A DNA stretch of 64,000 bases, from the NCBI RefSeq assembly GCF_003432075.1, contig NZ_QWBU01000009.1, positions 124,001 through 188,000 on the forward strand, written 5' to 3'. The position numbers and the translations under genes are program-made. The notes beneath the pieces are model-generated. The model was not told the DNA's origin. It saw only the letters and a list, made by a program, of their open reading frames with translations, and ran no database searches. This document shows, one piece after another, positions 1-64,000 of the stretch. Position 1 is the first letter of the stretch. Each line of letters begins with the position of its first letter. Origin of the DNA: Shinella sp. WSJ-2. GTDB lineage: Bacteria > Pseudomonadota > Alphaproteobacteria > Rhizobiales > Rhizobiaceae.

Positions 1-1608
1 GCGTGTCGCGGCCTGGCGCTTTCGGCGCGCCCAGGCGATCTCGAGGCCGGCCATGTCGCTGACGGCGAAAAAGCCCATCGGGAAACCATAGGCCTCCATC
101 GCCGCATCGATCTCCTGCGGCAGCGCACCATCCTCCACCATGAATTCTGCCTCGCGACGATAGGCGGAGAAGATGCGGTTGCCGACGAACCCTTCGGTGA
201 CGCCGCAGACGACGGGGAGCTTGCCGAGGCGTTTGACGAAAGCGAGCGCGCTTGCCAGCACGTCGGGCGCGGTTTTCGTGCAGTCGACCACTTCCACGAG
301 GCGCATGATATTGGCCGGCGAGAAGAAATGCAGGCCGACCACGCGCGACGGATCGGCGGTTGCGGCAGCGATCGTGTCGGGATCGAGATAACTCGTATTG
401 GTCGCCAGGATGGCCTGTGGCGCGACGATGCCGTCGAGCCTGCGGAACAGTTCCGTCTTGACCGCGAGGTCGTCGAAGACCGCTTCGATCACCAGATCGG
501 CCGTCGCGAGGTTTTTGGCCTCGGCTGTCGTTTCCAACCGGGAGAGGCAGGCGTCGCGCATGTCGGGCGTAAGGCGCTTTGACTGGACGGCCTTGTCGAG
601 CAGGCCGGCGATGCGGGCGCGGCCGCTCTCGGCCGCCTCCACACTCTGCTCCAGCGCAACGACGCGATAGCCGCCGGTGAGCGCCGAGACGGCGATGCCG
701 GAGCCCATCAGCCCCGTGCCGACCACACCGATGGTTTCGATGCGCCGCGCCTGCACGCCCTCAAGCGCATCGACCTTGCCGGCGGCGCGCTCGGCGAAGA
801 AGACATGCCGCAAGGCGGCGGATTCCTGGGAATCGCGCAGGCGAAGGAAGGTGGCGCGCTCCTCCGTCAGCCCCTGTTCGAGGCTGAGCCGGCCGGCTGC
901 CTTGACGAGGCGGATGGCCTCGGCGGGTGCGATCTGGCCACGGCTCTTGCCGATGACCTTCGCCTCCGCCGCGCTGACGGCGGTCTCATCTGCGCGGGGC
1001 ACGGCAAGCGCGCCGGTACGGCGCAGCGGCTGCCCGGCCTTTTCCTTCATGGCGGCGATGGCGGCAGCAATGGCGTCGGCGGCAACCGCGTCGGCAAGGC
1101 CCAATGCCACAGCTTCGGCGCTCTTTACCGCCCGTCCCGTGCCGATGAGATCGATGGCCGCGACCGTGCCAATCAGACGCGGCAGGCGCTGCGTTCCGCC
1201 GGCACCGGGAACGAGGCCGAGCTTTACCTCCGGCAAGCCAAAGCTTGCGCCTTCCCCGGCGATACGGCCATGGCAGGCCAGCGCCACCTCGCAGCCACCG
1301 CCGAGCGCCGCGCCGTTCACGGCTGAGACTACGGGTTTTTCGAAGCGCTCAATACGCTCGATAACATCAGGAAGTATGGGTTCGACCGGCGGCTTACCGA
1401 ATTCCTTGATATCGGCCCCGCCGATGAAGGTGCGGCCTGCGCCCGTAACCACGATACCGACGATGTCCGTCGCGCTGGCGGCATGGTCCAACGCTTCGAC
1501 CAGTCCCGCACGGACATGCGCCGACAGCGCGTTGACCGGCGAATTGTCGATGGTGACGACGAGCACGCCGTCATGGCTTAAGGCCGAAACGCTCTCGGAA
1601 AACCGCAT
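1..1608 (-). CDS. 3-hydroxyacyl-CoA dehydrogenase with N-terminal enoyl-CoA hydratase domain (partial, 3' end outside window)
   Basis: Reading the minus strand from an ATG at 1608 (an in-frame GTG lies at 1614) gives 536 residues with no stop before the window edge. Residues 1-180 form a crotonase domain with a GGADIKEFGKPP stretch and the GAALGGGCEVALACH oxyanion region. From about residue 297 a Rossmann fold begins with IGVVGTGLMGSGIA (GxGxxG), followed by the HFFSPAN motif of 3-hydroxyacyl-CoA dehydrogenases. The family (FadJ/FadB alpha subunit-like, about 700 residues) hydrates enoyl-CoA and oxidises the 3-hydroxy product with NAD. It is the last visible gene of the anthraniloyl-CoA operon, 8 nt downstream of the RidA gene, so it probably performs late ring-cleavage or beta-oxidation steps. 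That pathway step is inferred. Confidence 0.9.
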   Translation of the reverse strand, partial: MRFSESVSALSHDGVLVVTIDNSPVNALSAHVRAGLVEALDHAASATDIVGIVVTGAGRTFIGGADIKEFGKPPVEPILPDVIERIERFEKPVVSAVNGAALGGGCEVALACHGRIAGEGASFGLPEVKLGLVPGAGGTQRLPRLIGTVAAIDLIGTGRAVKSAEAVALGLADAVAADAIAAAIAAMKEKAGQPLRRTGALAVPRADETAVSAAEAKVIGKSRGQIAPAEAIRLVKAAGRLSLEQGLTEERATFLRLRDSQESAALRHVFFAERAAGKVDALEGVQARRIETIGVVGTGLMGSGIAVSALTGGYRVVALEQSVEAAESGRARIAGLLDKAVQSKRLTPDMRDACLSRLETTAEAKNLATADLVIEAVFDDLAVKTELFRRLDGIVAPQAILATNTSYLDPDTIAAATADPSRVVGLHFFSPANIMRLVEVVDCTKTAPDVLASALAFVKRLGKLPVVCGVTEGFVGNRIFSAYRREAEFMVEDGALPQEIDAAMEAYGFPMGFFAVSDMAGLEIAWARRKRQAATR

Positions 1609-1616
1609 CTTCACGC

Positions 1617-2012
1617 CTATTCGGGAACGACGGCCGTGGCCTGGATTTCGATCTTGGCGCGGTCTTCGACCAGCGCCACCACCTGCATGGCCGCCATGGC
1701 GGGATAGTGCCGGCCGATGGTTTCGCGATAGGCCTGGCCGATGCCGCGCAGGTTGCCGAGATATTCCTGCTTGTCCGTGAAGTACCAGGTCATCGTGGTG
1801 ATGTGGTGTGGCTCCGCACCGCCAGCGGCGAGCACGGCCACGACATTCTTCAACGTCTGGCGCACCTGCTCGACGAAATCGTCGGTCTCGAACTGCGCCC
1901 GCGCATTCCAGCCGATCTGGCCGCCGACGAAGAGCGTGCGGCCCGACGCCGCCACGCCGTTGGCATAGCCGATGGGCTTCGCCCAGCCTTCCGGTTGCAG
2001 GATCGTATGCAT
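1617..2012 (-). CDS. RidA (YjgF/YER057c/UK114) family enamine/imine deaminase
   Basis: This 131-residue protein has the usual RidA length and fold signature. It starts with an N-terminal stretch reaching GYANGVAASGRTLFVGGQIG, has the conserved FVEQVRQTLKNV helix, and has the Arg/Glu region near the C-terminus (EDRAKIEIQATA). RidA proteins hydrolyse reactive enamines and imines to ketones and ammonia in the cytoplasm. The gene lies 8 nt downstream of the acyl-CoA dehydrogenase gene and 8 nt before the hydroxyacyl-CoA dehydrogenase gene, inside the operon. Anthraniloyl-CoA dearomatisation yields a cyclic enamine, so a dedicated deaminase role is plausible. That role is inferred, and generic 2-aminoacrylate detoxification is the alternative. 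Confidence 0.9.
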   Translation of the reverse strand: MHTILQPEGWAKPIGYANGVAASGRTLFVGGQIGWNARAQFETDDFVEQVRQTLKNVVAVLAAGGAEPHHITTMTWYFTDKQEYLGNLRGIGQAYRETIGRHYPAMAAMQVVALVEDRAKIEIQATAVVPE

Positions 2013-2020
2013 GGCGTCTC

Positions 2021-3208
2021 CTATCGTGCCGCTTCTTTCATCAGCTCGCGGCCGATGATGAGCTTTTGAACTTCCGTCGCGCCTTCATAGATGCGCAGCG
2101 ATCGAATCTCGCGGTAAAGCCGCTCGGTGATCTCGCCCGTGCGCACCCCCCTGCCCCCGAAGAGCTGCAGCGCCTGGTCGATAACCCATTGGGCATTTTC
2201 CGTCGCGGTCATCTTGGCCATCGCCGCCTCGCGCGTCGTCGGCTGCTTCTGCACATCGCGTTTCCAAGCGGTGCGGCTGGTCAGTAGCGCGGCGGCATCG
2301 ATAGCGGTCGCCATTTCGCCGAGCGTGCTTTGTGCCGTCGGAAGGTCGGAGAGGGTGGCGCCGAACATTTTTCGGCTTTTCGCATGCGCCACGGCTTCAT
2401 CGAGCGCGCGGCGGGCAAATCCGGTCGCAGCCGCCGCCACGGACGGGCGGAAGATATCGAGCGTGCGCATGGCGATCTTGAAGCCCTCGCCGGGGCTTCC
2501 GAGCAGCTGCGTCGCGGGGATGCGGCAATTGTCGAAGCGGATGCGGGCGAGCGGGTGCGGCGCGATGGTCTCGATGCGCTCGGCAATGGTGAAGCCGGGC
2601 GTATCTGCAAAGACGACGAAGGCGGAGATGCCGCGCGTGCCGGGCGCCTCGCCGGTGCGGGCAAAGAGCGTATAGACATTGGCGATGCCGCCGTTGGAAA
2701 TCCAGGTTTTTTCGCCGTCGAGAATGAAGTGGTCGCCCTCGCGCCGTGCCGCGCAGGCGAGCGCGGCGACGTCGGATCCGGCATCGGGTTCGGAGAGCGC
2801 GAAAGCGGACAGCCATTCGCCGCGCGCCACTTTCGGCAGCACCTGCTCTTTCAGCGCCAGCGAGCCGGACAGGCTGATCGCGCCTGTGCCCAGCCCCTGC
2901 ATGGCGAAGGCGAAATCGGCGAGACCGTCGGCATAGGCGAGCGTTTCGCGCACCAGGCAGAGCGCCCGGCTGTCGATCTCCTCGCTGGCCCCACCGAAAG
3001 CTTTTGGAACGCAATGGCGCAGGATACCGGCGGCACCCAGCGCCGCAACCAGCTGCCGGCAGGCCGCATCGACATTGCCATGGTCCACATTGTCGAGGCC
3101 GCCACGCGCGACGAAGCCGTCAAGCTCCGCTGCAAGGGCGCGGTGGCTCTCGTCAAAGAACGGCCAGTCGAGATGATCGCGGGTCGGCGCCATGGCAGCG
3201 GGCTGCAT
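2021..3208 (-). CDS. acyl-CoA dehydrogenase
   Basis: This is a full-length 395-residue acyl-CoA dehydrogenase. The middle beta-domain motif [11 protein letters not shown] and the flavin/substrate loop [11 protein letters not shown] are clear. The C-terminal helix bundle holds [16 protein letters not shown] and [10 protein letters not shown], whose Glu is the usual catalytic base in this family. The enzyme uses FAD to introduce an alpha-beta double bond into an acyl-CoA and passes electrons to ETF. It sits 1 nt downstream of the enoyl-CoA hydratase gene and 8 nt before ridA on the same strand, so it probably acts on a ring-derived CoA thioester of the anthraniloyl-CoA pathway. The substrate is inferred from context. 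Confidence 0.93.
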
Positions 3209-3209
3209 G

Positions 3210-4052
3210 TCAGTTCCCCTCGAAGGCAGGCTTGGCCTTGGCGGCGAAGGCCTCGAAGGCGCGGCGGAAATCGCCGGTCGCCATGCAGATCGCCTGCGCC
3301 TGCGCTTCCGCCTCGATCATCTGGTCGATGCCCATCGCCCATTCCTGATCGAGCATCTTTTTGGTCATGGCATGGGCAAACCACGGGCCATCGGCGAGGT
3401 TGCGCGCGAATTTTTGCGCCTCGGCAAGCACCGCATCGCGCTCGTGCAGGGCGCTATAAAAGCCCCAGGTGTGGCCTTCCACAGCGCTCATCACGCGGCC
3501 GGTGAACAGCAGTTCGGCGGCACGGCCCTGGCCGATGATGCGGGGAAGGATGCCGCAGGCCCCCATGTCCGCTCCGGCGAGCCCAACGCGGGTGAAGAGG
3601 AAGGCCGTCTTCGTCTCCGGCGTCGCCACGCGGTAATCCGAGGCCATGGCGAGGATCGCACCGGCACCAGCGCAGATGCCATCGACGGCGGCGATGATCG
3701 GCTGCGGGCAGGCGCGCATCTGGCGCACGAGTTCGCCCGTCATGCGGGTGAAGGCGAGAAGGTCCGGCATCGCCATTTCGGTCAGCGGCTTGATGATATC
3801 GAACACATCGCCGCCGGAAGAGAAATTGCCGGCCGCTCCCGTCAGCACCACGACACGTACATCGCTGGCGCGCGTCAGCGCACGGAAGAGGTCGCCTAGT
3901 TCCTCATAGCTTTCGAAGGTCAGCGGGTTCTTCTTGTCGGGGCGGTTGAGCGTGATCGTCGCGACGCGACCGTCGGCATCCGTCTCGAACAGGAAGTGCT
4001 TGGCCTTGTGATCCTTGAAGGGGCGCTGCTTGGCCTGCATGGGGTTCGTCAT
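3210..4052 (-). CDS. enoyl-CoA hydratase/isomerase family protein
   Basis: The ATG at 4052 is chosen because an upstream in-frame extension would run far into the SDR gene. The resulting protein has 280 residues. Crotonase features are present: [12 protein letters not shown] for CoA binding, [18 protein letters not shown] for the first oxyanion region and [19 protein letters not shown] for the second. The family hydrates, isomerises or hydrolytically cleaves CoA thioesters. In this operon ring hydration or ring opening of the dearomatised anthraniloyl-CoA product is a reasonable guess. The gene starts 11 nt after the SDR stop and ends 1 nt before the acyl-CoA dehydrogenase gene. Confidence 0.9.
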
Positions 4053-4063
4053 GTCATCGTCCT

Positions 4064-4834
4064 TCAGAGAATTTCGCCGCCGGCGACCGCGATGGCCTGG
4101 CCGGTGATCGCGCTCGCCCCTTCGGAGACGAGCCAGGAAACGGTGTGCGCCACCTCGGCCGGGCTCACCAGCCGGCCCTGCGGGTTGGAGCGCGCGAGGC
4201 TGGCGCGCGCCTCCTCGCGTGAGCGGCCGGTTTTTTCCGTGATCGTGTCGAGCGCACCATCGATGAGCGGCGTATCGGTGAAGCCGGGGCAGACGGCGTT
4301 GACCGTGACGTCGGTGCGCGCCAATTCCAGCGCCAGCGCCCGCGTCAAGCCGATGACCCCGTGTTTGGAGGCGCAATAGGCGGAGACATAGGCATAGCCG
4401 GTGAGCCCGGCGGTGCTCGCGACATTGACGATGCGGCCCTTGCCGGCGCAGCGCACGGAGGGAAGTGCCGCCTGCGTAACGATATAGACGCCCGTGAGGT
4501 TGATGGAGAGCACACGCTGCCAGAGGGCGAAGTCGGTCTTTTCGAACGGCGCCGAGGGCGCTTCGCCAGCGCAATTGACGAGCACGGCGATCTCACCGGC
4601 CGAGGCGATGGCGGCGGCGATGCCGCGTTCGACGGCAACGGCATCCGTCACATCGAAACCGTCGTGGGCGAAAGCCTCGCCACCGGCCGCGCGGATCTCG
4701 TCGCGCACCGTTTCCAGCGGCCCGGCCCTCCGGCCGGCGAGACTGACAATGTGGCCTTCGGTGGCAAGCATCAGCGCGATGGCCTTGCCGATGCCGCTGC
4801 CGGCACCCGTGACGAAAGCGTGCCGTTTGCTCAT
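4064..4834 (-). CDS. SDR family NAD(P)-dependent oxidoreductase
   Basis: This 256-residue classical short-chain dehydrogenase has the cofactor motif TGAGSGIG at residues 9-16, the structural NCAG at 87-90, Ser140, and the YxxxK pair Tyr153/Lys157, so the catalytic set is intact. Its start codon overlaps the end of the monooxygenase/reductase gene by 4 nt, which implies translational coupling. Family members interconvert alcohols and ketones with NAD(P). Here it probably reduces or oxidises the 5-oxo or 5-hydroxy position of the cyclohexene-carboxyl-CoA intermediate, which is an inference from context. The acidic or basic residue choice for NAD versus NADP was not resolved. Confidence 0.92.
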
Positions 4835-7149
4835 GGCTTGCCTGCCGTCGTCGCGCGCGCGAGGTTGTTCACATATTGCGCGCGGGCGGAATAATATTGT
4901 TTGGGCCAGGGCTGGGCGTCATAGCCGATCTTCGCGGCCTCGTGCATCACGAAGGACGGGTCGGCGAGATGCGGGCGGGCGACGGCACAGAGATCGGCGC
5001 GGCCGGCGGCGATGATCGAATTGGCGTGGTCGGCTTCGGAAATCGCGCCAACGGCGATGGTCGGCACCTGGATCTCGTTGCGGATCTTGTCGGAGAACGG
5101 CGTCTGGAACAGGCGGCCATAGACCGGCTTCTCCTCCTTCACCACCTGGCCGGACGAGCAGTCGATCATGTCGGCGCCGGCCTCCTTGAACATCTTCGCG
5201 AAGATCGCCGCATCCTCCGGCGTGTTGCCGCCCTCGTGCCAGTCATTGGTCGAGAGACGCACCGAGATCGGCTTATCCTCGGGCCAGACCTTGCGGATGG
5301 CGTGGAACACTTCGAGCGGGAAACGGGCACGCGCCGCGTGGTCGCCGCCGTAGTCGTCGGTGCGATGGTTGGTGAGCGGCGAAAGGAAGCTCGACAGGAG
5401 ATAGCCGTGCGCGGCGTGTAGCTCGAGAATATCGAAGCCGATGTCGCGTGCCCGCTCGGTCGCCGTCACGAAATCCGCGATGACGCGATCCATGTCCTCG
5501 CGGGTCATTTCGCGCGGCGTCTCAGAATGCTTGAGATAGGGCAAGGCCGAGGCCGAGATCAACGGCCAACCACCTTCGGCGAGCGGCTGGTCAATGCCGT
5601 CCCAGGCGAGCTTCGTCGCCCCCTTGCGCCCGGCATGGCCGAGCTGGATACCGATCTTGGCGGGCGTTTCGTGATGCACGAAATCGACGATCCGCTGGAA
5701 AGCCTGCTGCTGTGCATCGTTCCACAGGCCGAGGCAGCCGGGCGTGATGCGCGCATCGGGCGAGACGCAGGTCATTTCCGGGAAAATGAGGGCGGCACCG
5801 CCCATGGCGCGCGCGCCGAGATGCACGAGATGGAAATCGCCCGGCAGACCGTCCGTCGCGGAATACATCGCCATGGGCGAGACGACGATGCGGTTCCTGA
5901 GCGTCAGGCCAAGCAGCTTGAAGGGCGTGAACATCGGCGGCGGCACGGCGCCGTTCGCGGCCTTTTCCGCACCCGCCCGCTCGGCGAACCAGCGTTCGAA
6001 ACCTTCCAGCCATTCCTTGTCGCGCAGGCGCAGGTTCTCGTGGCTGATGCGCTGCGAGCGCGTCAGCATCGAATACATGAATTGTTCTGGCTCCAGCGTA
6101 TCGGCATAGCGCGTGCCGACCACCTCGAACCATTCCATGGCGTTGCGCGCCGCGTTCTGGATGCGCGCGACATCGACGCGGCGCACCTCCTCGTAAGCCG
6201 CGAGCACGGCGGGGATGCTCGCCTTGTCGTGGCCGATCAGATCGAACTGGCGGGTCAGCTCGATTGCATCGTCGATGGCGAGCTTGGTGCCCGAGCCGAT
6301 GGCGAAATGGGCGGTGTGGGCGCTGTCCCCCATCAGCACGACATGGCTGTTGCCGTTGAAATGGCTCCATTTCTCGCAGATCAGCCGGCCGAAATTCAGC
6401 CAGGCCGAGCCGCGCAGATGGCGCGCATTGGTCATCAAGCCGTGGCCGTCGAGGCTTTCGGCAAAGAGCTTCTCGCAGAAGGCGATGGACTGGTCCTGGT
6501 CCATCTTGTCGAGCCCATGCGCCTTGAACACCTCGTCCGTCGTCTCGACGATGAAGGTCGAGGTCGTGTCGTCGAAGCGATAGACATGCGCCTGGAACCA
6601 GCCGTGTTCGGTGCGCTGGAAATCGAAGGTGAAGGCATCGAACGGCTTGTTGGTGCCGAGCCAGATATAGCGGTTCGGCCGCACCACCATGTCGGGCTGG
6701 AAGACATCAGCATATTTATTGCGGATACGGGAATTCACGCCGTCAGAAGCGATGATGAGGTCGGCGTCCGGGAACTCCTCGTCCCCTTGCACGTCGCGCT
6801 CGAACAAAAGCTCGACGCCGAGTTCCAGGCAGCGCTCCTGCAGGATGTTGAGCATCTTCTTGCGGCCGATGCCGACGAAGCCATGGCCGGTGGTGCGGAT
6901 CTTGCGGCCCTTGAAGACCAGTTCGATATCGTCCCAATGGTTGAAGGAAACCTCGATCGCCTCCGCCGTCTCCGGATCCCACTGGCGCATCGACTGCATG
7001 GTGGCATCGGAGAAGACCACGCCCCAGCCGAAGGTATCGAAAGCCCGGTTGCGCTCGACGACGGTGATCTGGTGTTCCGGGTGCTGGCGCTTCATCAGAA
7101 GCGCGAAATAGAGACCGGCAGGCCCACCACCGATACAGACGATCCGCAT
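4831..7149 (-). CDS. anthraniloyl-CoA (2-aminobenzoyl-CoA) monooxygenase/reductase, FAD monooxygenase fused to old yellow enzyme
   Basis: The start at 7149 follows a strong GGGAGGAGAA ribosome site. An in-frame ATG 42 nt upstream is less likely. The 772-residue protein begins with a Rossmann FAD motif ([14 protein letters not shown]) and a class A flavoprotein monooxygenase domain that includes [12 protein letters not shown]. From about residue 390 an FMN-binding old-yellow-enzyme domain starts ([15 protein letters not shown]) and includes [16 protein letters not shown]. This two-flavin fusion is known for 2-aminobenzoyl-CoA monooxygenase/reductase and salicylyl-CoA 5-hydroxylase. The kynurenine genes nearby favour anthraniloyl-CoA, which would be hydroxylated and dearomatised using O2 and NAD(P)H. 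It heads the operon. Salicylyl-CoA cannot be excluded from sequence alone. Confidence 0.88.
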
Positions 7150-7240
7150 GTCGTTCTCCTCCCGAGCTCCGGCCGCGTGTGTCGCAGACACCGCACAGGT
7201 ATCTGGACTGTGGCAGCAGGTTGGACCCGTTTCGGAGAAA

Positions 7241-7256
7241 TTTCAAGCTTAAAATT
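7241..7256. promoter_or_regulatory. candidate operator upstream of the anthraniloyl-CoA operon
   Basis: The 16-mer TTTCAAGCTTAAAATT lies 92 nt upstream of the monooxygenase start, between that gene and the MarR gene. It is an imperfect palindrome, and 14 of 16 bases match a site at 21134-21149 in front of the CoA-ligase operon. A binding site for the neighbouring MarR regulator is the simplest reading, but this is inferred. Confidence 0.5.
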
Positions 7257-7339
7257 GTTTTGGTGAGAGATACGCGTAAGCACAGTCCGCCGGGCATGAC
7301 GCACGACGTAAAACAGTCTCGGGAAGGCGAAAAAGTTTC

Positions 7340-7864
7340 TCAGCCGCCCTTGGCGAGCGAGGCGATGACCGAGCGCTTGAGCTTGGCAAGCTCGTCCATC
7401 AGCACGCCGCCATCCGCCGGTGCGAGGCCGGCGAAGAGGTCGGAAATCCAGTCGGCGTGGCGGGCAGCCATCTTCTCGAATTCGGCACGGCCGAAGGGGG
7501 TGAGCGCGATGATCTGCACGCGGCGGTCGGTCGGAAGCGTCGTGCGGCTGAGATGTCCGCTCTCCGTAAGGCGTTCGACGAGGACGGTGATGTTGCCGGG
7601 CGAGACCATCATGCGCTTGGAGACTTCGCCGAGCACCATGCCGTCGGGTGCACGCTCGAGCTGGGCCATCAGGTCGAAGCGCGGCAGGGTGGAATCGAAT
7701 TCCTCGCGCAGGCGGCGACGCACTTCGCTTTCCACCAGCGTCGAGCAGGTGAGCAGGCGCAGCCAGAGACGAAGCTCGGCACGGTGATCGTGCGGCGCTT
7801 CCAGGGCCTTGGTCTCGCCATCCACCCAATCCGGCGCGATGTCGAACGTGTCGTCACCCGTCAT
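7340..7864 (-). CDS. MarR family transcriptional regulator
   Basis: This 174-residue protein carries a winged helix of the MarR type: a dimerisation helix around LRLWLRLLTCSTLVE, a recognition region GMVLGEVSKRMMVSPGNITVLVERL, and a wing ending in RRVQIIALT. MarR proteins are dimeric repressors that often respond to aromatic acids or aryl-CoA ligands. The gene is directly upstream of the monooxygenase operon on the same strand, 190 nt away, and the intervening DNA holds the palindromic motif shared with the ligase operon. Control of anthranilate catabolism by anthraniloyl-CoA is therefore a plausible inference. Confidence 0.9.
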   Translation of the reverse strand: MTGDDTFDIAPDWVDGETKALEAPHDHRAELRLWLRLLTCSTLVESEVRRRLREEFDSTLPRFDLMAQLERAPDGMVLGEVSKRMMVSPGNITVLVERLTESGHLSRTTLPTDRRVQIIALTPFGRAEFEKMAARHADWISDLFAGLAPADGGVLMDELAKLKRSVIASLAKGG

Positions 7865-7932
7865 AACAAAGGTCCGTTTTCTGTACCGTCGCCTTGCCTT
7901 TTAGAGATGTTTGCACCGCTTGGACAGCGCCG

Positions 7933-8697
7933 TCATTTCGCGGCGTGCCGCGCGGAAGGTTGCGGCTCGGCGCGGTCGCCGTCCTCCGACTGGGCAAAGA
8001 CGTTCACCGTCAGGCCGATGTGCTCGGTCATCAGGGCCTGCGCGCGCGCGGCATTCCGGTCGAGCGCAGCCTCCATAAGCTCGGTATGGTGCTCGATCGA
8101 CATGGCGTCATGAAGCGCGGCGACCGCAGCCTCATAGCCTTCCGTCCGGCCCTCGGCCGCGCGGAGCGCCGGGGCAAGGCTGAGGAAGCGGTGATGGCGG
8201 CGCAGCTGGTCGGACACCGTCGCCTGGAAGCGCATGAGCCAGTTGGAGCGGGCCGAGCTAATAAGTGCCGTGTGGAAGGCGGCGTGCCGTTCATCCCACT
8301 CGTCGATCTCGCTCTCCGTCGCCGTTTCGACGGCGAGCTTACACCGCGACAGCCGGTAATGTGCGGTAACGACCTCCGATTCCCAGGCGCTGTCGCCGCT
8401 GGCGATCGATTCCAGCAGGAGCGGGATTTCCACCACCATGCGGGCGCGGGTCAGGTCCTCCAGCGCATCGAGGGAGACGGGTGCCACCGCAAAGCCGCGA
8501 TTGCTGATCGCCGTCACCAGCCCTTCGGCCTCCAGCCGCGACAGCGCCTCGCGCAACGGTGTCCAGCCGAGTTCGTAGCGATCGCGGAGCGCGCTCAGCT
8601 TCATCGGCGCACCGGGCTTCAGCCGCGTCGCGAGGATATCGCGGCGCAGCAGGCGATAGGCGGATTCGGTCTTGGTCGATTGCTCGTGCTTTTGCAT
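7933..8697 (-). CDS. GntR family transcriptional regulator (FCD subfamily)
   Basis: The 254-residue protein has an N-terminal winged helix at about residues 10-80, with LSALRDRYELGWTPLREALSRLEAEGLV as recognition helix and surrounding turn. An all-helical C-terminal FCD ligand domain follows, with the metal-type residues spaced as in the family (ARMVVEIPLL, HAAFHTALI). FadR/FCD regulators usually sense carboxylic acids. The gene is divergent from the ABC importer and kynureninase operon and lies 158 nt from it, so it probably controls that promoter. The AT-rich tract at 8731-8771 lies between the two genes. The ligand is unknown; anthranilate or kynurenine are candidates. Confidence 0.9.
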   Translation of the reverse strand: MQKHEQSTKTESAYRLLRRDILATRLKPGAPMKLSALRDRYELGWTPLREALSRLEAEGLVTAISNRGFAVAPVSLDALEDLTRARMVVEIPLLLESIASGDSAWESEVVTAHYRLSRCKLAVETATESEIDEWDERHAAFHTALISSARSNWLMRFQATVSDQLRRHHRFLSLAPALRAAEGRTEGYEAAVAALHDAMSIEHHTELMEAALDRNAARAQALMTEHIGLTVNVFAQSEDGDRAEPQPSARHAAK

Positions 8698-8759
8698 CGA
8701 GGCCCCTCAGCGCCGGCATGTCATGGATCGAATATATATACTTTTGCCCCCGTGATCAA

Positions 8760-8802
8760 AATATATATATTATTTGACAAGCCGTTCCACCGCCGCCATG
8801 AT
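8760..8802 (+). promoter_or_regulatory. putative promoter and AT-palindrome of the importer-kynureninase operon
   Basis: A perfect 12-bp palindrome AATATATATATT (8760-8771) touches a TTGACA -35 box at 8774-8779. A CATGAT -10-like hexamer follows after 17 bp at 8797-8802. A second AATATATATA tract lies at 8731-8740. The divergent GntR regulator could bind these tracts; this is inferred from position only. Confidence 0.45.
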
Positions 8803-8855
8803 CCGCGCCAAGCCGCTGAAGAACGGCGGCCGCTTGTCATCTCTGGGAGGATTTC

Positions 8856-9842
8856 ATGAGCAGGCTTACTAAGTCATTCGTTTCGGGACTGGTTCTGGCC
8901 GGCGCACTGGCGCTCGGCGCCGCAAACGCGCTCGCCGAGCCGATCCGCATCGGTATCGCCAATTTCGGCGAACACCCGCAGCTTGCCGCCTCGATCGCCG
9001 GCTTCAAGAAGGCGATGGCGGAGAACGGCTTCGTCGAAGGCACCGACGTCGTCTATACCGAGAGCCACACCAATTTCGACGCCTCGCTGGTGCCGCAGAT
9101 GATCGCCAAGCTGCAGGCCGAACAGCCTAAGCTGATCTACACGATCACCACACCCGTCTCGCAGATCGCCAAGAAGGCGCTGGCAGGCTCCGGCATTCCG
9201 GTCGTCTTCTCGGCCGTCACCGATCCCGTCGCCGCCAAGCTGGTCCCCTCCTGGGAAGCGGGTGACGATGGCATGACCGGTGCGACCGACCTTCAGGACG
9301 TCGCCGCCGTCATGGAATTCGCCCACAAGCTGCTGCCGAACGCCAAGCGTTTCGGCGTGCCCTACAATCCGGGTGAGGCGAACGACGTGGCGCTGCTCGA
9401 CAAGATCAAGGAAGCGGCCCCCGCAGCCGGTTTCGAGGTCGTTGATGTCGGCGTCGACAATGTCAACGACATCCAGCAGCGCATCGCCTCCTTTGCCGGC
9501 AAGGCCGACGTGATCTACACGCCCGCCTCCAACCTGCTCCAGCCGGCGATCGCCGCTGTTTCGGCCGCCGCCCGTCAAGCGCAAATCCCGATCGTCAATT
9601 CCGACGACGGTGCCGTGCGCGACGGCGTCGTGCCGGCCAGCTTTGCCGTGAACTACGAGCAGGTCGGCCTCGCCGCCGGCAAGATCGCCGCGGAAATCCT
9701 GAAGGGCAAGGACCCGAAGACCATCGCTCCCTGGCGTCCGGCCTATGAAGACCACAAGCCGCTGATCTCCAAGAAGACGCTCGCCGCCTTCGGCGTCGAA
9801 GTGCCCGCCTCGCTTGCCGATTGCGGCTGCCTGATTGACTGA
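8856..9842 (+). CDS. ABC transporter substrate-binding protein (TrpX-like, ABC_sub_bind family)
   Basis: The protein has 328 residues and begins with a cleavable signal peptide (about residues 1-27, ending AANALA) without a lipobox. The mature part starts EPIRIGIANFGEHPQL, as in the ABC_sub_bind family of periplasmic proteins that includes tryptophan/tyrosine binders (TrpX). It is followed by the ATPase, permease and kynureninase genes on the same strand, so a role in capturing tryptophan, kynurenine or a related aromatic amino acid in the periplasm is likely. A ribosome site GGGAGGA precedes the ATG. A stable hairpin follows the gene. Confidence 0.88.
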   Translation: MSRLTKSFVSGLVLAGALALGAANALAEPIRIGIANFGEHPQLAASIAGFKKAMAENGFVEGTDVVYTESHTNFDASLVPQMIAKLQAEQPKLIYTITTPVSQIAKKALAGSGIPVVFSAVTDPVAAKLVPSWEAGDDGMTGATDLQDVAAVMEFAHKLLPNAKRFGVPYNPGEANDVALLDKIKEAAPAAGFEVVDVGVDNVNDIQQRIASFAGKADVIYTPASNLLQPAIAAVSAAARQAQIPIVNSDDGAVRDGVVPASFAVNYEQVGLAAGKIAAEILKGKDPKTIAPWRPAYEDHKPLISKKTLAAFGVEVPASLADCGCLID

Positions 9843-9862
9843 TCCGACCTTCGCGTCTATCC

Positions 9863-9888
9863 GGTGACGGCGCCTCAGCGCCGTCACC
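9863..9888 (+). terminator. intercistronic hairpin after substrate-binding gene
   Basis: An 11-bp perfect stem (GGTGACGGCGC / GCGCCGTCACC) encloses a CTCA loop, 20 nt after the stop codon. No T-run follows; the next bases are CATAAAAAGG. It is more likely an mRNA-stabilising or attenuating element that keeps the binding protein in excess over the ATPase and permease than a full terminator. Confidence 0.6.
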
Positions 9889-9906
9889 CATAAAAAGGGG
9901 AAGCCC

Positions 9907-10686
9907 ATGCTGGAAATCCAGTCGGCGCGAAAAGTGTTCTACAAGGGACAGGCGGACGAAAAGACCGCCCTCAACGATCTCAACCTGCGGCTTGAAACGG
10001 GCGAATTCGGCGTCGTCATCGGCTCGAACGGTGCGGGCAAGAGCAGCATGCTCAACGCCATCTCGGGCGCGCTGGTGCTCGACAGCGGCAAGATCGTCAT
10101 CAATGGCGACGATGTGACGGGTATGCCCGTGCACAAGCGCGCCATGCGGCTTGCCCGCGTTTTCCAGGACCCGATGAAGGGCACTGCTGCCTCGATGACG
10201 GTGGCCGAAAACATGCTGCTCGCGGAACTGCGCGCCAACAGGCGCACGCTGCGGCGCGGCCTCAACCCGGCACGCCTCGCCGCCTACAAGGAGCGGCTGT
10301 CGCTGCTCGGCCTCGGGCTGGAAAACCGGCTCGACACCCGCGTGGAACTGCTCTCCGGCGGCCAGAGGCAATCGCTGTCGCTGATCATGGCGGTCGGCGG
10401 CTCCCCGGAGCTGCTTCTGCTCGACGAGCACACGGCAGCGCTCGATCCGCGCACCGCCGACATCGTCATGCAAGCGACGATCCGCGCCGTGGAAGCCTTA
10501 AAACTCACCACGCTGATGGTGACGCACAACATGCAGCACGCCGTGGATTTCGGCCACCGGGTCATCATGCTCGATGCCGGCCGCGTGCGTCTCGAAATCG
10601 CCGGCGCCGAGAAGACGTCGATCACGGTCCCCGACCTGATCGGCCATTTCTCCGTCAAGACCGACCGCATGTTTCTGGCGAGCTGA
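9907..10686 (+). CDS. ABC transporter ATP-binding protein
   Basis: This 259-residue ATPase shows Walker A GSNGAGKSS at about residue 38, the signature LLSGGQRQSLSLI, Walker B LLLLDEHTAALD and the switch His in VTHNMQHAV. It energises the importer formed with the substrate-binding protein upstream and the permease 5 nt downstream. The sequence resembles the TrpZ-like ATPases that pair with ABC_sub_bind proteins. The start at 9907 follows AAAAGGGGAAG. Confidence 0.92.
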   Translation: MLEIQSARKVFYKGQADEKTALNDLNLRLETGEFGVVIGSNGAGKSSMLNAISGALVLDSGKIVINGDDVTGMPVHKRAMRLARVFQDPMKGTAASMTVAENMLLAELRANRRTLRRGLNPARLAAYKERLSLLGLGLENRLDTRVELLSGGQRQSLSLIMAVGGSPELLLLDEHTAALDPRTADIVMQATIRAVEALKLTTLMVTHNMQHAVDFGHRVIMLDAGRVRLEIAGAEKTSITVPDLIGHFSVKTDRMFLAS

Positions 10687-10691
10687 GACCC

Positions 10692-11615
10692 ATGGATTTC
10701 CTGCAAAACACCCTTGCGAGCTTTGTCTCGCTCGTTCCCGTCACGCTGGCGCAAAGCCTCATCCTCGCCTTCGTCGTGCTCGGCATCATGATCCCCTTCC
10801 GAATGCTGAGCTTTCCGGACCTGACGAGCGAGGGCGCCTTCCCGCTCGGCGGCTGCGTCTGCGGCGTTCTGATGGCGGCCGGCCTGTCGCCCCTGCCGGC
10901 GATCCTGATTGCGCTTCTCGCCGGCTTCGTCGCCGGCTGCTGCACCGCCTTCATCCATCTGCGCTTCCGCATCCATACGCTGCTGGCGGGCATCCTGATG
11001 ATGACGATGCTCTACTCCATCAACCTGCGTATCATGGGCCGCTCGAACCTCTCGGTCTTCGGCTCGGCGACGGTGTTCGACTGGGTGCCGGGTCTGCAAC
11101 CGGGCTTCCCGGCCAGCAAGATCGTGATGGCCGGCGCCTTCGGCCTCATCGTCTTCGCGCTGCTCCTGCATTTCTTCCGCACGGAAAAGGGCACGGCCGT
11201 GCGCGCCGTCGGCGCCAATCCCGATATGGCCGAGGCGCAGGGCATCAATGTCTGGCTCGCCACCATCGGCGGCGTCGGCCTTGCCGGTGCCTTCTCCGCC
11301 GCCGGCGGTGCGCTGATGGTGCAGTCGCAGGGTTTCGCCGACGTCAATATGGGTCTCGGCATCCTCATCAACGGGCTTGCCGCCCTGATGATCGGCGAGG
11401 CCATCGTCGGCAAGCAGAGTGTGCTGCGCCAGCTCGCCGCCCCCTTCGTCGGCGCTATCGTCTATTACCAGCTCGTCTCCTTCTGCCTTGCCGCCGGCAT
11501 GCCGCCGCCGGACCTGAAGCTGGCAACGGGGCTCTTCGTGTTGGCCATGCTGGCGCTCCCGAGCCTCAAGCGCAGCCGTGGCCCGGCGCCCGCCCGCGAA
11601 ACCGTTCGTGAATAG
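10692..11615 (+). CDS. ABC transporter permease
   Basis: The 307-residue protein is strongly hydrophobic, with about eight to nine predicted membrane segments and the BPD_transp_2-type region FLVGANPDMAEAQGI-like (here VRAVGANPDMAEAQGI), which contacts the ATPase. It is the single inner-membrane component between the ATPase gene (5 nt upstream) and kynU (9 nt downstream). The substrate is not visible in the sequence. Linkage to kynU suggests tryptophan or kynurenine. Confidence 0.9.
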   Translation: MDFLQNTLASFVSLVPVTLAQSLILAFVVLGIMIPFRMLSFPDLTSEGAFPLGGCVCGVLMAAGLSPLPAILIALLAGFVAGCCTAFIHLRFRIHTLLAGILMMTMLYSINLRIMGRSNLSVFGSATVFDWVPGLQPGFPASKIVMAGAFGLIVFALLLHFFRTEKGTAVRAVGANPDMAEAQGINVWLATIGGVGLAGAFSAAGGALMVQSQGFADVNMGLGILINGLAALMIGEAIVGKQSVLRQLAAPFVGAIVYYQLVSFCLAAGMPPPDLKLATGLFVLAMLALPSLKRSRGPAPARETVRE

Positions 11616-11624
11616 GATTTTCCG

Positions 11625-12872
11625 ATGACTGCCATTCCCGACTTTTCAGCCGTCGAGGCCATGGACGCAGCCGATGCGCTCAGCGCCTTCCGGGACCGCT
11701 TCATCTTGCCGGATGGTTTGATCTATCTCGACGGCAATTCGCTCGGCGTCGCCTCCAAGGCCGCCTTCACCGAATTGCAGCAGGCCGCCACACAGGAATG
11801 GGGCCAGGACCTCATCCGCAGCTGGAACATCGCCGGCTGGTTCGACATGCCGCTGACGCTGGGCGACCGCGTCGGCCGGCTGATCGGGGCCGCCGCCGGC
11901 CAGACCGCCGTCTGCGACACGACCTCGATCAACATCTACAAGGCGCTGCATGCGGCCATGGCGCTACGGCCCGGCCGCTCGGTCATCGTCAGCGAGGGCG
12001 GCAGCTTCCCGACAGACCTCTACATGGCCGAAGGCGTACTCTCGACCCGGCCCGGTGGAACGCTGCGTCTCGAGGGCGTCGATGCCGACACCATCGAGGC
12101 GCTGATCGACGACAGCGTCGCCGTCGTGCTCGTCAACCACGTCAACTACAAATCCGGTGAGCTGCGCGACATGGCGGCGCTGACGAAGAAGGCGCATGAC
12201 CACGGCGTGCTCGTCATCTGGGACCTGTGCCATACGGCCGGCGCCCTGCCCGTCGATCTCGACGGCGCCAATGTCGATTTCGCCGTCGGCTGCACCTACA
12301 AATACCTCAACGGCGGCCCCGGCGCCCCGGCCTTCATCTATGCCGCGACGCGCCACCACGGCGATGTCAGCCAGCCGCTCAGCGGCTGGTGGGGCCACGC
12401 CCGGCCCTTCGCCTTCGAGAAAAGCTATGCGGCCGGTAAGGGCATGCTCCGCTTCCTCTGCGGCACCCAGCCGATCCTGTCGATGCGGGCGCTCAAGGGT
12501 GCGCTCGACATCTGGGAAGAGGTCGACATGGCGGTGCTACGCCACAAGAGCCTCGGCCTGACCGACCTCTTCATCGCGCTCGTCGAAGAAAAATGCGCGG
12601 CGCATGGCCTGGAACTCGAAAGCCCGCGCGACCGCGCCAAACGCGGCAGCCAAGTCTCTTTCAGCCATCCGCACGCCTATGAGATCATGCAAGCGCTGAT
12701 CGCCCGTGGCGTCATCGGCGATTTCCGTGCGCCGTCCACGATGCGCTTCGGCTTCACCCCGCTCTATGTCAGCTATGCCGATGTCTGGAAAGCCGTCGAA
12801 ATCCTCGAGGATATCCTGACGACCGGCGCCTGGAAGGATGCCCGTTTCGCCGTGCGCGCGGCCGTGACCTGA
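11625..12872 (+). CDS. kynU: kynureninase
   Basis: The 415-residue fold-type I PLP enzyme matches kynureninases in length and motifs: IYLDGNSLG near the N-terminus, the WDLCHTAGALPVDL stretch with the PLP-ring Asp, and the CTYKYLNGGPGAPAF stretch, whose Lys (about residue 227) forms the Schiff base. It cleaves L-kynurenine to anthranilate and alanine (EC 3.7.1.3) in the cytoplasm. It lies 9 nt downstream of the ABC permease, so uptake and cleavage are co-expressed. A perfect hairpin follows at 12880-12905. The anthranilate produced is the expected substrate of the CoA ligase at 19319. Confidence 0.95.
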   Translation: MTAIPDFSAVEAMDAADALSAFRDRFILPDGLIYLDGNSLGVASKAAFTELQQAATQEWGQDLIRSWNIAGWFDMPLTLGDRVGRLIGAAAGQTAVCDTTSINIYKALHAAMALRPGRSVIVSEGGSFPTDLYMAEGVLSTRPGGTLRLEGVDADTIEALIDDSVAVVLVNHVNYKSGELRDMAALTKKAHDHGVLVIWDLCHTAGALPVDLDGANVDFAVGCTYKYLNGGPGAPAFIYAATRHHGDVSQPLSGWWGHARPFAFEKSYAAGKGMLRFLCGTQPILSMRALKGALDIWEEVDMAVLRHKSLGLTDLFIALVEEKCAAHGLELESPRDRAKRGSQVSFSHPHAYEIMQALIARGVIGDFRAPSTMRFGFTPLYVSYADVWKAVEILEDILTTGAWKDARFAVRAAVT

Positions 12873-12879
12873 TTTTTCA

Positions 12880-12905
12880 GCTGCGGGCGGTTTTCCGCCC
12901 GCAGC
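12880..12905 (+). terminator. hairpin between kynU and the dehydratase gene
   Basis: The perfect 11-bp stem GCTGCGGGCGG / CCGCCCGCAGC has a TTTT loop and starts 8 nt after the kynU stop. There is no downstream T-run, so it may attenuate rather than end transcription of the next gene, whose start is 22 nt downstream. Confidence 0.55.
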
Positions 12906-12926
12906 GACGCATCCGGGGATTTCGTC

Positions 12927-13895
12927 ATGACAGCACCACACCGCCCCAGCCTCGACTCGATCGCCGAAGCGCGGGCACGCATCGCTCCCCACCTCGCCCG
13001 CACCCCGCTTGTCAAACTCGATCTCGACCTGCCGGACCGGCAGATCTTCCTGAAGCTCGAGACCCTCTCGCCGATCGGCGCCTTCAAGCTGCGCCCTGCC
13101 CTCAATGCCGTGCTGTCGCGCGATCCGGCAAGCCTTTGCAATGGCGTCGCCATCACCAGTTCCGGCAACATGGCCTATGGCATGGCCTGGGCAGCGCGCC
13201 TCGCCGGTGTTCCGATGGTCGCCTACATGTATCGCGGCGCGCCGCAGACCAAGATCGACGGCGTGCGCGCGCTGGGCGGCGAGGTCCGTTTCATCAGCAT
13301 GGAAACCTGGTGGGATTATATCATCGGCGCGGACCGGCCGGAGGCGCCGGAGCTGCTGATCAACCCGGTAACCGATCAGGCTGTGCTCGACGGCAACGGC
13401 TCCATCGGCATGGAGATCGCCGAGGACCTGCCCGACGTCGACGTGGTGCTGACGCCCTATGGCGGCGGCAGCATGACCACCGGCGTCGCCAGCGCCATCA
13501 AGGCGGTGTCGGCACGGGCGCAGGTCTTCGCCGTCGAAGACGACAGCGCCGCTCCCGTCACCGCAGCGCTTGCGGCCGGGGAAATCGTGACGATCGACAC
13601 CCGTCCCTCCTTCATCAAGAGCATCGGCGGCCCGTCGCTCGTGCCGCAGCTCTGGCCCATCGCGAAAAAGCTGATCGACGGCGCCATCGCCATCAGTCCC
13701 GCTGAGATCACAGAGGCAATGCGCCTGCTGTTCCGCAAGGCCAAGATCGTCGCCGAGGGTGCGGGCGCTGCCTCGCTGGCTGCGGCCATCGCGCGGCCTG
13801 ATCTCACCGGCAACGTGGTCTGCGTCATCTCCGGCGGCAATATCGACGCGGAAGCCTATTCCACCGTGCTCGCGGGCGGTATCCCGGCCGCCTGA
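12927..13895 (+). CDS. threonine/serine dehydratase-like PLP-dependent enzyme
   Basis: This 322-residue fold-type II PLP protein has the Schiff-base Lys in IGAFKLRPAL (about residue 53), the SSGNMAYG loop and the glycine-rich phosphate cradle PYGGGSMTTG. It resembles threonine dehydratase catalytic domains and related ectoine-pathway dehydratases (EutB type), but has no C-terminal ACT regulatory domain. The reaction would be beta-elimination of an amino acid to a 2-oxo acid plus ammonia. The gene follows kynU after a hairpin and ends 3 nt from the convergent livF. Its role in this pathway is not obvious. Confidence 0.82.
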   Translation: MTAPHRPSLDSIAEARARIAPHLARTPLVKLDLDLPDRQIFLKLETLSPIGAFKLRPALNAVLSRDPASLCNGVAITSSGNMAYGMAWAARLAGVPMVAYMYRGAPQTKIDGVRALGGEVRFISMETWWDYIIGADRPEAPELLINPVTDQAVLDGNGSIGMEIAEDLPDVDVVLTPYGGGSMTTGVASAIKAVSARAQVFAVEDDSAAPVTAALAAGEIVTIDTRPSFIKSIGGPSLVPQLWPIAKKLIDGAIAISPAEITEAMRLLFRKAKIVAEGAGAASLAAAIARPDLTGNVVCVISGGNIDAEAYSTVLAGGIPAA

Positions 13896-13898
13896 AAA

Positions 13899-14585
13899 TC
13901 AGACGCCGAGATAGCGGTCCTGCAAGTCCCGCGTCAGTGCTGCCGGGGCTCCCTCGAAAACCGTCCTGCCCTTTTCCAGCACGAAGCAGCGGTCGGCCAC
14001 CGGCAACAATTCCGACAGCGTCTTGTCGACCACGAGGATCGATTGTCCCGCAGCCTTCAGCTTGCGGATCGCTGCCCAGATATCCTGTCGGATGACGGGG
14101 GCGAGGCCTTCCGTGGCCTCGTCGAGAATGAGAAGGCGCGGATTGGTCATCAGCGCGCGGCCGATGGCGAGCATCTGCTGCTCGCCGCCGGAGAGCGTGC
14201 TGGCATATTGATCGCGCCGTTCGCCGAGACGGGGGAAGAGGTCGACCACCTTCTCGAAGGTCCATTCGCTGCCGCGGGCGGTCGCGACGAGATTTTCCAT
14301 CACTGTGAGATTGGGAAAGCAGCGCCGCCCTTCCGGCACGAGACCGAGGCCGAGTCTTGCGATCCGGTGCGGCCGCATGCCGAAGATCGCCTTGCCGCCG
14401 AAGCTGATCGAGCCGGCGCGCGGACGCACGAGACCGATGATCGAATTGATCGTCGTCGTCTTGCCCATGCCGTTGCGGCCCATCAGAGCGACGACCTCGC
14501 CCTGGCGGATATCGAGATCGACGCCGAAAAGCGCCTGCGAGGCGCCGTAGAAGGTTTCGAGGCCCTTGAGGGAAAGCAGGGTCAC
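13899..14585 (-). CDS. livF: branched-chain-type amino acid ABC transporter ATP-binding protein LivF
   Basis: The 228-residue ATPase has Walker A MGRNGMGKTT at about residue 37, the signature LSGGEQQMLAIGRAL, Walker B LLILDEATEGLAP, and the short LivF architecture. It partners with LivG, which its start overlaps by 4 nt (14582-14585). It is the last gene of the ligase-kynA-livKHMGF operon. Hydrophobic amino acid (HAAT) transporters of this type often import aromatic acids in catabolic clusters, so anthranilate, kynurenine or tryptophan is a likely substrate. Confidence 0.92.
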   Translation of the reverse strand: MTLLSLKGLETFYGASQALFGVDLDIRQGEVVALMGRNGMGKTTTINSIIGLVRPRAGSISFGGKAIFGMRPHRIARLGLGLVPEGRRCFPNLTVMENLVATARGSEWTFEKVVDLFPRLGERRDQYASTLSGGEQQMLAIGRALMTNPRLLILDEATEGLAPVIRQDIWAAIRKLKAAGQSILVVDKTLSELLPVADRCFVLEKGRTVFEGAPAALTRDLQDRYLGV

Positions 14586-15331
14586 GCGGCTTCTCCCAGA
14601 TAGGCGCGGCGGACTTCCGGGTCGCGGCGGATTTCATCGACCGTACCCGACGCGATGATGCGGCCATAGACCAGCACGGAGATGCGGTCGGCAAGCGCGA
14701 AGACGGCGTCCATGTCGTGTTCGACCAGCAGCATCGGCGCCTCGTGGCGCAAACGGTCGAGGAAGGTGGTCAGTTGCTTGGAGCCCTCCGGCCCCATCCC
14801 GGCCATCGGTTCGTCGAACAGAAAGGCTTTTGGCTGAAGCGCCAGCGCGATGGCGATTTCGAGCTGGCGGCGTTCGCCGTGGGACAGTTCGGCCGCCGGC
14901 GCATTCGCGCGATGAGCGAGACCGACGCGCTCCAGCATGGCCATGGCGGGATCGATCAGGCTCCTGTCGCTTGTTACCTGCCGGAAGAAGCGGAAGCTGC
15001 TGCCTTCTTTCGCCTGAACCGCCAGCATGACGTTGCGCAGGGCGGAAAATTCCTGCGCGAGCGAGGAAATCTGGAAGCTGCGGGCAAGGCCGAGCCGTGC
15101 GCGCGCCGCCATGTCGAGGCCGCCGATATCCTGGCCGAGAAAGCGGATCGTGCCGCTGTCGGCCTTCAACGAACCGGCGATCTGGTGGATCAACGTGCTC
15201 TTGCCGGCACCGTTCGGGCCGATCAGCGCGTGGATCTGACCGGGTTTGAGATCGAGGCTGACACCATCCGTCGCCTTCAGCGCGTTGAAGGACTTTTGGA
15301 GATCGCGGATTTCAAGGATCGGCTCAGACAT
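14582..15331 (-). CDS. livG: branched-chain-type amino acid ABC transporter ATP-binding protein LivG
   Basis: The ATG at 15331 gives MSEPILEIRDLQKSF and 249 residues, the usual LivG size. An upstream in-frame extension would read through livM and is rejected. Walker A GPNGAGKST, signature LSHGERRQLEIAIAL and the LivG-type C-terminal tail (YLGEAA) are present. It overlaps livM by 8 nt and livF by 4 nt, showing tight coupling within the HAAT importer operon. Confidence 0.92.
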   Translation of the reverse strand: MSEPILEIRDLQKSFNALKATDGVSLDLKPGQIHALIGPNGAGKSTLIHQIAGSLKADSGTIRFLGQDIGGLDMAARARLGLARSFQISSLAQEFSALRNVMLAVQAKEGSSFRFFRQVTSDRSLIDPAMAMLERVGLAHRANAPAAELSHGERRQLEIAIALALQPKAFLFDEPMAGMGPEGSKQLTTFLDRLRHEAPMLLVEHDMDAVFALADRISVLVYGRIIASGTVDEIRRDPEVRRAYLGEAA

Positions 15332-16295
15332 GGCGCGGTTTTCCCGAAAGGAGGCCCAAAAATCCGCCGCGCGCGAACAGCACGATGCCCAGCAGGATGA
15401 GGCCGAGGAAGAACTGCCAGCGCTCGGTGATGCCGCCGAGCACATATTCGAGGCAGACGAAGATCATGGCCCCGGCGACCGGCCCGAACAACCGGCCCTT
15501 GCCGCCGAGAATGATCAACACCATCAGCTCACCCGACATGTGCCAGGACAGCATGGACGGGCCGACGAAGCGGTTGAGATCGGCATAGAGCGCGCCGGCA
15601 AGACCGGTGATCATCGCCGACAGAACGAAGGCGACAAGCCGGACCTTGAACGGTGGAATGCCGACGGCGGCGAGGCGCACGCCGTTCTGCCGTGCCGCCT
15701 GCAAGGCGCTTCCGAAGCGCGAGCCTTCGATGAGGCGGAAGGCGAGAAGAGCCGCCATGAGGACAACGAAGCAGATCAGGAAATAGGGCAGCGGCTGTGC
15801 GGTGTTGAGGCCGGGGAAGCTGTTTCGCACATAGATCGAGAGGCCATCCTCACCGCCATAGGCCGGCCAGGAGATGGCGAAATAGTAGATCATTTGCGCG
15901 AAGGCGAGCGTGATCATGATGAAATAGACGCCCGTGGTGCGCAGGCTGATCGCGCCGATCGGCAGGGCGACGAGACCGGCGACCGCGATGGCAACGAGCC
16001 AGATAAGCGGCATGGACGTCGTGCCGGGAATGCCGGCGAAGAGCGGTTCGGCATTGAAGGCATGGGTCGCCAGAATGCCGGCGGCATAGCCGCCGAGGCC
16101 GAAGAAGGCGGCGTGGCCGAACGACAGGAGACCGCCGAGGCCGAGCGCCAGATTGAGGCCGACGGCGGCAAGCGCCAGCACGACGACGCGGGTCGCGAGC
16201 GTCACATAGAACGGTTCCCCCATGCCGGCGGCAATCAGCGGCAGGGCGAGAAGCAGGGCTGCGAGCAGCAGGTTGATGGCGGTTTCGCGGGTCAT
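15324..16295 (-). CDS. livM: branched-chain-type amino acid ABC transporter permease LivM
   Basis: The ATG at 16295 gives MTRETAINLLLAALL and a 323-residue membrane protein with about eight to ten segments. It shows the LivM loop GLLSFGHAAFFGLGGYAAG and the EAA-like cytoplasmic region ARQNGVRLAAVGI. It pairs with LivH to form the inner-membrane channel of the importer. The gene begins 7 nt after the livH stop and overlaps livG. Confidence 0.92.
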   Translation of the reverse strand: MTRETAINLLLAALLLALPLIAAGMGEPFYVTLATRVVVLALAAVGLNLALGLGGLLSFGHAAFFGLGGYAAGILATHAFNAEPLFAGIPGTTSMPLIWLVAIAVAGLVALPIGAISLRTTGVYFIMITLAFAQMIYYFAISWPAYGGEDGLSIYVRNSFPGLNTAQPLPYFLICFVVLMAALLAFRLIEGSRFGSALQAARQNGVRLAAVGIPPFKVRLVAFVLSAMITGLAGALYADLNRFVGPSMLSWHMSGELMVLIILGGKGRLFGPVAGAMIFVCLEYVLGGITERWQFFLGLILLGIVLFARGGFLGLLSGKPRHV

Positions 16296-16302
16296 CGGGC
16301 CC

Positions 16303-17223
16303 TCACGACTGCGCGGCGAACAGGCCGCTCGGCCTGAAGGCAAGGATCAGGGCCATGACGACATAGATCAGCATGGAGGCAAGTGCCGCACCGATGGTGG
16401 TGGCCTGCGCGGCGGGCATGGTGAGCGCGAGCAGCGAGGGCAGCAGGAAACGCCCCATCGTATCGACCACGCCGACGATGACGGCGCCGATCAGCGCCCC
16501 CTTGATGGAGCCGATGCCGCCGATGACGATGACGACGAAGGCAAGGATGAGCACCGGTTCGCCCATGCCGACCTGCACGGATTGCAGCGCGCCGACAAGC
16601 GCCCCGGCGAGACCGGCCAATGCGGCACCGAGTGCGAAGACCACCGTATAGAGCGTGCTGATATCGACGCCGAGCGCCGCGATCATCTCGCGGTCTGATT
16701 CACCGGCGCGGATGCGCATGCCGAGCCGGGTCCTGGAGATCAGCAGATAGAGGCCCACGGCGACGACGATGCCGACGGCGATGATGGCGAGGCGGTAGAG
16801 CTGATATTGCCCGCCACCCGGCAGCGGCACCGCGCCCTGCAGCAGTTTCGGGATATCGAGATAGAGCGGGAACGAGCCGAACAGCCAGCGCGCGCCTTCC
16901 GACAGGATAAGGATCAGCGCGAAGGTGGCGAGCACCTGATCGAGATGGTCGCGGTCATAGAGCCGACGGATCACCGCAACCTCGATCAGCGCGCCGACAC
17001 CGGCCGCGGCGGCAAGGCTCGCGATGAGGCCGAGCCAGAAGGAACCGGTGGCGGAGGCAACGACGGCACAGGCGAAGGCGCCGATCATGTAGAGCGAGCC
17101 GTGGGCGAGATTGATCAGGCCCATCACGCCGAAGATCAGCGTCAGGCCGGCGGCCATCAGAAATAGCATCACGCCGAGCTGAAGCCCGTTGAGCAATTGT
17201 TCGATCAGGAGTGCGGTGAACAC
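16303..17223 (-). CDS. livH: branched-chain-type amino acid ABC transporter permease LivH
   Basis: The GTG at 17223 is preferred because it gives VFTALLIEQLLNGLQLGV, the normal LivH N-terminus, and 306 residues. A TTG at 17274 would add 17 hydrophilic residues. The protein has about eight membrane segments and the LivH hallmark MGLINLAHGSLYMIGAF as well as the cytoplasmic loop IRAGESDREMIAALGVD. It works with LivM, LivG, LivF and the upstream binding protein. Confidence 0.9.
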   Translation of the reverse strand: MFTALLIEQLLNGLQLGVMLFLMAAGLTLIFGVMGLINLAHGSLYMIGAFACAVVASATGSFWLGLIASLAAAAGVGALIEVAVIRRLYDRDHLDQVLATFALILILSEGARWLFGSFPLYLDIPKLLQGAVPLPGGGQYQLYRLAIIAVGIVVAVGLYLLISRTRLGMRIRAGESDREMIAALGVDISTLYTVVFALGAALAGLAGALVGALQSVQVGMGEPVLILAFVVIVIGGIGSIKGALIGAVIVGVVDTMGRFLLPSLLALTMPAAQATTIGAALASMLIYVVMALILAFRPSGLFAAQS

Positions 17224-17305
17224 GGCGTCGAATCCAAGGTCGGGAGCGCGTGGGGCATGATCCGGGCGCGGCAAGCCGGCGCCCGGAGATCAAGCAGCGA
17301 AAACC

Positions 17306-18442
17306 TTAGAGGCCGCACTGTTCCGCGTAAGCGTCCTTGTGCTTTTCGAAGGCGGTCGCGATGATCTTGTTGGTCAGCACGTCGCCGTCCTTCACCACCT
17401 CGCGAACATAGATGTTTTGGATCGGGTGCTGGTTGTTGTTGAAGGTGAAATCACCGCGCACGGACTTGAAGTCCGCCGCCTTCAGCGCCGCGCGGAAGGC
17501 ATCCTTGTCCTTGACGCTTGCCTTGCCGAGCGCCGAGACGATGAGATTTGCCGTATCCCAGCTCTGCGCGGCATAGACCGACGGCAGGCGGTTGTATTCG
17601 GCCTTGAAGGCCTGGACGAAGGCCTTGCTCGCCTCGTTGTCGAGGTCCGGCGACCAGCTGGCGGCGTTCTTCACGCCGAGAGCGGCATCGCCTACGGCCG
17701 GCAGAACGTCCTGGTCGAAGGAGAAGGCCGGGCCCATGACCGGGATGCCGACGCCCGACTGGGCATATTGCTTCATGAAGGCGATGCCCATGCCACCGGG
17801 CAGGAAGAAATAGACCGAATCAGCACCCGACGCGCGGATCTGCGCGATCTCGGCAGCATAGTCCGTCTGGCCGACCTGGGTATAGACCTCACCCGACAGC
17901 GCGCCCTTGTAGTAGCGCTTGAAGCCGGTCAGCGCGTCCTTGCCGGCGGGATAGTTGGGCGCCAGGATGAAGGTGTTCTTGTAGTCCTTGTTGGCGTATT
18001 CGCCCATGCCTTCATGGAAATTGTCGTTCTGGTAGGCGACGTTGAAATAGTTCGCATTGCAGTTCGCACCGGCCAGCGCCGAAGGGCCGGCATTGGGCGA
18101 GAGATAGATGACGTCCTGCGCCACCGTGTTCGGCACGACGGCCATGGCGAGGTTCGACCAGATAATGCCGGTCATCAGGTCCACCTTGTCGCCCTGGATC
18201 ATCTTTTCGGCGATCTGCACGGCCAGTTCCGGCTTCTGCGCGTCGTCCTCCACGACGAGCTCGATATCCTTGTTGCCCGACTGCTTGATGGCGAGCTGGA
18301 AGGCATCGCGCATGTCGATGCCCAGACCCGCGCCGCCGCCGGAAAGCGTGGTGATGACACCGATCTTGACCGGCTCGGCATAGGCAAGGCCGGATGTCGC
18401 GAGCGAAAGACCGAAAAGGCTTGCCGTCAGAATGCGCTTCAT
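17306..18442 (-). CDS. ABC transporter substrate-binding protein (LivK-type)
   Basis: This 378-residue periplasmic binding protein starts with a signal peptide (residues 1-22, ending SGLAYA) and belongs to the Peripla_BP_6 family (VKIGVITTLSGGGAGLG). It is encoded immediately upstream of livHMGF and downstream of kynA, so its ligand is probably an aromatic compound of the pathway (tryptophan, kynurenine or anthranilate) and not leucine. A ribosome site GAGGAGAA precedes the ATG. Proteins of this group are often annotated as aromatic-acid binders, but the ligand cannot be read from the sequence. Confidence 0.9.
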   Translation of the reverse strand: MKRILTASLFGLSLATSGLAYAEPVKIGVITTLSGGGAGLGIDMRDAFQLAIKQSGNKDIELVVEDDAQKPELAVQIAEKMIQGDKVDLMTGIIWSNLAMAVVPNTVAQDVIYLSPNAGPSALAGANCNANYFNVAYQNDNFHEGMGEYANKDYKNTFILAPNYPAGKDALTGFKRYYKGALSGEVYTQVGQTDYAAEIAQIRASGADSVYFFLPGGMGIAFMKQYAQSGVGIPVMGPAFSFDQDVLPAVGDAALGVKNAASWSPDLDNEASKAFVQAFKAEYNRLPSVYAAQSWDTANLIVSALGKASVKDKDAFRAALKAADFKSVRGDFTFNNNQHPIQNIYVREVVKDGDVLTNKIIATAFEKHKDAYAEQCGL

Positions 18443-18481
18443 GCTGTTCTCCTCATATAACCAGGTTTTTATCGTTTTCTA

Positions 18482-19318
18482 TCAAAGGTCTGTGCGAACA
18501 TGCCATAGCTCGGGGAAGAGTTCCACTTCCAGCATCTTCTTGAGATAGGATGCCCCCGACGTGCCACCGGTGCCGCGCTTGAAGCCGATGATGCGCTCGA
18601 CGGTGGTGACATGGTTGAAGCGCCAGCGGCGGAAATAATCCTCGAAATCGACGAGCTTTTCCGCGAGCTCGTAGAGCATCCAGTAGCGCTGCGGGTTGCG
18701 GTAAACGGTCTGCCAGGCGGCAAAAACCTTGTCGTTTTCGGTACGCGTTTCGCGCCAGTCCCGGCGCTCGGCTTCTTCCCCGATGTCGAAACCGTTGCGG
18801 GCGAGAAGCCGGATCGCCTCGTCATAGAGCGAGGGTGCCGCCAGGATCGCCTCCAGCTTTTCCATCAGGTCGGGGCGGTGCGCATGCGGGCGCAGCATGG
18901 CGAGGTTGCGGTTGCCGGCGAGGAATTCGATGGCGCGGTATTGCCAGGACTGGAAGCCGGAGGACTGGCCGAGGCTTTCGCGGAATTCGGTATATTCGCT
19001 CGGCGTCATGGTGCGCAGCACGTCCCAGGCACTGTTCAGCTGCTCGAAGATGCGCGCGACCCGCGTCAGCATCTTGAAGGCCGGCTCCAGCCGGTCCTCG
19101 CGCACCGCGCGGATGGCCGAACTTATCTCGTGCAGCGCGAGCTTCATCCAGAGTTCCGAGGTCTGGTGCTGGATGATGAACAGCATCTCGTCATGCGCCG
19201 TCGAAAGCGGCTCCTGTGCGGTCAGCACCTTTTCCAGCATCAGATAGTCGCTGTAGGACATGCGCCCTTCGAACGACATCTGCGCGCCTTCCTTCGAGGG
19301 GTCGTAGGGCTTGCTCAT
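18482..19318 (-). CDS. kynA: tryptophan 2,3-dioxygenase
   Basis: The 278-residue heme enzyme has the family length and motifs: [13 protein letters not shown], the distal-pocket [14 protein letters not shown], the [10 protein letters not shown] substrate loop, and the proximal His region [24 protein letters not shown]. It cleaves the indole ring of L-tryptophan to N-formylkynurenine with O2 (EC 1.13.11.11). Its ATG follows the ligase stop with no gap, so the two are co-translated. The formamidase and kynureninase encoded nearby complete conversion to anthranilate. Confidence 0.96.
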
Positions 19319-20935
19319 TCAATGCTCCCGCAGGCGAAAACGCTGGATCTTTCCGGTCGCCGTCTTCGGCAGAGCCTCCAGGAATTTCACCGAGCGCGGA
19401 TATTTGTAAGGCGCAATCAGTGCCTTCACATGGTCCTGCAACCGCTTGATCGTCGCTTCGTCTGCCGAGACGCCGGCTACCAGCACGACATGGGCCTCGA
19501 CGATCTGACCGCGGTCGCCATCCGGCGCGCCGACCACGGCGCATTCGGCCACGTCGGCATGCGCAATCAGCGCTGCCTCCACTTCCGGGCCGGCAATGTT
19601 GTAGCCGGCGCTGACGATCATGTCGTCCGAGCGGGCGGCGAAATGGAAGAAGCCGTCCTCGTCCTGGAAGAAGGCATCGCCGGTGAGGTTCCAGCCGTCG
19701 CGGACATAGTCACGCTGGCGGTCGTCGGCCATGTAGCGGCAACCGGTCGGGCCTCGCACGGCCAGTCGTCCGACCGTGCCGCGCGGCACTTCCTGCATGT
19801 CCTCATCGACGATCCGCGCTTCGTAACCACCAACCGGCTTGCCGGTGGAGGCCGGCTTGCGGTCTTCGAAGCGGTTGGAGATGAAGATGTGCAGCATTTC
19901 GGTGGCGCCGATGCCATCGAGGATCGGCTTGCCGGTCTTTTGGGTCCATTCCTCGAAGACGGGGCCGGGCAAGGTTTCGCCGGCGGAGATGGCGACGCGC
20001 AGCGACGAGAGGTCGGCACCGGCATCCATCGCCTTCAGCATCGCGCGATAGGCGGTGGGCGCGGTGAAGGAAATCGTCGCCTTGTAGGTCTCGATGATCT
20101 CGACCATCTGCGGCGGCGTCGCCTGTTCAAGCAGGGTCGCGGCGGCACCGAAGCGCAGCGGGAAAATGGCAAGGCCGCCGAGGCCGAAGGTGAAGGCGAG
20201 CGGCGGCGAGCCGACGAAGACGTCCTCCGGCGTCACGCCGAGCACGTCCTTGGCATAGCCGTCGGCAATCATCAGCAGGTCGCGGTGGAAATGCATGGTG
20301 GCCTTGGGTACGCCCGTCGTGCCCGAGGTAAAGCCGAGCAGCGCCACGTCATCGCGGCCGGTGTGCACGGCCTCGAAGATCACGGACTTGTCGAGGGCGG
20401 CCCGGTCGAGTTCGGCGTCGTGATTGGCGGTGCCGTCGAAGCCGATGACCTGTTTGAGGTAGCGGCTGTCCTTGGCGCAGGCGATCATCTCGTCCATCAG
20501 GCGCGTGTCGCAGAGCGCCAGGCTGATCTCCGCCTTGTCGACGATCTTGGTCAACTCCCCCGCACGCAACATCGGCATCGTGTTGACGACGACCGCGCCC
20601 GCCTTGGTGGCGGCGAGCCAGCAGGCGACCATGGCGGGATTGTTGGCCGAGCGGATGAGGATGCGGTTGCCGGGCTTCACGCCGTAATTCTCGACCAGCG
20701 CATGGGCCAGCCGGTTCGTCCAGTCGGACAGTTCCTTGTAGGTGCGGCGGCGGCCGTTGCCGATGAGGGCGGTGCGATCGCCGAAACCCTTGGCGACCAC
20801 CGCATCCGTCAGCTCGACGGCGGCGTTGATGCGGTCGGGATAGTCGAACCCTTCGAGCAGGAAATCCGGCCATTCCTCCGGCGGCGGCAGGTTATCGCGG
20901 GTGAACGTATCGACGTGAGCGGTCGGTCCAAGCAT
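19319..20935 (-). CDS. aryl-CoA ligase, probable 2-aminobenzoate (anthranilate)-CoA ligase
   Basis: The ATG at 20935 gives MLGPTAHVDTF and 538 residues, matching benzoate/anthranilate-CoA ligases. In-frame TTG (20977) and ATG (20971) starts exist. The AMP-binding P-loop LLGFTSGTTGVPKATMHFH, the GIGATEMLH motif and the C-terminal catalytic Lys in KTATGKIQRF are intact. The enzyme activates an aromatic acid with ATP and CoA. Position in front of kynA, together with a kynureninase and an anthraniloyl-CoA monooxygenase in the same island, points to anthranilate. Benzoate or salicylate ligases are alternatives. It heads the ligase-kynA-livKHMGF operon. Confidence 0.88.
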   Translation of the reverse strand: MLGPTAHVDTFTRDNLPPPEEWPDFLLEGFDYPDRINAAVELTDAVVAKGFGDRTALIGNGRRRTYKELSDWTNRLAHALVENYGVKPGNRILIRSANNPAMVACWLAATKAGAVVVNTMPMLRAGELTKIVDKAEISLALCDTRLMDEMIACAKDSRYLKQVIGFDGTANHDAELDRAALDKSVIFEAVHTGRDDVALLGFTSGTTGVPKATMHFHRDLLMIADGYAKDVLGVTPEDVFVGSPPLAFTFGLGGLAIFPLRFGAAATLLEQATPPQMVEIIETYKATISFTAPTAYRAMLKAMDAGADLSSLRVAISAGETLPGPVFEEWTQKTGKPILDGIGATEMLHIFISNRFEDRKPASTGKPVGGYEARIVDEDMQEVPRGTVGRLAVRGPTGCRYMADDRQRDYVRDGWNLTGDAFFQDEDGFFHFAARSDDMIVSAGYNIAGPEVEAALIAHADVAECAVVGAPDGDRGQIVEAHVVLVAGVSADEATIKRLQDHVKALIAPYKYPRSVKFLEALPKTATGKIQRFRLREH

Positions 20936-21133
20936 GTGACGGCTATTCCCCCTGTTCGTGCCGGCCCGCATGGTCAAAGCCGGCCGGTCAACACGCCGCG
21001 CGGTGCCCCACAGCCGGGCGAAGCTTCGCCGAACCGTCTCGTCGCGCGGGAAAAATCATCTGGTGTGATGGGCACAGCGAAGACCTCCACTTCCGCGCTG
21101 AACATGAGGCAGCATGGCACCTGTCAAAAATTA

Positions 21134-21149
21134 TTTCAAGCCTAAAGTT
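21134..21149. promoter_or_regulatory. second copy of the candidate catabolic operator
   Basis: TTTCAAGCCTAAAGTT matches the site at 7241-7256 in 14 of 16 positions. It lies in the divergent region between the CoA-ligase operon (199 nt away) and the formamidase gene (80 nt away), so one regulator could act on both. Recognition by the MarR protein is inferred. Confidence 0.5.
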
Positions 21150-21228
21150 TCTCGCGCCAATGGCATTGCCTTTGTCGTCCATCCGCGCGATTTCTAGCCC
21201 GCTGACAACGCGAAGGAGGAGTGCGGCA

Positions 21229-22059
21229 ATGCTGGAACACCGGATATCGGATTGGGACGACGCCTATTCCAACGGCGCGAACATCGCGCGCGGCGATCGC
21301 TGGCCGGCCTCCTGGGTGGAGCCTGCCGAAACCTTCCGCACCACCCTGGCCGCCGCCGGCCGCGCGAAACTCGACATCGCTTACGGCGACCGGCCGCGCA
21401 ACCGGCTCGATCTCTTCCTGCCGGAGGGCACGCCAAAAGGTCTTGTCGTCTTCGTGCATGGCGGCTTCTGGCTTCAGCTCGACAAAAGCTTCTGGTCACA
21501 TCTGGCCGCCGGCAGCATCGAGGGCGGTTATGCCGTCGCCATGCCGTCCTATACGCTTTGCCCCGAGGTGCGCATCGCGGAGATCGTGAAGGAGATCGCC
21601 GCGGCAGTGACGGAAGCGGCACGCCATGTGGAGGGACCGCTGATGCTGACAGGGCATTCGGCCGGCGGCCATCTCGCGAGCCGCATGGTGACGGCGACGG
21701 CACCACTCGCGCCGGAGGTCCAGGGGCGCATCCGCAACGTCGTCTCGATTTCAGGCGTGCACGACCTGCGACCAATGCTCTCGACCGCCATGAATGCAAG
21801 GCTTGCCATCGACGAGGCGGAGGCACTGGCGGAAAGCCCCGCCTTGCTGCGACCCATGCGGAATGCCCGCATCACCTGCTGGGTCGGCGGCAACGAGCGT
21901 TCGGAATTCCTGCGGCAGAACGCCCTGCTCGCCAATATCTGGACCGGCCTCGGCGCGACCACGGTGGAGGTCGTCGAGCCGGACAGGCACCATTTCAACG
22001 TCATCGATGGCCTTGCCGATGCGCAGCATCCGTTGACGCGCCAGCTTCTATCCATCTGA
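21229..22059 (+). CDS. alpha/beta hydrolase, probable kynurenine formamidase (arylformamidase)
   Basis: The ATG at 21229 is preferred over an in-frame upstream ATG at 21160 because an AAGGAGGA site lies 9 nt before it. The 276-residue protein has the HGGFW motif typical of animal/yeast-type kynurenine formamidases, the nucleophile elbow GHSAGG, and a C-terminal catalytic His in HHFNVIDGL. It would hydrolyse N-formylkynurenine to kynurenine and formate (EC 3.5.1.9), supplying the otherwise missing step between KynA and KynU. It is divergent from the ligase-kynA operon. It is not the metal-dependent KynB family common in bacteria. Confidence 0.85.
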   Translation: MLEHRISDWDDAYSNGANIARGDRWPASWVEPAETFRTTLAAAGRAKLDIAYGDRPRNRLDLFLPEGTPKGLVVFVHGGFWLQLDKSFWSHLAAGSIEGGYAVAMPSYTLCPEVRIAEIVKEIAAAVTEAARHVEGPLMLTGHSAGGHLASRMVTATAPLAPEVQGRIRNVVSISGVHDLRPMLSTAMNARLAIDEAEALAESPALLRPMRNARITCWVGGNERSEFLRQNALLANIWTGLGATTVEVVEPDRHHFNVIDGLADAQHPLTRQLLSI

Positions 22060-22310
22060 CGACATTAGCGATCCGGCGAGAGACGGCCACAGCGATGGCC
22101 TTGGGATTTTTCCTGCTTGAGCGCCTTGTCCCTTTTCATCGGTCGACAAGACCCGAACTTGCTTTTGGTGATGCTTGATGGTCTGGACGCCGATGGCCGT
22201 GGCGCTGTGCGTCTTGGACACGCCGGGATCGCCGAGAGGACGATGTTGTTGGCGTCGTTGATGAAGTCGCATTGCTGCCGCTGGCCCTGGGTGTTGTTTA
22301 TTTCACGGCT
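22060..22310 (-). pseudogene. relic of IS21-type istB ATPase gene
   Basis: The minus strand encodes a fragment around GDPGVSKTHSATAIG, which resembles the Walker A region of IstB (GPPGVGKTHLA) with substitutions and stops on both sides. No transposase partner or terminal repeats were found. The surrounding 22060-22539 stretch otherwise holds no recognised gene, apart from the arsR promoter at its end. It marks an old transposition event between the tryptophan and arsenic regions. Confidence 0.6.
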
Positions 22311-22505
22311 GGGTAAGGCTGCGACGACAGTTTCCCTTTGCACCACGAGCCGGCCATTTTCACGTTGATCTCACTGACCAAAATGGGGCCGGTTGCTGAC
22401 AGTCTGCTCTCGCGATCAAATTGCGAGAAACGGCCATCCTGCTGCTCAGGTGTATATAGGGCCAAGCACGGATTAGCCCTACGCAATGTCAGTAGTCGCG
22501 TGCAA

Positions 22506-22539
22506 TTGACAATCGCAACATATCCGATAATCTGGATAT
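22506..22539 (+). promoter_or_regulatory. ars promoter with ArsR-type operator
   Basis: A TTGACA hexamer (22506-22511) is followed by an inverted repeat ATATCC-N8-GGATAT (22520-22539) that spans the probable -10 (GATAAT or TAATCT). The arsR ATG begins at 22540, directly after the repeat, leaving no room for a ribosome site, so the mRNA is probably leaderless. Repressor binding here would block RNA polymerase. Confidence 0.6.
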
Positions 22540-22893
22540 ATGGATAACACCACAGCAATTGCGGCGCTCGGCGCCTTGGCACAGGCCACGCGACTGGAGA
22601 CCTTCCGGCTTCTGGTCCGGCATGAACCCGATGGCATCCCGGCCGGCGAACTCGCCCGCCTTATCGATGTGCCGCAGAACACCATGTCGGCGCATCTCGC
22701 GACGCTCTCGCGGGCAGGCTTGGTGACGAGCGAGCGGCAGAGCCGGTCGATCATCTACCGGGCAGACCTCGCCGGCCTGCGAGAGCTGACCCTGTTCCTC
22801 CTGAAGGACTGCTGCGGCGGATCGACGGAGCTTTGCGCTCCGCTCATCGCCGAGCTGACGCCCTGCTGCGCCCCGGAGGCGAAGCTGTCATGA
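22540..22893 (+). CDS. arsR: ArsR/SmtB family arsenic-responsive repressor
   Basis: This 117-residue winged-helix protein has the ArsR layout: QATRLETFRLLVRHEPDGIPAGELA, a recognition helix around PQNTMSAHLATLSRAGLV, and RSIIYRAD in the wing. A Cys pair (DCCGG) with further Cys residues near the C-terminus (ELCAPL, TPCCAP) probably binds As(III), as in the Acidithiobacillus/Corynebacterium-type repressors with C-terminal cysteines. It overlaps the next gene by 4 nt and probably represses the whole operon. Confidence 0.93.
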   Translation: MDNTTAIAALGALAQATRLETFRLLVRHEPDGIPAGELARLIDVPQNTMSAHLATLSRAGLVTSERQSRSIIYRADLAGLRELTLFLLKDCCGGSTELCAPLIAELTPCCAPEAKLS

Positions 22894-23330
22894 GCGCGAT
22901 CAGGTTGGAGCAAATTGAAGGCAACGACGCTGGCCTCAAGGCAGCCTTGACGGAAGCACATCTGCCAACTGACGACATCGAGGATCACGGCCGCACCTTC
23001 TACAGGGCGCTGTCATCGGATGGCCGGGCTATCGGTTTCCTCGGTGTCGAGCGCTGCGGCGACGATTTTCTCCTCCGTTCGGTCGTCGTGCTTCCCGATC
23101 ATCGGGGGCAAGGACTGGGGAGCGTTTTGGTCGAGCGGGCGGTGGCGGGTCTCGATCAAGCCGGCGACGTCTTCCTTGCCACGACGAGCGCAGCACCGTT
23201 CTTCACGCGCGTCGGATTTTTTGAAGTCCTGCGAGACAGCGTTCCCGCAGCCGTGCTGGCGACCCGCCAGCTTTCCTCCATCTGCCCATCATCGGCGACG
23301 ATCATGAAGCTTATCCGGCCGCCGACCTAA
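22890..23330 (+). CDS. GNAT acetyltransferase, ArsN2-like
   Basis: The ATG at 22890 overlaps the arsR stop (ATGA) and gives 146 residues. The GNAT acetyl-CoA site VVLPDHRGQGLGSVLV is clear. Small GNAT proteins of this kind (ArsN2) are common between arsR and arsC genes and are linked to resistance against arsenic compounds. Acetylation of a specific organoarsenical is not shown here. The family relation rests on the context as much as on sequence. Confidence 0.8.
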   Translation: MSAIRLEQIEGNDAGLKAALTEAHLPTDDIEDHGRTFYRALSSDGRAIGFLGVERCGDDFLLRSVVVLPDHRGQGLGSVLVERAVAGLDQAGDVFLATTSAAPFFTRVGFFEVLRDSVPAAVLATRQLSSICPSSATIMKLIRPPT

Positions 23331-23345
23331 CCACGGACCACGACC

Positions 23346-23873
23346 ATGACCGATAAGACCTACAACGTGCTCTTCCTCTGCACGGGCAATTCCGCTCGTT
23401 CTATTCTCGCCGAATCCATCCTCAACAAGGAAGGTGGCGGACGATTCAAAGCCTTCTCCGCCGGTAGCCAGCCGAAGGGTGAGGTTAATCCGCATGCCCT
23501 GAAGGAACTGGAGGCACTCGGCTATCCATCGACGGGCTTCTCGTCGAAGAGCTGGGATGTGTTTGCGGAACCCGGCGCGCCGCAGATGGATTTCATCTTC
23601 ACCGTCTGCGACAGCGCCGCCGGCGAAGCCTGTCCCGTCTGGATCGGCCATCCGATGACCGCCCATTGGGGTGTCGAAGACCCTGCCGCCGTCACGGGAT
23701 CGGACGTCGAGATCCAGCGTGCCTTCGCACAGGCCGCGCGTTTCCTCAAGAACCGGATTGCCGCGTTCGTCAGTCTGCCGCTGGCATCCATCGATCACAT
23801 GGCGCTTGAGACGAAGCTTCGCCAGATCGGTGCGATGGAAGGTTCGACGTCGCCGCAGGGAAAGTCCGCCTGA
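23346..23873 (+). CDS. arsC: arsenate reductase, low-molecular-weight phosphatase (thioredoxin) type
   Basis: The 175-residue protein begins with the LMW-phosphatase P-loop FLCTGNSARS (CX5R), which forms the arsenate-binding site. It then has the helix SILAESILN and the ...VCDSAAGEACPVW loop with the additional Cys residues used in disulfide relay. It reduces arsenate to arsenite in the cytoplasm. Its stop overlaps the ACR3 start. A second, unrelated arsenate reductase is encoded in the same operon. Confidence 0.92.
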   Translation: MTDKTYNVLFLCTGNSARSILAESILNKEGGGRFKAFSAGSQPKGEVNPHALKELEALGYPSTGFSSKSWDVFAEPGAPQMDFIFTVCDSAAGEACPVWIGHPMTAHWGVEDPAAVTGSDVEIQRAFAQAARFLKNRIAAFVSLPLASIDHMALETKLRQIGAMEGSTSPQGKSA

Positions 23874-24931
23874 TGTCCACGTTCGAGCGCTATCTGACCA
23901 TCTGGGTATTCCTGTGCATCATCGCCGGTGTCGCCCTCGGCCATCTCATGCCCGGCCTCTTTCAGATCATCGGCGCGGCCGAGGTCGCCAAGGTGAACAT
24001 TCCCGTCGCGATCCTGATCTGGCTGATGATCATTCCGATGCTGCTCAAGATCGATTTCCGGTCTCTGGCGCAGGTCGGCACCTACTGGCGCGGTATCGGC
24101 GTGACCTTGTTCATCAACTGGGCCGTCAAGCCGTTCTCCATGGCACTGCTCGGCTGGCTTTTCATCGGTTGGCTGTTCCGCCTATACCTGCCTGCCGACC
24201 AGATCGACTCCTATATCGCAGGGCTGATCATTCTCGCCGCGGCTCCCTGCACCGCGATGGTGTTCGTCTGGAGCAACCTGACACGCGGGGAGCCATTGTT
24301 CACGCTGTCTCAGGTCGCGTTGAACGATGCCATCATGGTCGTCGCCTTTGCTCCGATCGTAGGCTTATTGCTCGGCCTCTCCGCGATCACCGTGCCTTGG
24401 GATACGCTTGTTCTTTCCGTCGCCCTCTATATCGTCGTGCCCGTCATTATCGCGCAGGTCATCCGCCGCCGCCTCACGGTTGGCGGTACGGCTCGCGCAC
24501 TGGATGGCGTGCTGGCAAGGTTGCAGCCGATCTCACTGGTGGCGCTGCTTGCGACGCTGGTTCTGCTCTTCGCCTTTCAGGGCGAGCAGATCATCGACCA
24601 GCCCGCCGTCATCGGCTTGCTCGCCGTGCCGATCCTGATCCAAGTCTATCTGAACTCCGGGCTTGCTTATCTGCTCAACCGGATGACCGGCGAACGGCAT
24701 TGCGTTGCCGGGCCATCGGCTCTGATCGGCGCCAGCAATTTCTTCGAGCTTGCGGTTGCTGCCGCCATCAGCCTGTTCGGCTTCCAGTCCGGCGCAGCAC
24801 TCGCCACCGTCGTTGGCGTGCTCATCGAGGTTCCGGTCATGCTCTCGGTCGTCTGGATCGTGAACCGCTCGAAGGACTGGTACGAGGCCGCCCCCGCTGT
24901 TTCCAGAACCACCGCCACCGAAAGGCACTGA
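23873..24931 (+). CDS. acr3: ACR3 family arsenite efflux transporter
   Basis: This 352-residue membrane protein has about ten segments and ACR3 hallmarks: the pore Cys in AAAPCTAMVFVWS, the GASNFFELAVA motif with its conserved Glu, and PVAILIWLMIIPML near the N-terminus. It exports As(OH)3 driven by the proton gradient. The ATG at 23873 overlaps the arsC stop, so reduction and export are coupled at translation. Confidence 0.95.
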   Translation: MSTFERYLTIWVFLCIIAGVALGHLMPGLFQIIGAAEVAKVNIPVAILIWLMIIPMLLKIDFRSLAQVGTYWRGIGVTLFINWAVKPFSMALLGWLFIGWLFRLYLPADQIDSYIAGLIILAAAPCTAMVFVWSNLTRGEPLFTLSQVALNDAIMVVAFAPIVGLLLGLSAITVPWDTLVLSVALYIVVPVIIAQVIRRRLTVGGTARALDGVLARLQPISLVALLATLVLLFAFQGEQIIDQPAVIGLLAVPILIQVYLNSGLAYLLNRMTGERHCVAGPSALIGASNFFELAVAAAISLFGFQSGAALATVVGVLIEVPVMLSVVWIVNRSKDWYEAAPAVSRTTATERH

Positions 24932-24933
24932 CC

Positions 24934-25356
24934 ATGGACGCGACCATCTATCACAACCCCGCCTGCGGGACGTCCCGCAACACGCTGGCGCTGATCCGCG
25001 CTGCCGGCATCGAACCTGCTGTCATTGAGTATTTGCTGAACCCGCCGACGCGCGAGCAGCTTGCGACGATGATCGCGGACGCTGGCTTGAATGTTCGGGA
25101 AGCTATTCGCGAGAAAGGCACGCCTTATGCCGAACTCGGTCTGGACAACCCAGACCTGACTGACGAGCAATTGCTCCACTCGATGATCGCGACGCCAATC
25201 CTGATCAATCGACCCTTCGTCGTGACACCGCTCGGCACCCGGCTCGCCCGTCCGTCCGAGGCGGTGCTCGACATCCTGCCCGACACCTTCAAGGGACCGT
25301 TCTTCAAGGAGGACGGTGAACAGATCCTCGACCAGGAAGGAAAGCGCATTGCCTGA
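24934..25356 (+). CDS. arsC: arsenate reductase, glutaredoxin (ArsC/Spx) type
   Basis: The 140-residue protein has the glutaredoxin-coupled arsenate reductase active site [13 protein letters not shown] with Cys11, and the arsenate-binding Arg residues in [16 protein letters not shown]. It uses glutathione/glutaredoxin, unlike the thioredoxin-type enzyme encoded at 23346. It starts 2 nt after the acr3 stop and overlaps arsH by 8 nt. Having both reductase types lets the cell draw on two reductant pools; this interpretation is inferred. Confidence 0.94.
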
Positions 25357-26059
25357 CACTTTCCCAGCACTGCGGGGCGATCACCTATATTCGACAGATC
25401 TCGATGCCCTGCGTCCGGCGTTCTCAACGCATAAGCCGCGCATCCTGATCCTCTACGGCTCGCTGCGTGAGGTGTCGTATAGCCGCCTGCTCGCATTCGA
25501 GGTCCGCCGGCTGCTCGAACGCCTTGGATGCGAGGTTCGTATCTTTGACCCGAAGGGCCTGCCGCTCCCTGACGAAGCGCCGGCGAGCCATCCGAAGGTG
25601 CAAGAATTGCGCGATCTTTCGCAATGGTCGGAAGGGCAGGTCTGGGTGAGCCCGGAACGCCACGGCGCGATGACCGGGATAATGAAGTCCCAGATCGACT
25701 GGATTCCACTCTCGGTCGGATCGGTCCGGCCGACGCAGGGCAAAACGCTTGCCGTTATGGAGGTGTCGGGCGGTAGCCAGTCCTTCAATGCAGTGAACCA
25801 GATGCGCATTCTCGGCCGCTGGATGCGGATGGTCACCATCCCGAACCAATCCTCGGTCGCCAAAGCCTATCAGGAGTTCGACGCCGATGGCCGGATGAAG
25901 CCCTCGTCCTACTACGACCGGGTGGTGGATGTCTGTGAGGAGCTGGTGAAGTTCACCGTCCTCACGCGCGACGCCTCCGCCTACCTCACCGACCGCTACA
26001 GTGAGCGCAAGGAACAGGCGGCCGAGCTTGAGAAGCGTGTATCGTTGCGGTCGATTTGA
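25349..26059 (+). CDS. arsH: NADPH-dependent FMN reductase / organoarsenical oxidase ArsH
   Basis: The TTG at 25349 is chosen because AGGAAGGA ends 8 nt upstream; the result is 236 residues starting [15 protein letters not shown]. The flavodoxin-like fold has the FMN phosphate loop [14 protein letters not shown] and the ArsH-specific [17 protein letters not shown]. ArsH oxidises trivalent organoarsenicals and reduces quinones or flavins with NADPH. It is the last gene of the ars operon. Confidence 0.93.
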
Positions 26060-26444
26060 AGGGCTTCGCTCATGTCGGATGCGCGAACGTCATGCCTCGT
26101 GCCACAGCCAGAATGCTGACCGAAGCCTGCGCTTGCAAAACTTGACGTTGGAATCCGTCGATCGGGAGACGCAAGTGCCATCACATACATGCCGGTGTGC
26201 CCGCCGACCACAGCCGTTGCGGTCAATACGGCCCGTTAGCCCCCACCAACGGAACCATCAAAATCCAAGCGCCCATGGTTGCAATCGCTTCTTATCCAGA
26301 GCCCGGGCACGGTTCATCCGCCAAATACCAGAATGGCGCGGCGCGACAGGGGTAGAACACCTCTTGCCTCCATTGGGACCATCGTGAAGATTACCGTTCC
26401 TACGCAGGGTTTGCTCTTTCCATAGAGTTCCAGGGAAACATTCC
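26060..26444. other. intergenic region between ars operon and pta, no gene recognised
   Basis: Open frames exist on both strands but none has a recognisable motif or ribosome site. No terminator hairpin or FixK-type box was seen. It presumably contains the pta-ackA promoter. Confidence 0.5.
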
Positions 26445-27374
26445 ATGAGCCGACAGACAGATGCGATCCTCACCCTTTGCCGTGCGCTGCCGCCCACCCG
26501 TATCGCGATCGTGCATCCGGTAAAGGCCAATGTCATTGCCGCCAGCTTCGAGGCGGTGCAGGAAGATCTGGTAACGCCGGTGCTCATCGGCCCGGCGGCG
26601 CGGATAACCGACGCGGCCAGAGAGGCCGGGGTCGATATCGCGGGGTGGGAGATCGTCGATACCGAGCACAGCCATGCGGCGGCGGTCAAGGCGGCGGAAC
26701 TGGCCGCGAGCGGCCATGTGGGTGCCATCATGAAGGGTTCGCTGCATACGGACGAGCTTCTGGGCGAGATCGTGAAGGCCGGCGCGGGGCTGCGCACGGA
26801 GCGGCGCATCTCGCACTGCTACCTCATGAGCATCGCATCCTATCCGAAACCGTTCATGATCACCGATGCCGCCGTCAACATCCTGCCCGATCTCGCGGTG
26901 AAGGCGGATATCGTCCAGAATGCGGTCGATCTCTGGCGCGTGGTGTTCGGCGAGGCGCGCGCGCCGAAGGTCGCCGCTCTCGCGGCGGTGGAAACGGTCA
27001 ATCCCAAGATGCAGGCGACCCTCGACGCCGCAGCACTCTGCAAGATGGCGGACCGCCGGCAGATCACCGGCTGCCTGATCGACGGGCCGCTTGCCTTCGA
27101 CAATGCGATCAGCCCGCAGGCAGCACGGGAGAAGGGCATAGAATCGGCCGTCGCCGGCGATGCTGACATCCTTCTCGTTCCCGATATCGAGGCCGGCAAC
27201 ATGCTGGCGAAGCAGCTCACGTTTCTTGGCAGCGCTGAGGCGGCCGGCATCGTGCTGGGCGCCCGCGTCCCCATCGTTCTGACAAGCCGGGCCGACGACC
27301 AGCGCACGCGCCTCCTGTCCTGCGCGCTTGCCTGCCTCCTCGCGGATGCCCGCGCCAAGGGCCGCATCAAATGA
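26445..27374 (+). CDS. pta: phosphate acetyltransferase (short form) / phosphate butyryltransferase family
   Basis: The 309-residue protein covers only the PTA_PTB catalytic domain, with MKGSLHTDELLGEIVK, RRISHCYLMS and VPDIEAGNMLAKQLTFLGSA-type motifs, and lacks the N-terminal DRTGG and P-loop regions of long Pta. It interconverts acetyl-CoA and acetyl phosphate. The next gene, ackA, overlaps its stop by 4 nt. Together with the phosphoketolase at 53565 it would turn sugar phosphates to acetyl-CoA or to acetate plus ATP under low oxygen. Confidence 0.9.
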   Translation: MSRQTDAILTLCRALPPTRIAIVHPVKANVIAASFEAVQEDLVTPVLIGPAARITDAAREAGVDIAGWEIVDTEHSHAAAVKAAELAASGHVGAIMKGSLHTDELLGEIVKAGAGLRTERRISHCYLMSIASYPKPFMITDAAVNILPDLAVKADIVQNAVDLWRVVFGEARAPKVAALAAVETVNPKMQATLDAAALCKMADRRQITGCLIDGPLAFDNAISPQAAREKGIESAVAGDADILLVPDIEAGNMLAKQLTFLGSAEAAGIVLGARVPIVLTSRADDQRTRLLSCALACLLADARAKGRIK

Positions 27375-28486
27375 CTGACGTCCTGCTCGTTCTCAATACC
27401 GGTTCGTCGAGCCTGAAATTCGAAGTTTTCGGCTATGAGGCACTCGACAAGCTCGCCAAGGGCAAGGTCACCGGCATCGGCACCGAGGCCAGGCTGAGCG
27501 CGACGGTCGTGGCAAGCGATGTCCATGTCGACAGGGCGCTTGCAGCGAACGACCACGAGACCGCCATGGCCGCGGTGATCGACCTCATCGACCGATACGA
27601 CGACGCATGGCGCATGGTGGCGACGGTACACCGGATCGTGCATGGCGGCGCCGATTTCGTCGCGCCTGTCGTCGTCACGCCCGGGATTCTCGATCGGCTT
27701 GCGGCGCTGGCGCCCCTCGCGCCATTGCACCAGCCCTACAATCTCGCGGGCATCGCGGCGTCGGACCGCCTGTCGGACGCCCCGGACATCGCCTGTTTCG
27801 ATACCGCCTTCCACGCCGGCCATGCACCGCTCTTCCAGGTCTTCGCCGTCGATGCGACGCTGCGGGATCGGGGCATCCGCCGCTACGGATTCCACGGCCT
27901 GTCCTACGAGTGGATTGCCCGCGTGCTCGCAAGTGAACACCCCGATCTTGCGCGCGGCCGGGTCGTGGTCGGGCATCTCGGCAATGGCGCAAGCCTGTGT
28001 GCCCTGAAGGACGGCGCAAGCGTCGACACGACCATGGGCATGACCGCGCTCGACGGTCTGCCGATGGGGAGCCGCACCGGTGCGATCGATCCCGGCGCGG
28101 TCACCTACATGCTGCGCAATCTCGGCATGGGCATCGACGATGTGGAACATGCGCTCTACGAGCGCTCCGGCCTGAAGGGCCTGTCCGGCCTCAGCAACGA
28201 CGTGAAGGCCCTGCTCGAAAGCGCGGATCCGCGCGCCGGCTTCGCCCTCGACTATTTTGCCCTGAAGGTAGCGCAGTTCGCGGCCATGATGGCAGTGTCC
28301 ATGGGTGGACTCGACGCCGTCGTCTTCACGGGGGGCGTCGGGGAAAATGCGGGACCGGTTCGCGATGCGATCCTCGCCCGGCTGGAATTCCTGCGGCCGT
28401 TCCGGACCTTGATCGTCCCGGCGAACGAGGAACGCATGCTTGCGATCCACGGCAAGGCATTGCTGGAGGCAGGACGGGGCGGCTGA
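27371..28486 (+). CDS. ackA: acetate kinase
   Basis: This 371-residue ASKHA-fold kinase has the adenosine/phosphate motif LNTGSSSLKFE at the N-terminus, the substrate region VHRIVHGGADF, HLGNGASLCAL and the C-terminal GGVGENAGPVR. It transfers phosphate from acetyl phosphate to ADP. Slightly shorter than E. coli AckA (400). ATGA overlap with pta indicates co-translation. Confidence 0.95.
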   Translation: MTDVLLVLNTGSSSLKFEVFGYEALDKLAKGKVTGIGTEARLSATVVASDVHVDRALAANDHETAMAAVIDLIDRYDDAWRMVATVHRIVHGGADFVAPVVVTPGILDRLAALAPLAPLHQPYNLAGIAASDRLSDAPDIACFDTAFHAGHAPLFQVFAVDATLRDRGIRRYGFHGLSYEWIARVLASEHPDLARGRVVVGHLGNGASLCALKDGASVDTTMGMTALDGLPMGSRTGAIDPGAVTYMLRNLGMGIDDVEHALYERSGLKGLSGLSNDVKALLESADPRAGFALDYFALKVAQFAAMMAVSMGGLDAVVFTGGVGENAGPVRDAILARLEFLRPFRTLIVPANEERMLAIHGKALLEAGRGG

Positions 28487-28519
28487 TCCGGTCCTCGATG
28501 GCGAGGCCCCGCGCAACAC

Positions 28520-28533
28520 TTGACCAGGATCAA
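28520..28533 (+). promoter_or_regulatory. FixK/FNR box upstream of universal stress gene
   Basis: TTGACCAGGATCAA is a perfect TTGA-N6-TCAA half-site pair, 62 nt before the usp start codon. A start site about 40 nt downstream would place it for class II activation. An oxygen-responsive CRP/FNR activator such as FixK or FnrN is the expected binder. Confidence 0.8.
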
Positions 28534-28595
28534 TATATGCCGCGTTATCGGCGCTATGCTTCCGACCGCTTGCCTGGAACGGAAGGAATGTACGC

Positions 28596-29321
28596 GTGTT
28601 TTATCAATCCATTCTCGTCAATCTCGATATCGAGCGGCCGGTCGAGCCGATCACGGAGGCCGCGGTCGATCTGGCGTCTCGCTCGGGTGCTCGGCTCATA
28701 GGGCTTTGCGCCGCCGGAACGCTCGCAGAGCGCATGGAGGAGGCTCGCGCCACGTTCCTCCATCTGGCGGCAAACAGGATCGAGGCGGAATGGCGCGGCG
28801 AAACGATGGCGCCAACCGAGGCGGTCGTGGCGGCCGCCCGTGTCGCCGATCTGGTGCTGATGGCGGCCGGAGACCGCGCGGACCCGGCGACCGTCGTCCT
28901 GCGTGCCGGCCGGCCTCTTCTGGTGGTCGGGAGCGACTGCGACACGATTGCGACACGAAAGATCGTCATCGGCTGGAAGGACACCCGCGAGGCCCGCCGC
29001 GCGATTGCGGATGCGCTTCCCCTGCTCTCGGTCGCCTATGACGTCGCCGTCGTCTCCGTTTCCCCGGAGCCCGCGCCGGCCGAGAGGCAGAGCCTCTCCG
29101 ATATCGTTTCCTATCTCGCCCGGCACAATGTGAAGGCCAGGCCGCAGATGATCAAAAGCGCCGACGAAACGATCGGCTTTCTGCAATTCGTCGACGAAAG
29201 CGACGCCGATATCGTCGTCACCGGCGCCTATGGTCATAGCCGCCTGCGGGAATGGGTGTTCGGCGGAATCACGGGCCTGCTTCTCGAAGAGAACACGCGC
29301 ACCCGCTTTCTTTCCTGTTGA
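28596..29321 (+). CDS. universal stress protein, UspA family
   Basis: The GTG at 28596 follows GGAAGGAATG and gives 241 residues. The C-terminal Usp motif VTGAYGHSRLREWVFGGITGLLLEEN and the nucleotide-type loop are conserved. The protein is about half again as long as single-domain Usp and resembles degenerate two-domain forms. It is close to the Usp at 50613, with the same ILVNLDIERPVEP-type start. A perfect FixK/FNR box lies upstream, so low-oxygen induction is likely. The molecular function of this family is broadly stress survival; the ligand is unknown. Confidence 0.9.
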   Translation: MFYQSILVNLDIERPVEPITEAAVDLASRSGARLIGLCAAGTLAERMEEARATFLHLAANRIEAEWRGETMAPTEAVVAAARVADLVLMAAGDRADPATVVLRAGRPLLVVGSDCDTIATRKIVIGWKDTREARRAIADALPLLSVAYDVAVVSVSPEPAPAERQSLSDIVSYLARHNVKARPQMIKSADETIGFLQFVDESDADIVVTGAYGHSRLREWVFGGITGLLLEENTRTRFLSC

Positions 29322-29342
29322 TCCGCGGAACGCGACCGGCGC

Positions 29343-31026
29343 CTACACCGGCGTGTCGGCCGACGACGTGGCCGCAACCGGTGGCGACGTCTCCAACCCA
29401 TCCTCCGGCGCACGGACGGATGCGGCCCTGTCCACTGGCCGCCGGATCGGATCCGACAACAGCGGAAGCCGTTGAGGACCACGAGCACGGTCCCGCCTTC
29501 ATGTCCGACCACCGCCAGCGGCAGAGGCAGATCGAAGAACAACCCGCCCGTTACCAGCACCAGCATGGCGCCGATCGCGACGACGAGGTTCTGCCGGATG
29601 ATCGCGGCGGTCCGGCGCGCCAGATGCTGCGCATCGGCCAGCTTCTTCATGTCATCCGACAAGAGGGCGACATCGGCGGCCTGAAGGGCGACCTCCGAGC
29701 CGGCCGCGCCCATGGCGATGCCGACATCGGCGCGTGCAAGAGCGGCCGCGTCATTGACACCGTCGCCGACGAAGGCCACGGTGCCGCCACCCGCCAGTTC
29801 CCCCACATGACGCACCTTGTCTTGCGGCAGCATTTCGGCATGAATCTCGTCGGGAGCAAGGCCGAGCAGCGCGCCGATCCGCAAGGCCACCGGCCGGCGG
29901 TCTCCGGTCATCATGACGATGCGGCACACGCCGCCGGCCCGCAGCGCGGCGAGCGCCGGGGCCGAGCTCGCCCTCGCCTCGTCCGCCACGCCGACGGCGC
30001 CGAGAACGGTCGGTCCACGTCCCAGATAGACGACGGTCTCGGCGCTGTCGGTCAGTTCCCGAAGCCGGGCGTGGTCGACGGACGCCCCCATGTCCCGAAC
30101 GAGATGAAGATTGCCGGCCCAGAGGACACCAAGCGCATCCGACCCGACGATCCCTGCGCTTGGGCGCGCGCTGACATCCACGACATGCGCCGGCGCGATG
30201 CCACGTGCGGCCGCCTCCCGGCGTATGGCCGCCGCGACATGATGCTCGGAATGGGCTTCGAGCCCGGCGAGCAACGACAGGAAGCCGCATTCGTCCGCGT
30301 CCAGCGCGACGATCCGCGTCACGGCCGCCCGGCCGTTGGTGAGGGTGCCGGTCTTGTCGAAGGCGAAGATATCGACGGCGGCCAGTGTTTCGAGCGCGCC
30401 GCCGAGAGCGCAGACAGGATCGCTGCAGGCACCGATATGACGATCGCACAGGGGCTGGCCGCGACCAGCAGCGTCGCGGCCCGATAGAGCGCCTGCTCCC
30501 AATCGCGCTCCACCCCGTAGAAAACGGCGAAGGCTAGAGCGGCGCCGAGGAGCACCGCGACGATATAGCGCTGTCCGAACCAGGCGCTGAAACGCTCGGA
30601 GGGGGCCTTGGCCTCCTGGGCTTCCGTGATCAGCCGGATCATGCGGGCGATCGTGCTGTCGCCGATCGTTCTTGCGACCGCCACTTCCAGAATGCCGTCC
30701 AGATTGACGGTGGCCTCGAACACCTGCTGGCCCGGCTCTTTGGAAACGGGCATGGATTCACCGGTGATATTGGCCTCGTCGATACCGCCGCGTCCCTGCA
30801 GGATGACGCCATCGGCCGGCACGCGGGCGCCGGGCCGCAGGATCACGACATCCCCGACGACAAGCTCCGCTGCGGGAACCTCCAGCACCGAGCCATCGGC
30901 CTGCCAGCGGAACGCCGTTTCGGGACGAAGCGCCATCAGCGCCTCGACGGCGCGGCGCGCACGGCCGAGCGCCTGGTGCTCAAGCGTCGTCGACACGCTG
31001 AACAGCGTCAACAGCACCGCGCCATC
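29343..31026 (-). pseudogene. decayed P1B-4-type metal-transporting ATPase
   Basis: The reading frame is a close relative of the intact ATPase at 45937-47916 but is broken. The 5' end (about the first 90 residues, including two membrane segments) is missing. About 34 bp are lost near 30401-30420, removing the AARGGVLFKGG segment before the phosphorylation site and shifting the frame. A 1-nt deletion near 29445 shifts the C-terminus after VLNG. The SPC, DKTGTLT, GDGVND and HEGGT motifs are still recognisable in pieces. Its start is fused to the VIT relic by a deletion. It cannot make a functional pump. Confidence 0.85.
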
Positions 31027-31211
31027 GACATCGCGCCGGCCACCAGCCCGGCGACACCGGCGACGAGGATTTCCTGCGATGCAGCGGTCGCCGCCGCGAC
31101 ACCGACGATGAGGCTCGACGTCGAGATCAGCCCGTCATTGGCACCCAGCACCGCCGCGCGGAGCCAGCCGATACGTTCGATGAGTTGGCTTTCCCTGTGG
31201 ACGGCGCGCAT
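31020..31211 (-). pseudogene. truncated VIT/CCC1-type iron/manganese transporter gene
   Basis: The first about 60 codons match the intact VIT gene at 47919-48614 (MRAVHRESQLIERIGWLRAA, LVAGAMSMA) and then run into the ATPase relic out of frame. Compared with the intact pair, about 780 bp spanning the rest of VIT and the ATPase 5' end are deleted, with the joint in CACCGCGCC/ATCGACATC near 31020. The remaining peptide has only one to two membrane segments. Confidence 0.85.
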
Positions 31212-31264
31212 GGCATCTCCGATTTCAGCAGATCGGCTGTGGTTACACGACTTCAGGCAATGGA

Positions 31265-31281
31265 TTTAGAATTATTCTAAA
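31265..31281. promoter_or_regulatory. Irr box (iron control element), perfect palindrome
   Basis: TTTAGAATTATTCTAAA is a perfect 7-3-7 inverted repeat matching the rhizobial Irr/ICE consensus, 53 nt before the VIT relic. It is still intact although the genes it served are broken. The near-identical site before the intact VIT gene is at 48713-48729. Confidence 0.75.
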
Positions 31282-31306
31282 TGTATGCCATAGAGACGGC
31301 AGCACA

Positions 31307-31861
31307 TCAATCTTCGCGGCGCTTTCTTCCCGTCACCATGGCGCGAACGAGGTTTTCCCGGTGCTCGACGCTGGCTAGAACAACGCCGGCGATATGCAGG
31401 GCGACCAGCCCGATGGTCGAATAGACAAGGGCCTTATGGACATCCTCCACCCAGCCGACACCCCAATAGGCATCCGTGGTCATCATATAGCCGGTGGTCA
31501 CGATGCCGGACACCGCCGCGAGCAACAGAACGACCATGGCGCCCCCCGCCGGATTGTGGCCGAGATACCGCTTGGCGCGGAAGGCGAGGCTGTCACGGAG
31601 GAACGCGAGAATCGTCGTAGGGGCATAGAGGAAATTGGCGAAGCGGGCGTGATGCGGCCCCAGCAGCCCCCAGACCAGGCGCAAGGCGATCAGCCCGGCG
31701 ATGGCATAGCCGGAGAGGATATGGGCCTTCTTCCATTCGTCGCCGGTGACGAAGGAGAAAACGAAGAGGCAGACCAGCGACCAGTGAAAGACCCGCACGA
31801 GCGGGTCCCACACCTTGACGCTTTCCCCCGCCCCGCTGGTTCGGGAGAGTGGCGCCATCAT
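31307..31861 (-). CDS. cytochrome b561 family membrane protein
   Basis: The ATG at 31861 overlaps the upstream PepSY gene stop (ATGA); an ATG follows directly at 31858. The 184-residue protein has four membrane segments with the family His pattern: VRVFHWSLV in segment 1, KKAHILSGY in segment 2, and VEDVHKALV and VALHIAGVV in the last two. It would bind two b hemes and move electrons between the quinone pool or cytoplasm and the periplasm. It is co-transcribed with the PepSY gene and both diverge from a two-component system. Confidence 0.9.
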   Translation of the reverse strand: MMAPLSRTSGAGESVKVWDPLVRVFHWSLVCLFVFSFVTGDEWKKAHILSGYAIAGLIALRLVWGLLGPHHARFANFLYAPTTILAFLRDSLAFRAKRYLGHNPAGGAMVVLLLAAVSGIVTTGYMMTTDAYWGVGWVEDVHKALVYSTIGLVALHIAGVVLASVEHRENLVRAMVTGRKRRED

Positions 31862-32136
31862 TCCGCTCCTTCCGAGCCGACCGGCTCGCCGGTCTGCGGA
31901 TTGAAGATCGTCTCGACCTTGGCGCCCTTGGCATCGATCGCATAGACTTCGTAGCAGCCGTTCTCGACCTTTATCCGCCGGACGTCGAGGCCCATCGCCT
32001 TGGCCTTGTCCTTCATGGCATCCTCGGTCATCCATTTGTCCTTCGGCACGTCGCAGCTCTTGCCCTCATCTTCGGCACGGGCCGCACCGGCGGCAAAAAG
32101 GCCGAGAAGGGCGGTTGCGAGAAGGATTGTCTTCAT
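31858..32136 (-). CDS. PepSY domain periplasmic protein
   Basis: The ATG at 32136 follows AAGGAGAAA. The 92-residue product has a signal peptide (ending GAARA) and one PepSY domain (MTEDAMKDKAKAMGLDVRRIKVENGCYEVYAID). Small PepSY proteins next to b-type cytochromes and OmpR-type two-component systems are widespread, and their role is probably periplasmic sensing or redox partner binding. The related protein at 40949 shares the DVPKDKW/VSMDRW Cys-containing start and GCYEV/GCYEI core. Confidence 0.88.
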   Translation of the reverse strand: MKTILLATALLGLFAAGAARAEDEGKSCDVPKDKWMTEDAMKDKAKAMGLDVRRIKVENGCYEVYAIDAKGAKVETIFNPQTGEPVGSEGAE

Positions 32137-32201
32137 GGAATTTCTCCTTGTGGCCGGCCGGAGCACCCTGCCCCGACGCTGGACGCACCATAGGCAGCCG
32201 T

Positions 32202-32243
32202 GGCTGAGCGATGGCTGACGGGAAATGTCAGCAAAATTTCAGC
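32202..32243. promoter_or_regulatory. paired direct repeats in the PepSY / two-component divergon
   Basis: GGCTGA occurs at 32202 and 32213, and its inverse TCAGC occurs at 32228 and 32239, each pair spaced exactly 11 bp. Eleven-bp spacing is typical of OmpR-type response-regulator sites. The same layout appears at 41397-41447 before the second module, so these are probably operators for the cognate regulators. Confidence 0.55.
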
Positions 32244-32265
32244 CTCGCCGTGCTAGGCTTCGAAC

Positions 32266-32598
32266 ATGCGTGTGCTCTTCATGTCCGTCATCACCCTTTC
32301 CCTTGCCGGGCTCCTTTCGGCCGGCGCAATCGCTCATGCAGACGATGAGGGGGACGACGCGGACGGACGCACCCTCGACGCCGTTCAGGAGGCGGTCGAG
32401 AAGGGCGCGATAAAACCGTTTTCCGAGTTGCGCGACATCGTCAGCCGGCGTTTCCGGGGCGATATCGTCCGCGTGGAACCACGCCGGAAGCACGGGATCT
32501 TCCTCTACAAATTCAAGGTTCTGTCGCCCGAAGGGCAGCTCGTCGAAATAGAGATCGACGCAGCGAGCGGCACGATCCTCGAAGTCGAGAACGAATGA
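32266..32598 (+). CDS. PepSY domain periplasmic protein
   Basis: This 110-residue protein has a signal peptide ending AIAHA, an acidic stretch (DDEGDDADG) and a PepSY domain (AVEKGAIKPFSELRDIVSRRFRGDIVRVEP) ending in the typical LVEIEIDAASGTIL. It is the first gene of the plus-strand operon and overlaps the response regulator by 4 nt, so it may modulate the sensor kinase from the periplasm. That link is inferred. Confidence 0.9.
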   Translation: MRVLFMSVITLSLAGLLSAGAIAHADDEGDDADGRTLDAVQEAVEKGAIKPFSELRDIVSRRFRGDIVRVEPRRKHGIFLYKFKVLSPEGQLVEIEIDAASGTILEVENE

Positions 32599-33257
32599 TG
32601 CGCATCCTGCTCGTTGAAGACGACCGGCTGATCGCCCGCGATCTCATCGCCCATCTGGAGCGGGCGGGCTATGTCGTGGACCATGCCCGCGACGGCGAAG
32701 ACGGCTGGTATCGCGGCGACAGCGAGGATTTCGCCGCCGCCATCCTCGATCTCGGCCTCCCCTCCATGGATGGCATGACGATCCTGAAACGCTGGCGCAA
32801 GGACGGGCGCCGCTTCCCCGTCCTCATCCTGACGGCGCGCGGCAATTGGGAAGAGCGCGTGGAAGGCATCGATGCCGGGGCGGACGACTATCTCGCCAAG
32901 CCCTTCCAGATCGCGGAAGTCCTCGCCCGCCTGCGCGCTATCCTGCGCCGCTATGCCGGCGAGCCGAGCCCCGTCCTCAGCGCCGGCGGCCTACACCTGG
33001 ACCCGCGCGTCAAATCGGTGACGCTTGGGGACCGGCCGGTCGACCTGACGCCGCTCGAATATCGCTGCCTGCACCATCTGCTCCAGAACCGCGAGCGCCA
33101 TGTCAGCCAGCAGGAACTGACCGAGCAGCTCTACGCCCAGGATTTCGACCGCGACAGCAATTCGGTGGAGGTGCTGATCGGCCGGCTGCGGCGCAAGCTG
33201 GGCAAGGCTTTCATCGAGACGCGCCGCGGCTACGGCTACCGGATCGCCGCCGCATGA
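32595..33257 (+). CDS. OmpR-type response regulator
   Basis: The 220-residue protein has a receiver domain with acidic pocket VEDD and phospho-acceptor Asp52 in ILDLGLPS, the LTA switch and the conserved Lys in YLAKPF. The C-terminal OmpR/PhoB winged helix includes SNSVEVLIGRLRRKLG and ETRRGYGYRI. It overlaps the preceding PepSY gene and the following kinase gene. It resembles QseB/PmrA regulators. Expected targets are the divergent PepSY-cytochrome genes through the 11-bp repeats. Confidence 0.94.
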   Translation: MMRILLVEDDRLIARDLIAHLERAGYVVDHARDGEDGWYRGDSEDFAAAILDLGLPSMDGMTILKRWRKDGRRFPVLILTARGNWEERVEGIDAGADDYLAKPFQIAEVLARLRAILRRYAGEPSPVLSAGGLHLDPRVKSVTLGDRPVDLTPLEYRCLHHLLQNRERHVSQQELTEQLYAQDFDRDSNSVEVLIGRLRRKLGKAFIETRRGYGYRIAAA

Positions 33258-34618
33258 GATGGCCAACCTCCATTCGCAGCCGCCTCCTGCTGATTTCCGC
33301 GTTGACCGTGAGCCTCGCGCTGACACTGACCGTCACCTTGCTGGTCTCGCTCTTCTCCAGCAACATCCGCAACCGCATCGATGCGGAGCTGACCAGCCAT
33401 ATCAACACGCTGGCCGGCGCGCTGTCCTTTGCCGCCGACGGCACGCTCCAGCGCCCGGAAAGCCCGCTCGACCAGCGCTTCGCCACGCCCTATGGCGGGC
33501 TTTACTGGCAGATCGTCGACGATGCGCGGGGGCAGACCGTCCGCTCGCTGTCGCTGTTCGACACGGCCCTTGCCCTGCCCATGGACAGGCACGCCGAGGG
33601 CGCGGTTCATCGCTACCTGCTGCCCGGCCCGGCCGGAAGTTCATTGATCGTCCTCGAGCGGCTCGTGCAGGTCGCTGCACCGGAGGGGAAACGCGCGCTG
33701 CGCATCGCTGTCGCCATCGACGCGCAAACGCTGGAGGAGGCCAGAGCCGCCTTCATCCGCGACATCCTGCCGGCCGTCGCCGGGCTCGGCGTCTTCCTCG
33801 TCGTCGCGTCGATCCTGCAGCTCACCCTCGGGCTGCGGCCGCTGGCGGCGCTGAACGAAGGGATCGTGCGCATCCGCGAGCGGCGTGCCAACCAGTTGAC
33901 CGGCGCCTATCCCAGTGAATTCCAGAGCACCGTGGCGGCAGTCAATGCGCTTCTGGATACGCAGGAAGCGATGATGGGCAAGGCGAGGAAGCGCGCGGCC
34001 GACCTCGCCCACGGCCTGCGCACGCCGCTGACGGTGCTCTCGAACGATGTCCTCACTCTGCGCGACAAGGGTGAGGCGGCCATGGCGGACGAACTGGAGC
34101 ACCTGGCGTCCGTCATGCGTAATCATGTGGAACGGGAACTGGCGCTTGCCCGCATCGCCGCCAGCGCGGACCTGCGCCGCTCGGACGCCGACGTAGCCAT
34201 GATCGTCGGCGAACTTGTGCGCATCCTCAAGCGCTCCCCTTCCGGCGAGCGGCTGCGGTTCGAGATCGACGGCCCAAACACCGAGACCGTGCCCATGGAC
34301 CCAGCCGACTTTCGCGAACTCATCGGCAACCTGCTCGAAAATGCCGTCAAATGGGCGACGGCCGAAATTCGCGTGCGCTGGAAGCGCAACGAAGACGGCC
34401 TGCGTCTGACGATCTCGGACGACGGTCCGGGCGTGCCGGAGCAAGAACTCGGCAATCTCACCCGCCGCGGCTGGCGTCTTGACATGGCATCCCCCGGCTC
34501 TGGCCTCGGTCTCTCCATCGTTCGTGAAATCGTCGATGTCTATCGCATCGGTTTTATGCTGCGGAACAGAAAGGCCGATAGCGGGCTGGAAGCCGAGCTT
34601 CTGTTCGCTCATACATGA
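33254..34618 (+). CDS. sensor histidine kinase
   Basis: The ATG at 33254 overlaps the regulator stop and gives 454 residues. Membrane segments at about 9-34 and 171-195 flank a periplasmic domain of about 135 residues. The H-box ADLAHGLRTPL holds His253. The ATPase domain has LLENAVKWA, DDGPGVP and GSGLGLSI. It phosphorylates the response regulator encoded upstream. The signal is unknown; iron, copper or redox state are plausible given the PepSY and cytochrome partners. Confidence 0.93.
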   Translation: MRWPTSIRSRLLLISALTVSLALTLTVTLLVSLFSSNIRNRIDAELTSHINTLAGALSFAADGTLQRPESPLDQRFATPYGGLYWQIVDDARGQTVRSLSLFDTALALPMDRHAEGAVHRYLLPGPAGSSLIVLERLVQVAAPEGKRALRIAVAIDAQTLEEARAAFIRDILPAVAGLGVFLVVASILQLTLGLRPLAALNEGIVRIRERRANQLTGAYPSEFQSTVAAVNALLDTQEAMMGKARKRAADLAHGLRTPLTVLSNDVLTLRDKGEAAMADELEHLASVMRNHVERELALARIAASADLRRSDADVAMIVGELVRILKRSPSGERLRFEIDGPNTETVPMDPADFRELIGNLLENAVKWATAEIRVRWKRNEDGLRLTISDDGPGVPEQELGNLTRRGWRLDMASPGSGLGLSIVREIVDVYRIGFMLRNRKADSGLEAELLFAHT

Positions 34619-34738
34619 TGCAAACCGTCACGCAGATGGACGCCCCCCATCGACTCTCGCGCTTCGGCGTTGCATCCTGCCCTACAGAAACGACACGCGG
34701 TTCGTTCCCCACCGCATCCATAGCAATGTAAAATCGAA

Positions 34739-35425
34739 ATGCTCATCCAAGAAGGCGACAAGAGGACTCCGGCAACAGACCTGATGCTGGCTTCAATTCT
34801 GGCGTTCGTCGCAGGCGGCGTGAACAGTGCCGGTTACCTTGGCTACCGCTATTTCTCAGCCAACATGACCGGCAATGTCTCGATGGCCTCCGATTTCCTC
34901 GCAGTCTCCCGGTCCGACCTGGCACTGGGATTCCTGACGATCGTCGTGATGTTCATCCTTGGTGCCTTCATCGCCTCGTGTCTCATCGAAGTCGGCAAGC
35001 GGCAGCTACGTCGTAACATCTACGCCCTCACATTGATCGTCGAAGCCGCGCTTCTGATGCTTGTCGGGCTTTTCATCACCCTGAGCGCACGCTCCCCGAA
35101 TGGTGTGCTGGTGGTGGGCCTGTTGAGCCTGACCATGGGATTGCAGAATGCGGCATCGACGCGGATTTCCGGCAGTCGCGTAAGAACGACCCACGTTTCG
35201 GGTGTAGCAACCGATATCGGGGTGGGCATCGCCATGCTTCTGGGAAACAATTCCAGCTCCGACAGGCTGGCCATCGTGCTGCGCTTGAAACTCCACCTCG
35301 TCACGATTGTCTTCTTCGCACTCGGTGGCGTATTTGGCGTTCTTGGATACCAGCACCTCGGGGGATTATCCTTCTGCGCTTTGGCGATGCCTCTACTCCT
35401 GCTAAGCATCAGATATCTCCGGTAA
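34739..35425 (+). CDS. YoaK family membrane protein (DUF1275)
   Basis: This 228-residue protein has about six membrane segments and the DUF1275 hallmarks: AGGVNSAGYLGYRYFSANMTGN near the N-terminus and LQNAASTRISGSRVRTTHVSGV in the middle. The family is uncharacterised. It is 120 nt downstream of the sensor kinase and may be separate. Its codon use looks slightly less GC-rich than the neighbours. Confidence 0.88.
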   Translation: MLIQEGDKRTPATDLMLASILAFVAGGVNSAGYLGYRYFSANMTGNVSMASDFLAVSRSDLALGFLTIVVMFILGAFIASCLIEVGKRQLRRNIYALTLIVEAALLMLVGLFITLSARSPNGVLVVGLLSLTMGLQNAASTRISGSRVRTTHVSGVATDIGVGIAMLLGNNSSSDRLAIVLRLKLHLVTIVFFALGGVFGVLGYQHLGGLSFCALAMPLLLLSIRYLR

Positions 35426-35636
35426 TGCAGATGGAGAAATGCTGCCCGCTCTGCCGGACGGCGCGCACTTGCAAATTGAGCAGACTGTCGGCTTTGAAGT
35501 GTCACAACTTTAGACTGAAGGACCATAATAAAGGCGCAAATATACCTCTACCCCAGCCGGATACCGGCCAGCACCGACACATCGCCATAGCAACCGTCGA
35601 CTATCCCAAGAACACAATTCAAATCCGAATCTACTG
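35426..35636. other. intergenic region, no gene recognised
   Basis: It lies between the convergent YoaK gene and the M41 relic. Only a small CCGG-ATA-CCGG inverted repeat was noticed near 35562. Confidence 0.4.
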
Positions 35637-36049
35637 TTATTCTGGCCCACGATCACCGTATTTGAGCAGCCCCTTCACCGCCTCGCCATCCAAAGCCTGC
35701 GCATCGAACAGCGCCGTGGTGAGCGCGTCGAGCTTGTCGCGGTTCTCACTGATGATTTCGACCGCCCTCGCAAATGCCCTTTCCAATCCCGCATGGATGC
35801 GGGCTGCGAGATCGGGATTACCGTCGAGCACGGCGGTCGGGTCCTTGTCATCGCGGTAGAGCAGCGGCTGAATCGCACCGAAGCCGAGGGAACGCTCCAT
35901 GGCGAGCGCCATCTTCGTTGCCCTGGCGAGACCGCTTTCGTCCGAACCAGCGGACCCGGCGGACACCTTGCCGACCACGATCTGCTGGGCGGCGCGCCCC
36001 GCCATGAGCATGGCAAGCATGTCCTTACGGTACCCCAGCGTATCAGCAT
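35637..36049 (-). pseudogene. 5'-truncated copy of FtsH-like M41 peptidase gene
   Basis: The encoded C-terminal half (LGYRKDMLAMLMAGRAAQQ through GEAVKGLLKYGD) closely matches the intact gene at 56271-57038. Similarity stops at about 36049, so the AAA lid and the zinc-binding HESGH motif are missing. The part still contains the third-ligand region (SGLARATKMA, where the Asp of SDLARAT has become Gly). An in-frame ATG at 36020 could give a 127-residue peptide, but it cannot be an active protease. Confidence 0.85.
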
Positions 36050-36419
36050 TTGCCTAAACCCGCAATCTTCCAACCTATCGGTTCCCACCAATTGTGGGTT
36101 GCTATGATCCGGGCCGACTTCATGGCCTGAGTAAAGTCGTAGGAGCTACGGCGGTTAAGAAATTCCTACATTAAGCAACCTGTGATGAAATAAACAGCAG
36201 AGAGATCAGAAATTAAACTTGATAAATTTCAAAAGGTTAAGCGTGCAAATCCGCGCCTCTCACGTTCTGGCGCATTCTCCACATCAACTGTCGCGATATG
36301 AAATCTTGGGTTGAATGGAATTTGGAAGCCGATACGGGGTCCCGTTACAACGTCGATTGACAAGAATAGCTGGCCAAAGTCCAGCCACCACCAGGAGGCA
36401 CGGCCATTTTCCGGTCCTG
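36050..36419. other. gene-free region with one FixK/FNR-like box
   Basis: No coding region was recognised. TTGATAAATTTCAA at 36219-36232 fits the TTGA-N6-TCAA core. The nearest downstream frame on the minus strand is the truncated M41 copy, so the site may be a leftover of a former promoter. Confidence 0.45.
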
Positions 36420-37442
36420 TCAGTCCGAATTGTGCGATTGCTTCAAACTTTGCCCATAAACCTCAGGAACCCTTCGACAGGTCTCCCGGCCTGCCGAAAA
36501 AAGAGGTCCTGTCGCTATCGGCCGGACTCCGCCCGAGGCGTCTCGCAGAAGAAACAGCACGTCTAGGCCAAGGTGCTGGGCAAGCTCGGTCCCGGACGTC
36601 GGACCGAGAACCGTCAACGCGGTCGCCCAGGCATCGGCTTCAGCGCAGGTTCGCGCGACGACCGTGACCGAAGCGGGCGACGACAGTAGCGGCGCACCGC
36701 GGCGCGGATTCATGGTGTGCGAGAGACGGCGACCGTTCACGACAGTCCAATGCCGGTAATCGCCAGAGGTGGCGACCGCAGCCTCCTGCAAGGCGAGGAC
36801 GGAGTGCGGCGCTCGACGGGCCGCGTCGGGACCTTCTACGGCAATGTTCCACGGTTCACCATCGGGGCGCAGACCGAGCGCCCTCATCTCGCCGTCAATT
36901 CCCACGAGGCCGGAAGTTATGCCGAAGCGCCCGAGGATCGCGACCAGCCGGTCGACGCCATATCCCTTGGCAATGCCGTTGAGGTCGATCGTGATCGGCG
37001 CGCGCTTGCGCACCGCCGCGCGAACAGGATCGAGCTCGAGCGCCACATGGGCGGGTTGGCGCGATGTCGCGAGTGCCTTCCGGATCAGGGCCCGGTCGGC
37101 CGCTTGCGGGCCAAAACCCCAGGCAACGACCGCATCGCCCACGCCGATATCGAAAGCTCCGCCCGACGCACGGCCGATTTCGAGCGCAAGATGCAGAACG
37201 TCTGCCAGACGCGCCGGCACATCGATCCAGTCGCCGACGGGACCGGCGTTCAACCTCATCAGAGCGCTGTCGGGCTTCCAGGTGGACATCTGCGCGTCCA
37301 CCTCGTCCATTTCCGCCTGAAGAGCGTGTCGAACCGGCTCCGGATCGAACCCTGCCTCCGTGTAGAACAGCGCGGACCAGCGCGTTCCCATGGTCGGTCC
37401 GTTGAGCGCGTGCCTCATCGGATCAGTAGACGTCTTCGACAT
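36420..37442 (-). CDS. apbE: FAD:protein FMN transferase (ApbE family)
   Basis: The ATG at 37442 follows GGAGGGACG and overlaps the upstream flavoprotein gene by 20 nt. The 340-residue protein shows ApbE features: GPTMGTRWS at the N-terminus, the GGAFDIGVGDAVVAWGFG stretch, IDLNGIAKGYGVDRL, and SGDYRHWTV with SHTMNPRRGAP. ApbE attaches FMN covalently to a Thr/Ser of target proteins. No signal peptide is evident, although the likely target is periplasmic; secretion before or after flavinylation is unresolved. The DUF2271 protein of the same operon has a matching acceptor motif. Confidence 0.93.
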   Translation of the reverse strand: MSKTSTDPMRHALNGPTMGTRWSALFYTEAGFDPEPVRHALQAEMDEVDAQMSTWKPDSALMRLNAGPVGDWIDVPARLADVLHLALEIGRASGGAFDIGVGDAVVAWGFGPQAADRALIRKALATSRQPAHVALELDPVRAAVRKRAPITIDLNGIAKGYGVDRLVAILGRFGITSGLVGIDGEMRALGLRPDGEPWNIAVEGPDAARRAPHSVLALQEAAVATSGDYRHWTVVNGRRLSHTMNPRRGAPLLSSPASVTVVARTCAEADAWATALTVLGPTSGTELAQHLGLDVLFLLRDASGGVRPIATGPLFSAGRETCRRVPEVYGQSLKQSHNSD

Positions 37443-39639
37443 AGCGTCCCTCCGCCTTGAGCAGGGCCGGCGTCAACCCTACCGGCGCGAGAATCTCGGC
37501 AAGCGCCGCCGAAACGCCGACGGCCATATCCCGCCCACCACAGACCATGATGCGCGCGCCGCTGCGGATCAGGGCTGCGATCTGGGCGGCATCCTCAAGA
37601 AGAGCGTGCTGGACATAGCGCGGCATCCGCCCGCGCGAGCAGGCCCCGACGAGCCGGTGAAGGCGCCCTTCGCGATGCCAGCGCGTCAGTTCGTCCTTGT
37701 AGAGGAAATCGCTGGCAGGATGACGCATTCCGAAGAACAGGTGGATCGGACGGCGACGCGCATTGGCGCGCACGAAGCCCGCCAGCGGCCCTATCCCTGT
37801 TCCAGCTCCGATCAGGATCAACGGTATCCTCCTCCTGCCGGCATGGAAGCCGGGATTGGTTCGGATGAATGCGCGAACGGCACATCCTGGCTCCAGATTG
37901 AAGAGCTGCCCGGAACAGAGCCCCGCCGGATGCTTCTTCACGACGATCTCGATGAAGCCATCGCGCCGTCCCGAAGCCAGCGAGTAGAACCGTGGAACGG
38001 ACGAGCCCTCGGGCAGCACGCCGAGAAGATCGCCTGCCGAATATCGACCGAAGCCACGCCCGGCCAACCGATGCCAGAACGGGACTTTGGGCAGCACGAA
38101 CCGCAGGATCACTGTCGGAGCTTGCACCTCCGCGCCGTATTCGCGTCGCGAAACGAGGGTCAATGGGGAGGCCGCCAGCAAGGCTGGCCGATGGACAAGC
38201 TCCAGCCCGATCCCTATTGCCTCGCCCAGCGATCGTCCCCAACGGGCAAAATCCTGCGGCGACTGCCGGTCGACGGTTTCGTATGGGATGAGCGTGCTCC
38301 ACCCTCGCGCCTCGGCGGCCCTCGCAACGACCTGGGCAAAAGCGCAGTAGGCCGGGAAGCTGCGGTCACCGAAGCCGAGCACGGCGATCGGAATGGTTGG
38401 CTCTACCGGCAGGGTTTGCAGGCGATCGAGAAACCCCCGCGCCGAAGCGGGCGCATCGCCATCGCCATAGGTTGCCGCAAGAATGAGAACGCGCCGGGCA
38501 TGCCGGTAGCGTTCAGGATCGAATGACGACATCGGCGCGGTGTGAACCGCCTGCCCGAGCTTCGTCAGCGCGGCGTGCAGTGTCGCAGCGAAGCTCCATG
38601 TGCTGCCGCTCTCGCTGCCGACAAGCAGGATCGTTTCCGCACGTCCAGCCGTTACATTGCCGTGAATCCGTGGCCGCCCGCGCCGACCCGCCAGCCACAG
38701 GATGAGGCCGGTGCCCGCCATCGCCGGCACGCCGAGCGCCATCATGCCGAGCACGAGGCCCAAGGTGGCCGCGCCTCGACCGGTATGCAGCATATAGATA
38801 GTCTCCGAGAGACGCTGCCATCCGGTCAGGTCGCTCCAGGCCAGCAGCACGCCGGTGCCCTGATCCAGATAGCCCGTGCCGCGATCCGTCTTCAGCGTGA
38901 AGACATCCGTCGCATCGGCCGGATCGGGAAACGCCAGGCTGCGCAGTTCGGTGACCGGTGTCCGTTTCAGCAGATCCATATGCGATGCGGCCATGCCGGT
39001 CCGGCCGCTCGCCTCGATGTGGGCGACGGGAGATGTGGCCGCGTCGGGAAGGAGATCGAATGTCGACGCCGTCATCCACAATGCGGTGGCCGAGGACAAG
39101 ACGAGGCCTGCGACGGCGACGCGCGCGATCTCGACATGCAATCTTCCGGCGAGCGGCCCGCGTATCGGCGCGAACCATCGCCGCCAGCCGCCGGCCCTGC
39201 GGGCGACGAGCATAGTGCCGGACACAGCCAAGACCAGCATGGCGGCAGCGCCCACTGCCGCTGCGATACGCCCGCCGTCACCGAGAAAGAGCGACCGGTG
39301 CAGACCGGTAAGCCACTGCTCGACGGCATTCGGATCGCTGGAGGCGACACCCAGCCCTGTTGCGGGATCGATGATGGCGGCCTGAGGCGCCCCACCCTCA
39401 AACCAGTAGGCGGTGATCTTGCCGGAGGGCGCGCGACGTATCTGTTCTATTTGAGGGTGGATGGCGAGGATACGTCCGGCCAGCGTCCCGACGGAAAGCC
39501 CTGCCTCGGCCTGCGGGGCGGACAACCGTTCGGCGGCGGGAAACAGCGAGAGTGCTGCACCGCTAAGGCTCAAGACCAGCAGAAAAAGAGCGGCCAGAAG
39601 GCCTGGCCAGCGATGGATGACACGGATCATGTCGTCCAC
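37423..39639 (-). CDS. PepSY membrane protein fused to flavodoxin and ferredoxin-NADP reductase domains
   Basis: The 738-residue protein starts with a PepSY_TM region (membrane segment about 10-33, further segments near 128-146, 172-190 and 296-318) with periplasmic PepSY loops. From about residue 340 a flavodoxin-like domain follows (LLVGSESGSTWSFA, AATYGDGDAP). The C-terminus is a ferredoxin reductase/sulfite-reductase-alpha type module with RFYSLASG for FAD and GAGTGIGPLAGF and VCGGRDMA for NADPH. It would carry electrons from NADPH in the cytoplasm through FAD and FMN to the membrane. It lies 3 nt downstream of the DUF2271 gene and overlaps apbE. Confidence 0.9.
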   Translation of the reverse strand: MDDMIRVIHRWPGLLAALFLLVLSLSGAALSLFPAAERLSAPQAEAGLSVGTLAGRILAIHPQIEQIRRAPSGKITAYWFEGGAPQAAIIDPATGLGVASSDPNAVEQWLTGLHRSLFLGDGGRIAAAVGAAAMLVLAVSGTMLVARRAGGWRRWFAPIRGPLAGRLHVEIARVAVAGLVLSSATALWMTASTFDLLPDAATSPVAHIEASGRTGMAASHMDLLKRTPVTELRSLAFPDPADATDVFTLKTDRGTGYLDQGTGVLLAWSDLTGWQRLSETIYMLHTGRGAATLGLVLGMMALGVPAMAGTGLILWLAGRRGRPRIHGNVTAGRAETILLVGSESGSTWSFAATLHAALTKLGQAVHTAPMSSFDPERYRHARRVLILAATYGDGDAPASARGFLDRLQTLPVEPTIPIAVLGFGDRSFPAYCAFAQVVARAAEARGWSTLIPYETVDRQSPQDFARWGRSLGEAIGIGLELVHRPALLAASPLTLVSRREYGAEVQAPTVILRFVLPKVPFWHRLAGRGFGRYSAGDLLGVLPEGSSVPRFYSLASGRRDGFIEIVVKKHPAGLCSGQLFNLEPGCAVRAFIRTNPGFHAGRRRIPLILIGAGTGIGPLAGFVRANARRRPIHLFFGMRHPASDFLYKDELTRWHREGRLHRLVGACSRGRMPRYVQHALLEDAAQIAALIRSGARIMVCGGRDMAVGVSAALAEILAPVGLTPALLKAEGRYVEDVY

Positions 39640-39642
39640 CGC

Positions 39643-40110
39643 CTAGAAGGAGTAGGCAACGGTCGAGACGTAGCGTCGACCGCGAACGGTCGTCTTCGTG
39701 CCCGCAGTGGTCAGGGGAACGGCGACCTCGTTGGGGCTGTCACGCATGTCCTCCACGGCTGCGTCGACATGCAGCGTGTAACCTGCGTCGAAAAGCGCAT
39801 CGGCAAGGTCGAGCGAGATCTCCAGCGTGCGCCCCGCACCGACGCTAGCGCCGGTAATGCCGTCGATACCGGCGCGGCCGCCAGTGGCGCGATACCAGCC
39901 CGATAGATGCTCGTAATATTTGGACTTGCCGCCAGCGACCCAGAGCGTGCCGGCATATTTGCCCTGGGGATCGGTGACGTAGAGCGCGAGATAGGCGCCG
40001 TCGCCGCCATAGTTGGTCAGCGTTGTGGTCAATGTCACCGGCCGGGCCATGGCGAGGCCAGGGAACGTGAGGGCGGTTGTCATGGCGAGAGCTGCGAGAA
40101 GCGATTTCAT
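39643..40110 (-). CDS. DUF2271 periplasmic protein with ApbE flavinylation motif
   Basis: The ATG at 40110 gives 155 residues with a signal peptide (about 1-22, ending LAMARP). The mature protein is a DUF2271 domain (LTNYGGDGAYLALYVTDPQGKYAGTLW split by a flexible loop). Residues 83-89 read DGITGAS, which fits the ApbE consensus Dxx(S/T)GA(T/S), so Ser89 is a candidate FMN attachment site. It is encoded directly before the PepSY-flavoreductase and apbE, and may be the periplasmic electron acceptor of that reductase. Its own substrate is not known. Confidence 0.85.
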   Translation of the reverse strand: MKSLLAALAMTTALTFPGLAMARPVTLTTTLTNYGGDGAYLALYVTDPQGKYAGTLWVAGGKSKYYEHLSGWYRATGGRAGIDGITGASVGAGRTLEISLDLADALFDAGYTLHVDAAVEDMRDSPNEVAVPLTTAGTKTTVRGRRYVSTVAYSF

Positions 40111-40330
40111 GTCGGCTTGCCTTCTGCGAGGAAACGGTGTCCGGGTCGTCGCAGAGCGCCGACCCGTCCTCGTCACTGTGGCGAAGCCGCCTGAGGGCTG
40201 CCTGACGGCCATCGGGATTTTCCGTCAGCACTTCGTCAGGAAACATCGGACACGGTCAGGTCCGCAGCAGATGCAGGAGCGACCGGCCTGTCGGCAGGCC
40301 AGCCGCGAAAGCTCCGGGGACTGAACAAGA

Positions 40331-40373
40331 CGGCAGCCAGCCACGCTCCGCTCAGGCGCGTGGCTGGCTGCCG
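40331..40373 (-). terminator. long hairpin between cytochrome b561 and DUF2271 genes
   Basis: A perfect 16-bp stem (40331-40346 with 40358-40373) encloses an 11-nt loop and begins 5 nt after the cytochrome stop on the minus strand. The following minus-strand bases TCTTGTTCAG are moderately T-rich. It probably ends or attenuates the PepSY-cytochrome transcript, giving the DUF2271-reductase-apbE genes partly separate control. Confidence 0.65.
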
Positions 40374-40378
40374 CTGCG

Positions 40379-40894
40379 TTAGCGCGGAGACATCCGCTGC
40401 AACGTCCCGTCGCGCAGGACGTACTGGTGCCAGACCGCCATCGCGGCATGCAGTCCGGCAAGGTAGAGGATGATCGTGCCGGCATTCTCATGAATGTCCG
40501 CGATCAGGCCCGGTGCGCCCTGCACCCGCTCGGTGATCGCCGGAAGCTGGAAGCCGAAGAAAGAAACGGGAACACCGAGGCGCGACGCCGCGTACCAACC
40601 GCTCAACGGCAGGGCAATGAGGAACAGATACAACAGCACATGTCCGGCTTTGACGGCAAGGGCGAGACGGCCATTGGACTGCGGCGCGTCCGGGGTTCCG
40701 CCCGCAAGGCGCAGGATCAAGCGCGGAAGCACCAGGACGAGCACGGCCAACCCGAACGAGAAATGCAGCAAGGGCGGGTTTTCGGCCATATGACGGCCTC
40801 CCGTCGAGGTCAGCCAGGCCCCGAGGATCAGCAGGGCTGTCAGCCAGTGGATGACGATCATGCTTCTGGAATAACGGGCCGGATCATGAGGCAT
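40379..40894 (-). CDS. cytochrome b561 family membrane protein
   Basis: The 171-residue protein follows an AAGGAGAT ribosome site and has four membrane segments with heme-ligand candidates in MIVIHWLTAL, LLHFSFGLAV, ADIHENAGTI and AGLHAAMAVWHQYV. It is of the short CybB type, related to superoxide- or quinone-linked b561 proteins. It lies 54 nt downstream of a PepSY gene, and it may exchange electrons with the flavoprotein system encoded after the hairpin. Confidence 0.9.
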   Translation of the reverse strand: MPHDPARYSRSMIVIHWLTALLILGAWLTSTGGRHMAENPPLLHFSFGLAVLVLVLPRLILRLAGGTPDAPQSNGRLALAVKAGHVLLYLFLIALPLSGWYAASRLGVPVSFFGFQLPAITERVQGAPGLIADIHENAGTIILYLAGLHAAMAVWHQYVLRDGTLQRMSPR

Positions 40895-40948
40895 GGCGGG
40901 ATCTCCTTGCGACGGTCGCAGCGCTTGAGCGATAGCGAGATGGGATTG

Positions 40949-41344
40949 CTACTTGATGGTGGTCTTGGGCCGCACGGTCGTCCCGAGCAGGGTGTTGGAG
41001 GATGTTCCGCCTACGGTGTCGTTCTGCGAGGCTGGCGGCCGCTGACGCCTCGATCCGTGACGGTCGTCATCGCGATCCCTGTGCCGGAACTTGACGATTT
41101 CGAGGGTTTCCGGATCGACCTTGGCCTTGAAAGCCAGGCCATTCCGGTCGGTTCCCCGGATTTCGTAACAGCCGTCATCGATCTTGATCCTGGCAACGGT
41201 CCAGCCTTGACTGGCGGCCATTGTTTCGACCGCTTCCCGCGGCTTCCATCGATCCATCGAGACATGGCAATCGTCGTCGTCAGCCTTGGCGATACCGGGA
41301 CCGGAAAACGCCAGAACGAGGATCGCGGCCAGCAAATGTTTCAT
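40949..41344 (-). CDS. PepSY domain periplasmic protein with basic tail
   Basis: The ATG at 41344 gives 131 residues with a signal peptide (ending GIAKA) and one PepSY domain (EAVETMAASQGWTVARIKIDDGCYEIRG). The C-terminal about 40 residues are rich in Asp, Arg and Ser/Thr and are not part of the domain. It is a sibling of the protein at 31858, diverging in the same way from a two-component system. Confidence 0.87.
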   Translation of the reverse strand: MKHLLAAILVLAFSGPGIAKADDDDCHVSMDRWKPREAVETMAASQGWTVARIKIDDGCYEIRGTDRNGLAFKAKVDPETLEIVKFRHRDRDDDRHGSRRQRPPASQNDTVGGTSSNTLLGTTVRPKTTIK

Positions 41345-41396
41345 CGTTTCATTGTTCCTGATCAACGCGCTTTCGGGGGGAACCATGGCACGCTCT

Positions 41397-41447
41397 CCTG
41401 ACGAACGCCTGAAGCAGCGATGGGGCGGTCTTCAGCAAACCGACAGC
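41397..41447. promoter_or_regulatory. paired direct repeats in second PepSY / two-component divergon
   Basis: CCTGA occurs at 41397 and 41408, and TCAGC/ACAGC at 41432 and 41443, each pair 11 bp apart. This copies the arrangement at 32202-32243, with the inner gap about 10 bp longer, that is, one helical turn. These are likely OmpR-type regulator sites for the adjacent system. Confidence 0.5.
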
Positions 41448-41490
41448 ATCGGACGCTAGGCAGGAGGATGGCGAGACGGGTGACCCTGGG

Positions 41491-42150
41491 ATGAGAGTTC
41501 TACTGATCGAAGACGATGCTATCCTCGGAAAGGCCGTGCGCGAGCAGGTTGCCGCCCTCCACTCGGTGGACTGGGTGACACGGCTCGATGCGGCGCGCGA
41601 ACATCTCCAAAGCGCGGCATACGATCTCATCCTGCTCGATCTGATGCTCCCGGACGGATTGGGCATCGCCTTTCTCAAAAAGCTTCGAGCCGAGGGCAGC
41701 GTGACGCCGGTCATCATCCTGACGGCGCTCGACCAAATCTCCGACCGCATCGCGGGCCTCGATGCCGGCGCCGACGACTACATGATCAAGCCGTTCGATC
41801 TGTCGGAACTCTCCTCGCGGCTGAATGCGGTGGCGCGGCGATACAGCGGCAACCCGAATCCTCTCATCGAGATCGGCGACCTGCGCATCGATCTCGCCGC
41901 CCGGACCGTGATGCACGGCGCGCGCCCTGTTGAGCTTACCGGTCGCGAATGGGCGCTGTTCGAAGCATTTCTGCAGCGGCCCGGCATCGCGATGACCAAG
42001 GCGCAGCTCGAAGATCGGCTCTATGCATTCGGCGCAGAGGTCGAGAGCAATACGATCGAGGTTCACGTCAGCAGACTGCGCAAGAAGCTCGGCCACGGCG
42101 CGATCGATACGGTGCGGGGCATCGGGTATCGTCTTGGAACGGCAAGATGA
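41491..42150 (+). CDS. OmpR-type response regulator
   Basis: The 219-residue protein has receiver acidic residues IEDD, phospho-acceptor Asp50 in LILLDLMLPDG, and the conserved Lys in YMIKPF. The C-terminal winged helix contains SNTIEVHVSRLRKKLG and DTVRGIGYRL. It is paralogous to the regulator at 32595 and lies divergent from the PepSY gene. It overlaps the kinase gene by 4 nt. Confidence 0.94.
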   Translation: MRVLLIEDDAILGKAVREQVAALHSVDWVTRLDAAREHLQSAAYDLILLDLMLPDGLGIAFLKKLRAEGSVTPVIILTALDQISDRIAGLDAGADDYMIKPFDLSELSSRLNAVARRYSGNPNPLIEIGDLRIDLAARTVMHGARPVELTGREWALFEAFLQRPGIAMTKAQLEDRLYAFGAEVESNTIEVHVSRLRKKLGHGAIDTVRGIGYRLGTAR

Positions 42151-43475
42151 AGCGGCCCAGGAGCCTGCAATGGCGGCTCTCGCTATCGCTGGGGCTAGGG
42201 CTAACGGTGTTATGGGCACTTGCCGCGGTCGTGACCGCGCAGATGCTGCGCCACGAAATGGACGAGGTGTTCGACAGCGCCCTCGAAGAGACGGCGCAAC
42301 GCATCCTGCCGCTTGCGGCGATCGAGATCATCGGCCGCGATGCCGACGACACCGAACAGCGCGTTGCCACGCTCCGCCAGCACGACGAGTATTTCACCTA
42401 TGTCGTGCGCGATGCCGCGGGCAAGGTTCTGCTGCGATCGCACAGCGCCGATCTCGCGGCATTCCCGCCGTTTTCCGGAATGGGCTTTGCCACGACGCCG
42501 ACGCACCGCCTCTACTCCGACGCGACCCTCCAGCAGAATCTGACCATCACCATCGCGGAGCCCCTGTCGCATCGCCGGATGACCGCCGGGCGACTGTTGC
42601 TCGGGCTGAGCCTGCCGCTGGCCGTCATTGTCCCGCTCGGCTTGATCGGCATCTGGGTCATTGTCCGGCTGTCCATGACCCCGGTTCGGACCTTCCGCTC
42701 GCAGATCGAGGGGCGCGGCGGCGGTGATTTGACACCCATCGACGCGGAGGACCTGCCCTCGGAGATCGGCCCCGTCGCCAAAGCGGTCAACCACCTCCTG
42801 GACCGATTGACGCGTACCTTGCAGGCCGAGCGCAGCCTGGCGGCCAAATCGGCCCATGAGCTGCGGACACCGGTGGCTGCTGCACTGGCGCAGGCGCAGC
42901 GCATGATCGCGCAAGCGCCGGACGACGCCACGCGCGAGCGCGCCGAGGATATGCAGACCGCCTTGCGGCGCCTTTCCCGCCTCACCGAGAAACTCATGCA
43001 ACTGGCGAGAGCCGAGGGCGGACGCCTTCTCGCCGAGGCGCCGGTCGAGATCGGCGCCATCCTGCGAATGGTTGTGAGCGAATTCGACGGGCAGGCCGAG
43101 ACTGCAGGGCGCATCGACCTGACACTGCCAGACGCGCCGGTATTCGCAAGCATCGACGCCGACGCCTTCGCCATCCTGGCCCGGAACCTGATCGAAAACG
43201 CCCTCAAGCATGGCGTGCGGGACGAACCGGTCGCCGTCACCTTGTCGGCAGACGGCTGTCTGCGCGTCACGAACGCCGGCCCGGTCGTGCCTTCCGCAGT
43301 GCTTGCGCGGCTGAGCGAGCCCTTCGAGCGCGGTCAGGCTCTGGTGCGGGGGGCCGGCCTGGGGCTCGCCATCGCCCGGACCATTGCTGCCGGAACAAAT
43401 GGACGGATAGAACTCCAATCTCCCGCAAGCGGCAGGATTGACGGGTTTGAGGCAAGGTTCTTCATAGACAAATGA
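42147..43475 (+). CDS. sensor histidine kinase
   Basis: The ATG at 42147 overlaps the regulator stop and gives 442 residues. Membrane segments at about 12-32 and 148-175 bracket a short periplasmic domain of about 110 residues. A HAMP-like region leads into the H-box KSAHELRTPV with His237. The catalytic domain has LIENALKHG and GAGLGLAI. It is the QseC-like partner of the regulator upstream. The sensed signal may relate to flavin/redox activity of the neighbouring module (inference). Confidence 0.93.
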   Translation: MKRPRSLQWRLSLSLGLGLTVLWALAAVVTAQMLRHEMDEVFDSALEETAQRILPLAAIEIIGRDADDTEQRVATLRQHDEYFTYVVRDAAGKVLLRSHSADLAAFPPFSGMGFATTPTHRLYSDATLQQNLTITIAEPLSHRRMTAGRLLLGLSLPLAVIVPLGLIGIWVIVRLSMTPVRTFRSQIEGRGGGDLTPIDAEDLPSEIGPVAKAVNHLLDRLTRTLQAERSLAAKSAHELRTPVAAALAQAQRMIAQAPDDATRERAEDMQTALRRLSRLTEKLMQLARAEGGRLLAEAPVEIGAILRMVVSEFDGQAETAGRIDLTLPDAPVFASIDADAFAILARNLIENALKHGVRDEPVAVTLSADGCLRVTNAGPVVPSAVLARLSEPFERGQALVRGAGLGLAIARTIAAGTNGRIELQSPASGRIDGFEARFFIDK

Positions 43476-43519
43476 TCATCGACATCGACGCCAGATGCTG
43501 AAAGGCAACTCGGGAGACC

Positions 43520-44785
43520 ATGGACACTGACGCCCTGCTCAGCCGCCTTGCGGTATCGCTTTCGATCGGTCTGCTGATCGGCCTGGAGCGTGGATGGCGT
43601 ACCCGCAACGAGGAAGACCATCTGCGCGCGGCAGGTCTACGAACGTTCGCGCTGACCGGTCTCACCGGCGGCATTACCGGCGCCCTGGCCCGGCAGTTCG
43701 ACTCTGGCCTCGTGATCGGTCTTGTTTTCCTCGGGTTCACCGCGGCATTCGCCTCCTACCACTGGCTCGAAGCGCGGGCCGAGCGAAATTACAGCGCGAC
43801 ATCCGTCGTCGCCGGCATAGCCACGTTCCTGCTGGGAACGCTTGCCGTCGTCGGCGACCTTGCAGCCGCCATCGCCGGGGCTGTTGCCACGGCTGTGCTG
43901 CTTGCCCTGCGCGAGCCGTTGCATCGTTGGGTCGCGTCGCTGAGCTGGAATGAGATCCGGTCGGGCCTGACGCTTCTGGCAATGACCTTTCTCATGCTGC
44001 CGATCCTGCCGAGCAGGCCGGTCGATCCCTGGGGCACCGTCAATCCATATGAGATCTGGTTGCTGACCATCCTGATCGCCGCGGTCTCCTTCGCCGGCTA
44101 CGTCGCCGTCCGCGTGTTCGGGGACCGGCTTGGCGTCCTGATGACGGCGATCGCGGGCGGGCTCGCCTCTTCGACAGCGACGACCTTGACGCTGGCAAGG
44201 CTTGCCCGCCGGCACCCCGAGTCCAGCACGCTGCTTTCCTGTGGCGTGCTTCTTTCCGGCTTGACCATGATCATCCGCGTTGCAGTCGTGGCGACGGCCT
44301 TGAACCCAAGCTTGCTTCCGCATCTCAAATGGCCATTGCTCATCGGCGGTGGCGTGCTCGCCATCGGCGCCGGGCTCCTGCTGCTACAAAGTCGCGGCTC
44401 CTCCGAACAGCCGGAACTTACGATCACCAACCCGCTGGAATTGGCGCCTGCCCTGAAAATGGGGACACTCATCACCGTGGTCATGGTGGTGTCGCATCTG
44501 CTTCAGCAGTCGTTCGGGAATGCGGGCGTTCTGGTGACCGCCGCCGCTTCGGGCATCGCCGATGTGGATGCGATTTCGATCTCCATGGCCCGCCTGGCGT
44601 CGCATTCGATCGAGCCCGGTCTTGCGGCAGATGCGATCCTGATCGCCGTGGCCATGAATACACTTGTCAAAGCCGTGATGGCGGCATGGGTCGGAGGCTC
44701 AAGGATCGGTGGGCCCGTCAGCGCCCTTAGCGTGCTCGGCCTTGCGGCCGGCATGGCAGCGTCTCTGTATCTTGGCCGTTCGTGA
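43520..44785 (+). CDS. MgtC/SapB family protein with DUF4010 domain
   Basis: This 421-residue membrane protein has about twelve segments. The N-terminal part carries the MgtC motif SLSIGLLIGLERGW and RTFALTGLTGGITG; the C-terminal part is DUF4010 (GLASSTATTLTLARLARRHP, ASGIADVDAISISMARL). Homologues are larger than MgtC proper (about 230 residues), and their function is unclear; links to Mg2+ or metal-ion handling are guesses. It follows the kinase gene after 44 nt with a GGGAGA ribosome site. Confidence 0.88.
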   Translation: MDTDALLSRLAVSLSIGLLIGLERGWRTRNEEDHLRAAGLRTFALTGLTGGITGALARQFDSGLVIGLVFLGFTAAFASYHWLEARAERNYSATSVVAGIATFLLGTLAVVGDLAAAIAGAVATAVLLALREPLHRWVASLSWNEIRSGLTLLAMTFLMLPILPSRPVDPWGTVNPYEIWLLTILIAAVSFAGYVAVRVFGDRLGVLMTAIAGGLASSTATTLTLARLARRHPESSTLLSCGVLLSGLTMIIRVAVVATALNPSLLPHLKWPLLIGGGVLAIGAGLLLLQSRGSSEQPELTITNPLELAPALKMGTLITVVMVVSHLLQQSFGNAGVLVTAAASGIADVDAISISMARLASHSIEPGLAADAILIAVAMNTLVKAVMAAWVGGSRIGGPVSALSVLGLAAGMAASLYLGRS

Positions 44786-44863
44786 ATTGAGGGGGAGATT
44801 GCGGCCGGGCATGCGGCCACACTCGGGCCTTGATGGGTCGGTCTGGTCGGCTGTAAGCGATGG

Positions 44864-44898
44864 TTTCGGGGAGAGTGGTGTCGCTGATCTCCCCGAAA
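44864..44898. terminator. bidirectional hairpin between convergent genes
   Basis: An 11-bp perfect inverted repeat (TTTCGGGGAGA / TCTCCCCGAAA) with a 13-nt loop lies between the MgtC-like gene and the convergent YdcH-like gene. The A/T ends on both sides suit termination in both directions. Confidence 0.6.
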
Positions 44899-44943
44899 TC
44901 GGGTAATGCAAGCGGGGCAGCAAAACGCGGCCTCGCAGTCCCC

Positions 44944-45183
44944 TCACGCGTTGCGGAGCGATGCCACGATCTTGTCTTTTAACATCAGCCGCTGGCGGCG
45001 CAGATCGGCCTCGGCTGCTTCGGAAATGGCGTCGAGACGTGTCTCGGACCGATGAATCTTGTCGTTCACCGCGTCATATTCCGTCAAAACATGCGCAAAC
45101 TCCGGGCTTTTCGCCTTCAGGGCATGAATGGCGTCCGTCTGGTCTGGGAATTCGTCGCCAAGAGTGTGAGGTGTATTCGACAA
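44944..45183 (-). CDS. YdcH/DUF465 family small protein
   Basis: A TTG start at 45183 follows AAAGGAGAAAG and gives 79 residues. The protein is an antiparallel helical hairpin typical of DUF465: KSPEFAHVLTEYDAVNDKIHR followed by an EADLRRQRLMLKDKI helix. The family is uncharacterised. It lies 35 nt downstream of the hypothetical gene at 45219. Confidence 0.82.
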   Translation of the reverse strand: MSNTPHTLGDEFPDQTDAIHALKAKSPEFAHVLTEYDAVNDKIHRSETRLDAISEAAEADLRRQRLMLKDKIVASLRNA

Positions 45184-45218
45184 GGTTCTTTCTCCTTTTC
45201 TGCAATTTCGCCCCGGCG

Positions 45219-45620
45219 TCAGGGCTTTTCGACGCGCGCGACCTGATAGGTGACAAACGCGCCTTCCCGCCCGACCGAGATGTATTCGCCAAGACGGAAG
45301 CACTCCTCGCCCAGGCGGAAACCGATCTCGTCGTCCCGATCACCCGGCTCGTAATCGAAATACCACTGCCCGCCGGGCTTGCGCCGCAACAGCCCGATGC
45401 GGGCCGTCTTACCGTCCCGAAAATATCGGACGCGACAGGCGTCGCGAGATTTCTTCCATTCCAGCGGATCAAGGAATCCTTCGTGGTTGAGCGGAACCAG
45501 AAGATCATAGCCTTCTTCCCGATCTCCCTCCGGATGGTCTTTGCCGCGAGCGAGAACCAACCGCACGTGGTGGAAACTTGAGGGTAGTTCTTGTGCCTTG
45601 ACCACGATCCGATCCTTCAT
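45219..45620 (-). CDS. conserved hypothetical protein
   Basis: This 133-residue soluble protein is not recognised. It is rich in charged residues, with HHVRLVLARGKDHPEGDREEGYDLLVPL near the N-terminus and an apparently beta-rich C-terminus (GQWYFDYEP, YQVARVEKP). A GGGGGGAA site precedes the ATG. It forms a likely operon with the YdcH-like gene. Genes of this sort are seen near stress-protein clusters, but no function is assigned. Confidence 0.7.
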   Translation of the reverse strand: MKDRIVVKAQELPSSFHHVRLVLARGKDHPEGDREEGYDLLVPLNHEGFLDPLEWKKSRDACRVRYFRDGKTARIGLLRRKPGGQWYFDYEPGDRDDEIGFRLGEECFRLGEYISVGREGAFVTYQVARVEKP

Positions 45621-45719
45621 TTCCCCCCCTGATACACCATTGGCAAAGGAACGTTCTTGATCTGGCGCAAGTGAGACGAGGCATGTGTTATCCGATGCCG
45701 GCGACTATCCGGAACGGTC

Positions 45720-45850
45720 GAGATGGGCCTGCGTCAGGATGACCGCGCCGATCGCCGCAGGCTGAACCGGAAGCTTCTCCCAGTTAAGCTCGCGCAGGTT
45801 CTTGAGCCCCTGGAACAGCCCGCAGTCGATAAGGATGCGGTGGCGCGCCG
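45720..45850 (-). pseudogene. relic of metallo-beta-lactamase RNA-processing gene
   Basis: The minus strand encodes RILIDCGLFQGLKNLREL and a VILTQAHLDRS stretch that match the intact enzyme (52169-53527) at its N-terminus. The metal-binding HAHLDH has become QAHLDR, and the frame ends soon after. The rest of 45621-45936 holds no gene; a weak FixK-like site (TTGATCTGGCGCAA) is at 45657-45670. Confidence 0.75.
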
Positions 45851-45936
45851 AGCGATGTCAAAGTCAGCATCGGTGTCCCTTTGCGGTTTTTAGGACAGGG
45901 AAGGTCCGGCTGCCGCCCAATCAGCACTGGGTCCAA

Positions 45937-47916
45937 TCATGGTGTGGTGGGCGAGGTCGCCCGCGATCCGGACGTGCTGCCCGTTTGATCCTGGAACTCA
46001 TATTGACGAGAATGGTGGAGATAGCCGTCGGTGGCGCGGATTCGGTCCGACAGGAGGCGTAGGCCATTCAGCACGACCAGAACGGTGCCGCCTTCGTGTC
46101 CGATCACCGCGAGCGGAAGCGGCAGGTCGAAGAACAGGCCGCCGGTCACAAGTACCAGCATGGCGCCGATCGCGAGGACGAGATTCTGTCGGATGATGAC
46201 GGCCGTCCGCCGTGCAAGCCGGTGCGCATCGGCCAGCTTCTTCATGTCTTCCGACAGCAGGGCGACGTCGGCGGCCTGCAGTGCGACGTCCGACCCCGCC
46301 GCGCCCATGGCGATGCCGACGTCGGCGCGAGCCAATGCGGCGGCATCGTTGACGCCATCGCCGACGAAAGCGACCTTGCCATCACGCGCGAGGTCGCCGA
46401 CCTGGAGCACCTTGTCCTGCGGCAGCATCTCGGCATGAACCTCGCCGGGCGCAAGGCCAAGTTCCGTACCGATGCGCAAGGCCACCGGCCTGCGGTCGCC
46501 GGTCATCATCACGATGCGGTTGACGCCACCGGCGCGAAGCGCGGCCAGCGCCGGGGCTGAGCTGGCTCTTGCTTCGTCCGCAACACTGACCGCCCCCAGA
46601 ACGGTCGCACCGCGCCCAAGATAGACCACGGTCTGAGAACTGTCGGCGAGTTCACGGAACGCCGGATCATCGACGGAGGCGCCCATGTCCTCGACGAGGT
46701 GAGCGTTGCCGGCCCATATCGGGCCGAAGGAATCGTAGCCGACGATGCCGGCGCTCGGATGCGACGTAACGTCCACGACCGCCACCGGCTCAACGCCATG
46801 AACCAGGGCCTCACGACGGATGGCGGCAGCGATGTGATGCTCGGAATGCGCTTCCAGCCCGGCAAGGAGCGAAAGGAAACGGCGATCCTCACCATCCAGG
46901 GCGACAATTCGCGTAACCTCTGCACGTCCATTGGTCAGGGTCCCGGTCTTGTCGAACGCGAAGGTATCGACAGCGGCGAGCGTTTCGAGCGCACCGCCCC
47001 CCTTGAACAGCACGCCGCCTCGCGCCGCGGCGGAGAGCGCCGACAGGATCGCTGCCGGGACTGAGATGACGATCGCGCAGGGACTGGCGGCGACCAGGAG
47101 TGTCGCGGCCTTGTAGAGGGCCTGTTCCCAGTCGCGGCCAAGCCAATAGAAGACCGCAAGGGCCAGAGCGGAGCCCAGCAGGACACCGACCGTATAACGC
47201 TGGCCGAACCACGCGCTGAAGCGCTCGGACGGCGCCTTCGCTTCCTGCGCCTCGGTGACGAGCTGGATCATGCGCGCGATCGTGCTGTCGCCGACCGTCC
47301 TGGTGACGGTCACGTCAAGGACCCCGTCAAGATTGACGGTCGCCTCGAAAACCTGCTCGCCCGGTTCCTTGGAGACCGGCATCGACTCACCGGTGATATT
47401 GGCTTCGTCGATTCCGCCACGGCCATGCAGGATCACACCGTCGGTCGGCACGCGTGCGCCCGGACGCAGCACCACCACATCGCCGACGGCAAGCTCCGCA
47501 GCAGGAACCTCCACCGTGGTCCCTTCCTCTCCTTTGCGGAAAGCCGTCTCCGGCCGGAGCGCCATGAGCGCCTCAACAGCCCTGCGCGCGCGTCCCAATG
47601 CCTGGTGCTCAAGCGTGGTCGACACGCTGAACAACGTCAGCAACACCGCGCCTTCGAACGGCGCCCCGACGATCGCCGCCGCCACGGCCGCGACGACCAT
47701 CAGAAGATCGATGTCGAGGATATGATCGCGCCACAACGCCGTCAGGGCGCTCCAGGTGGCGGGAAGCCCTCCGGCCAAATAGACCATCGCCAGACCGGGA
47801 GATCTTAGAATGGAAAGGCCTTCCGCCGGCGGCCAGGTCCCGGCGACGGCCAGCATCATCCCGAGGACCGCAATTGCCGACATGACGGTCTGGAAATCGA
47901 GCGACAGACGTTTCAT
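45937..47916 (-). CDS. P1B-4-type heavy-metal (probable iron/cobalt) efflux ATPase
   Basis: The ATG at 47916 is 2 nt after the VIT stop and gives 659 residues. No N-terminal metal-binding domain is present. Motifs are TGES at 175-178, the ion-path SPC at 278-280, DKTGT with phospho-Asp322, GDGVND and HEGGT at 607-611. SPC with HEGGT is the signature of P1B-4 pumps, which export Fe2+ or Co2+. Co-expression with a VIT-type transporter behind an Irr box supports iron. A degraded copy lies at 29343-31026. The last about 30 residues are low in hydrophobicity and variable. Confidence 0.92.
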   Translation of the reverse strand: MKRLSLDFQTVMSAIAVLGMMLAVAGTWPPAEGLSILRSPGLAMVYLAGGLPATWSALTALWRDHILDIDLLMVVAAVAAAIVGAPFEGAVLLTLFSVSTTLEHQALGRARRAVEALMALRPETAFRKGEEGTTVEVPAAELAVGDVVVLRPGARVPTDGVILHGRGGIDEANITGESMPVSKEPGEQVFEATVNLDGVLDVTVTRTVGDSTIARMIQLVTEAQEAKAPSERFSAWFGQRYTVGVLLGSALALAVFYWLGRDWEQALYKAATLLVAASPCAIVISVPAAILSALSAAARGGVLFKGGGALETLAAVDTFAFDKTGTLTNGRAEVTRIVALDGEDRRFLSLLAGLEAHSEHHIAAAIRREALVHGVEPVAVVDVTSHPSAGIVGYDSFGPIWAGNAHLVEDMGASVDDPAFRELADSSQTVVYLGRGATVLGAVSVADEARASSAPALAALRAGGVNRIVMMTGDRRPVALRIGTELGLAPGEVHAEMLPQDKVLQVGDLARDGKVAFVGDGVNDAAALARADVGIAMGAAGSDVALQAADVALLSEDMKKLADAHRLARRTAVIIRQNLVLAIGAMLVLVTGGLFFDLPLPLAVIGHEGGTVLVVLNGLRLLSDRIRATDGYLHHSRQYEFQDQTGSTSGSRATSPTTP

Positions 47917-47918
47917 CG

Positions 47919-48614
47919 TCACACCGCCCGGCCGATCACGGAGCCGATCAATGCGGTCGAGGCCATCGCGACAGCGCCCCAGAACACCACCCGGATAGTC
48001 GGTTTCCAGATGCTGGCGCCGCCCGCCCGTGCCCCGATTGCGCCGAGGATGGCAAGACCGATGAGGCAAGCAAGGGACACGGTCCATGCAGCCGTTCCGG
48101 CCGGCGCAAGCAGGGCGACGATCAACGGCAAAGCCGCACCCGCCGCAAACGTGACCGCCGAGGTCAGCGCAGCTTGAACCGGTCTTGCCATCACATGGCT
48201 CGCCAATTCGAGTTCATCCCGCGCATGGGCTTCGAAGGCATCCTTCGCCATCATCTGTTCGGCGACCTGCCGGGCCAGCTCTGGGGCCACGCCGCGCTGC
48301 TCGTAGATTGCCGCGAGTTCGGCCAACTCGGCCTCCGGCTGCGTCGCCAGCTCGTGCCGTTCCCGCGCCATGTCGGCTTCCTCGGTATCGGCCTGCGAAC
48401 TGACCGACACATATTCGCCCGCCGCCATCGACATCGCCCCGGCCACCAGACCGGCAACACCGGCAACAAGGATCTCATGCGAGGCGTTGGTCGCCGCGGC
48501 GACACCGACGATCAGGCTCGACGTCGAGATCAACCCGTCATTGGCACCCAGTACAGCCGCCCGAAGCCAGCCTATCCGTTCGATGAGATGATTTTCCTTG
48601 TGAAGGGCGCGCAT
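47919..48614 (-). CDS. VIT1/CCC1 family Fe2+/Mn2+ transporter
   Basis: The ATG at 48614 gives 231 residues with the VIT motifs: GWLRAAVLGANDGLISTSSL in the first segment, GAMSMAAGEYVSVSSQ, and a Glu-rich cytoplasmic metal-binding domain (EEADMARERHEL, RQVAEQMMAKDAFEAHARDEL), then three more segments. Such proteins remove Fe2+ or Mn2+ from the cytoplasm. It leads a two-gene operon with the P1B-4 ATPase, and an Irr box lies 99 nt upstream. Confidence 0.92.
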   Translation of the reverse strand: MRALHKENHLIERIGWLRAAVLGANDGLISTSSLIVGVAAATNASHEILVAGVAGLVAGAMSMAAGEYVSVSSQADTEEADMARERHELATQPEAELAELAAIYEQRGVAPELARQVAEQMMAKDAFEAHARDELELASHVMARPVQAALTSAVTFAAGAALPLIVALLAPAGTAAWTVSLACLIGLAILGAIGARAGGASIWKPTIRVVFWGAVAMASTALIGSVIGRAV

Positions 48615-48712
48615 GAATGGTGCTCCGAGCAGTGATTGTGTGTGCAGCGGGATGATGCTGCGTCGACGCAACCTCATTCCGTGATGGAAGGAAAACGCAG
48701 AAAAATGTTCAG

Positions 48713-48729
48713 TTTAGAATTATTCTAAC
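48713..48729. promoter_or_regulatory. Irr box upstream of VIT-ATPase operon
   Basis: TTTAGAATTATTCTAAC matches the perfect palindrome at 31265-31281 except for the last base. It should make the VIT-ATPase operon respond to iron through Irr (repressed when iron is low), as for other iron-storage or export genes in rhizobia. The stop codon of the truncated MgtA-type gene begins at the last base of this site. Confidence 0.7.
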
Positions 48730-50579
48730 TAAAGGACTAATTCAAGATACAACCGGGGCGCGTCGTTGATGCCGTCGCCGAGATAGCCGACCACGTGACC
48801 GTGCCCGCGCAACGCCGCGATGATGCGCTCCTTCTGGTTCGGGTCGATCTCGGCGAAGATGTCGTTCTGCGTGACGCGGCGGACGAGCGCCTCCTTGGTC
48901 AGGCTGTGCACCTCCTCTCCCGTCAGGATGCGGCGATGCGGCAGGCCGACGATCTCGGCCAGATGGGCGGCGACATGGCGGTTGTCGCCGGTGATGACCT
49001 TCACCCTGATGCCGCGCACGGCGATGGCCTTCAGCGTTTCCGCCATGCCCGCCTTGGGCGGATCGAGGAAGAGCAGGAAGCCGGCAAAGGCAAGCCCCGC
49101 CTCGTCCTCGGCTCGATAGGCATCCTTCCGCGCAAAACGCTGCACGGCGAGCCCGAGCACGCGATAGCCCTTCCCGCTCCAGGCTCGCACCGTCTCGTCG
49201 ATCCTGGCAGCCTGCACCTCGTCAAGGGGAACAGTCGCGCCGGCCTCCATCACGGACGAGCAGGCGGCGACGACGGTCTGCACCGCCCCCTTGCAGATCA
49301 CGAGATCCTCCGCCTCGCCCGGCCGGCGGACGACGACCGAAAGCCTCTTGCGAATGAAGTCGTAGGGGATCTCGTCCGCCTTGATATAGCCGGCAAGGTC
49401 GTCTTCCGGCCGCTTACCGGCGGCGATGGCCTCGTCGAGCGGGTTCGCCATACCGGTCTGGAGGGTAGCGTTGAGGAGTGCCCAGAGCCGCACCTCCTGC
49501 GCCTCGGCCCCGGCAACGTCGAGGCAGGCGTCGAGATGGATGACGCCCTCGGTGAGGGTGCCGGTCTTGTCCGTGCACAGGATGTCCATACTGCCGAGAT
49601 TCTCGATGGCCTCCAGCCGGCGCACGATGACGCCGTTCGCCGCCATGGTACGGGCGCCCCTCGCCAGCGTCACGCTGATGATCGCCGGCAGCAGCTCCGG
49701 CGTCAGCCCCACGGCGAGCGCCAGCGAGAACAGCAGCGAATCCACCGCCGGCCGGTGCAGCAGAAGATTGGCGAAGAAGACGAGGATGACGATGACCAGC
49801 ATGATCCTCGTCATGAGATAGCCGAAGCGGCGGATGCCCCGCGCGAACTCCGTCTCCGGCGCGACATGCGCGATGGCCGCGGCGATGGCCGCGAATTCCG
49901 TCTGCCCGCCCGTCTTCACCACGGCCATCGTCGCCGTCCCGCTGCGCACGGAAGTGCCGGTGAAGGCCGTGTTCGTGCGTTGGCTGACCGTCGCCGCCGG
50001 CGGGCACACGCCTGCAGTCTTGACCACCGGAAAGGTCTCGCCCGTCAGCGCAGCCTCACTGACATTGAGCTCGCGCGTCTCCAGAAAAATGCCGTCGGCC
50101 GGGATAAGATTTCCCGCCGAGAGCCGGACGATATCGCCGGGCACGACCTCCTCGACAGAGATCGACGTCTCCCTGCCGTCGCGCAACACGAGGACCTTGC
50201 GCCCGATGCGCGCGGTCAGAGCCTCCATCGCACGCGAGGCGCCATATTCCTGCGTGAAGGAGAGGATGCAGCTCGCCAGCACGATGACGGCGATGATCGC
50301 CGCCTCGCTTCCCTCCCCGACAACGGCCGAGACGCCCGCCGCGAAGATGAGGATCAGCACCAGCGGGCTGCGGAACTGACGCAGGAAAGCCGCGATGGCC
50401 GAGGCGCCGCGCCGTGCGTGGATCGAGTTGTCGCCGAAGGCGGCAAGACGCGCCGTCGCCTCGTCCGAAGAAAGGCCGTCCGCGCGGCTTTCCAGCCCGG
50501 TGAGAAGCGTGTCGGCGGGGATAGACCAATACGCGGCATCCACGGTCTTCGGTGAGAACGTTTCCGGCTGCATATGCAT
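48729..50579 (-). CDS. MgtA-type Mg2+-transporting P-type ATPase, C-terminally truncated
   Basis: The protein has 616 residues instead of about 850-900. The N-terminal cation ATPase domain, two segment pairs, SAALTGETFPV, the P-loop CTDKTGTLTEG and the nucleotide domain are intact up to GYLGDGINDAP. Eight unrelated residues (RLYLELVL) then lead to a stop, so the hinge and the last membrane helices are absent. The breakpoint at about 48755 abuts the Irr-box region of the VIT gene, implying a deletion or recombination. The gene lies 33 nt downstream of a Usp gene with a shared FixK-type promoter. Function is doubtful; it may be a pseudogene. Confidence 0.8.
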   Translation of the reverse strand: MHMQPETFSPKTVDAAYWSIPADTLLTGLESRADGLSSDEATARLAAFGDNSIHARRGASAIAAFLRQFRSPLVLILIFAAGVSAVVGEGSEAAIIAVIVLASCILSFTQEYGASRAMEALTARIGRKVLVLRDGRETSISVEEVVPGDIVRLSAGNLIPADGIFLETRELNVSEAALTGETFPVVKTAGVCPPAATVSQRTNTAFTGTSVRSGTATMAVVKTGGQTEFAAIAAAIAHVAPETEFARGIRRFGYLMTRIMLVIVILVFFANLLLHRPAVDSLLFSLALAVGLTPELLPAIISVTLARGARTMAANGVIVRRLEAIENLGSMDILCTDKTGTLTEGVIHLDACLDVAGAEAQEVRLWALLNATLQTGMANPLDEAIAAGKRPEDDLAGYIKADEIPYDFIRKRLSVVVRRPGEAEDLVICKGAVQTVVAACSSVMEAGATVPLDEVQAARIDETVRAWSGKGYRVLGLAVQRFARKDAYRAEDEAGLAFAGFLLFLDPPKAGMAETLKAIAVRGIRVKVITGDNRHVAAHLAEIVGLPHRRILTGEEVHSLTKEALVRRVTQNDIFAEIDPNQKERIIAALRGHGHVVGYLGDGINDAPRLYLELVL

Positions 50580-50612
50580 GTCTCCGCTCCTGGCCGCCCC
50601 GATTGATGTCTG

Positions 50613-51434
50613 TCAGTTCGACATGAAGCGGTTGAGCCGGATCTCGTCGAGCAGCGAGCGCGTCACGCCGCCGAAGGCCCATTCCCTCAAACGGCTGTGT
50701 CCATAGGCGCCGGATACGACGAGATCAGCGTCGTGCCTGTCGATCAATTCGACCAGGCTTTCGCTTTCCCGGTGGCTCTCCACGGTCTCGCTGCGCGACG
50801 CAACGCCGTGCCGCGCGAGGAACGAGACCACGTCGGCGATGCCCTCGCGGGCCCATTGGTCGATCGTGGAGGCGACGGTGGCGACGACGACGTCGTTTGC
50901 ATCCTGAAGCAGCGGCACGGCATCGAACACCGCCCGCCGCGCCTCCTTCGTGTCTTTCCAGGCGACGACGACCTTGCGGCCGACGCGCTGCTCCGTGCCG
51001 GCCCCCACCACCAGGAGCGGCCGGCCCGCCTGCAGGGCGACGCTTCCCGGATCAGCGGCGCGCGCCCGGTCGCCCGTCGTCGCCCCGCGCCGTGCCTGGG
51101 TAACGATGAGATCTGCCGTCCGCGCCATCTGCACGAGCGCATAGGTCGGTCCTTCCGTGGCCTGGCGCCATCCGGTCTCGACCGCGCCGGCGACCAGCCT
51201 CTCGAATTCGGCACGCAACTCCTTGAAGCGGCGCTCGTCGTCTTCCCGCATCTGCTGCATCACTTCGGTGGCGAGCGCCACGCCTTCGGGGCCTGTCACC
51301 GGCAGGTAGGCGTCGGCGGCGCAAAAGCCGATCAGGCGGGCGCCGGAGCGCTGCGCCAGCTCGCTTGCCGCCTTGACCACCGGCTCGGCCGGCCCGTCGA
51401 TATCCAGGTTCACGAGAATGGATTTGTAGCTCAT
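50613..51434 (-). CDS. universal stress protein, UspA family
   Basis: The ATG at 51434 follows GGAGGAAC and gives 273 residues, a tandem-type Usp with a degenerate first domain (YKSILVNLDIDGPAEP) and a complete second motif VSGAYGHSRLREWAFGGVTRSLL. A Walker-like nucleotide loop is in the second half. It is a close relative of the Usp at 28596. It begins an operon with the truncated MgtA-type ATPase. A perfect FixK/FNR box is 60 nt upstream. Confidence 0.9.
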   Translation of the reverse strand: MSYKSILVNLDIDGPAEPVVKAASELAQRSGARLIGFCAADAYLPVTGPEGVALATEVMQQMREDDERRFKELRAEFERLVAGAVETGWRQATEGPTYALVQMARTADLIVTQARRGATTGDRARAADPGSVALQAGRPLLVVGAGTEQRVGRKVVVAWKDTKEARRAVFDAVPLLQDANDVVVATVASTIDQWAREGIADVVSFLARHGVASRSETVESHRESESLVELIDRHDADLVVSGAYGHSRLREWAFGGVTRSLLDEIRLNRFMSN

Positions 51435-51494
51435 GGGACTGTTCCTCCGTCCTGTCTGTCGCGGCAAAGGATAGCCCCGCCGGGGGACGGCGCC

Positions 51495-51508
51495 TTGACG
51501 CGGATCAA
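51495..51508. promoter_or_regulatory. FixK/FNR box between Usp and acetyltransferase genes
   Basis: TTGACGCGGATCAA is a perfect TTGA-N6-TCAA site in the divergent region, 60 nt from the usp start and 66 nt from the acetyltransferase start. The symmetric site could activate both transcripts. Confidence 0.8.
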
Positions 51509-51574
51509 GGCCCGGTCGCGGCGGCGGGCGCACAATGATAGTATCGATCCAGACCCTTGCGAAGGAGAACCGCG

Positions 51575-52153
51575 ATGACGGATCCTCATCATGACCAGCC
51601 GGAGCGGGCGGACGCCTCCGCCGCGCTAGAAGCCGCCGACCTCTGGCGCTGCGATCTGGTGACGCGTAGCGGGCTCGTGCTGCGCATTCGCCCGGTCCGC
51701 CCCGAGGACGAGGCGGCGCTCGGCGATTTCTTCGCCCGTCTGGCGCCCGCGGACCTGCGCTTCCGTTTCCTCGGCGGCGTGCGCGAGGTGAGCCATGAGC
51801 GCCTCGTCGCGATGACGCGGGTCGATCACCGCGCGACCGAGCACTTCCTCGCCTTCGCCGAGGACAGCGGGACCATCATCGCGGCGGCGATGGTCGCCTG
51901 CGACCCGTCGACGAAAAAGGCCGAGGTGGCGATCTCGGTACGCGCGGAGGACAAGCACAAGGGCGTCGCCTGGGAAATGCTGCGCCATGCGGCCCGCTAC
52001 GCGCAGGCTCGCGGCGCCGAGGCGCTGGAATCGCTGGAAAGCCGCGAGAACCGCGAGGCCATCGAGCTGGAACGCGAACAGGGCTTCCTCGCCGTTCCCT
52101 ATCCCGACGATCCGACGCTCATCCTGATCCGGAAGGACCTCCGCCTCACCTGA
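51575..52153 (+). CDS. GNAT family acetyltransferase
   Basis: The ATG at 51575 follows GAAGGAGA. The 192-residue protein has a GNAT domain (LRIRPVRPEDEAAL, AISVRAEDKHKGVAWEMLRHA) similar to the acetyltransferase domain of Pat-type protein acetylases, where LRFRFLGG-type and HERLVAMT motifs recur. Pat-type enzymes acetylate acyl-CoA synthetases in response to energy state. The substrate is unknown here. It is divergent from the Usp operon and shares the FixK-type box. Confidence 0.85.
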   Translation: MTDPHHDQPERADASAALEAADLWRCDLVTRSGLVLRIRPVRPEDEAALGDFFARLAPADLRFRFLGGVREVSHERLVAMTRVDHRATEHFLAFAEDSGTIIAAAMVACDPSTKKAEVAISVRAEDKHKGVAWEMLRHAARYAQARGAEALESLESRENREAIELEREQGFLAVPYPDDPTLILIRKDLRLT

Positions 52154-52168
52154 GCCGGGCCTTGCGGC

Positions 52169-53527
52169 TCACAGCTCGAATTCCTGGTCGAGACGTGGCA
52201 CCACGCTTTCCCACCCGAGCTCCCGCCCGATGCGGATGCGCAGCGCCTCTGAGGCTTCCGGCTCACCGTGCACGATGAAGACCTTGCGCGGCGGGCGCGG
52301 GCAGGTGGAGAGCCAGCGCATCAGCTCGCCGGCATCGGCATGGGCCGAGAGCATGTCGAGATGCGCCACCTCCGCATTGACCGGCACCCAGGAGCCGTGG
52401 ATCTTCAGTTCCCTCGCCCCGTCCTGAAGCGCGCGCCCGCGCGTGCCCGCGGCCTGGAAGCCGGCGAGCAGGATCGTGTTGCGCGCATCGGGCGCAAAGG
52501 CTTTCAGATGATGCAGCACGCGCCCGCCCGTCGCCATGCCAGAGGCGGAGATGACGATCTTGGGGAAGCGGCTGGCGCTGATCGCCTTCGACGCCTCGAC
52601 GTCTCCGGTGCAGCGGGCGATGGAGAAGACGTCCCTGCAGGTCTTCGCGTCGAGGCGGTGGTCCGGCAGGTGCCGACCCATGAGCCCGGTCGCCTCGATG
52701 GCCATGGGACTGTCGAGGAACAGCGGGATCTCGCCGAGATGCCCCGCCCGCTTCAGCTTCCAAAAATAGTAGAGCAGTTCCTGCGCGCGGCCGACCGCAA
52801 AGGCCGGGATGACGAGCGTACCGCCGCGCGCGATGGTCCGCTCGGCGACCACCCGCAGCGCCTCGGCCGGGTCGCTCCTGTCGTGGATGCGGTTGCCGTA
52901 GGTGGATTCGACGAGGATATAGTCGGCCTCCACGGTAGGGGCGGGATCGGGCATCAGCGGATCGCCGTAGCGGCCGATATCGCCGGAAAAGACGATCTTT
53001 CGGTCACCCCACTCCAGTTCCACCCATGCCGCGCCGAGAATATGGCCGGCGGGATGGAAGCGGAACGACGCATCCCCGCCAAGCCGCACTCTCTGACCGA
53101 ACTCGGCGGTCGAGAAATGCTCCACCGCCCGCTGCGCATCCCCGACGCCATAGAGCGGCAAAGCCGGCTGGTGCCGCGACAGCTTGTGCCGGTTGAGGAA
53201 TTCGGCGTCCTTCTCCTGAAGATGGCCGCTGTCCATCAGGATCAGTTCGGCGACGTCGCGAGTGGCGGGCGTCGCATGGACCTTGCCGCGATAACCCTCG
53301 CGCACGAGGCGCGGCAGGTATCCGCAATGGTCGAGATGTGCATGGGTGAGGATCACCGCGTCGATGTCGCGCGGCGCCACCGTCAAGGGCGCCCAGTTGA
53401 GCTCGCGCAGGTTCTTCAGGCCCTGGAACAGGCCGCAATCGACAAGGATACGGTGCTCGCCGAGACGGAGGAGATGCTTGGAGCCGGTGACGGTCCCGGC
53501 ACCGCCGAGCGATTTCAATGACAGCAT
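52169..53527 (-). CDS. MBL-fold/beta-CASP RNA-processing exonuclease family protein
   Basis: The ATG at 53527 follows GGGGAGGCAGGA and gives 452 residues (MLSLKSLGGAGTVTGSKHLL). The metal site HAHLDHCGYLPRL, the SGDIGRYGDPLM stretch and the C-terminal motifs (SASGMATGGRVLHHL, LSAHADAGELMRWL, FIVHGE) identify the beta-CASP group (CPSF-like), which acts on RNA 3' ends. In rhizobia it is often next to phosphoketolase and Usp genes. It lies 37 nt downstream of xfp. A relic of its N-terminus is at 45720-45850. Confidence 0.92.
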   Translation of the reverse strand: MLSLKSLGGAGTVTGSKHLLRLGEHRILVDCGLFQGLKNLRELNWAPLTVAPRDIDAVILTHAHLDHCGYLPRLVREGYRGKVHATPATRDVAELILMDSGHLQEKDAEFLNRHKLSRHQPALPLYGVGDAQRAVEHFSTAEFGQRVRLGGDASFRFHPAGHILGAAWVELEWGDRKIVFSGDIGRYGDPLMPDPAPTVEADYILVESTYGNRIHDRSDPAEALRVVAERTIARGGTLVIPAFAVGRAQELLYYFWKLKRAGHLGEIPLFLDSPMAIEATGLMGRHLPDHRLDAKTCRDVFSIARCTGDVEASKAISASRFPKIVISASGMATGGRVLHHLKAFAPDARNTILLAGFQAAGTRGRALQDGARELKIHGSWVPVNAEVAHLDMLSAHADAGELMRWLSTCPRPPRKVFIVHGEPEASEALRIRIGRELGWESVVPRLDQEFEL

Positions 53528-53564
53528 GTCCTGCCTCCCCTTCCCCGATGTGCTCCTCGATCCG

Positions 53565-55940
53565 CTAAGGCGCTTCCGGCCGCGGATAGGGCCACTTCCA
53601 GTCGCGGATCTCGGGCATGTCCTCGCCGTGCTCGCGCACATAGGCATGGTGCGCGTCAAGCTTCGCCTCCAGCGCGGCGATGAGGCCGGGCCGGCGCGCG
53701 GCAAGGGCCGGCAGGCGCTCTATGGCCTCCATGGCAAGATGGTAGCGGTCGAGCCGGTTCATCACGGCCATATCGAAGGGCGTGGTCGTCGTGCCCTCCT
53801 CGATGAAGCCCCTGACGTGGAAATTCGGATGGTTGGTGCGTTTGTAGACCAGCCGGTGGATGAGATAGGGATAGCCGTGATGGGCGAAGACCACGGGCCG
53901 GTCGCGGGTGAAAATCCGGTCGAAGGCCGCATCGTCGATGCCGTGCGGGTGATGCTGCGGCGATTGCAGCGCCATCAGGTCCACGACGTTGACGACGCGG
54001 ATGCGAAGGCCCGGCACCGCCTGGCGGAGCAGGTCGACCGCCGCGAGCGTCTCCATGGTCGGCACGTCGCCGGCCGCCGCCATCACTACGTCGGGTTCGA
54101 GCCCGCCTTCCGTGCCCGCCCAGTCCCAGATGCCGAGCCCGGCCTCGCAATGGCGGGTAGCCTCGTCCATCGCCAGCCATTGCGGCGCCGGCTGCTTGCC
54201 GGCCACGATGACGTTGATGCGGTTCCATGTCCGCAGGCAATGGTCGCCGACCCATAGCAGCGTGTTGGCGTCCGGCGGCAGGTAGACGCGCACGATATCC
54301 GCCCCCTTGTTGGCGACGAGGTCGATGAAGCCGGGGTCCTGATGGGAAAAGCCATTGTGGTCCTGCCGCCAGACATGGGAGGTGAGCAGGTAATTGAGCG
54401 AGGAGACGGGGCTGCGCCAGGGCAGCTCGCGCGCCACCTTCAGCCATTTCGCATGCTGGTTGAACATCGAATCGACGATGTGGATGAATGCCTCGTAGCA
54501 GGAGAAGAAGCCGTGCCGGCCGGTAAGCAGATAACCCTCCAGCCAACCCTGGCACAGATGCTCGCTGAGCACTTCCATGACGCGGCCTTCCGGCGCGAGG
54601 TGGTCGTCCGTCTGCAGCGTCTTGGCCATCCACACCCGGTCCGTCGCCTCGAAGACGCTGGAGAGCCGGTTGGAGGCCGTCTCGTCCGGCCCGAAGACGC
54701 GGAAGTTGCGATCCGCCGCGTTCAGCCGGATCACGTCGCGCAGGTAGTCGCCGAGGATCTTCGTCGCCTGTGCCTCGACCGCGCCGGGCCGCTCCACGGC
54801 GACCGCATAGGCGCCGATATCGGGCGTGCGCAGCTCCTTGCGAAGGACGCCGCCATTGGCGTGCGGACTGGCGCCCATGCGGCGCGCGCCCGTGGGTGCC
54901 AGCGCCCGCAGCTCCGGCTTCAGGCGGCCATCCGCATCGAAGAGGTCTTCGGGATCGTAGCTGCGCATCCAGGCTTCGAGGATGTCGCGGTGGGCGGCGT
55001 TGGTGCGGCACTCGGAGACGGGCACCTGATGGGAGCGCCAATGGTTTTCCACCATCTTGCCGTCCACCTCCTTCGGCCCCGTCCAGCCCTTGGGGCTGCG
55101 CAGCACGATCATCGGCCAGCGCGGCCGGCGGGCGGGCTCGTCCTTCACCGCGGCGCGGATGGCCGCGATGCGGTCGAAGGCGGCGTCGAGCGCGGCCGCC
55201 ATGGCCCTGTGCATCGCCTGCGGCTCATGCCCCTCCACGAAGATCGGGTCGTAGCCGTAGCCGGTGAAGAGATGGGCCAGCTCCTCGTCCGGCAGGCGCG
55301 CCAGCACGGTCGGGTTGGCGATCTTGTAGCCGTTGAGATGGAGGATCGGCAGCACCGTGCCGTCGCTGACGGGGCTGAGGAACTTGTTGGAATGCCAGGC
55401 GGCGGCGAGCGGGCCGGTCTCGGCCTCGCCATCCCCCACCACGCAGGCGACGACGAGGCCCGGATTGTCGAAGGCCGCGCCATAGGCATGCACCAGCGCA
55501 TAGCCGAGTTCGCCGCCCTCATGGATGGAGCCGGGCGTTTCGGGGGCCGCGTGGCTCGGAATGCCGCCGGGGAAGGAGAACTGCCGGAACAGCGCCTTCA
55601 GCCCCGCCTCATCCTCGCCGATCTCGGGATAGACCTGCGAATAGGTGCCTTCCAGATAGGTATTGGCCACCATGCCCGGCCCGCCGTGGCCGGGGCCGCA
55701 GATATAAAGGACATCGGCGTCGCGCGCCCGGATGATGCGGTTGAGATGGGCATAGATGAAGTTGAGGCCCGGCGTCGTGCCCCAGTGGCCGAGAAGGCGC
55801 GGCTTCACATGCTCCGCCTTCAAAGGCTCGCGGAGCAGCGGATTGTCCATCAGGTAGATCTGGCCCACCGAAAGATAGTTGGCCGCCCGCCAGTAGCGGT
55901 CGATCAGCGCGAGGTCTTCGAGGTCAGGATCATTCGCCAT
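53565..55940 (-). CDS. xfp: phosphoketolase (xylulose-5-phosphate/fructose-6-phosphate)
   Basis: This 791-residue thiamine-diphosphate enzyme matches the family length. Motifs: [22 protein letters not shown], the TPP motif [37 protein letters not shown], the FHRDRPV-like [18 protein letters not shown] region near the C-terminus. It cleaves xylulose-5-P or fructose-6-P with phosphate to acetyl phosphate. Acetate kinase and phosphotransacetylase at 26445-28486 would use that product. A TTGA-N6-TCAA box lies 189 nt upstream, consistent with low-oxygen induction. Confidence 0.95.
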
Positions 55941-56128
55941 GCATTCTCTCCCTGCGGCCGGATCGAAAAGGCCGACGTTCGCATTCGAGGAGATTGCGCA
56001 AATAGGCCTAATGGTCCCTGAGCAACCACGACGCCGCGTCCGACCAAGGCCGATACAAGGTCATGCGGAGCGAACTCCTGTCTTCCGTCCGATATGGTCT
56101 CACCCTAGACGTTTTCGCGCAATGGATC

Positions 56129-56142
56129 TTGATTTAGCTCAA
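56129..56142. promoter_or_regulatory. FixK/FNR-like box upstream of phosphoketolase
   Basis: TTGATTTAGCTCAA fits the TTGA-N6-TCAA core. It lies in the 330-nt region between xfp and the M41 gene, which otherwise shows no gene. It is 189 nt before the xfp start codon. Confidence 0.6.
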
Positions 56143-56270
56143 CGAACGGCGAGACTCGCCAAAACGTCCTCTGTCCAAGCGCGCCGCCTTACCCCGTTTG
56201 ATGGCAAACTGACGTTGACTCAACATCGGAGCAATCACCGACGGCAATCGATGCTCGCCCGAATCACAGT

Positions 56271-57038
56271 CTACACGGAAGGCGGTCGATCACCGTCTTT
56301 GAGGAGGCGTCTTACGGCCTCGCCATCCAAAGCCTGCGCATCGAACAGCGCGTTGGTGAGCGCATCAAGCTTATCGCGGTTCTCATTGACAATCTCGACC
56401 GCCCTCGCAAATGCCTTTTCCAAGCGCGCATGGATGCGGGCTGCGAGATCGGGATTAGCATCGAGCACGGCGGTCGGGTCCTTATCATCGCGGTAGAGCA
56501 GCGGCTGGGTCGCCCCGAAGCCGAGGGACCGCTCCATGGCGAGCGCCATCTTCGTGGCCCGTGCCAGATCGCTGTCATCGGAGCCACCCGATCCGGCGGA
56601 CACCTTGCCGACGACGATCTGCTCGGCGGCGCGCCCCGCCATGAGCATGGCGAGCATGTCCTCACGGTAGCCCAGCGTATCGCTGCCGGATGCGGTGAAT
56701 CCGAGCTGGCTGTAGCCGCCGCCTCCGGGCGCATCGATGTTGAGCCCATGGATCGGCCCCAACCTCAAGGCATGATGTACGACTGCGTGACCAGACTCAT
56801 GGATGGCGAAGCGCCAGCGCAAATCATACGGCACCTGCGGCCGGTCCATCCGGATACCATCCTCGAGATCTTCATACCGGATCGACCGCTTTTCGCGGCG
56901 GGCCTTCAGCCGCGCCTGGCGAACGATCCGCTCGATATCGGCGCCGGTCAGCCCCATCGCCCTCGTTGCCAGCCGCTTCAGAAGGGACACGGCCGCTTCA
57001 AGCGTACCCGGTTCAATGTGCTTCGATGTCATTGTCAT
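56271..57038 (-). CDS. FtsH-like M41 zinc peptidase carrying the AAA lid (ATPase encoded separately)
   Basis: The 255-residue protein has an N-terminal helical segment (TGADIERIVRQARLKARREK at about 31-50) that matches the AAA+ lid helices of FtsH, then the peptidase with zinc motif HESGH (His80, Glu81, His84) and the third-ligand Asp157 in SDLARATKMA. It lacks the FtsH transmembrane and ATPase parts. It starts with an ATGA overlap after the AAA+ ATPase gene, so the two probably assemble as a split FtsH-like protease. A 5'-truncated copy is at 35637-36049. Confidence 0.88.
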   Translation of the reverse strand: MTMTSKHIEPGTLEAAVSLLKRLATRAMGLTGADIERIVRQARLKARREKRSIRYEDLEDGIRMDRPQVPYDLRWRFAIHESGHAVVHHALRLGPIHGLNIDAPGGGGYSQLGFTASGSDTLGYREDMLAMLMAGRAAEQIVVGKVSAGSGGSDDSDLARATKMALAMERSLGFGATQPLLYRDDKDPTAVLDANPDLAARIHARLEKAFARAVEIVNENRDKLDALTNALFDAQALDGEAVRRLLKDGDRPPSV

Positions 57039-58996
57039 GTCGCGGCTCCTTCCCGAGCGTCCCTCAAGGTGTGTTCGTCGCTGTCCCGATCGGCCTGGAT
57101 GTTGGGTGCTTCTGCCTCGTCGGCACTCATCCCCGCGGCCTCGGAACCCACCTCATCGGCCTTGGTCTCATCCGACGCCTTTCCATCGACCAGCGATGCG
57201 AGATCATCGCCGAGATGGTGAGCGAAGATTTCCGTGAGCGTGGCGATATCCGGCAAGGGGATCTCGATATGCGTCTCCAGGCGTCCGGAGCGTTTCAGCG
57301 CATCATCGATCTCCTGGGGCCGGTTCGTCGCGCCGACGATGATCAACCCCTCGCTCTTGACCGCCCCGTCCAACAACTCGAGCGCCTTGTTAACGATGGT
57401 GTTCCAATAGTCGGCATATTCCCGTTCGGCCGGCTGCCGCTTGCCGATGCCATCGATCTCGTCGATGAACAGGATCGCCGGCGCCATGGCCCGGGCCTCG
57501 ACGAAGGTCTTGCTCATCCGGTCGATGACGTCGTTGAGATGCCCGCCCTGCAGCCAAGTCGATACGGATGTGACGACCAGCGGAATCTGCAGGCTGTTGC
57601 AAAGCGCCCGAGCAAAAGTCGTCTTTCCGGTCCCGGGCGGTCCATGGAGCAGAAGTTTGGTGCTCATGTCCGACCAGGCGAGAGCGCCCGCCCTGTGATC
57701 GGCCAGATCAGCCTTCAGATCCAGCGCCCAGGTCTTGGCCTTGCCGTAACCGGCGAGCGTCTCGACCACGAGCGACGGACGATCGTTTTCTCCCGGTCCC
57801 CATGGCTCCGGCTGGATGACCTCGGCGCCTGACAGCTTGTCGCGTTTCCATCCACCGCCGCTATCTTTTCCGGATGAGGACTTCTCCGACGATTTCGCAT
57901 CCTGCTTCGACTTCGATGATTTGCCAGCGCCTTTGGATGCCGGTTCGTCGTCATCATCGTCATCCTCCCGAGCGGCAACACGATTGCGCTCGGTGAGGGA
58001 CGCCAGCACGGCAATGACCTGGGATGCGCTGCGCCCCGGCCGGAACGCCAGCACGACATCATCGATCGTCAGGTAATGCGCGTCGTAGGCCGTCGACCAT
58101 TGCTCCAGCGCCGTGATACCGTTGGCACCATGCATCGCCTCCACCATGGCACTGAGGAAGGGATAGTCCAGCCTGCCTGCCGCAAGGCCGATGTCGGCGG
58201 CAATGGCGATGTCGGACGGGATGGCCTCCGCCTTCTCGCTGATCGCAACGACAGGATAGTCACGCGTCGTCGCATTCACCAGCCGGCGCCGAAGCGTGGC
58301 GCCGGCGATGCGCGCGATGCTATGTCCGAGGAACTGAATGTACGTACGGCCTGCACCCTCGGGTCCGGCAAAGGTGCCGTCATCATAGACGTATTCTCCA
58401 TCGATGCCGCTCAAGGCGCCGCCCGGCACGAAGCCCGGTGTCTCGATGAGGCGGCGCATGGCCTGCTCAAAGCCGACGATCGGCCCATGCAGCGCGACGA
58501 CAGGCGCCGACATGGCGGCAGCACGGACGATCCTGGCAAGCGGCACACGACCGTTCTCGATCGCACGGGCCAGCACGAGGGCCGCGACGATGTTGCTGAT
58601 CAGCGGCGCCTTGCCCGCCCGCCCGACCAGACCGACGGCATAGGCACGGCGTTTGTGATCGATTGCCGCGACATGATCGCTGGCTGTCACTTGACCGAGC
58701 CGGTAGAGAGACGGCAGGAAAGATGTCGGCGACTTACCTTCAGTCGTTACAATGTCGGACTGCTGAGGCGGCGGCAGAAGGTAGCCGCCGAAGTTCCGAC
58801 GAACCCACGCCACGTCGCGGTCGTGGTCTCCGGAAAGAGACGCGGTTTCGAAGGCTGGCGAGTAGCGCCGCAGAACGTGCCCGCCCACTTCGACGATTTT
58901 CAACGACAAGAGGCCATTGAGATGGGCGTTGCGCTGGGCTTCGCGCCGGGCGATGCGTTCGAGGCGACGCAGGAACAGGCGGGACAGCTTATTCAT
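57035..58996 (-). CDS. AAA+ ATPase of a split FtsH-like protease
   Basis: The 653-residue protein has an unrecognised N-terminal region (1-340), an acidic and Ser/Lys-rich linker (345-390), and an AAA+ module: Walker A GPPGTGKT at 452-459, Walker B ILFIDEIDGI at 508-517, sensor 1 VGATNRP around 555 and arginine-finger-type residues in RSGRLETHIEI near 572. The module ends early in the lid, where an acidic low-complexity tail follows; the lid helices appear in the next gene instead. No membrane segment is evident. It overlaps the upstream hypothetical gene by 8 nt and the M41 gene by 4 nt. Confidence 0.88.
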   Translation of the reverse strand: MNKLSRLFLRRLERIARREAQRNAHLNGLLSLKIVEVGGHVLRRYSPAFETASLSGDHDRDVAWVRRNFGGYLLPPPQQSDIVTTEGKSPTSFLPSLYRLGQVTASDHVAAIDHKRRAYAVGLVGRAGKAPLISNIVAALVLARAIENGRVPLARIVRAAAMSAPVVALHGPIVGFEQAMRRLIETPGFVPGGALSGIDGEYVYDDGTFAGPEGAGRTYIQFLGHSIARIAGATLRRRLVNATTRDYPVVAISEKAEAIPSDIAIAADIGLAAGRLDYPFLSAMVEAMHGANGITALEQWSTAYDAHYLTIDDVVLAFRPGRSASQVIAVLASLTERNRVAAREDDDDDDEPASKGAGKSSKSKQDAKSSEKSSSGKDSGGGWKRDKLSGAEVIQPEPWGPGENDRPSLVVETLAGYGKAKTWALDLKADLADHRAGALAWSDMSTKLLLHGPPGTGKTTFARALCNSLQIPLVVTSVSTWLQGGHLNDVIDRMSKTFVEARAMAPAILFIDEIDGIGKRQPAEREYADYWNTIVNKALELLDGAVKSEGLIIVGATNRPQEIDDALKRSGRLETHIEIPLPDIATLTEIFAHHLGDDLASLVDGKASDETKADEVGSEAAGMSADEAEAPNIQADRDSDEHTLRDAREGAAT

Positions 58997-59495
58997 CGAT
59001 CCGCCCCTCCGTCATCGCGGCAATAATTGCCGTTTTGCCGCTGGGCGGTTGCCCCTTGGTCGGCCATCGCTTCTTCAGACTGCCCGGTCTTGCCTGGCGA
59101 CGCTCCCGGATCAGGCGGCGAAGAGGACGGGGCTTGGCCGAACCCGGACTGCCCGCATCCGGCTGAGTCGAGACCGCCAGATCGCGATTACGGCTGGAAA
59201 GCCAGTCGAGCAGCAGGCGGCAGGCCGGGTTGCCTGTATCGGCATGGGTCTGCAATCGGCCGATGACCGTATCCGGTACGAGGCCGGTCAAGCCCGTACC
59301 CTGCCGGACATGGCCGAGCGCCAGGCCGATCAGATGCGCTGGATCGTCACCAGTCGGGAGACCAGTACCGTATCCGGGATAGCGCAGGACAGTGCCGTGC
59401 GCACGATGGCAGACGAGGTTGTGGGACGTCGAGGACGGCGGGATCGCCTCACAGCGGATGCGTGGCGGCACATCCAGATTGATATCGGAAGACAT
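58989..59495 (-). CDS. hypothetical protein
   Basis: A good AAGGAGTT site precedes the ATG at 59495. The 168-residue product is not recognised. The C-terminal third is very basic (RRLIRERRQARPGSLKKRW), which could contact nucleic acid. It overlaps the AAA+ gene start by 8 nt, which supports its being a real gene of the same operon. Confidence 0.6.
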   Translation of the reverse strand: MSSDINLDVPPRIRCEAIPPSSTSHNLVCHRAHGTVLRYPGYGTGLPTGDDPAHLIGLALGHVRQGTGLTGLVPDTVIGRLQTHADTGNPACRLLLDWLSSRNRDLAVSTQPDAGSPGSAKPRPLRRLIRERRQARPGSLKKRWPTKGQPPSGKTAIIAAMTEGRIDE

Positions 59496-59657
59496 GGGAA
59501 CTCCTTGGCCGGACCGCGTTCGGTCCAGCGCTTATGAGAAGAACAGGATGGGAAAGCCGCGGCCTTGACGCGAGGGATCGCTACGCGACACCTGACGGCA
59601 AGCGTCAGGGCGCGGCGGTCAGGCCATCAGGCAGCAGCGAGCAATGTGCGGCCGAGC

Positions 59658-60746
59658 TCAATGCCTGGCAGGGCGCCGGGCAAAGCCGATCCGGATGAAG
59701 GCCGGCGTCGGCTCGTCCTCATCGACGCCCGGTTCGTCACGATCGTGATCATCATCGTGTGAACGCGCCGCCTGGTCTTCTTCAAAAGTCCGGCTGGGCC
59801 CGTTGAGATTGATCCGCGAGCAAGCGGGTGCGGGCACGATGACCGCCTCCGACGCACAGATGGCGATCTGCTCCTTGCCGCCGAGGGCCTTGCGCGCCTC
59901 GACCTCGAGAAGCTGCTGCACCCGGATGCCGAAGCGCAGGCGCAGTTCGGCCATGCAGGCGGCAACACCATCGATCTCCAAGAGGTCGTCGAGTTCGGAC
60001 AGCGCCCAGACACCATTGGCATGATCGCTCGGACGGCTGGCGCCATCGACGATGGCCACTTCGACCGCATCGACCATCAGCCGCTTCTGGTTCTTGTAGA
60101 GCCAGTCCGGCAGGACCATGGCCGACGCCATCATTTTGAGCTTCAGTTCCTCAAGACGGCTCGTGTCACCATAGGATGCGAGCGACCGTTTGACGTCGAG
60201 GATATAGGCCGTGTGCCGGGCGCGGTTCACGACGATCAGGTCCGGCGTGTAGCTGCCCTTGGCCGGCGCCTCGCAATCGAGCTTGATGCCGTCGAGGCTG
60301 GACCAGTCATTTCCAGTTACCGCTTCCATGGCCGCCTTTACCAGCGGCAGCTTCAGGGACTGGGTGAGGACGAGGATGCTCGGGTTCGCTTTCGCCACAC
60401 GCTCGACCGCCTGCTCCAGCAGCTTGCCTTCCCGGAACGACACCGCCCGGACGAGCGAGGCGATGTTGACGTAGTGACCGAGGATCTCGTCTTCGGCCGG
60501 TTCGCCGTCCATGATGGCGTTGATGGCTCGATTGATCAGCAGATCGAGATCGGCTTCGACATCGGCAAAGCGGACGAGATGCGGATGGCGGCGCAGCACT
60601 GCCGGGTCGCGAACCGGAGCCGGAACCGCATTGCGGCCAAAGCCGAATAGGCGCGGGCGGAGCCCAGAAGCTGCGGCAGCTTCGGCCGCGTCGATCATGG
60701 AACGGAGAACTTCCCCAGCGGGGACAGAAACGGTATTCGTGCTCAT
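59658..60746 (-). CDS. hypothetical protein with PD-(D/E)XK-like motif
   Basis: The ATG at 60746 (MSTNTVSVPAGEVL) is preceded by AAGGAATC; the longer open frame upstream is rejected. In the 362-residue product, Pro168-Asp169 (YTPDL) and Asp184-Val185-Lys186 (ILDVKRS) lie on what look like two successive beta strands, the spacing expected for a PD-(D/E)XK nuclease core. The C-terminal part has an acidic, His-rich patch (DDDHDRDEP). Nuclease activity is only a suggestion from this motif. It lies 162 nt upstream of the hypothetical-AAA-M41 genes. Confidence 0.72.
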   Translation of the reverse strand: MSTNTVSVPAGEVLRSMIDAAEAAAASGLRPRLFGFGRNAVPAPVRDPAVLRRHPHLVRFADVEADLDLLINRAINAIMDGEPAEDEILGHYVNIASLVRAVSFREGKLLEQAVERVAKANPSILVLTQSLKLPLVKAAMEAVTGNDWSSLDGIKLDCEAPAKGSYTPDLIVVNRARHTAYILDVKRSLASYGDTSRLEELKLKMMASAMVLPDWLYKNQKRLMVDAVEVAIVDGASRPSDHANGVWALSELDDLLEIDGVAACMAELRLRFGIRVQQLLEVEARKALGGKEQIAICASEAVIVPAPACSRINLNGPSRTFEEDQAARSHDDDHDRDEPGVDEDEPTPAFIRIGFARRPARH

Positions 60747-61082
60747 AGCCCGATTCCTTCTTGTACAAGGTTGACGGTCAGGCCCTTGTCGATGTTGGCG
60801 CATCGGCTTGGGCCGCTTTGTTCCGGCCATCCGGAACAGCCGCAACCTGGCAGGACCGGCGCTCGGGCTCAAGGACCCCTGGACCAAAAATGAGAACGGG
60901 ACCGGAACAAGGTTAACGCCGGGCTCACGGTCGCTTCGATCTGGCCATCCGCTGAGGCTCGAACGCCTGCCCGCGGCCAAAACATCTCGAGGCCGAAGCC
61001 GGGCAAGACAAAGGGCCGACAAGCGGCCCTTGAAGGTTTGGCTGGAAGGCCGACCGATCGACCTTCCAGCATGTCGAGAGCT
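60747..61082. other. gene-free region with two hairpins
   Basis: No gene is supported. Hairpins at 61041-61070 (stem GCTGGAAGG, 12-nt loop) and 61011-61031 (stem AAGGGCCG, 5-nt loop) lie downstream of the DUF3102-like gene and may end its transcript. Confidence 0.5.
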
Positions 61083-62276
61083 TTACGCGGTCAGTTGCGG
61101 TGCGGATGCGCCTTCATCCAGGAGCGTTTCGCCCAAACCGTCTGCCGCCTCGTCGGCTGCCAGCGGCGGGACCGCCACGACCTGCTTGCGGACCTTGGAT
61201 GTTTCGCGGCTGACGACCATCAGCCCGCCTGTCGCCTGCTCAAGCGCTTCGCCGAACCGCTCCGTGAAGCGATCCAGATCGATCTCGACCGAGGCGTCGG
61301 CCTGATCCTTGCCCTGCTCTGCTTCCGCTTCAGGGGTCAACTCGACCACATCGTCGACGGCGACCATCTTTTCTACCGATTGGGCCAGCGGCCATTTCGG
61401 CTTGCGCTCCTTCGAGATCGCCCATTCGAGGACCGGCAAGACCTCATCGCGAAGCCAACCGGGCAATTCCTTGGACTTCGGCCAGGTATCGAAGAGCCCA
61501 AGCTTCTGCAGCGTTTCGTTCACCACCGCCCACTCGGTCTTCTTCGGAAACTGGGTCGAGCGCGGATGGCGGCGCAGGTCGCTGTCCGGTTCCACGAACT
61601 GCGCCAGGCTTTCAAGTTCCATACGCGCGACACGGGCAAGATCTTCAACCTCCCTGGCCAGCGCCTCCTTGATCACCCGCTTCTGGTCCAGCGCCGCCTT
61701 GATGGCCTGCACAATGACCTCGATATGGACGATGAACAGTTTCACGCCGTCGCGGATCTTGACCGCGATCAGCGCCTTCAGGCCGGTCACACCCCCTGCT
61801 CCATGGAGGTCACCCCGGGCAGTCTTGTCCTTGGCCTCATCGCCATCGCCCAGGATGGTTTTCACATCGAGCACACGGAGACGGCCATGCTCCTCGCCAT
61901 GGGCGATCGCATCGCGGATCTTCTCATGCGGCGCGTGCGCCAGATGGAACATGACAGTCGGGCTGGCCGACAGGTCGACCAGATCATCCCGGTATTCGCC
62001 GAGATTGCGCGCGACGGACATATAGGCCCTCGCAGTGCGGGCGGCCAAGCTGCACCGCCTCTTGACCCATTTGTCGAAGAGACCGTCGGCGAGCAGACCA
62101 GAAGCGGAAACAAGATGCTCTCCGAGCAGGAAGCTCTGCTCGGTCGTGCGGCGGCCGAGATCAGAGATATTCCCGGCAGCAATTTCGAGCTGGTCACGAA
62201 GAACCGCATCCGCGATCCCGAGCTTTTCATAGTGATGGGCGAAGGCGGAAGGCAGGACAAACTTGGATGCACTCAC
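61083..62276 (-). CDS. DUF3102/phage-regulatory-like DNA-binding protein
   Basis: The 397-residue protein contains, at residues 48-95, a helical segment (FLLGEHLVSASGLL, DKWVKRRCSLAARTARAYMSVARNL) resembling DUF3102 or phage regulatory helix-turn-helix domains. The rest is helical and charged, with an acidic region near 340 and no known domain. Such proteins are often encoded on plasmids and integrated elements. A function in regulation or replication is inferred only. The upstream 62277-62500 stretch is AT-rich and probably holds its promoter. Confidence 0.7.
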   Translation of the reverse strand: MSASKFVLPSAFAHHYEKLGIADAVLRDQLEIAAGNISDLGRRTTEQSFLLGEHLVSASGLLADGLFDKWVKRRCSLAARTARAYMSVARNLGEYRDDLVDLSASPTVMFHLAHAPHEKIRDAIAHGEEHGRLRVLDVKTILGDGDEAKDKTARGDLHGAGGVTGLKALIAVKIRDGVKLFIVHIEVIVQAIKAALDQKRVIKEALAREVEDLARVARMELESLAQFVEPDSDLRRHPRSTQFPKKTEWAVVNETLQKLGLFDTWPKSKELPGWLRDEVLPVLEWAISKERKPKWPLAQSVEKMVAVDDVVELTPEAEAEQGKDQADASVEIDLDRFTERFGEALEQATGGLMVVSRETSKVRKQVVAVPPLAADEAADGLGETLLDEGASAPQLTA

Positions 62277-62957
62277 GATAAAACCTCACTGGTTACTGAT
62301 AATATACGTTCGACACAAACATCGAACACACATATGGTCACCGCAACATCAGTAATTGTCAAATCGGCCATCAAGTGACACCCAAGTAAAGGCTCATTAT
62401 TTACTTTCATATATACAATTAATATTTCAATTATTTCTCAAATTAACCATATTCCAGCATCACAAAATTATTTTCTACTTTTATTGATACTTAATCACCG
62501 TTTCTCCCGGATTCAGACCGCAATCAGTCGCTTCAGGCCTCGGACAAACACTTCCGTTAACAGGGCGTGGCAGGAACCGCCGCCTGGCGCGGAAAGCCCG
62601 ATACGGCGGCAGTTGAGCGATATCCGGCGAAGCAGACAATCTGGCAGGCATCGTCTCAATGTGCCGGTATGTCATCTCAGCGTGCCCGCACATCGAGACA
62701 AATTGCGCATTTTTGATTCCGGTTTCCGGATTTCCGATTCAGAGCTGTGAAGCTTTGATTCCGCAAACGCCGTTTCGTCTCCGCACGTCATCTCGATCTA
62801 GCTCGACGTGCCCGCAGGTCATCTCAAGTTGCGCATCCGCGATTCCGAACCGTGGATTTCCGATTCACGAGCCGGGATTTCTGATTCCAGCACAAGCGGC
62901 GTTGCCGGTAAGGCGCTGGTCTGGCAAGGAGGCCGCAGGGCATATGGGAGTGGCATC
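62277..62957. other. AT-rich promoter-like region and imperfect repeats, no gene
   Basis: Positions 62280-62500 are clearly AT-rich compared with the rest of the window and probably serve the divergent gene pair. From 62670 an imperfect tandem duplication follows (see repeat entry). No coding region is supported. Confidence 0.6.
62670..62901. repeat. imperfect tandem duplication of about 110 bp with GATTTCCGATTC sub-motifs
   Basis: Copy 1 (62670-62770) and copy 2 (62787-62901) share GTCATCTC, CGTGCCCGCA, TTGCGCAT and GGATTTCCGATTC in the same order. Additional GATTCCG and GATTTCTGATTCC units are scattered inside. A palindrome CGATTC-T-GAATCG lies farther on at 63412-63424. Iteron-like or regulator-binding roles are possible. 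Confidence 0.5.
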
Positions 62958-63293
62958 ATGGCCAGAAAGTCAGAAGAGGACCGCAATCGCGAGCAGCGCG
63001 AACGTCAGCAAAAGCTGCGTGACGCCGATCGCAAGGCAAGGCGTCCTAACCGGGACGATATTGCCCGCACGGCGCTCTTCATGACGATTTCCAGCATGGC
63101 GGCCAGGGACGCGAAAGAGGTGCTGGAGGATTTTCAGGACCGGGTGGTCAGGATGCTTGTAGAGCAGGGATTTGACGAGCGGGAGTCCGACATCGTCTTC
63201 GAGGAACTCGTCGCCAAGTATCGCACAGGCGACTGGCCGTTTCGTCGCAAGGTCCACCTTCTCCATCCCGAGGATCCCGATCGGGACGCTTGA
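62958..63293 (+). CDS. hypothetical protein
   Basis: The 111-residue product starts with a charged helix (ARKSEEDRNREQRERQQKLRDADRKAR split by turns) and continues with an amphipathic helical part (DAKEVLEDFQDRVVRMLVEQGFDERE). It is not recognised. Codon use is normal. It follows the repeat region and is divergent from the DUF3102-like gene. Confidence 0.6.
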   Translation: MARKSEEDRNREQRERQQKLRDADRKARRPNRDDIARTALFMTISSMAARDAKEVLEDFQDRVVRMLVEQGFDERESDIVFEELVAKYRTGDWPFRRKVHLLHPEDPDRDA

Positions 63294-63748
63294 GGCGGCG
63301 TCGGCCCGCTCTGCGCCGATCTCGACCTTTCCATCAATAGGTGCCGGTCAACGCCTGACGGCGTTTGCAGGTTCTGACACGTTTCCCCCCGTTACTTCAT
63401 AAAACGCCGTTCGATTCTGAATCGGATTTCCAGAGGTTTCACGCGCTGGGCCTGATGCTGATCGGCTTGTGCGATCGGCGCCTCACTTCAGATGTCGGCT
63501 CTAAACCGTTGCATTTTCGCAACACCAAACCGAATCGAGTGGTTACCAGTGCGTAAGTGCCGATCGCCGCTCCGGAGCAAGTCTCGACTTTTCAACGAGA
63601 TGGCGTGTCCCATTTTGAGAATGCCCCCTGAATTCACTCAAATTACCTCAACGATTACAGATACTTGCTAAAAGATAACGCCTGTGATTAGTGGCAGGCA
63701 GCGATGTTCAACCCAGGCCAGTCCAAGGAACGGAAGGAGGCGCCCATG
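63294..63748. other. intergenic region without recognised gene
   Basis: Contains the palindrome CGATTCTGAATCG (63412-63424). The last 150 bases become AT-rich and may include a promoter for the downstream small genes. No coding evidence. Confidence 0.45.
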
Positions 63749-63967
63749 TTCGATTACCGTCATGTTGATGGCGCCATTATGCCGCCGTCAGGAGACCTTG
63801 TGTGCCGGACACCCACCTCGGGGTTCTGCACCGGCCGCATGCGCGATGACGCCCTGCGCGCGGATCTTCGTCGACGACGACGAAGATCTGCTCACGAAAG
63901 GAGTCATCATGTCGCATACCCCTACCCCTCCCTCGCAGGAAGAGACCTCCAAGCGCGCCCGCTCTGA
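63749..63967 (+). CDS. small hypothetical ORF
   Basis: An ATG at 63749 directly follows a very strong ribosome site (AAGGAGGCGCCC). The 72-residue frame is Arg-rich and ends inside the next gene. The 3' part overlaps the hairpin and the next start codon, so it may act as a leader ORF rather than a stable protein. Not recognised. Confidence 0.35.
   Translation, partial: FDYRHVDGAIMPPSGDLVCRTPTSGFCTGRMRDDALRADLRRRRRRSAHERSHHVAYPYPSLAGRDLQARPL
63863..63888. promoter_or_regulatory. inverted repeat before the last gene
   Basis: GATCTTCGTCG and CGACGAAGATC form an 11-bp perfect inverted repeat with an ACGA loop, 8 nt before the GAAAGGAG ribosome site of the gene at 63909. It may be an operator or a translation-controlling hairpin. 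Confidence 0.5.
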
Positions 63968-64000
63968 GGGCGATCGCCAGAACAATGTTCTGGCGTTCCC
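63909..64000 (+). CDS. hypothetical protein (partial, 3' end outside window)
   Basis: An ATG at 63909 follows GAAAGGAGTCATC. Only the first 30 residues are visible, starting MSHTPTPPSQEETS and rich in Ser, Thr, Pro and charged residues. No family is recognised. Confidence 0.6.
   Translation, partial: MSHTPTPPSQEETSKRARSEGDRQNNVLAF

Follow-up and report, generated by a model that had tools for sequence, protein, structure and literature searches.

A candidate two-component-regulated electron shuttle in Shinella whose exported DUF2271 flavoprotein probably receives its flavin in the cytosol

DUF2271 proteins are substrates of the flavin transferase ApbE, and clusters of PepSY, ApbE and DUF2271 genes have been catalogued (Meheust et al. 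2021, PMC8238504). In the sections of that survey consulted here, these PepSY-like flavinylation systems comprise a PepSY_TM protein, a DUF2271 protein bearing the motif [ST]GA[ST], ApbE and often a NAD-binding domain; the role proposed for them is periplasmic iron (ferric) reduction. The same sections report covalent FMN on the last Ser/Thr of the A. ursilacus DUF2271 protein, and flavinylation in E. coli upon co-expression of a signal-truncated ApbE with DUF2271: the reaction can thus run in a cytosol. The signal peptide that the survey authors truncated was that of the A. ursilacus ApbE, so exported ApbEs linked to DUF2271 do exist, in one case at least. On the location of ApbE in PepSY clusters we found no discussion in those sections.

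Other described systems resemble the locus considered here in part. The Caulobacter PepSY/DUF2271/DUF4198 operon CCNA_03155-03159, whose mutants are less fit under EDTA, shares DUF2271 and PepSY with it, but includes DUF4198, is a direct Fur target and, in the portion of the source consulted, has no two-component pair named with it (PMC11870441). NosX/NosR, and the lipoprotein ApbE found with NqrC/RnfG, involve the same transferase family, but there the ApbEs are exported and the targets are of the FMN_bind type. An ApbE without a signal peptide is described from Klebsiella, together with soluble fumarate reductase; according to the part of that source consulted the target remains in the cytosol (PMC12052999), whereas the target considered here is exported. 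A 2025 review of ApbE, as far as the part consulted goes, assigns secreted targets to secreted ApbEs, and the cytosolic ApbEs that it names have cytosolic targets.

The locus is an operon on the minus strand (36420-41344) of the window, the whole stretch of 64,000 nucleotides from Shinella sp. WSJ-2 that was analysed. It encodes a small PepSY_2 protein with a signal-like N-terminus, MKHLLAAI... (40949..41344; PF13670, 88.0 bits), a cytochrome b561 of 171 aa (Ni_hydr_CYTB; 40379..40894; PF01292, 91.8 bits), a DUF2271 protein of 155 aa (39643..40110), a PepSY_TM-flavodoxin-FNR fusion of 738 aa (37423..39639; PF03929 108.8, PF00258 47.2 and PF00175 47.3 bits) and ApbE, a FAD:protein FMN transferase of 340 aa (36420..37442; PF02424, 258.8 bits). 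The original prediction named DUF2271, ApbE, the PepSY-reductase fusion and cytochrome b561; all four lie where it placed them, with Pfam matches far above the cut-offs. It did not mention the response regulator/kinase pair (41491-43475) that diverges from the operon, nor two CCTGA-N6-CCTGA direct repeats. The cytochrome is an optional part, found in a minority of loci (12 matches across the whole first set). Genes for a heavy-metal P-type ATPase, Usp and FtsH-like proteins lie near the operon block.

With a PF03929 protein no more than five genes from the ApbE/DUF2271 gene, and one target gene or more that encodes a signal peptide, the locus qualifies by gene content as a PepSY-like flavinylation system, whose core is already published. 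It differs from the systems of PMC8238504, as the consulted sections present them, in the fusion of flavodoxin and FNR to PepSY, the regulator/kinase pair, the PepSY_2 protein and the ApbE without a signal peptide. A literature search did not find the combination of PepSY, sulfite reductase flavoprotein and two-component pair. What is new is the question of where flavinylation happens, given the signal-less ApbE.

DUF2271 matches PF10029 at 123.4 bits (cut-off 27.3) and carries [ST]GA[ST], the combination expected of an ApbE substrate; no solved chain matches it at E 0.01. Its signal is of the Sec type, with cleavage between AMA and RPV after residue 22 as read by eye. Both this signal and DGITGAS at residues 83-89 of 155 had been correctly predicted, numbering from the ATG at 40110; a longer version starting at 40212 is less likely, because AGAAGG stands upstream of the ATG. 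The predicted FMN acceptor is Ser89 (codon 39844..39846, minus strand): G87, A88 and S89 are invariant among 29 aligned DUF2271 sequences (the window's included), and DUF2271 alone among the operon and regulator proteins of the window contains [ST]GA[ST]. The motif is present as [ST]GAS in 61/61 fusion-type loci and as GITGAS in all 80 named loci.

The enzyme is an ApbE with a PF02424 domain, the His that we take to be catalytic and the Asp and Thr that we take to form the Mg site; these residues are kept in 57, 57 and 56, respectively, of 59 fusion-type ApbEs. Its nearest solved chain is 5mgy (E 3e-54). In the HxxDP motif, D is found in 45 of the 59 and N in nine, the window's ApbE having N. 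It bears neither a signal peptide, as had first been noticed, nor a lipobox. Its ATG at 37442 sits within the 3' end of the fusion gene (a 20-nt overlap), and its reading frame opens just 10 codons ahead of that ATG. A misannotated start is ruled out: besides the short frame in the window, no candidate start yields a signal in 59/59 fusion-type ApbEs.

Signal peptides were called by our own hydropathy rule rather than SignalP, and the rule missed two of the 61 fusion-type DUF2271 proteins: within fusion-type loci a signal was found in 0/59 ApbEs and 59/61 DUF2271 proteins. Among the 80 named loci the figures are 0/79 and 80/80, or 0/73 and 74/74 after removal of the six loci shared with the first set (as judged by DUF2271 DNA). 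Response regulators, as a negative control, gave 0/63. As a positive control served second ApbEs from the same genomes (40 of the 44 outside the operon class, plus that of the window's genome), some of which we presume to be NosX: 39 of these 41 have a signal. In other-class loci the rule calls a signal in 3/35 ApbEs, of which we judged only one, a lipoprotein (L050), convincing. The tree of ApbEs omitted two short sequences (L106, L122), and in it L034 and L042 were coded as signal-less although rule-positive from TTG and GTG starts. The loci collected do not include two partial, marginal DUF2271 matches (G642, G670) that barely exceed the cut-off. Judged from these sequences, the missing signal peptide is a trait common to the clade and no accident of annotation. 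Since ApbE has no recognisable export signal in those close relatives that were examined, flavin attachment probably takes place within the cell and precedes export.

Tat export of a folded, flavinylated DUF2271 is unsupported, an RR/KR/RK pair being absent from 55/59 fusion-type n-regions. Four n-regions have such a pair, and in the two of them inspected (L026, L123) the arginines precede the MK at which most relatives begin. One of 59 fusion-type signals was typed 'tat' by the hydropathy rule, and a Brucella homologue is labelled 'Tat pathway signal protein' in one paper, by way of automatic annotation.

The fusion gene starts with GTG, an ATG following three codons in. Among solved structures its product matches NADPH-cytochrome P450 reductases best and sulfite reductase alpha as well, and its flavodoxin and FNR domains make it a diflavin NADPH reductase (CysJ/CPR-like). 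It is not CysJ itself, because its NCBIfam cysJ score is below the cut-off. In Pseudomonas aeruginosa the PepSY-like protein FoxB has to our knowledge neither a fused flavodoxin/FNR nor a flavinylated partner. The part of its description consulted places two heme sites on conserved histidines (PMC11334425); here four PepSY histidines, candidate heme ligands, are kept in 60-61 of 61 fusions. The electron route of the original prediction, from NADPH through FAD and FMN to FMN on DUF2271, with heme placed before the last step, fits these domains and histidines, although the system to which it belongs is not new.

Taken together, we consider it probable that the locus encodes a two-component-regulated NADPH-to-periplasm electron shuttle, and that its DUF2271 protein acquires the flavin in the cytosol, ahead of passage through Sec. 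NADPH would reduce the FAD of the FNR domain, from which electrons would reach the flavodoxin domain's FMN, cross the membrane by way of hemes on the four histidines, and arrive at FMN covalently bound to Ser89 of periplasmic DUF2271. The latter may reduce a periplasmic acceptor, for which the literature points above all to ferric iron or ferric chelates; cytochrome b561, where present, could serve as an optional second heme input. The operon ApbE would work in the cytosol, where there is FAD to draw on, and load FMN onto the DUF2271 precursor, which would then pass through Sec with its flavin in place. We did not find Sec export of a flavin-bearing chain in the open-access literature, and a search on bulky groups passing SecYEG yielded nothing useful.

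An obvious alternative is that an exported second ApbE flavinylates DUF2271 in the periplasm, the operon enzyme being incidental. The window's genome does have a second, signal-bearing ApbE; two fusion-type loci without an adjoining ApbE (L094, L126) lie in genomes with exported ApbEs; and wherever DUF2271 occurs without a neighbouring ApbE, an exported ApbE was found elsewhere (21/21 genomes tested, G010 with its broken DUF2271 being left out; 33 ApbE matches, of which the 30 that had a locus were typed, 26 with signal and four without). Signal peptides are also found on 4/4 ApbE-DUF2271 fusions. Together with the 21 genomes, these suggest that DUF2271 may also be served from outside, so that cytosolic attachment is no requirement of the domain – an argument weakened because the strict [ST]GA[ST] is missing from all four fusions and from 28/56 other-class loci, where variants such as VTGPT and VSSAT are found. 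Against this alternative stand the presence of ApbE in 59/61 fusion-type loci, with its active-site residues conserved, and the genomes themselves. We counted ApbEs in 54 of 59 fusion-class genomes; of the other five, G588 and G608 were omitted (completeness 75 and 71%), and G233 and G509, whose loci lack ApbE, as well as the window's own genome were searched separately. The operon's ApbE is the single match in 17 of the 54, and G040 additionally has just broken extra pieces, so that in 18 genomes (G690 83% complete, the rest at least 93%) it is the only intact ApbE, yet DUF2271 and its acceptor motif are retained. A second ApbE is therefore no general answer, and we regard this alternative as unlikely. 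Moreover, FMN_bind is absent from all 18, while each of the 33 genomes carrying FMN_bind has a second ApbE and three others have a second ApbE without FMN_bind (Fisher p 1.4e-11): by this distribution DUF2271 is the companion of the signal-less ApbE, and FMN_bind that of further ApbEs.

That the operon ApbE modifies some cytosolic protein rather than DUF2271 has a precedent in Klebsiella fumarate reductase, at least in the part of PMC12052999 consulted, but seems very unlikely: DUF2271 is the sole operon protein of the window with the motif, which is found in 14/61 fusion proteins and so is not conserved there, and of 61 relatives, 12 have intact DUF2271, the same 12 and no others having the fusion-type ApbE (>277 bits; next best 196). 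A protein without a recognised signal need not be cytosolic, and ApbE might enter the periplasm by some route that escapes recognition and act there as usual. This we hold to be improbable, given the 59/59 without any signal-yielding start and the position of the window's start inside the upstream gene. One natural PepSY_TM-flavodoxin-ApbE polypeptide (L138) also speaks against it: ApbE is placed behind the flavodoxin domain, and hence on the side taken to be cytosolic. No second such fusion was found among the matches listed (397 genomes of the order). We lean slightly towards the view that DUF2271 modification exists in two compartmental versions: by a dedicated cytosolic operon ApbE, as in this clade, where the protein would be threaded through Sec already laden with flavin, or by a shared exported ApbE encoded elsewhere in the genome.

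A different doubt concerns purpose. The divergent pair, on the plus strand, consists of an OmpR-family, PmrA/QseB-like response regulator (41491..42150; PF00072, PF00486; NCBIfam PmrA 207 bits, under that family's cut-off) and a QseC/CzcS-like sensor histidine kinase (42147..43475; 156.8 bits with NCBIfam QseC and 132 with the heavy-metal sensor kinase model, neither reaching its cut-off). The window's genome has another two-component locus. By pattern search, the direct repeat CCTGA-N6-CCTGA lies (plus strand) at 40190..40205, 80 nt before the DUF2271 start, and at 41397..41412, between PepSY_2 and the response regulator: two copies, compared to a mean of 0.07 over 100 shuffles (one shuffle had two). 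The pattern was picked after inspection of the gap sequences, and shuffles across loci preserved base composition only; on that footing the repeat, at up to one mismatch, is found in 67/75 named divergent loci (shuffle mean 0.73), or 62/69 once loci shared with the first set are removed. The first survey comprised 52 gaps, the window's own not among them. Genome-wide there are 14 exact matches (0 for a control pattern), two of them in this operon; raw reading frames around the other 12 revealed no common function. We infer that the response regulator may bind this repeat. The same shuttle and flavinylation could serve envelope stress or metal detoxification rather than iron, in keeping with a local two-component pair that has its own repeat, a kinase that scores (below cut-off) with heavy-metal sensor kinases, and the neighboring P-type ATPase, Usp and FtsH-like genes. 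Published PepSY/DUF2271 clusters (Shewanella, Caulobacter, Alteromonas) are Fur-repressed or iron-responsive according to the portions of the sources consulted, which counts against a non-iron role, though we take these to be of another class. Such a role is a serious possibility, to which we would give somewhat less than an even chance.

A conserved enzyme and substrate placed on opposite sides of the membrane, according to their signal peptides, leave three options: a flavin-laden chain is exported by Sec, ApbE leaves the cytosol by an unknown route, or the substrate has been wrongly assigned. If cytosolic attachment before Sec export is correct, then the prediction of flavinylation from genomes changes: a signal on ApbE would no longer be required. 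It would also hint at the source of periplasmic flavoproteins in bacteria that lack FMN_bind systems, and would offer a means of supplying proteins with flavin ahead of their export.

The five genes of the original prediction do form one minus-strand operon, which runs from PepSY_2 (41344-40949) through cytochrome b561 (40894-40379), DUF2271 (40110-39643) and a PepSY_TM-flavodoxin-FNR fusion (39639-37423) to ApbE (37442-36420), each with a match above the Pfam cut-off; a response regulator (41491-42150) and a kinase (42147-43475) diverge from it. The motif DGITGAS was also correctly placed, at residues 83-89 of DUF2271 (counting from the ATG at 40110), and S89, the predicted FMN acceptor, is invariant in an alignment of 29 DUF2271 sequences. 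Because Meheust et al. 2021 (PMC8238504) demonstrated that a DUF2271 protein is flavinylated by the cognate ApbE, and the same paper catalogues PepSY-like clusters with DUF2271 and ApbE (a NAD-binding domain in 1077 genes) and argues for a role in iron reduction, the system in its basic interpretation is a member of a published kind. Passages of the open-access literature on DUF2271 and signal-less ApbE hold no statement of an exported target flavinylated by a cytosolic ApbE.

A first set of 121 loci consists of the window and 120 stretches around DUF2271 matches, drawn from a relatives set of 61 genomes and from sampled genomes of the phylum (398) and the order (297); it was sorted by profiles made from the window proteins. 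In 61 loci, the window's among them, a PepSY_TM protein is joined to flavodoxin and/or FNR; this fusion usually adjoins a kinase/regulator pair and PepSY_2, and ApbE comes after it. No such fusion is present in 56 others, and in the remaining four ApbE and DUF2271 make up a single protein. Cytochrome b561 is an optional member; in the window, a second b561 lies with PepSY_2, a response regulator and a kinase, and no DUF2271, at 31310-34618. The strict motif [ST]GA[ST] occurs in 61/61, 28/56 and 0/4 of the respective classes. Four same-genus loci of the first set are almost identical to the window (99.2-99.9% at the DNA level), but the 54 fusion-class genomes surveyed for ApbE cover 36 genera.

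Signal peptides were called by one fixed home-made rule, with controls. In fusion-type loci a signal is found on none of 59 ApbEs and on 59 of 61 DUF2271 proteins; corresponding values for the loci lacking a fusion are 3/35 (two doubtful) and 53/56. The same rule gives 4/4 for the ApbE-DUF2271 proteins, 0/63 for response regulators, and 39/41 for other ApbEs of the same genomes (23 Tat-like, 8 lipoprotein, 8 Sec). A further set of named loci, the best 80 of 543 found by DUF2271 alignment and hence close kin, has GITGAS in 80/80 and a signal on 0/79 ApbEs and 80/80 DUF2271 proteins (0/73 and 74/74 after removal of six loci sharing DUF2271 DNA with the first set). Since the fusion-type ApbEs form one group among signal-bearing ApbEs (quick tree, 58 rows, SH-aLRT 100), their pattern suggests loss of the signal rather than a repeated error. 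The ApbE start codon falls within the end of the fusion gene, and the C-terminus of the fusion protein, GRYVEDVY, is also conserved: the overlap probably fixes the ApbE N-terminus (MSKTSTD), leaving no space for a signal. Export of DUF2271 by the Tat route is unlikely, because its signal is Sec-like and 55 of 59 n-regions are without an arginine/lysine pair.

The operon ApbE is the single ApbE match in 17 of the 54 fusion-class genomes, and in an eighteenth the additional matches are all broken pieces; FMN_bind is absent from all 18. A further ApbE is present in 33/33 genomes with FMN_bind and in three without it (Fisher p 1.4e-11 over 54 genomes, FMN_bind being the one other type of ApbE target counted). 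The window's genome has two ApbEs and one FMN_bind protein. Within the relatives set, DUF2271 is intact in 12 genomes, and these same 12 are the ones that have a fusion-type ApbE. In one relative (G010) DUF2271 is divided between two contigs (L030 and L015), one fragment sitting at a contig end with a TGA; this genome lacks a fusion-type ApbE, which could reflect either joint loss or a broken assembly. In genome G006 the PepSY-flavodoxin-FNR gene (L029, 7347-9562, minus strand) is split over two overlapping frames, so that either the gene is broken or the sequence has an error.

In one genome (G456, locus L138) PepSY_TM, flavodoxin and ApbE are encoded as one protein, a single 848-residue open frame (4073-6616, minus strand) with no FNR match, adjoining a DUF2271 gene. 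This arrangement puts ApbE behind flavodoxin, on what is presumably the cytosolic side. Among the matches listed for 397 searched genomes of the order there is no second such protein. In comparison with solved structures, the FNR part of the window's fusion is nearest NADPH-cytochrome P450 reductases, and sulfite reductase alpha ranks lower. The membrane domain has four histidines that are conserved in 60-61 of 61 fusions and that match in number the two bis-histidine hemes of a Pseudomonas PepSY protein (PMC11334425).

The sequence CCTGA-N6-CCTGA occurs twice in the window (0.07 expected), at 41397-41412 between regulator and operon and at 40190-40205, 80 nt upstream of DUF2271. Allowing one mismatch and up to 200 bp from the regulator start, it is found in 67 of the 75 named loci whose regulator is divergent (9 exact; shuffle mean 0.73), and in 62/69 once loci shared with the first set are removed. 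In the first set, perfect 6-mer repeats at 11-nt spacing occur in 24/52 gaps (shuffles: mean 3, maximum 6), with 0 to 9 at the remaining spacings between 8 and 15. Operators next to OmpR-family genes are expected to be direct repeats of this 11-nt type, and the regulator may well bind this one. The whole genome has 14 exact matches (control pattern, 0); the 12 outside the operon, overlapping repeats at C12:173374-173400 among them, have no evident common function.

Sequence comparison indicates that operon and regulators are a horizontally moving block. Positions 36485-45702 share 95.7% DNA identity over 9221 bp with Kaistia defluvii/adipata, and 96.0% over 8520 bp with Brucella tritici; seven other loci, among them Rhizobium sp. 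GN54 and a Devosia MAG, share 99.2-99.9% over 9.7-18.6 kb. A heavy-metal P-type ATPase follows at 45940-48087 (TIGR01525, 556 bits), with SPC and HEGGT motifs, which we take to indicate type P1B-4 (Fe/Co exporter); a related but incomplete copy occupies 29443-31028 (77% DNA identity), with a HAD hydrolase domain within 29237-30502. Adjoining the operon at 35640-36020, a peptidase M41 (FtsH C-terminal) fragment repeats part of a longer M41 gene (56274-57038; ~89% DNA identity over 395 bp), itself beside an AAA gene (57038-58996). Segments 26445-28483 and 48732-58996 are island-like, with phosphate acetyltransferase, acetate kinase, cation ATPase, Usp, beta-CASP nuclease, phosphoketolase, M41 and AAA; the best NCBIfam match of the beta-CASP metallo-hydrolase (52172-53704) is type VII CRISPR Cas14, whose cut-off of 800 bits it does not reach (372.6 bits).

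As to where DUF2271 receives its flavin, the precursor would acquire FMN while still in the cytosol and would carry it through Sec. Where DUF2271 has no ApbE near it, an exported ApbE is encoded elsewhere in the genome (21/21 genomes tested). The simplest account is that the same domain may be modified in two ways, by a shared periplasmic ApbE – the less sure of the two, because half of the proteins from loci lacking a fusion are without the strict motif – or by a dedicated cytosolic ApbE.
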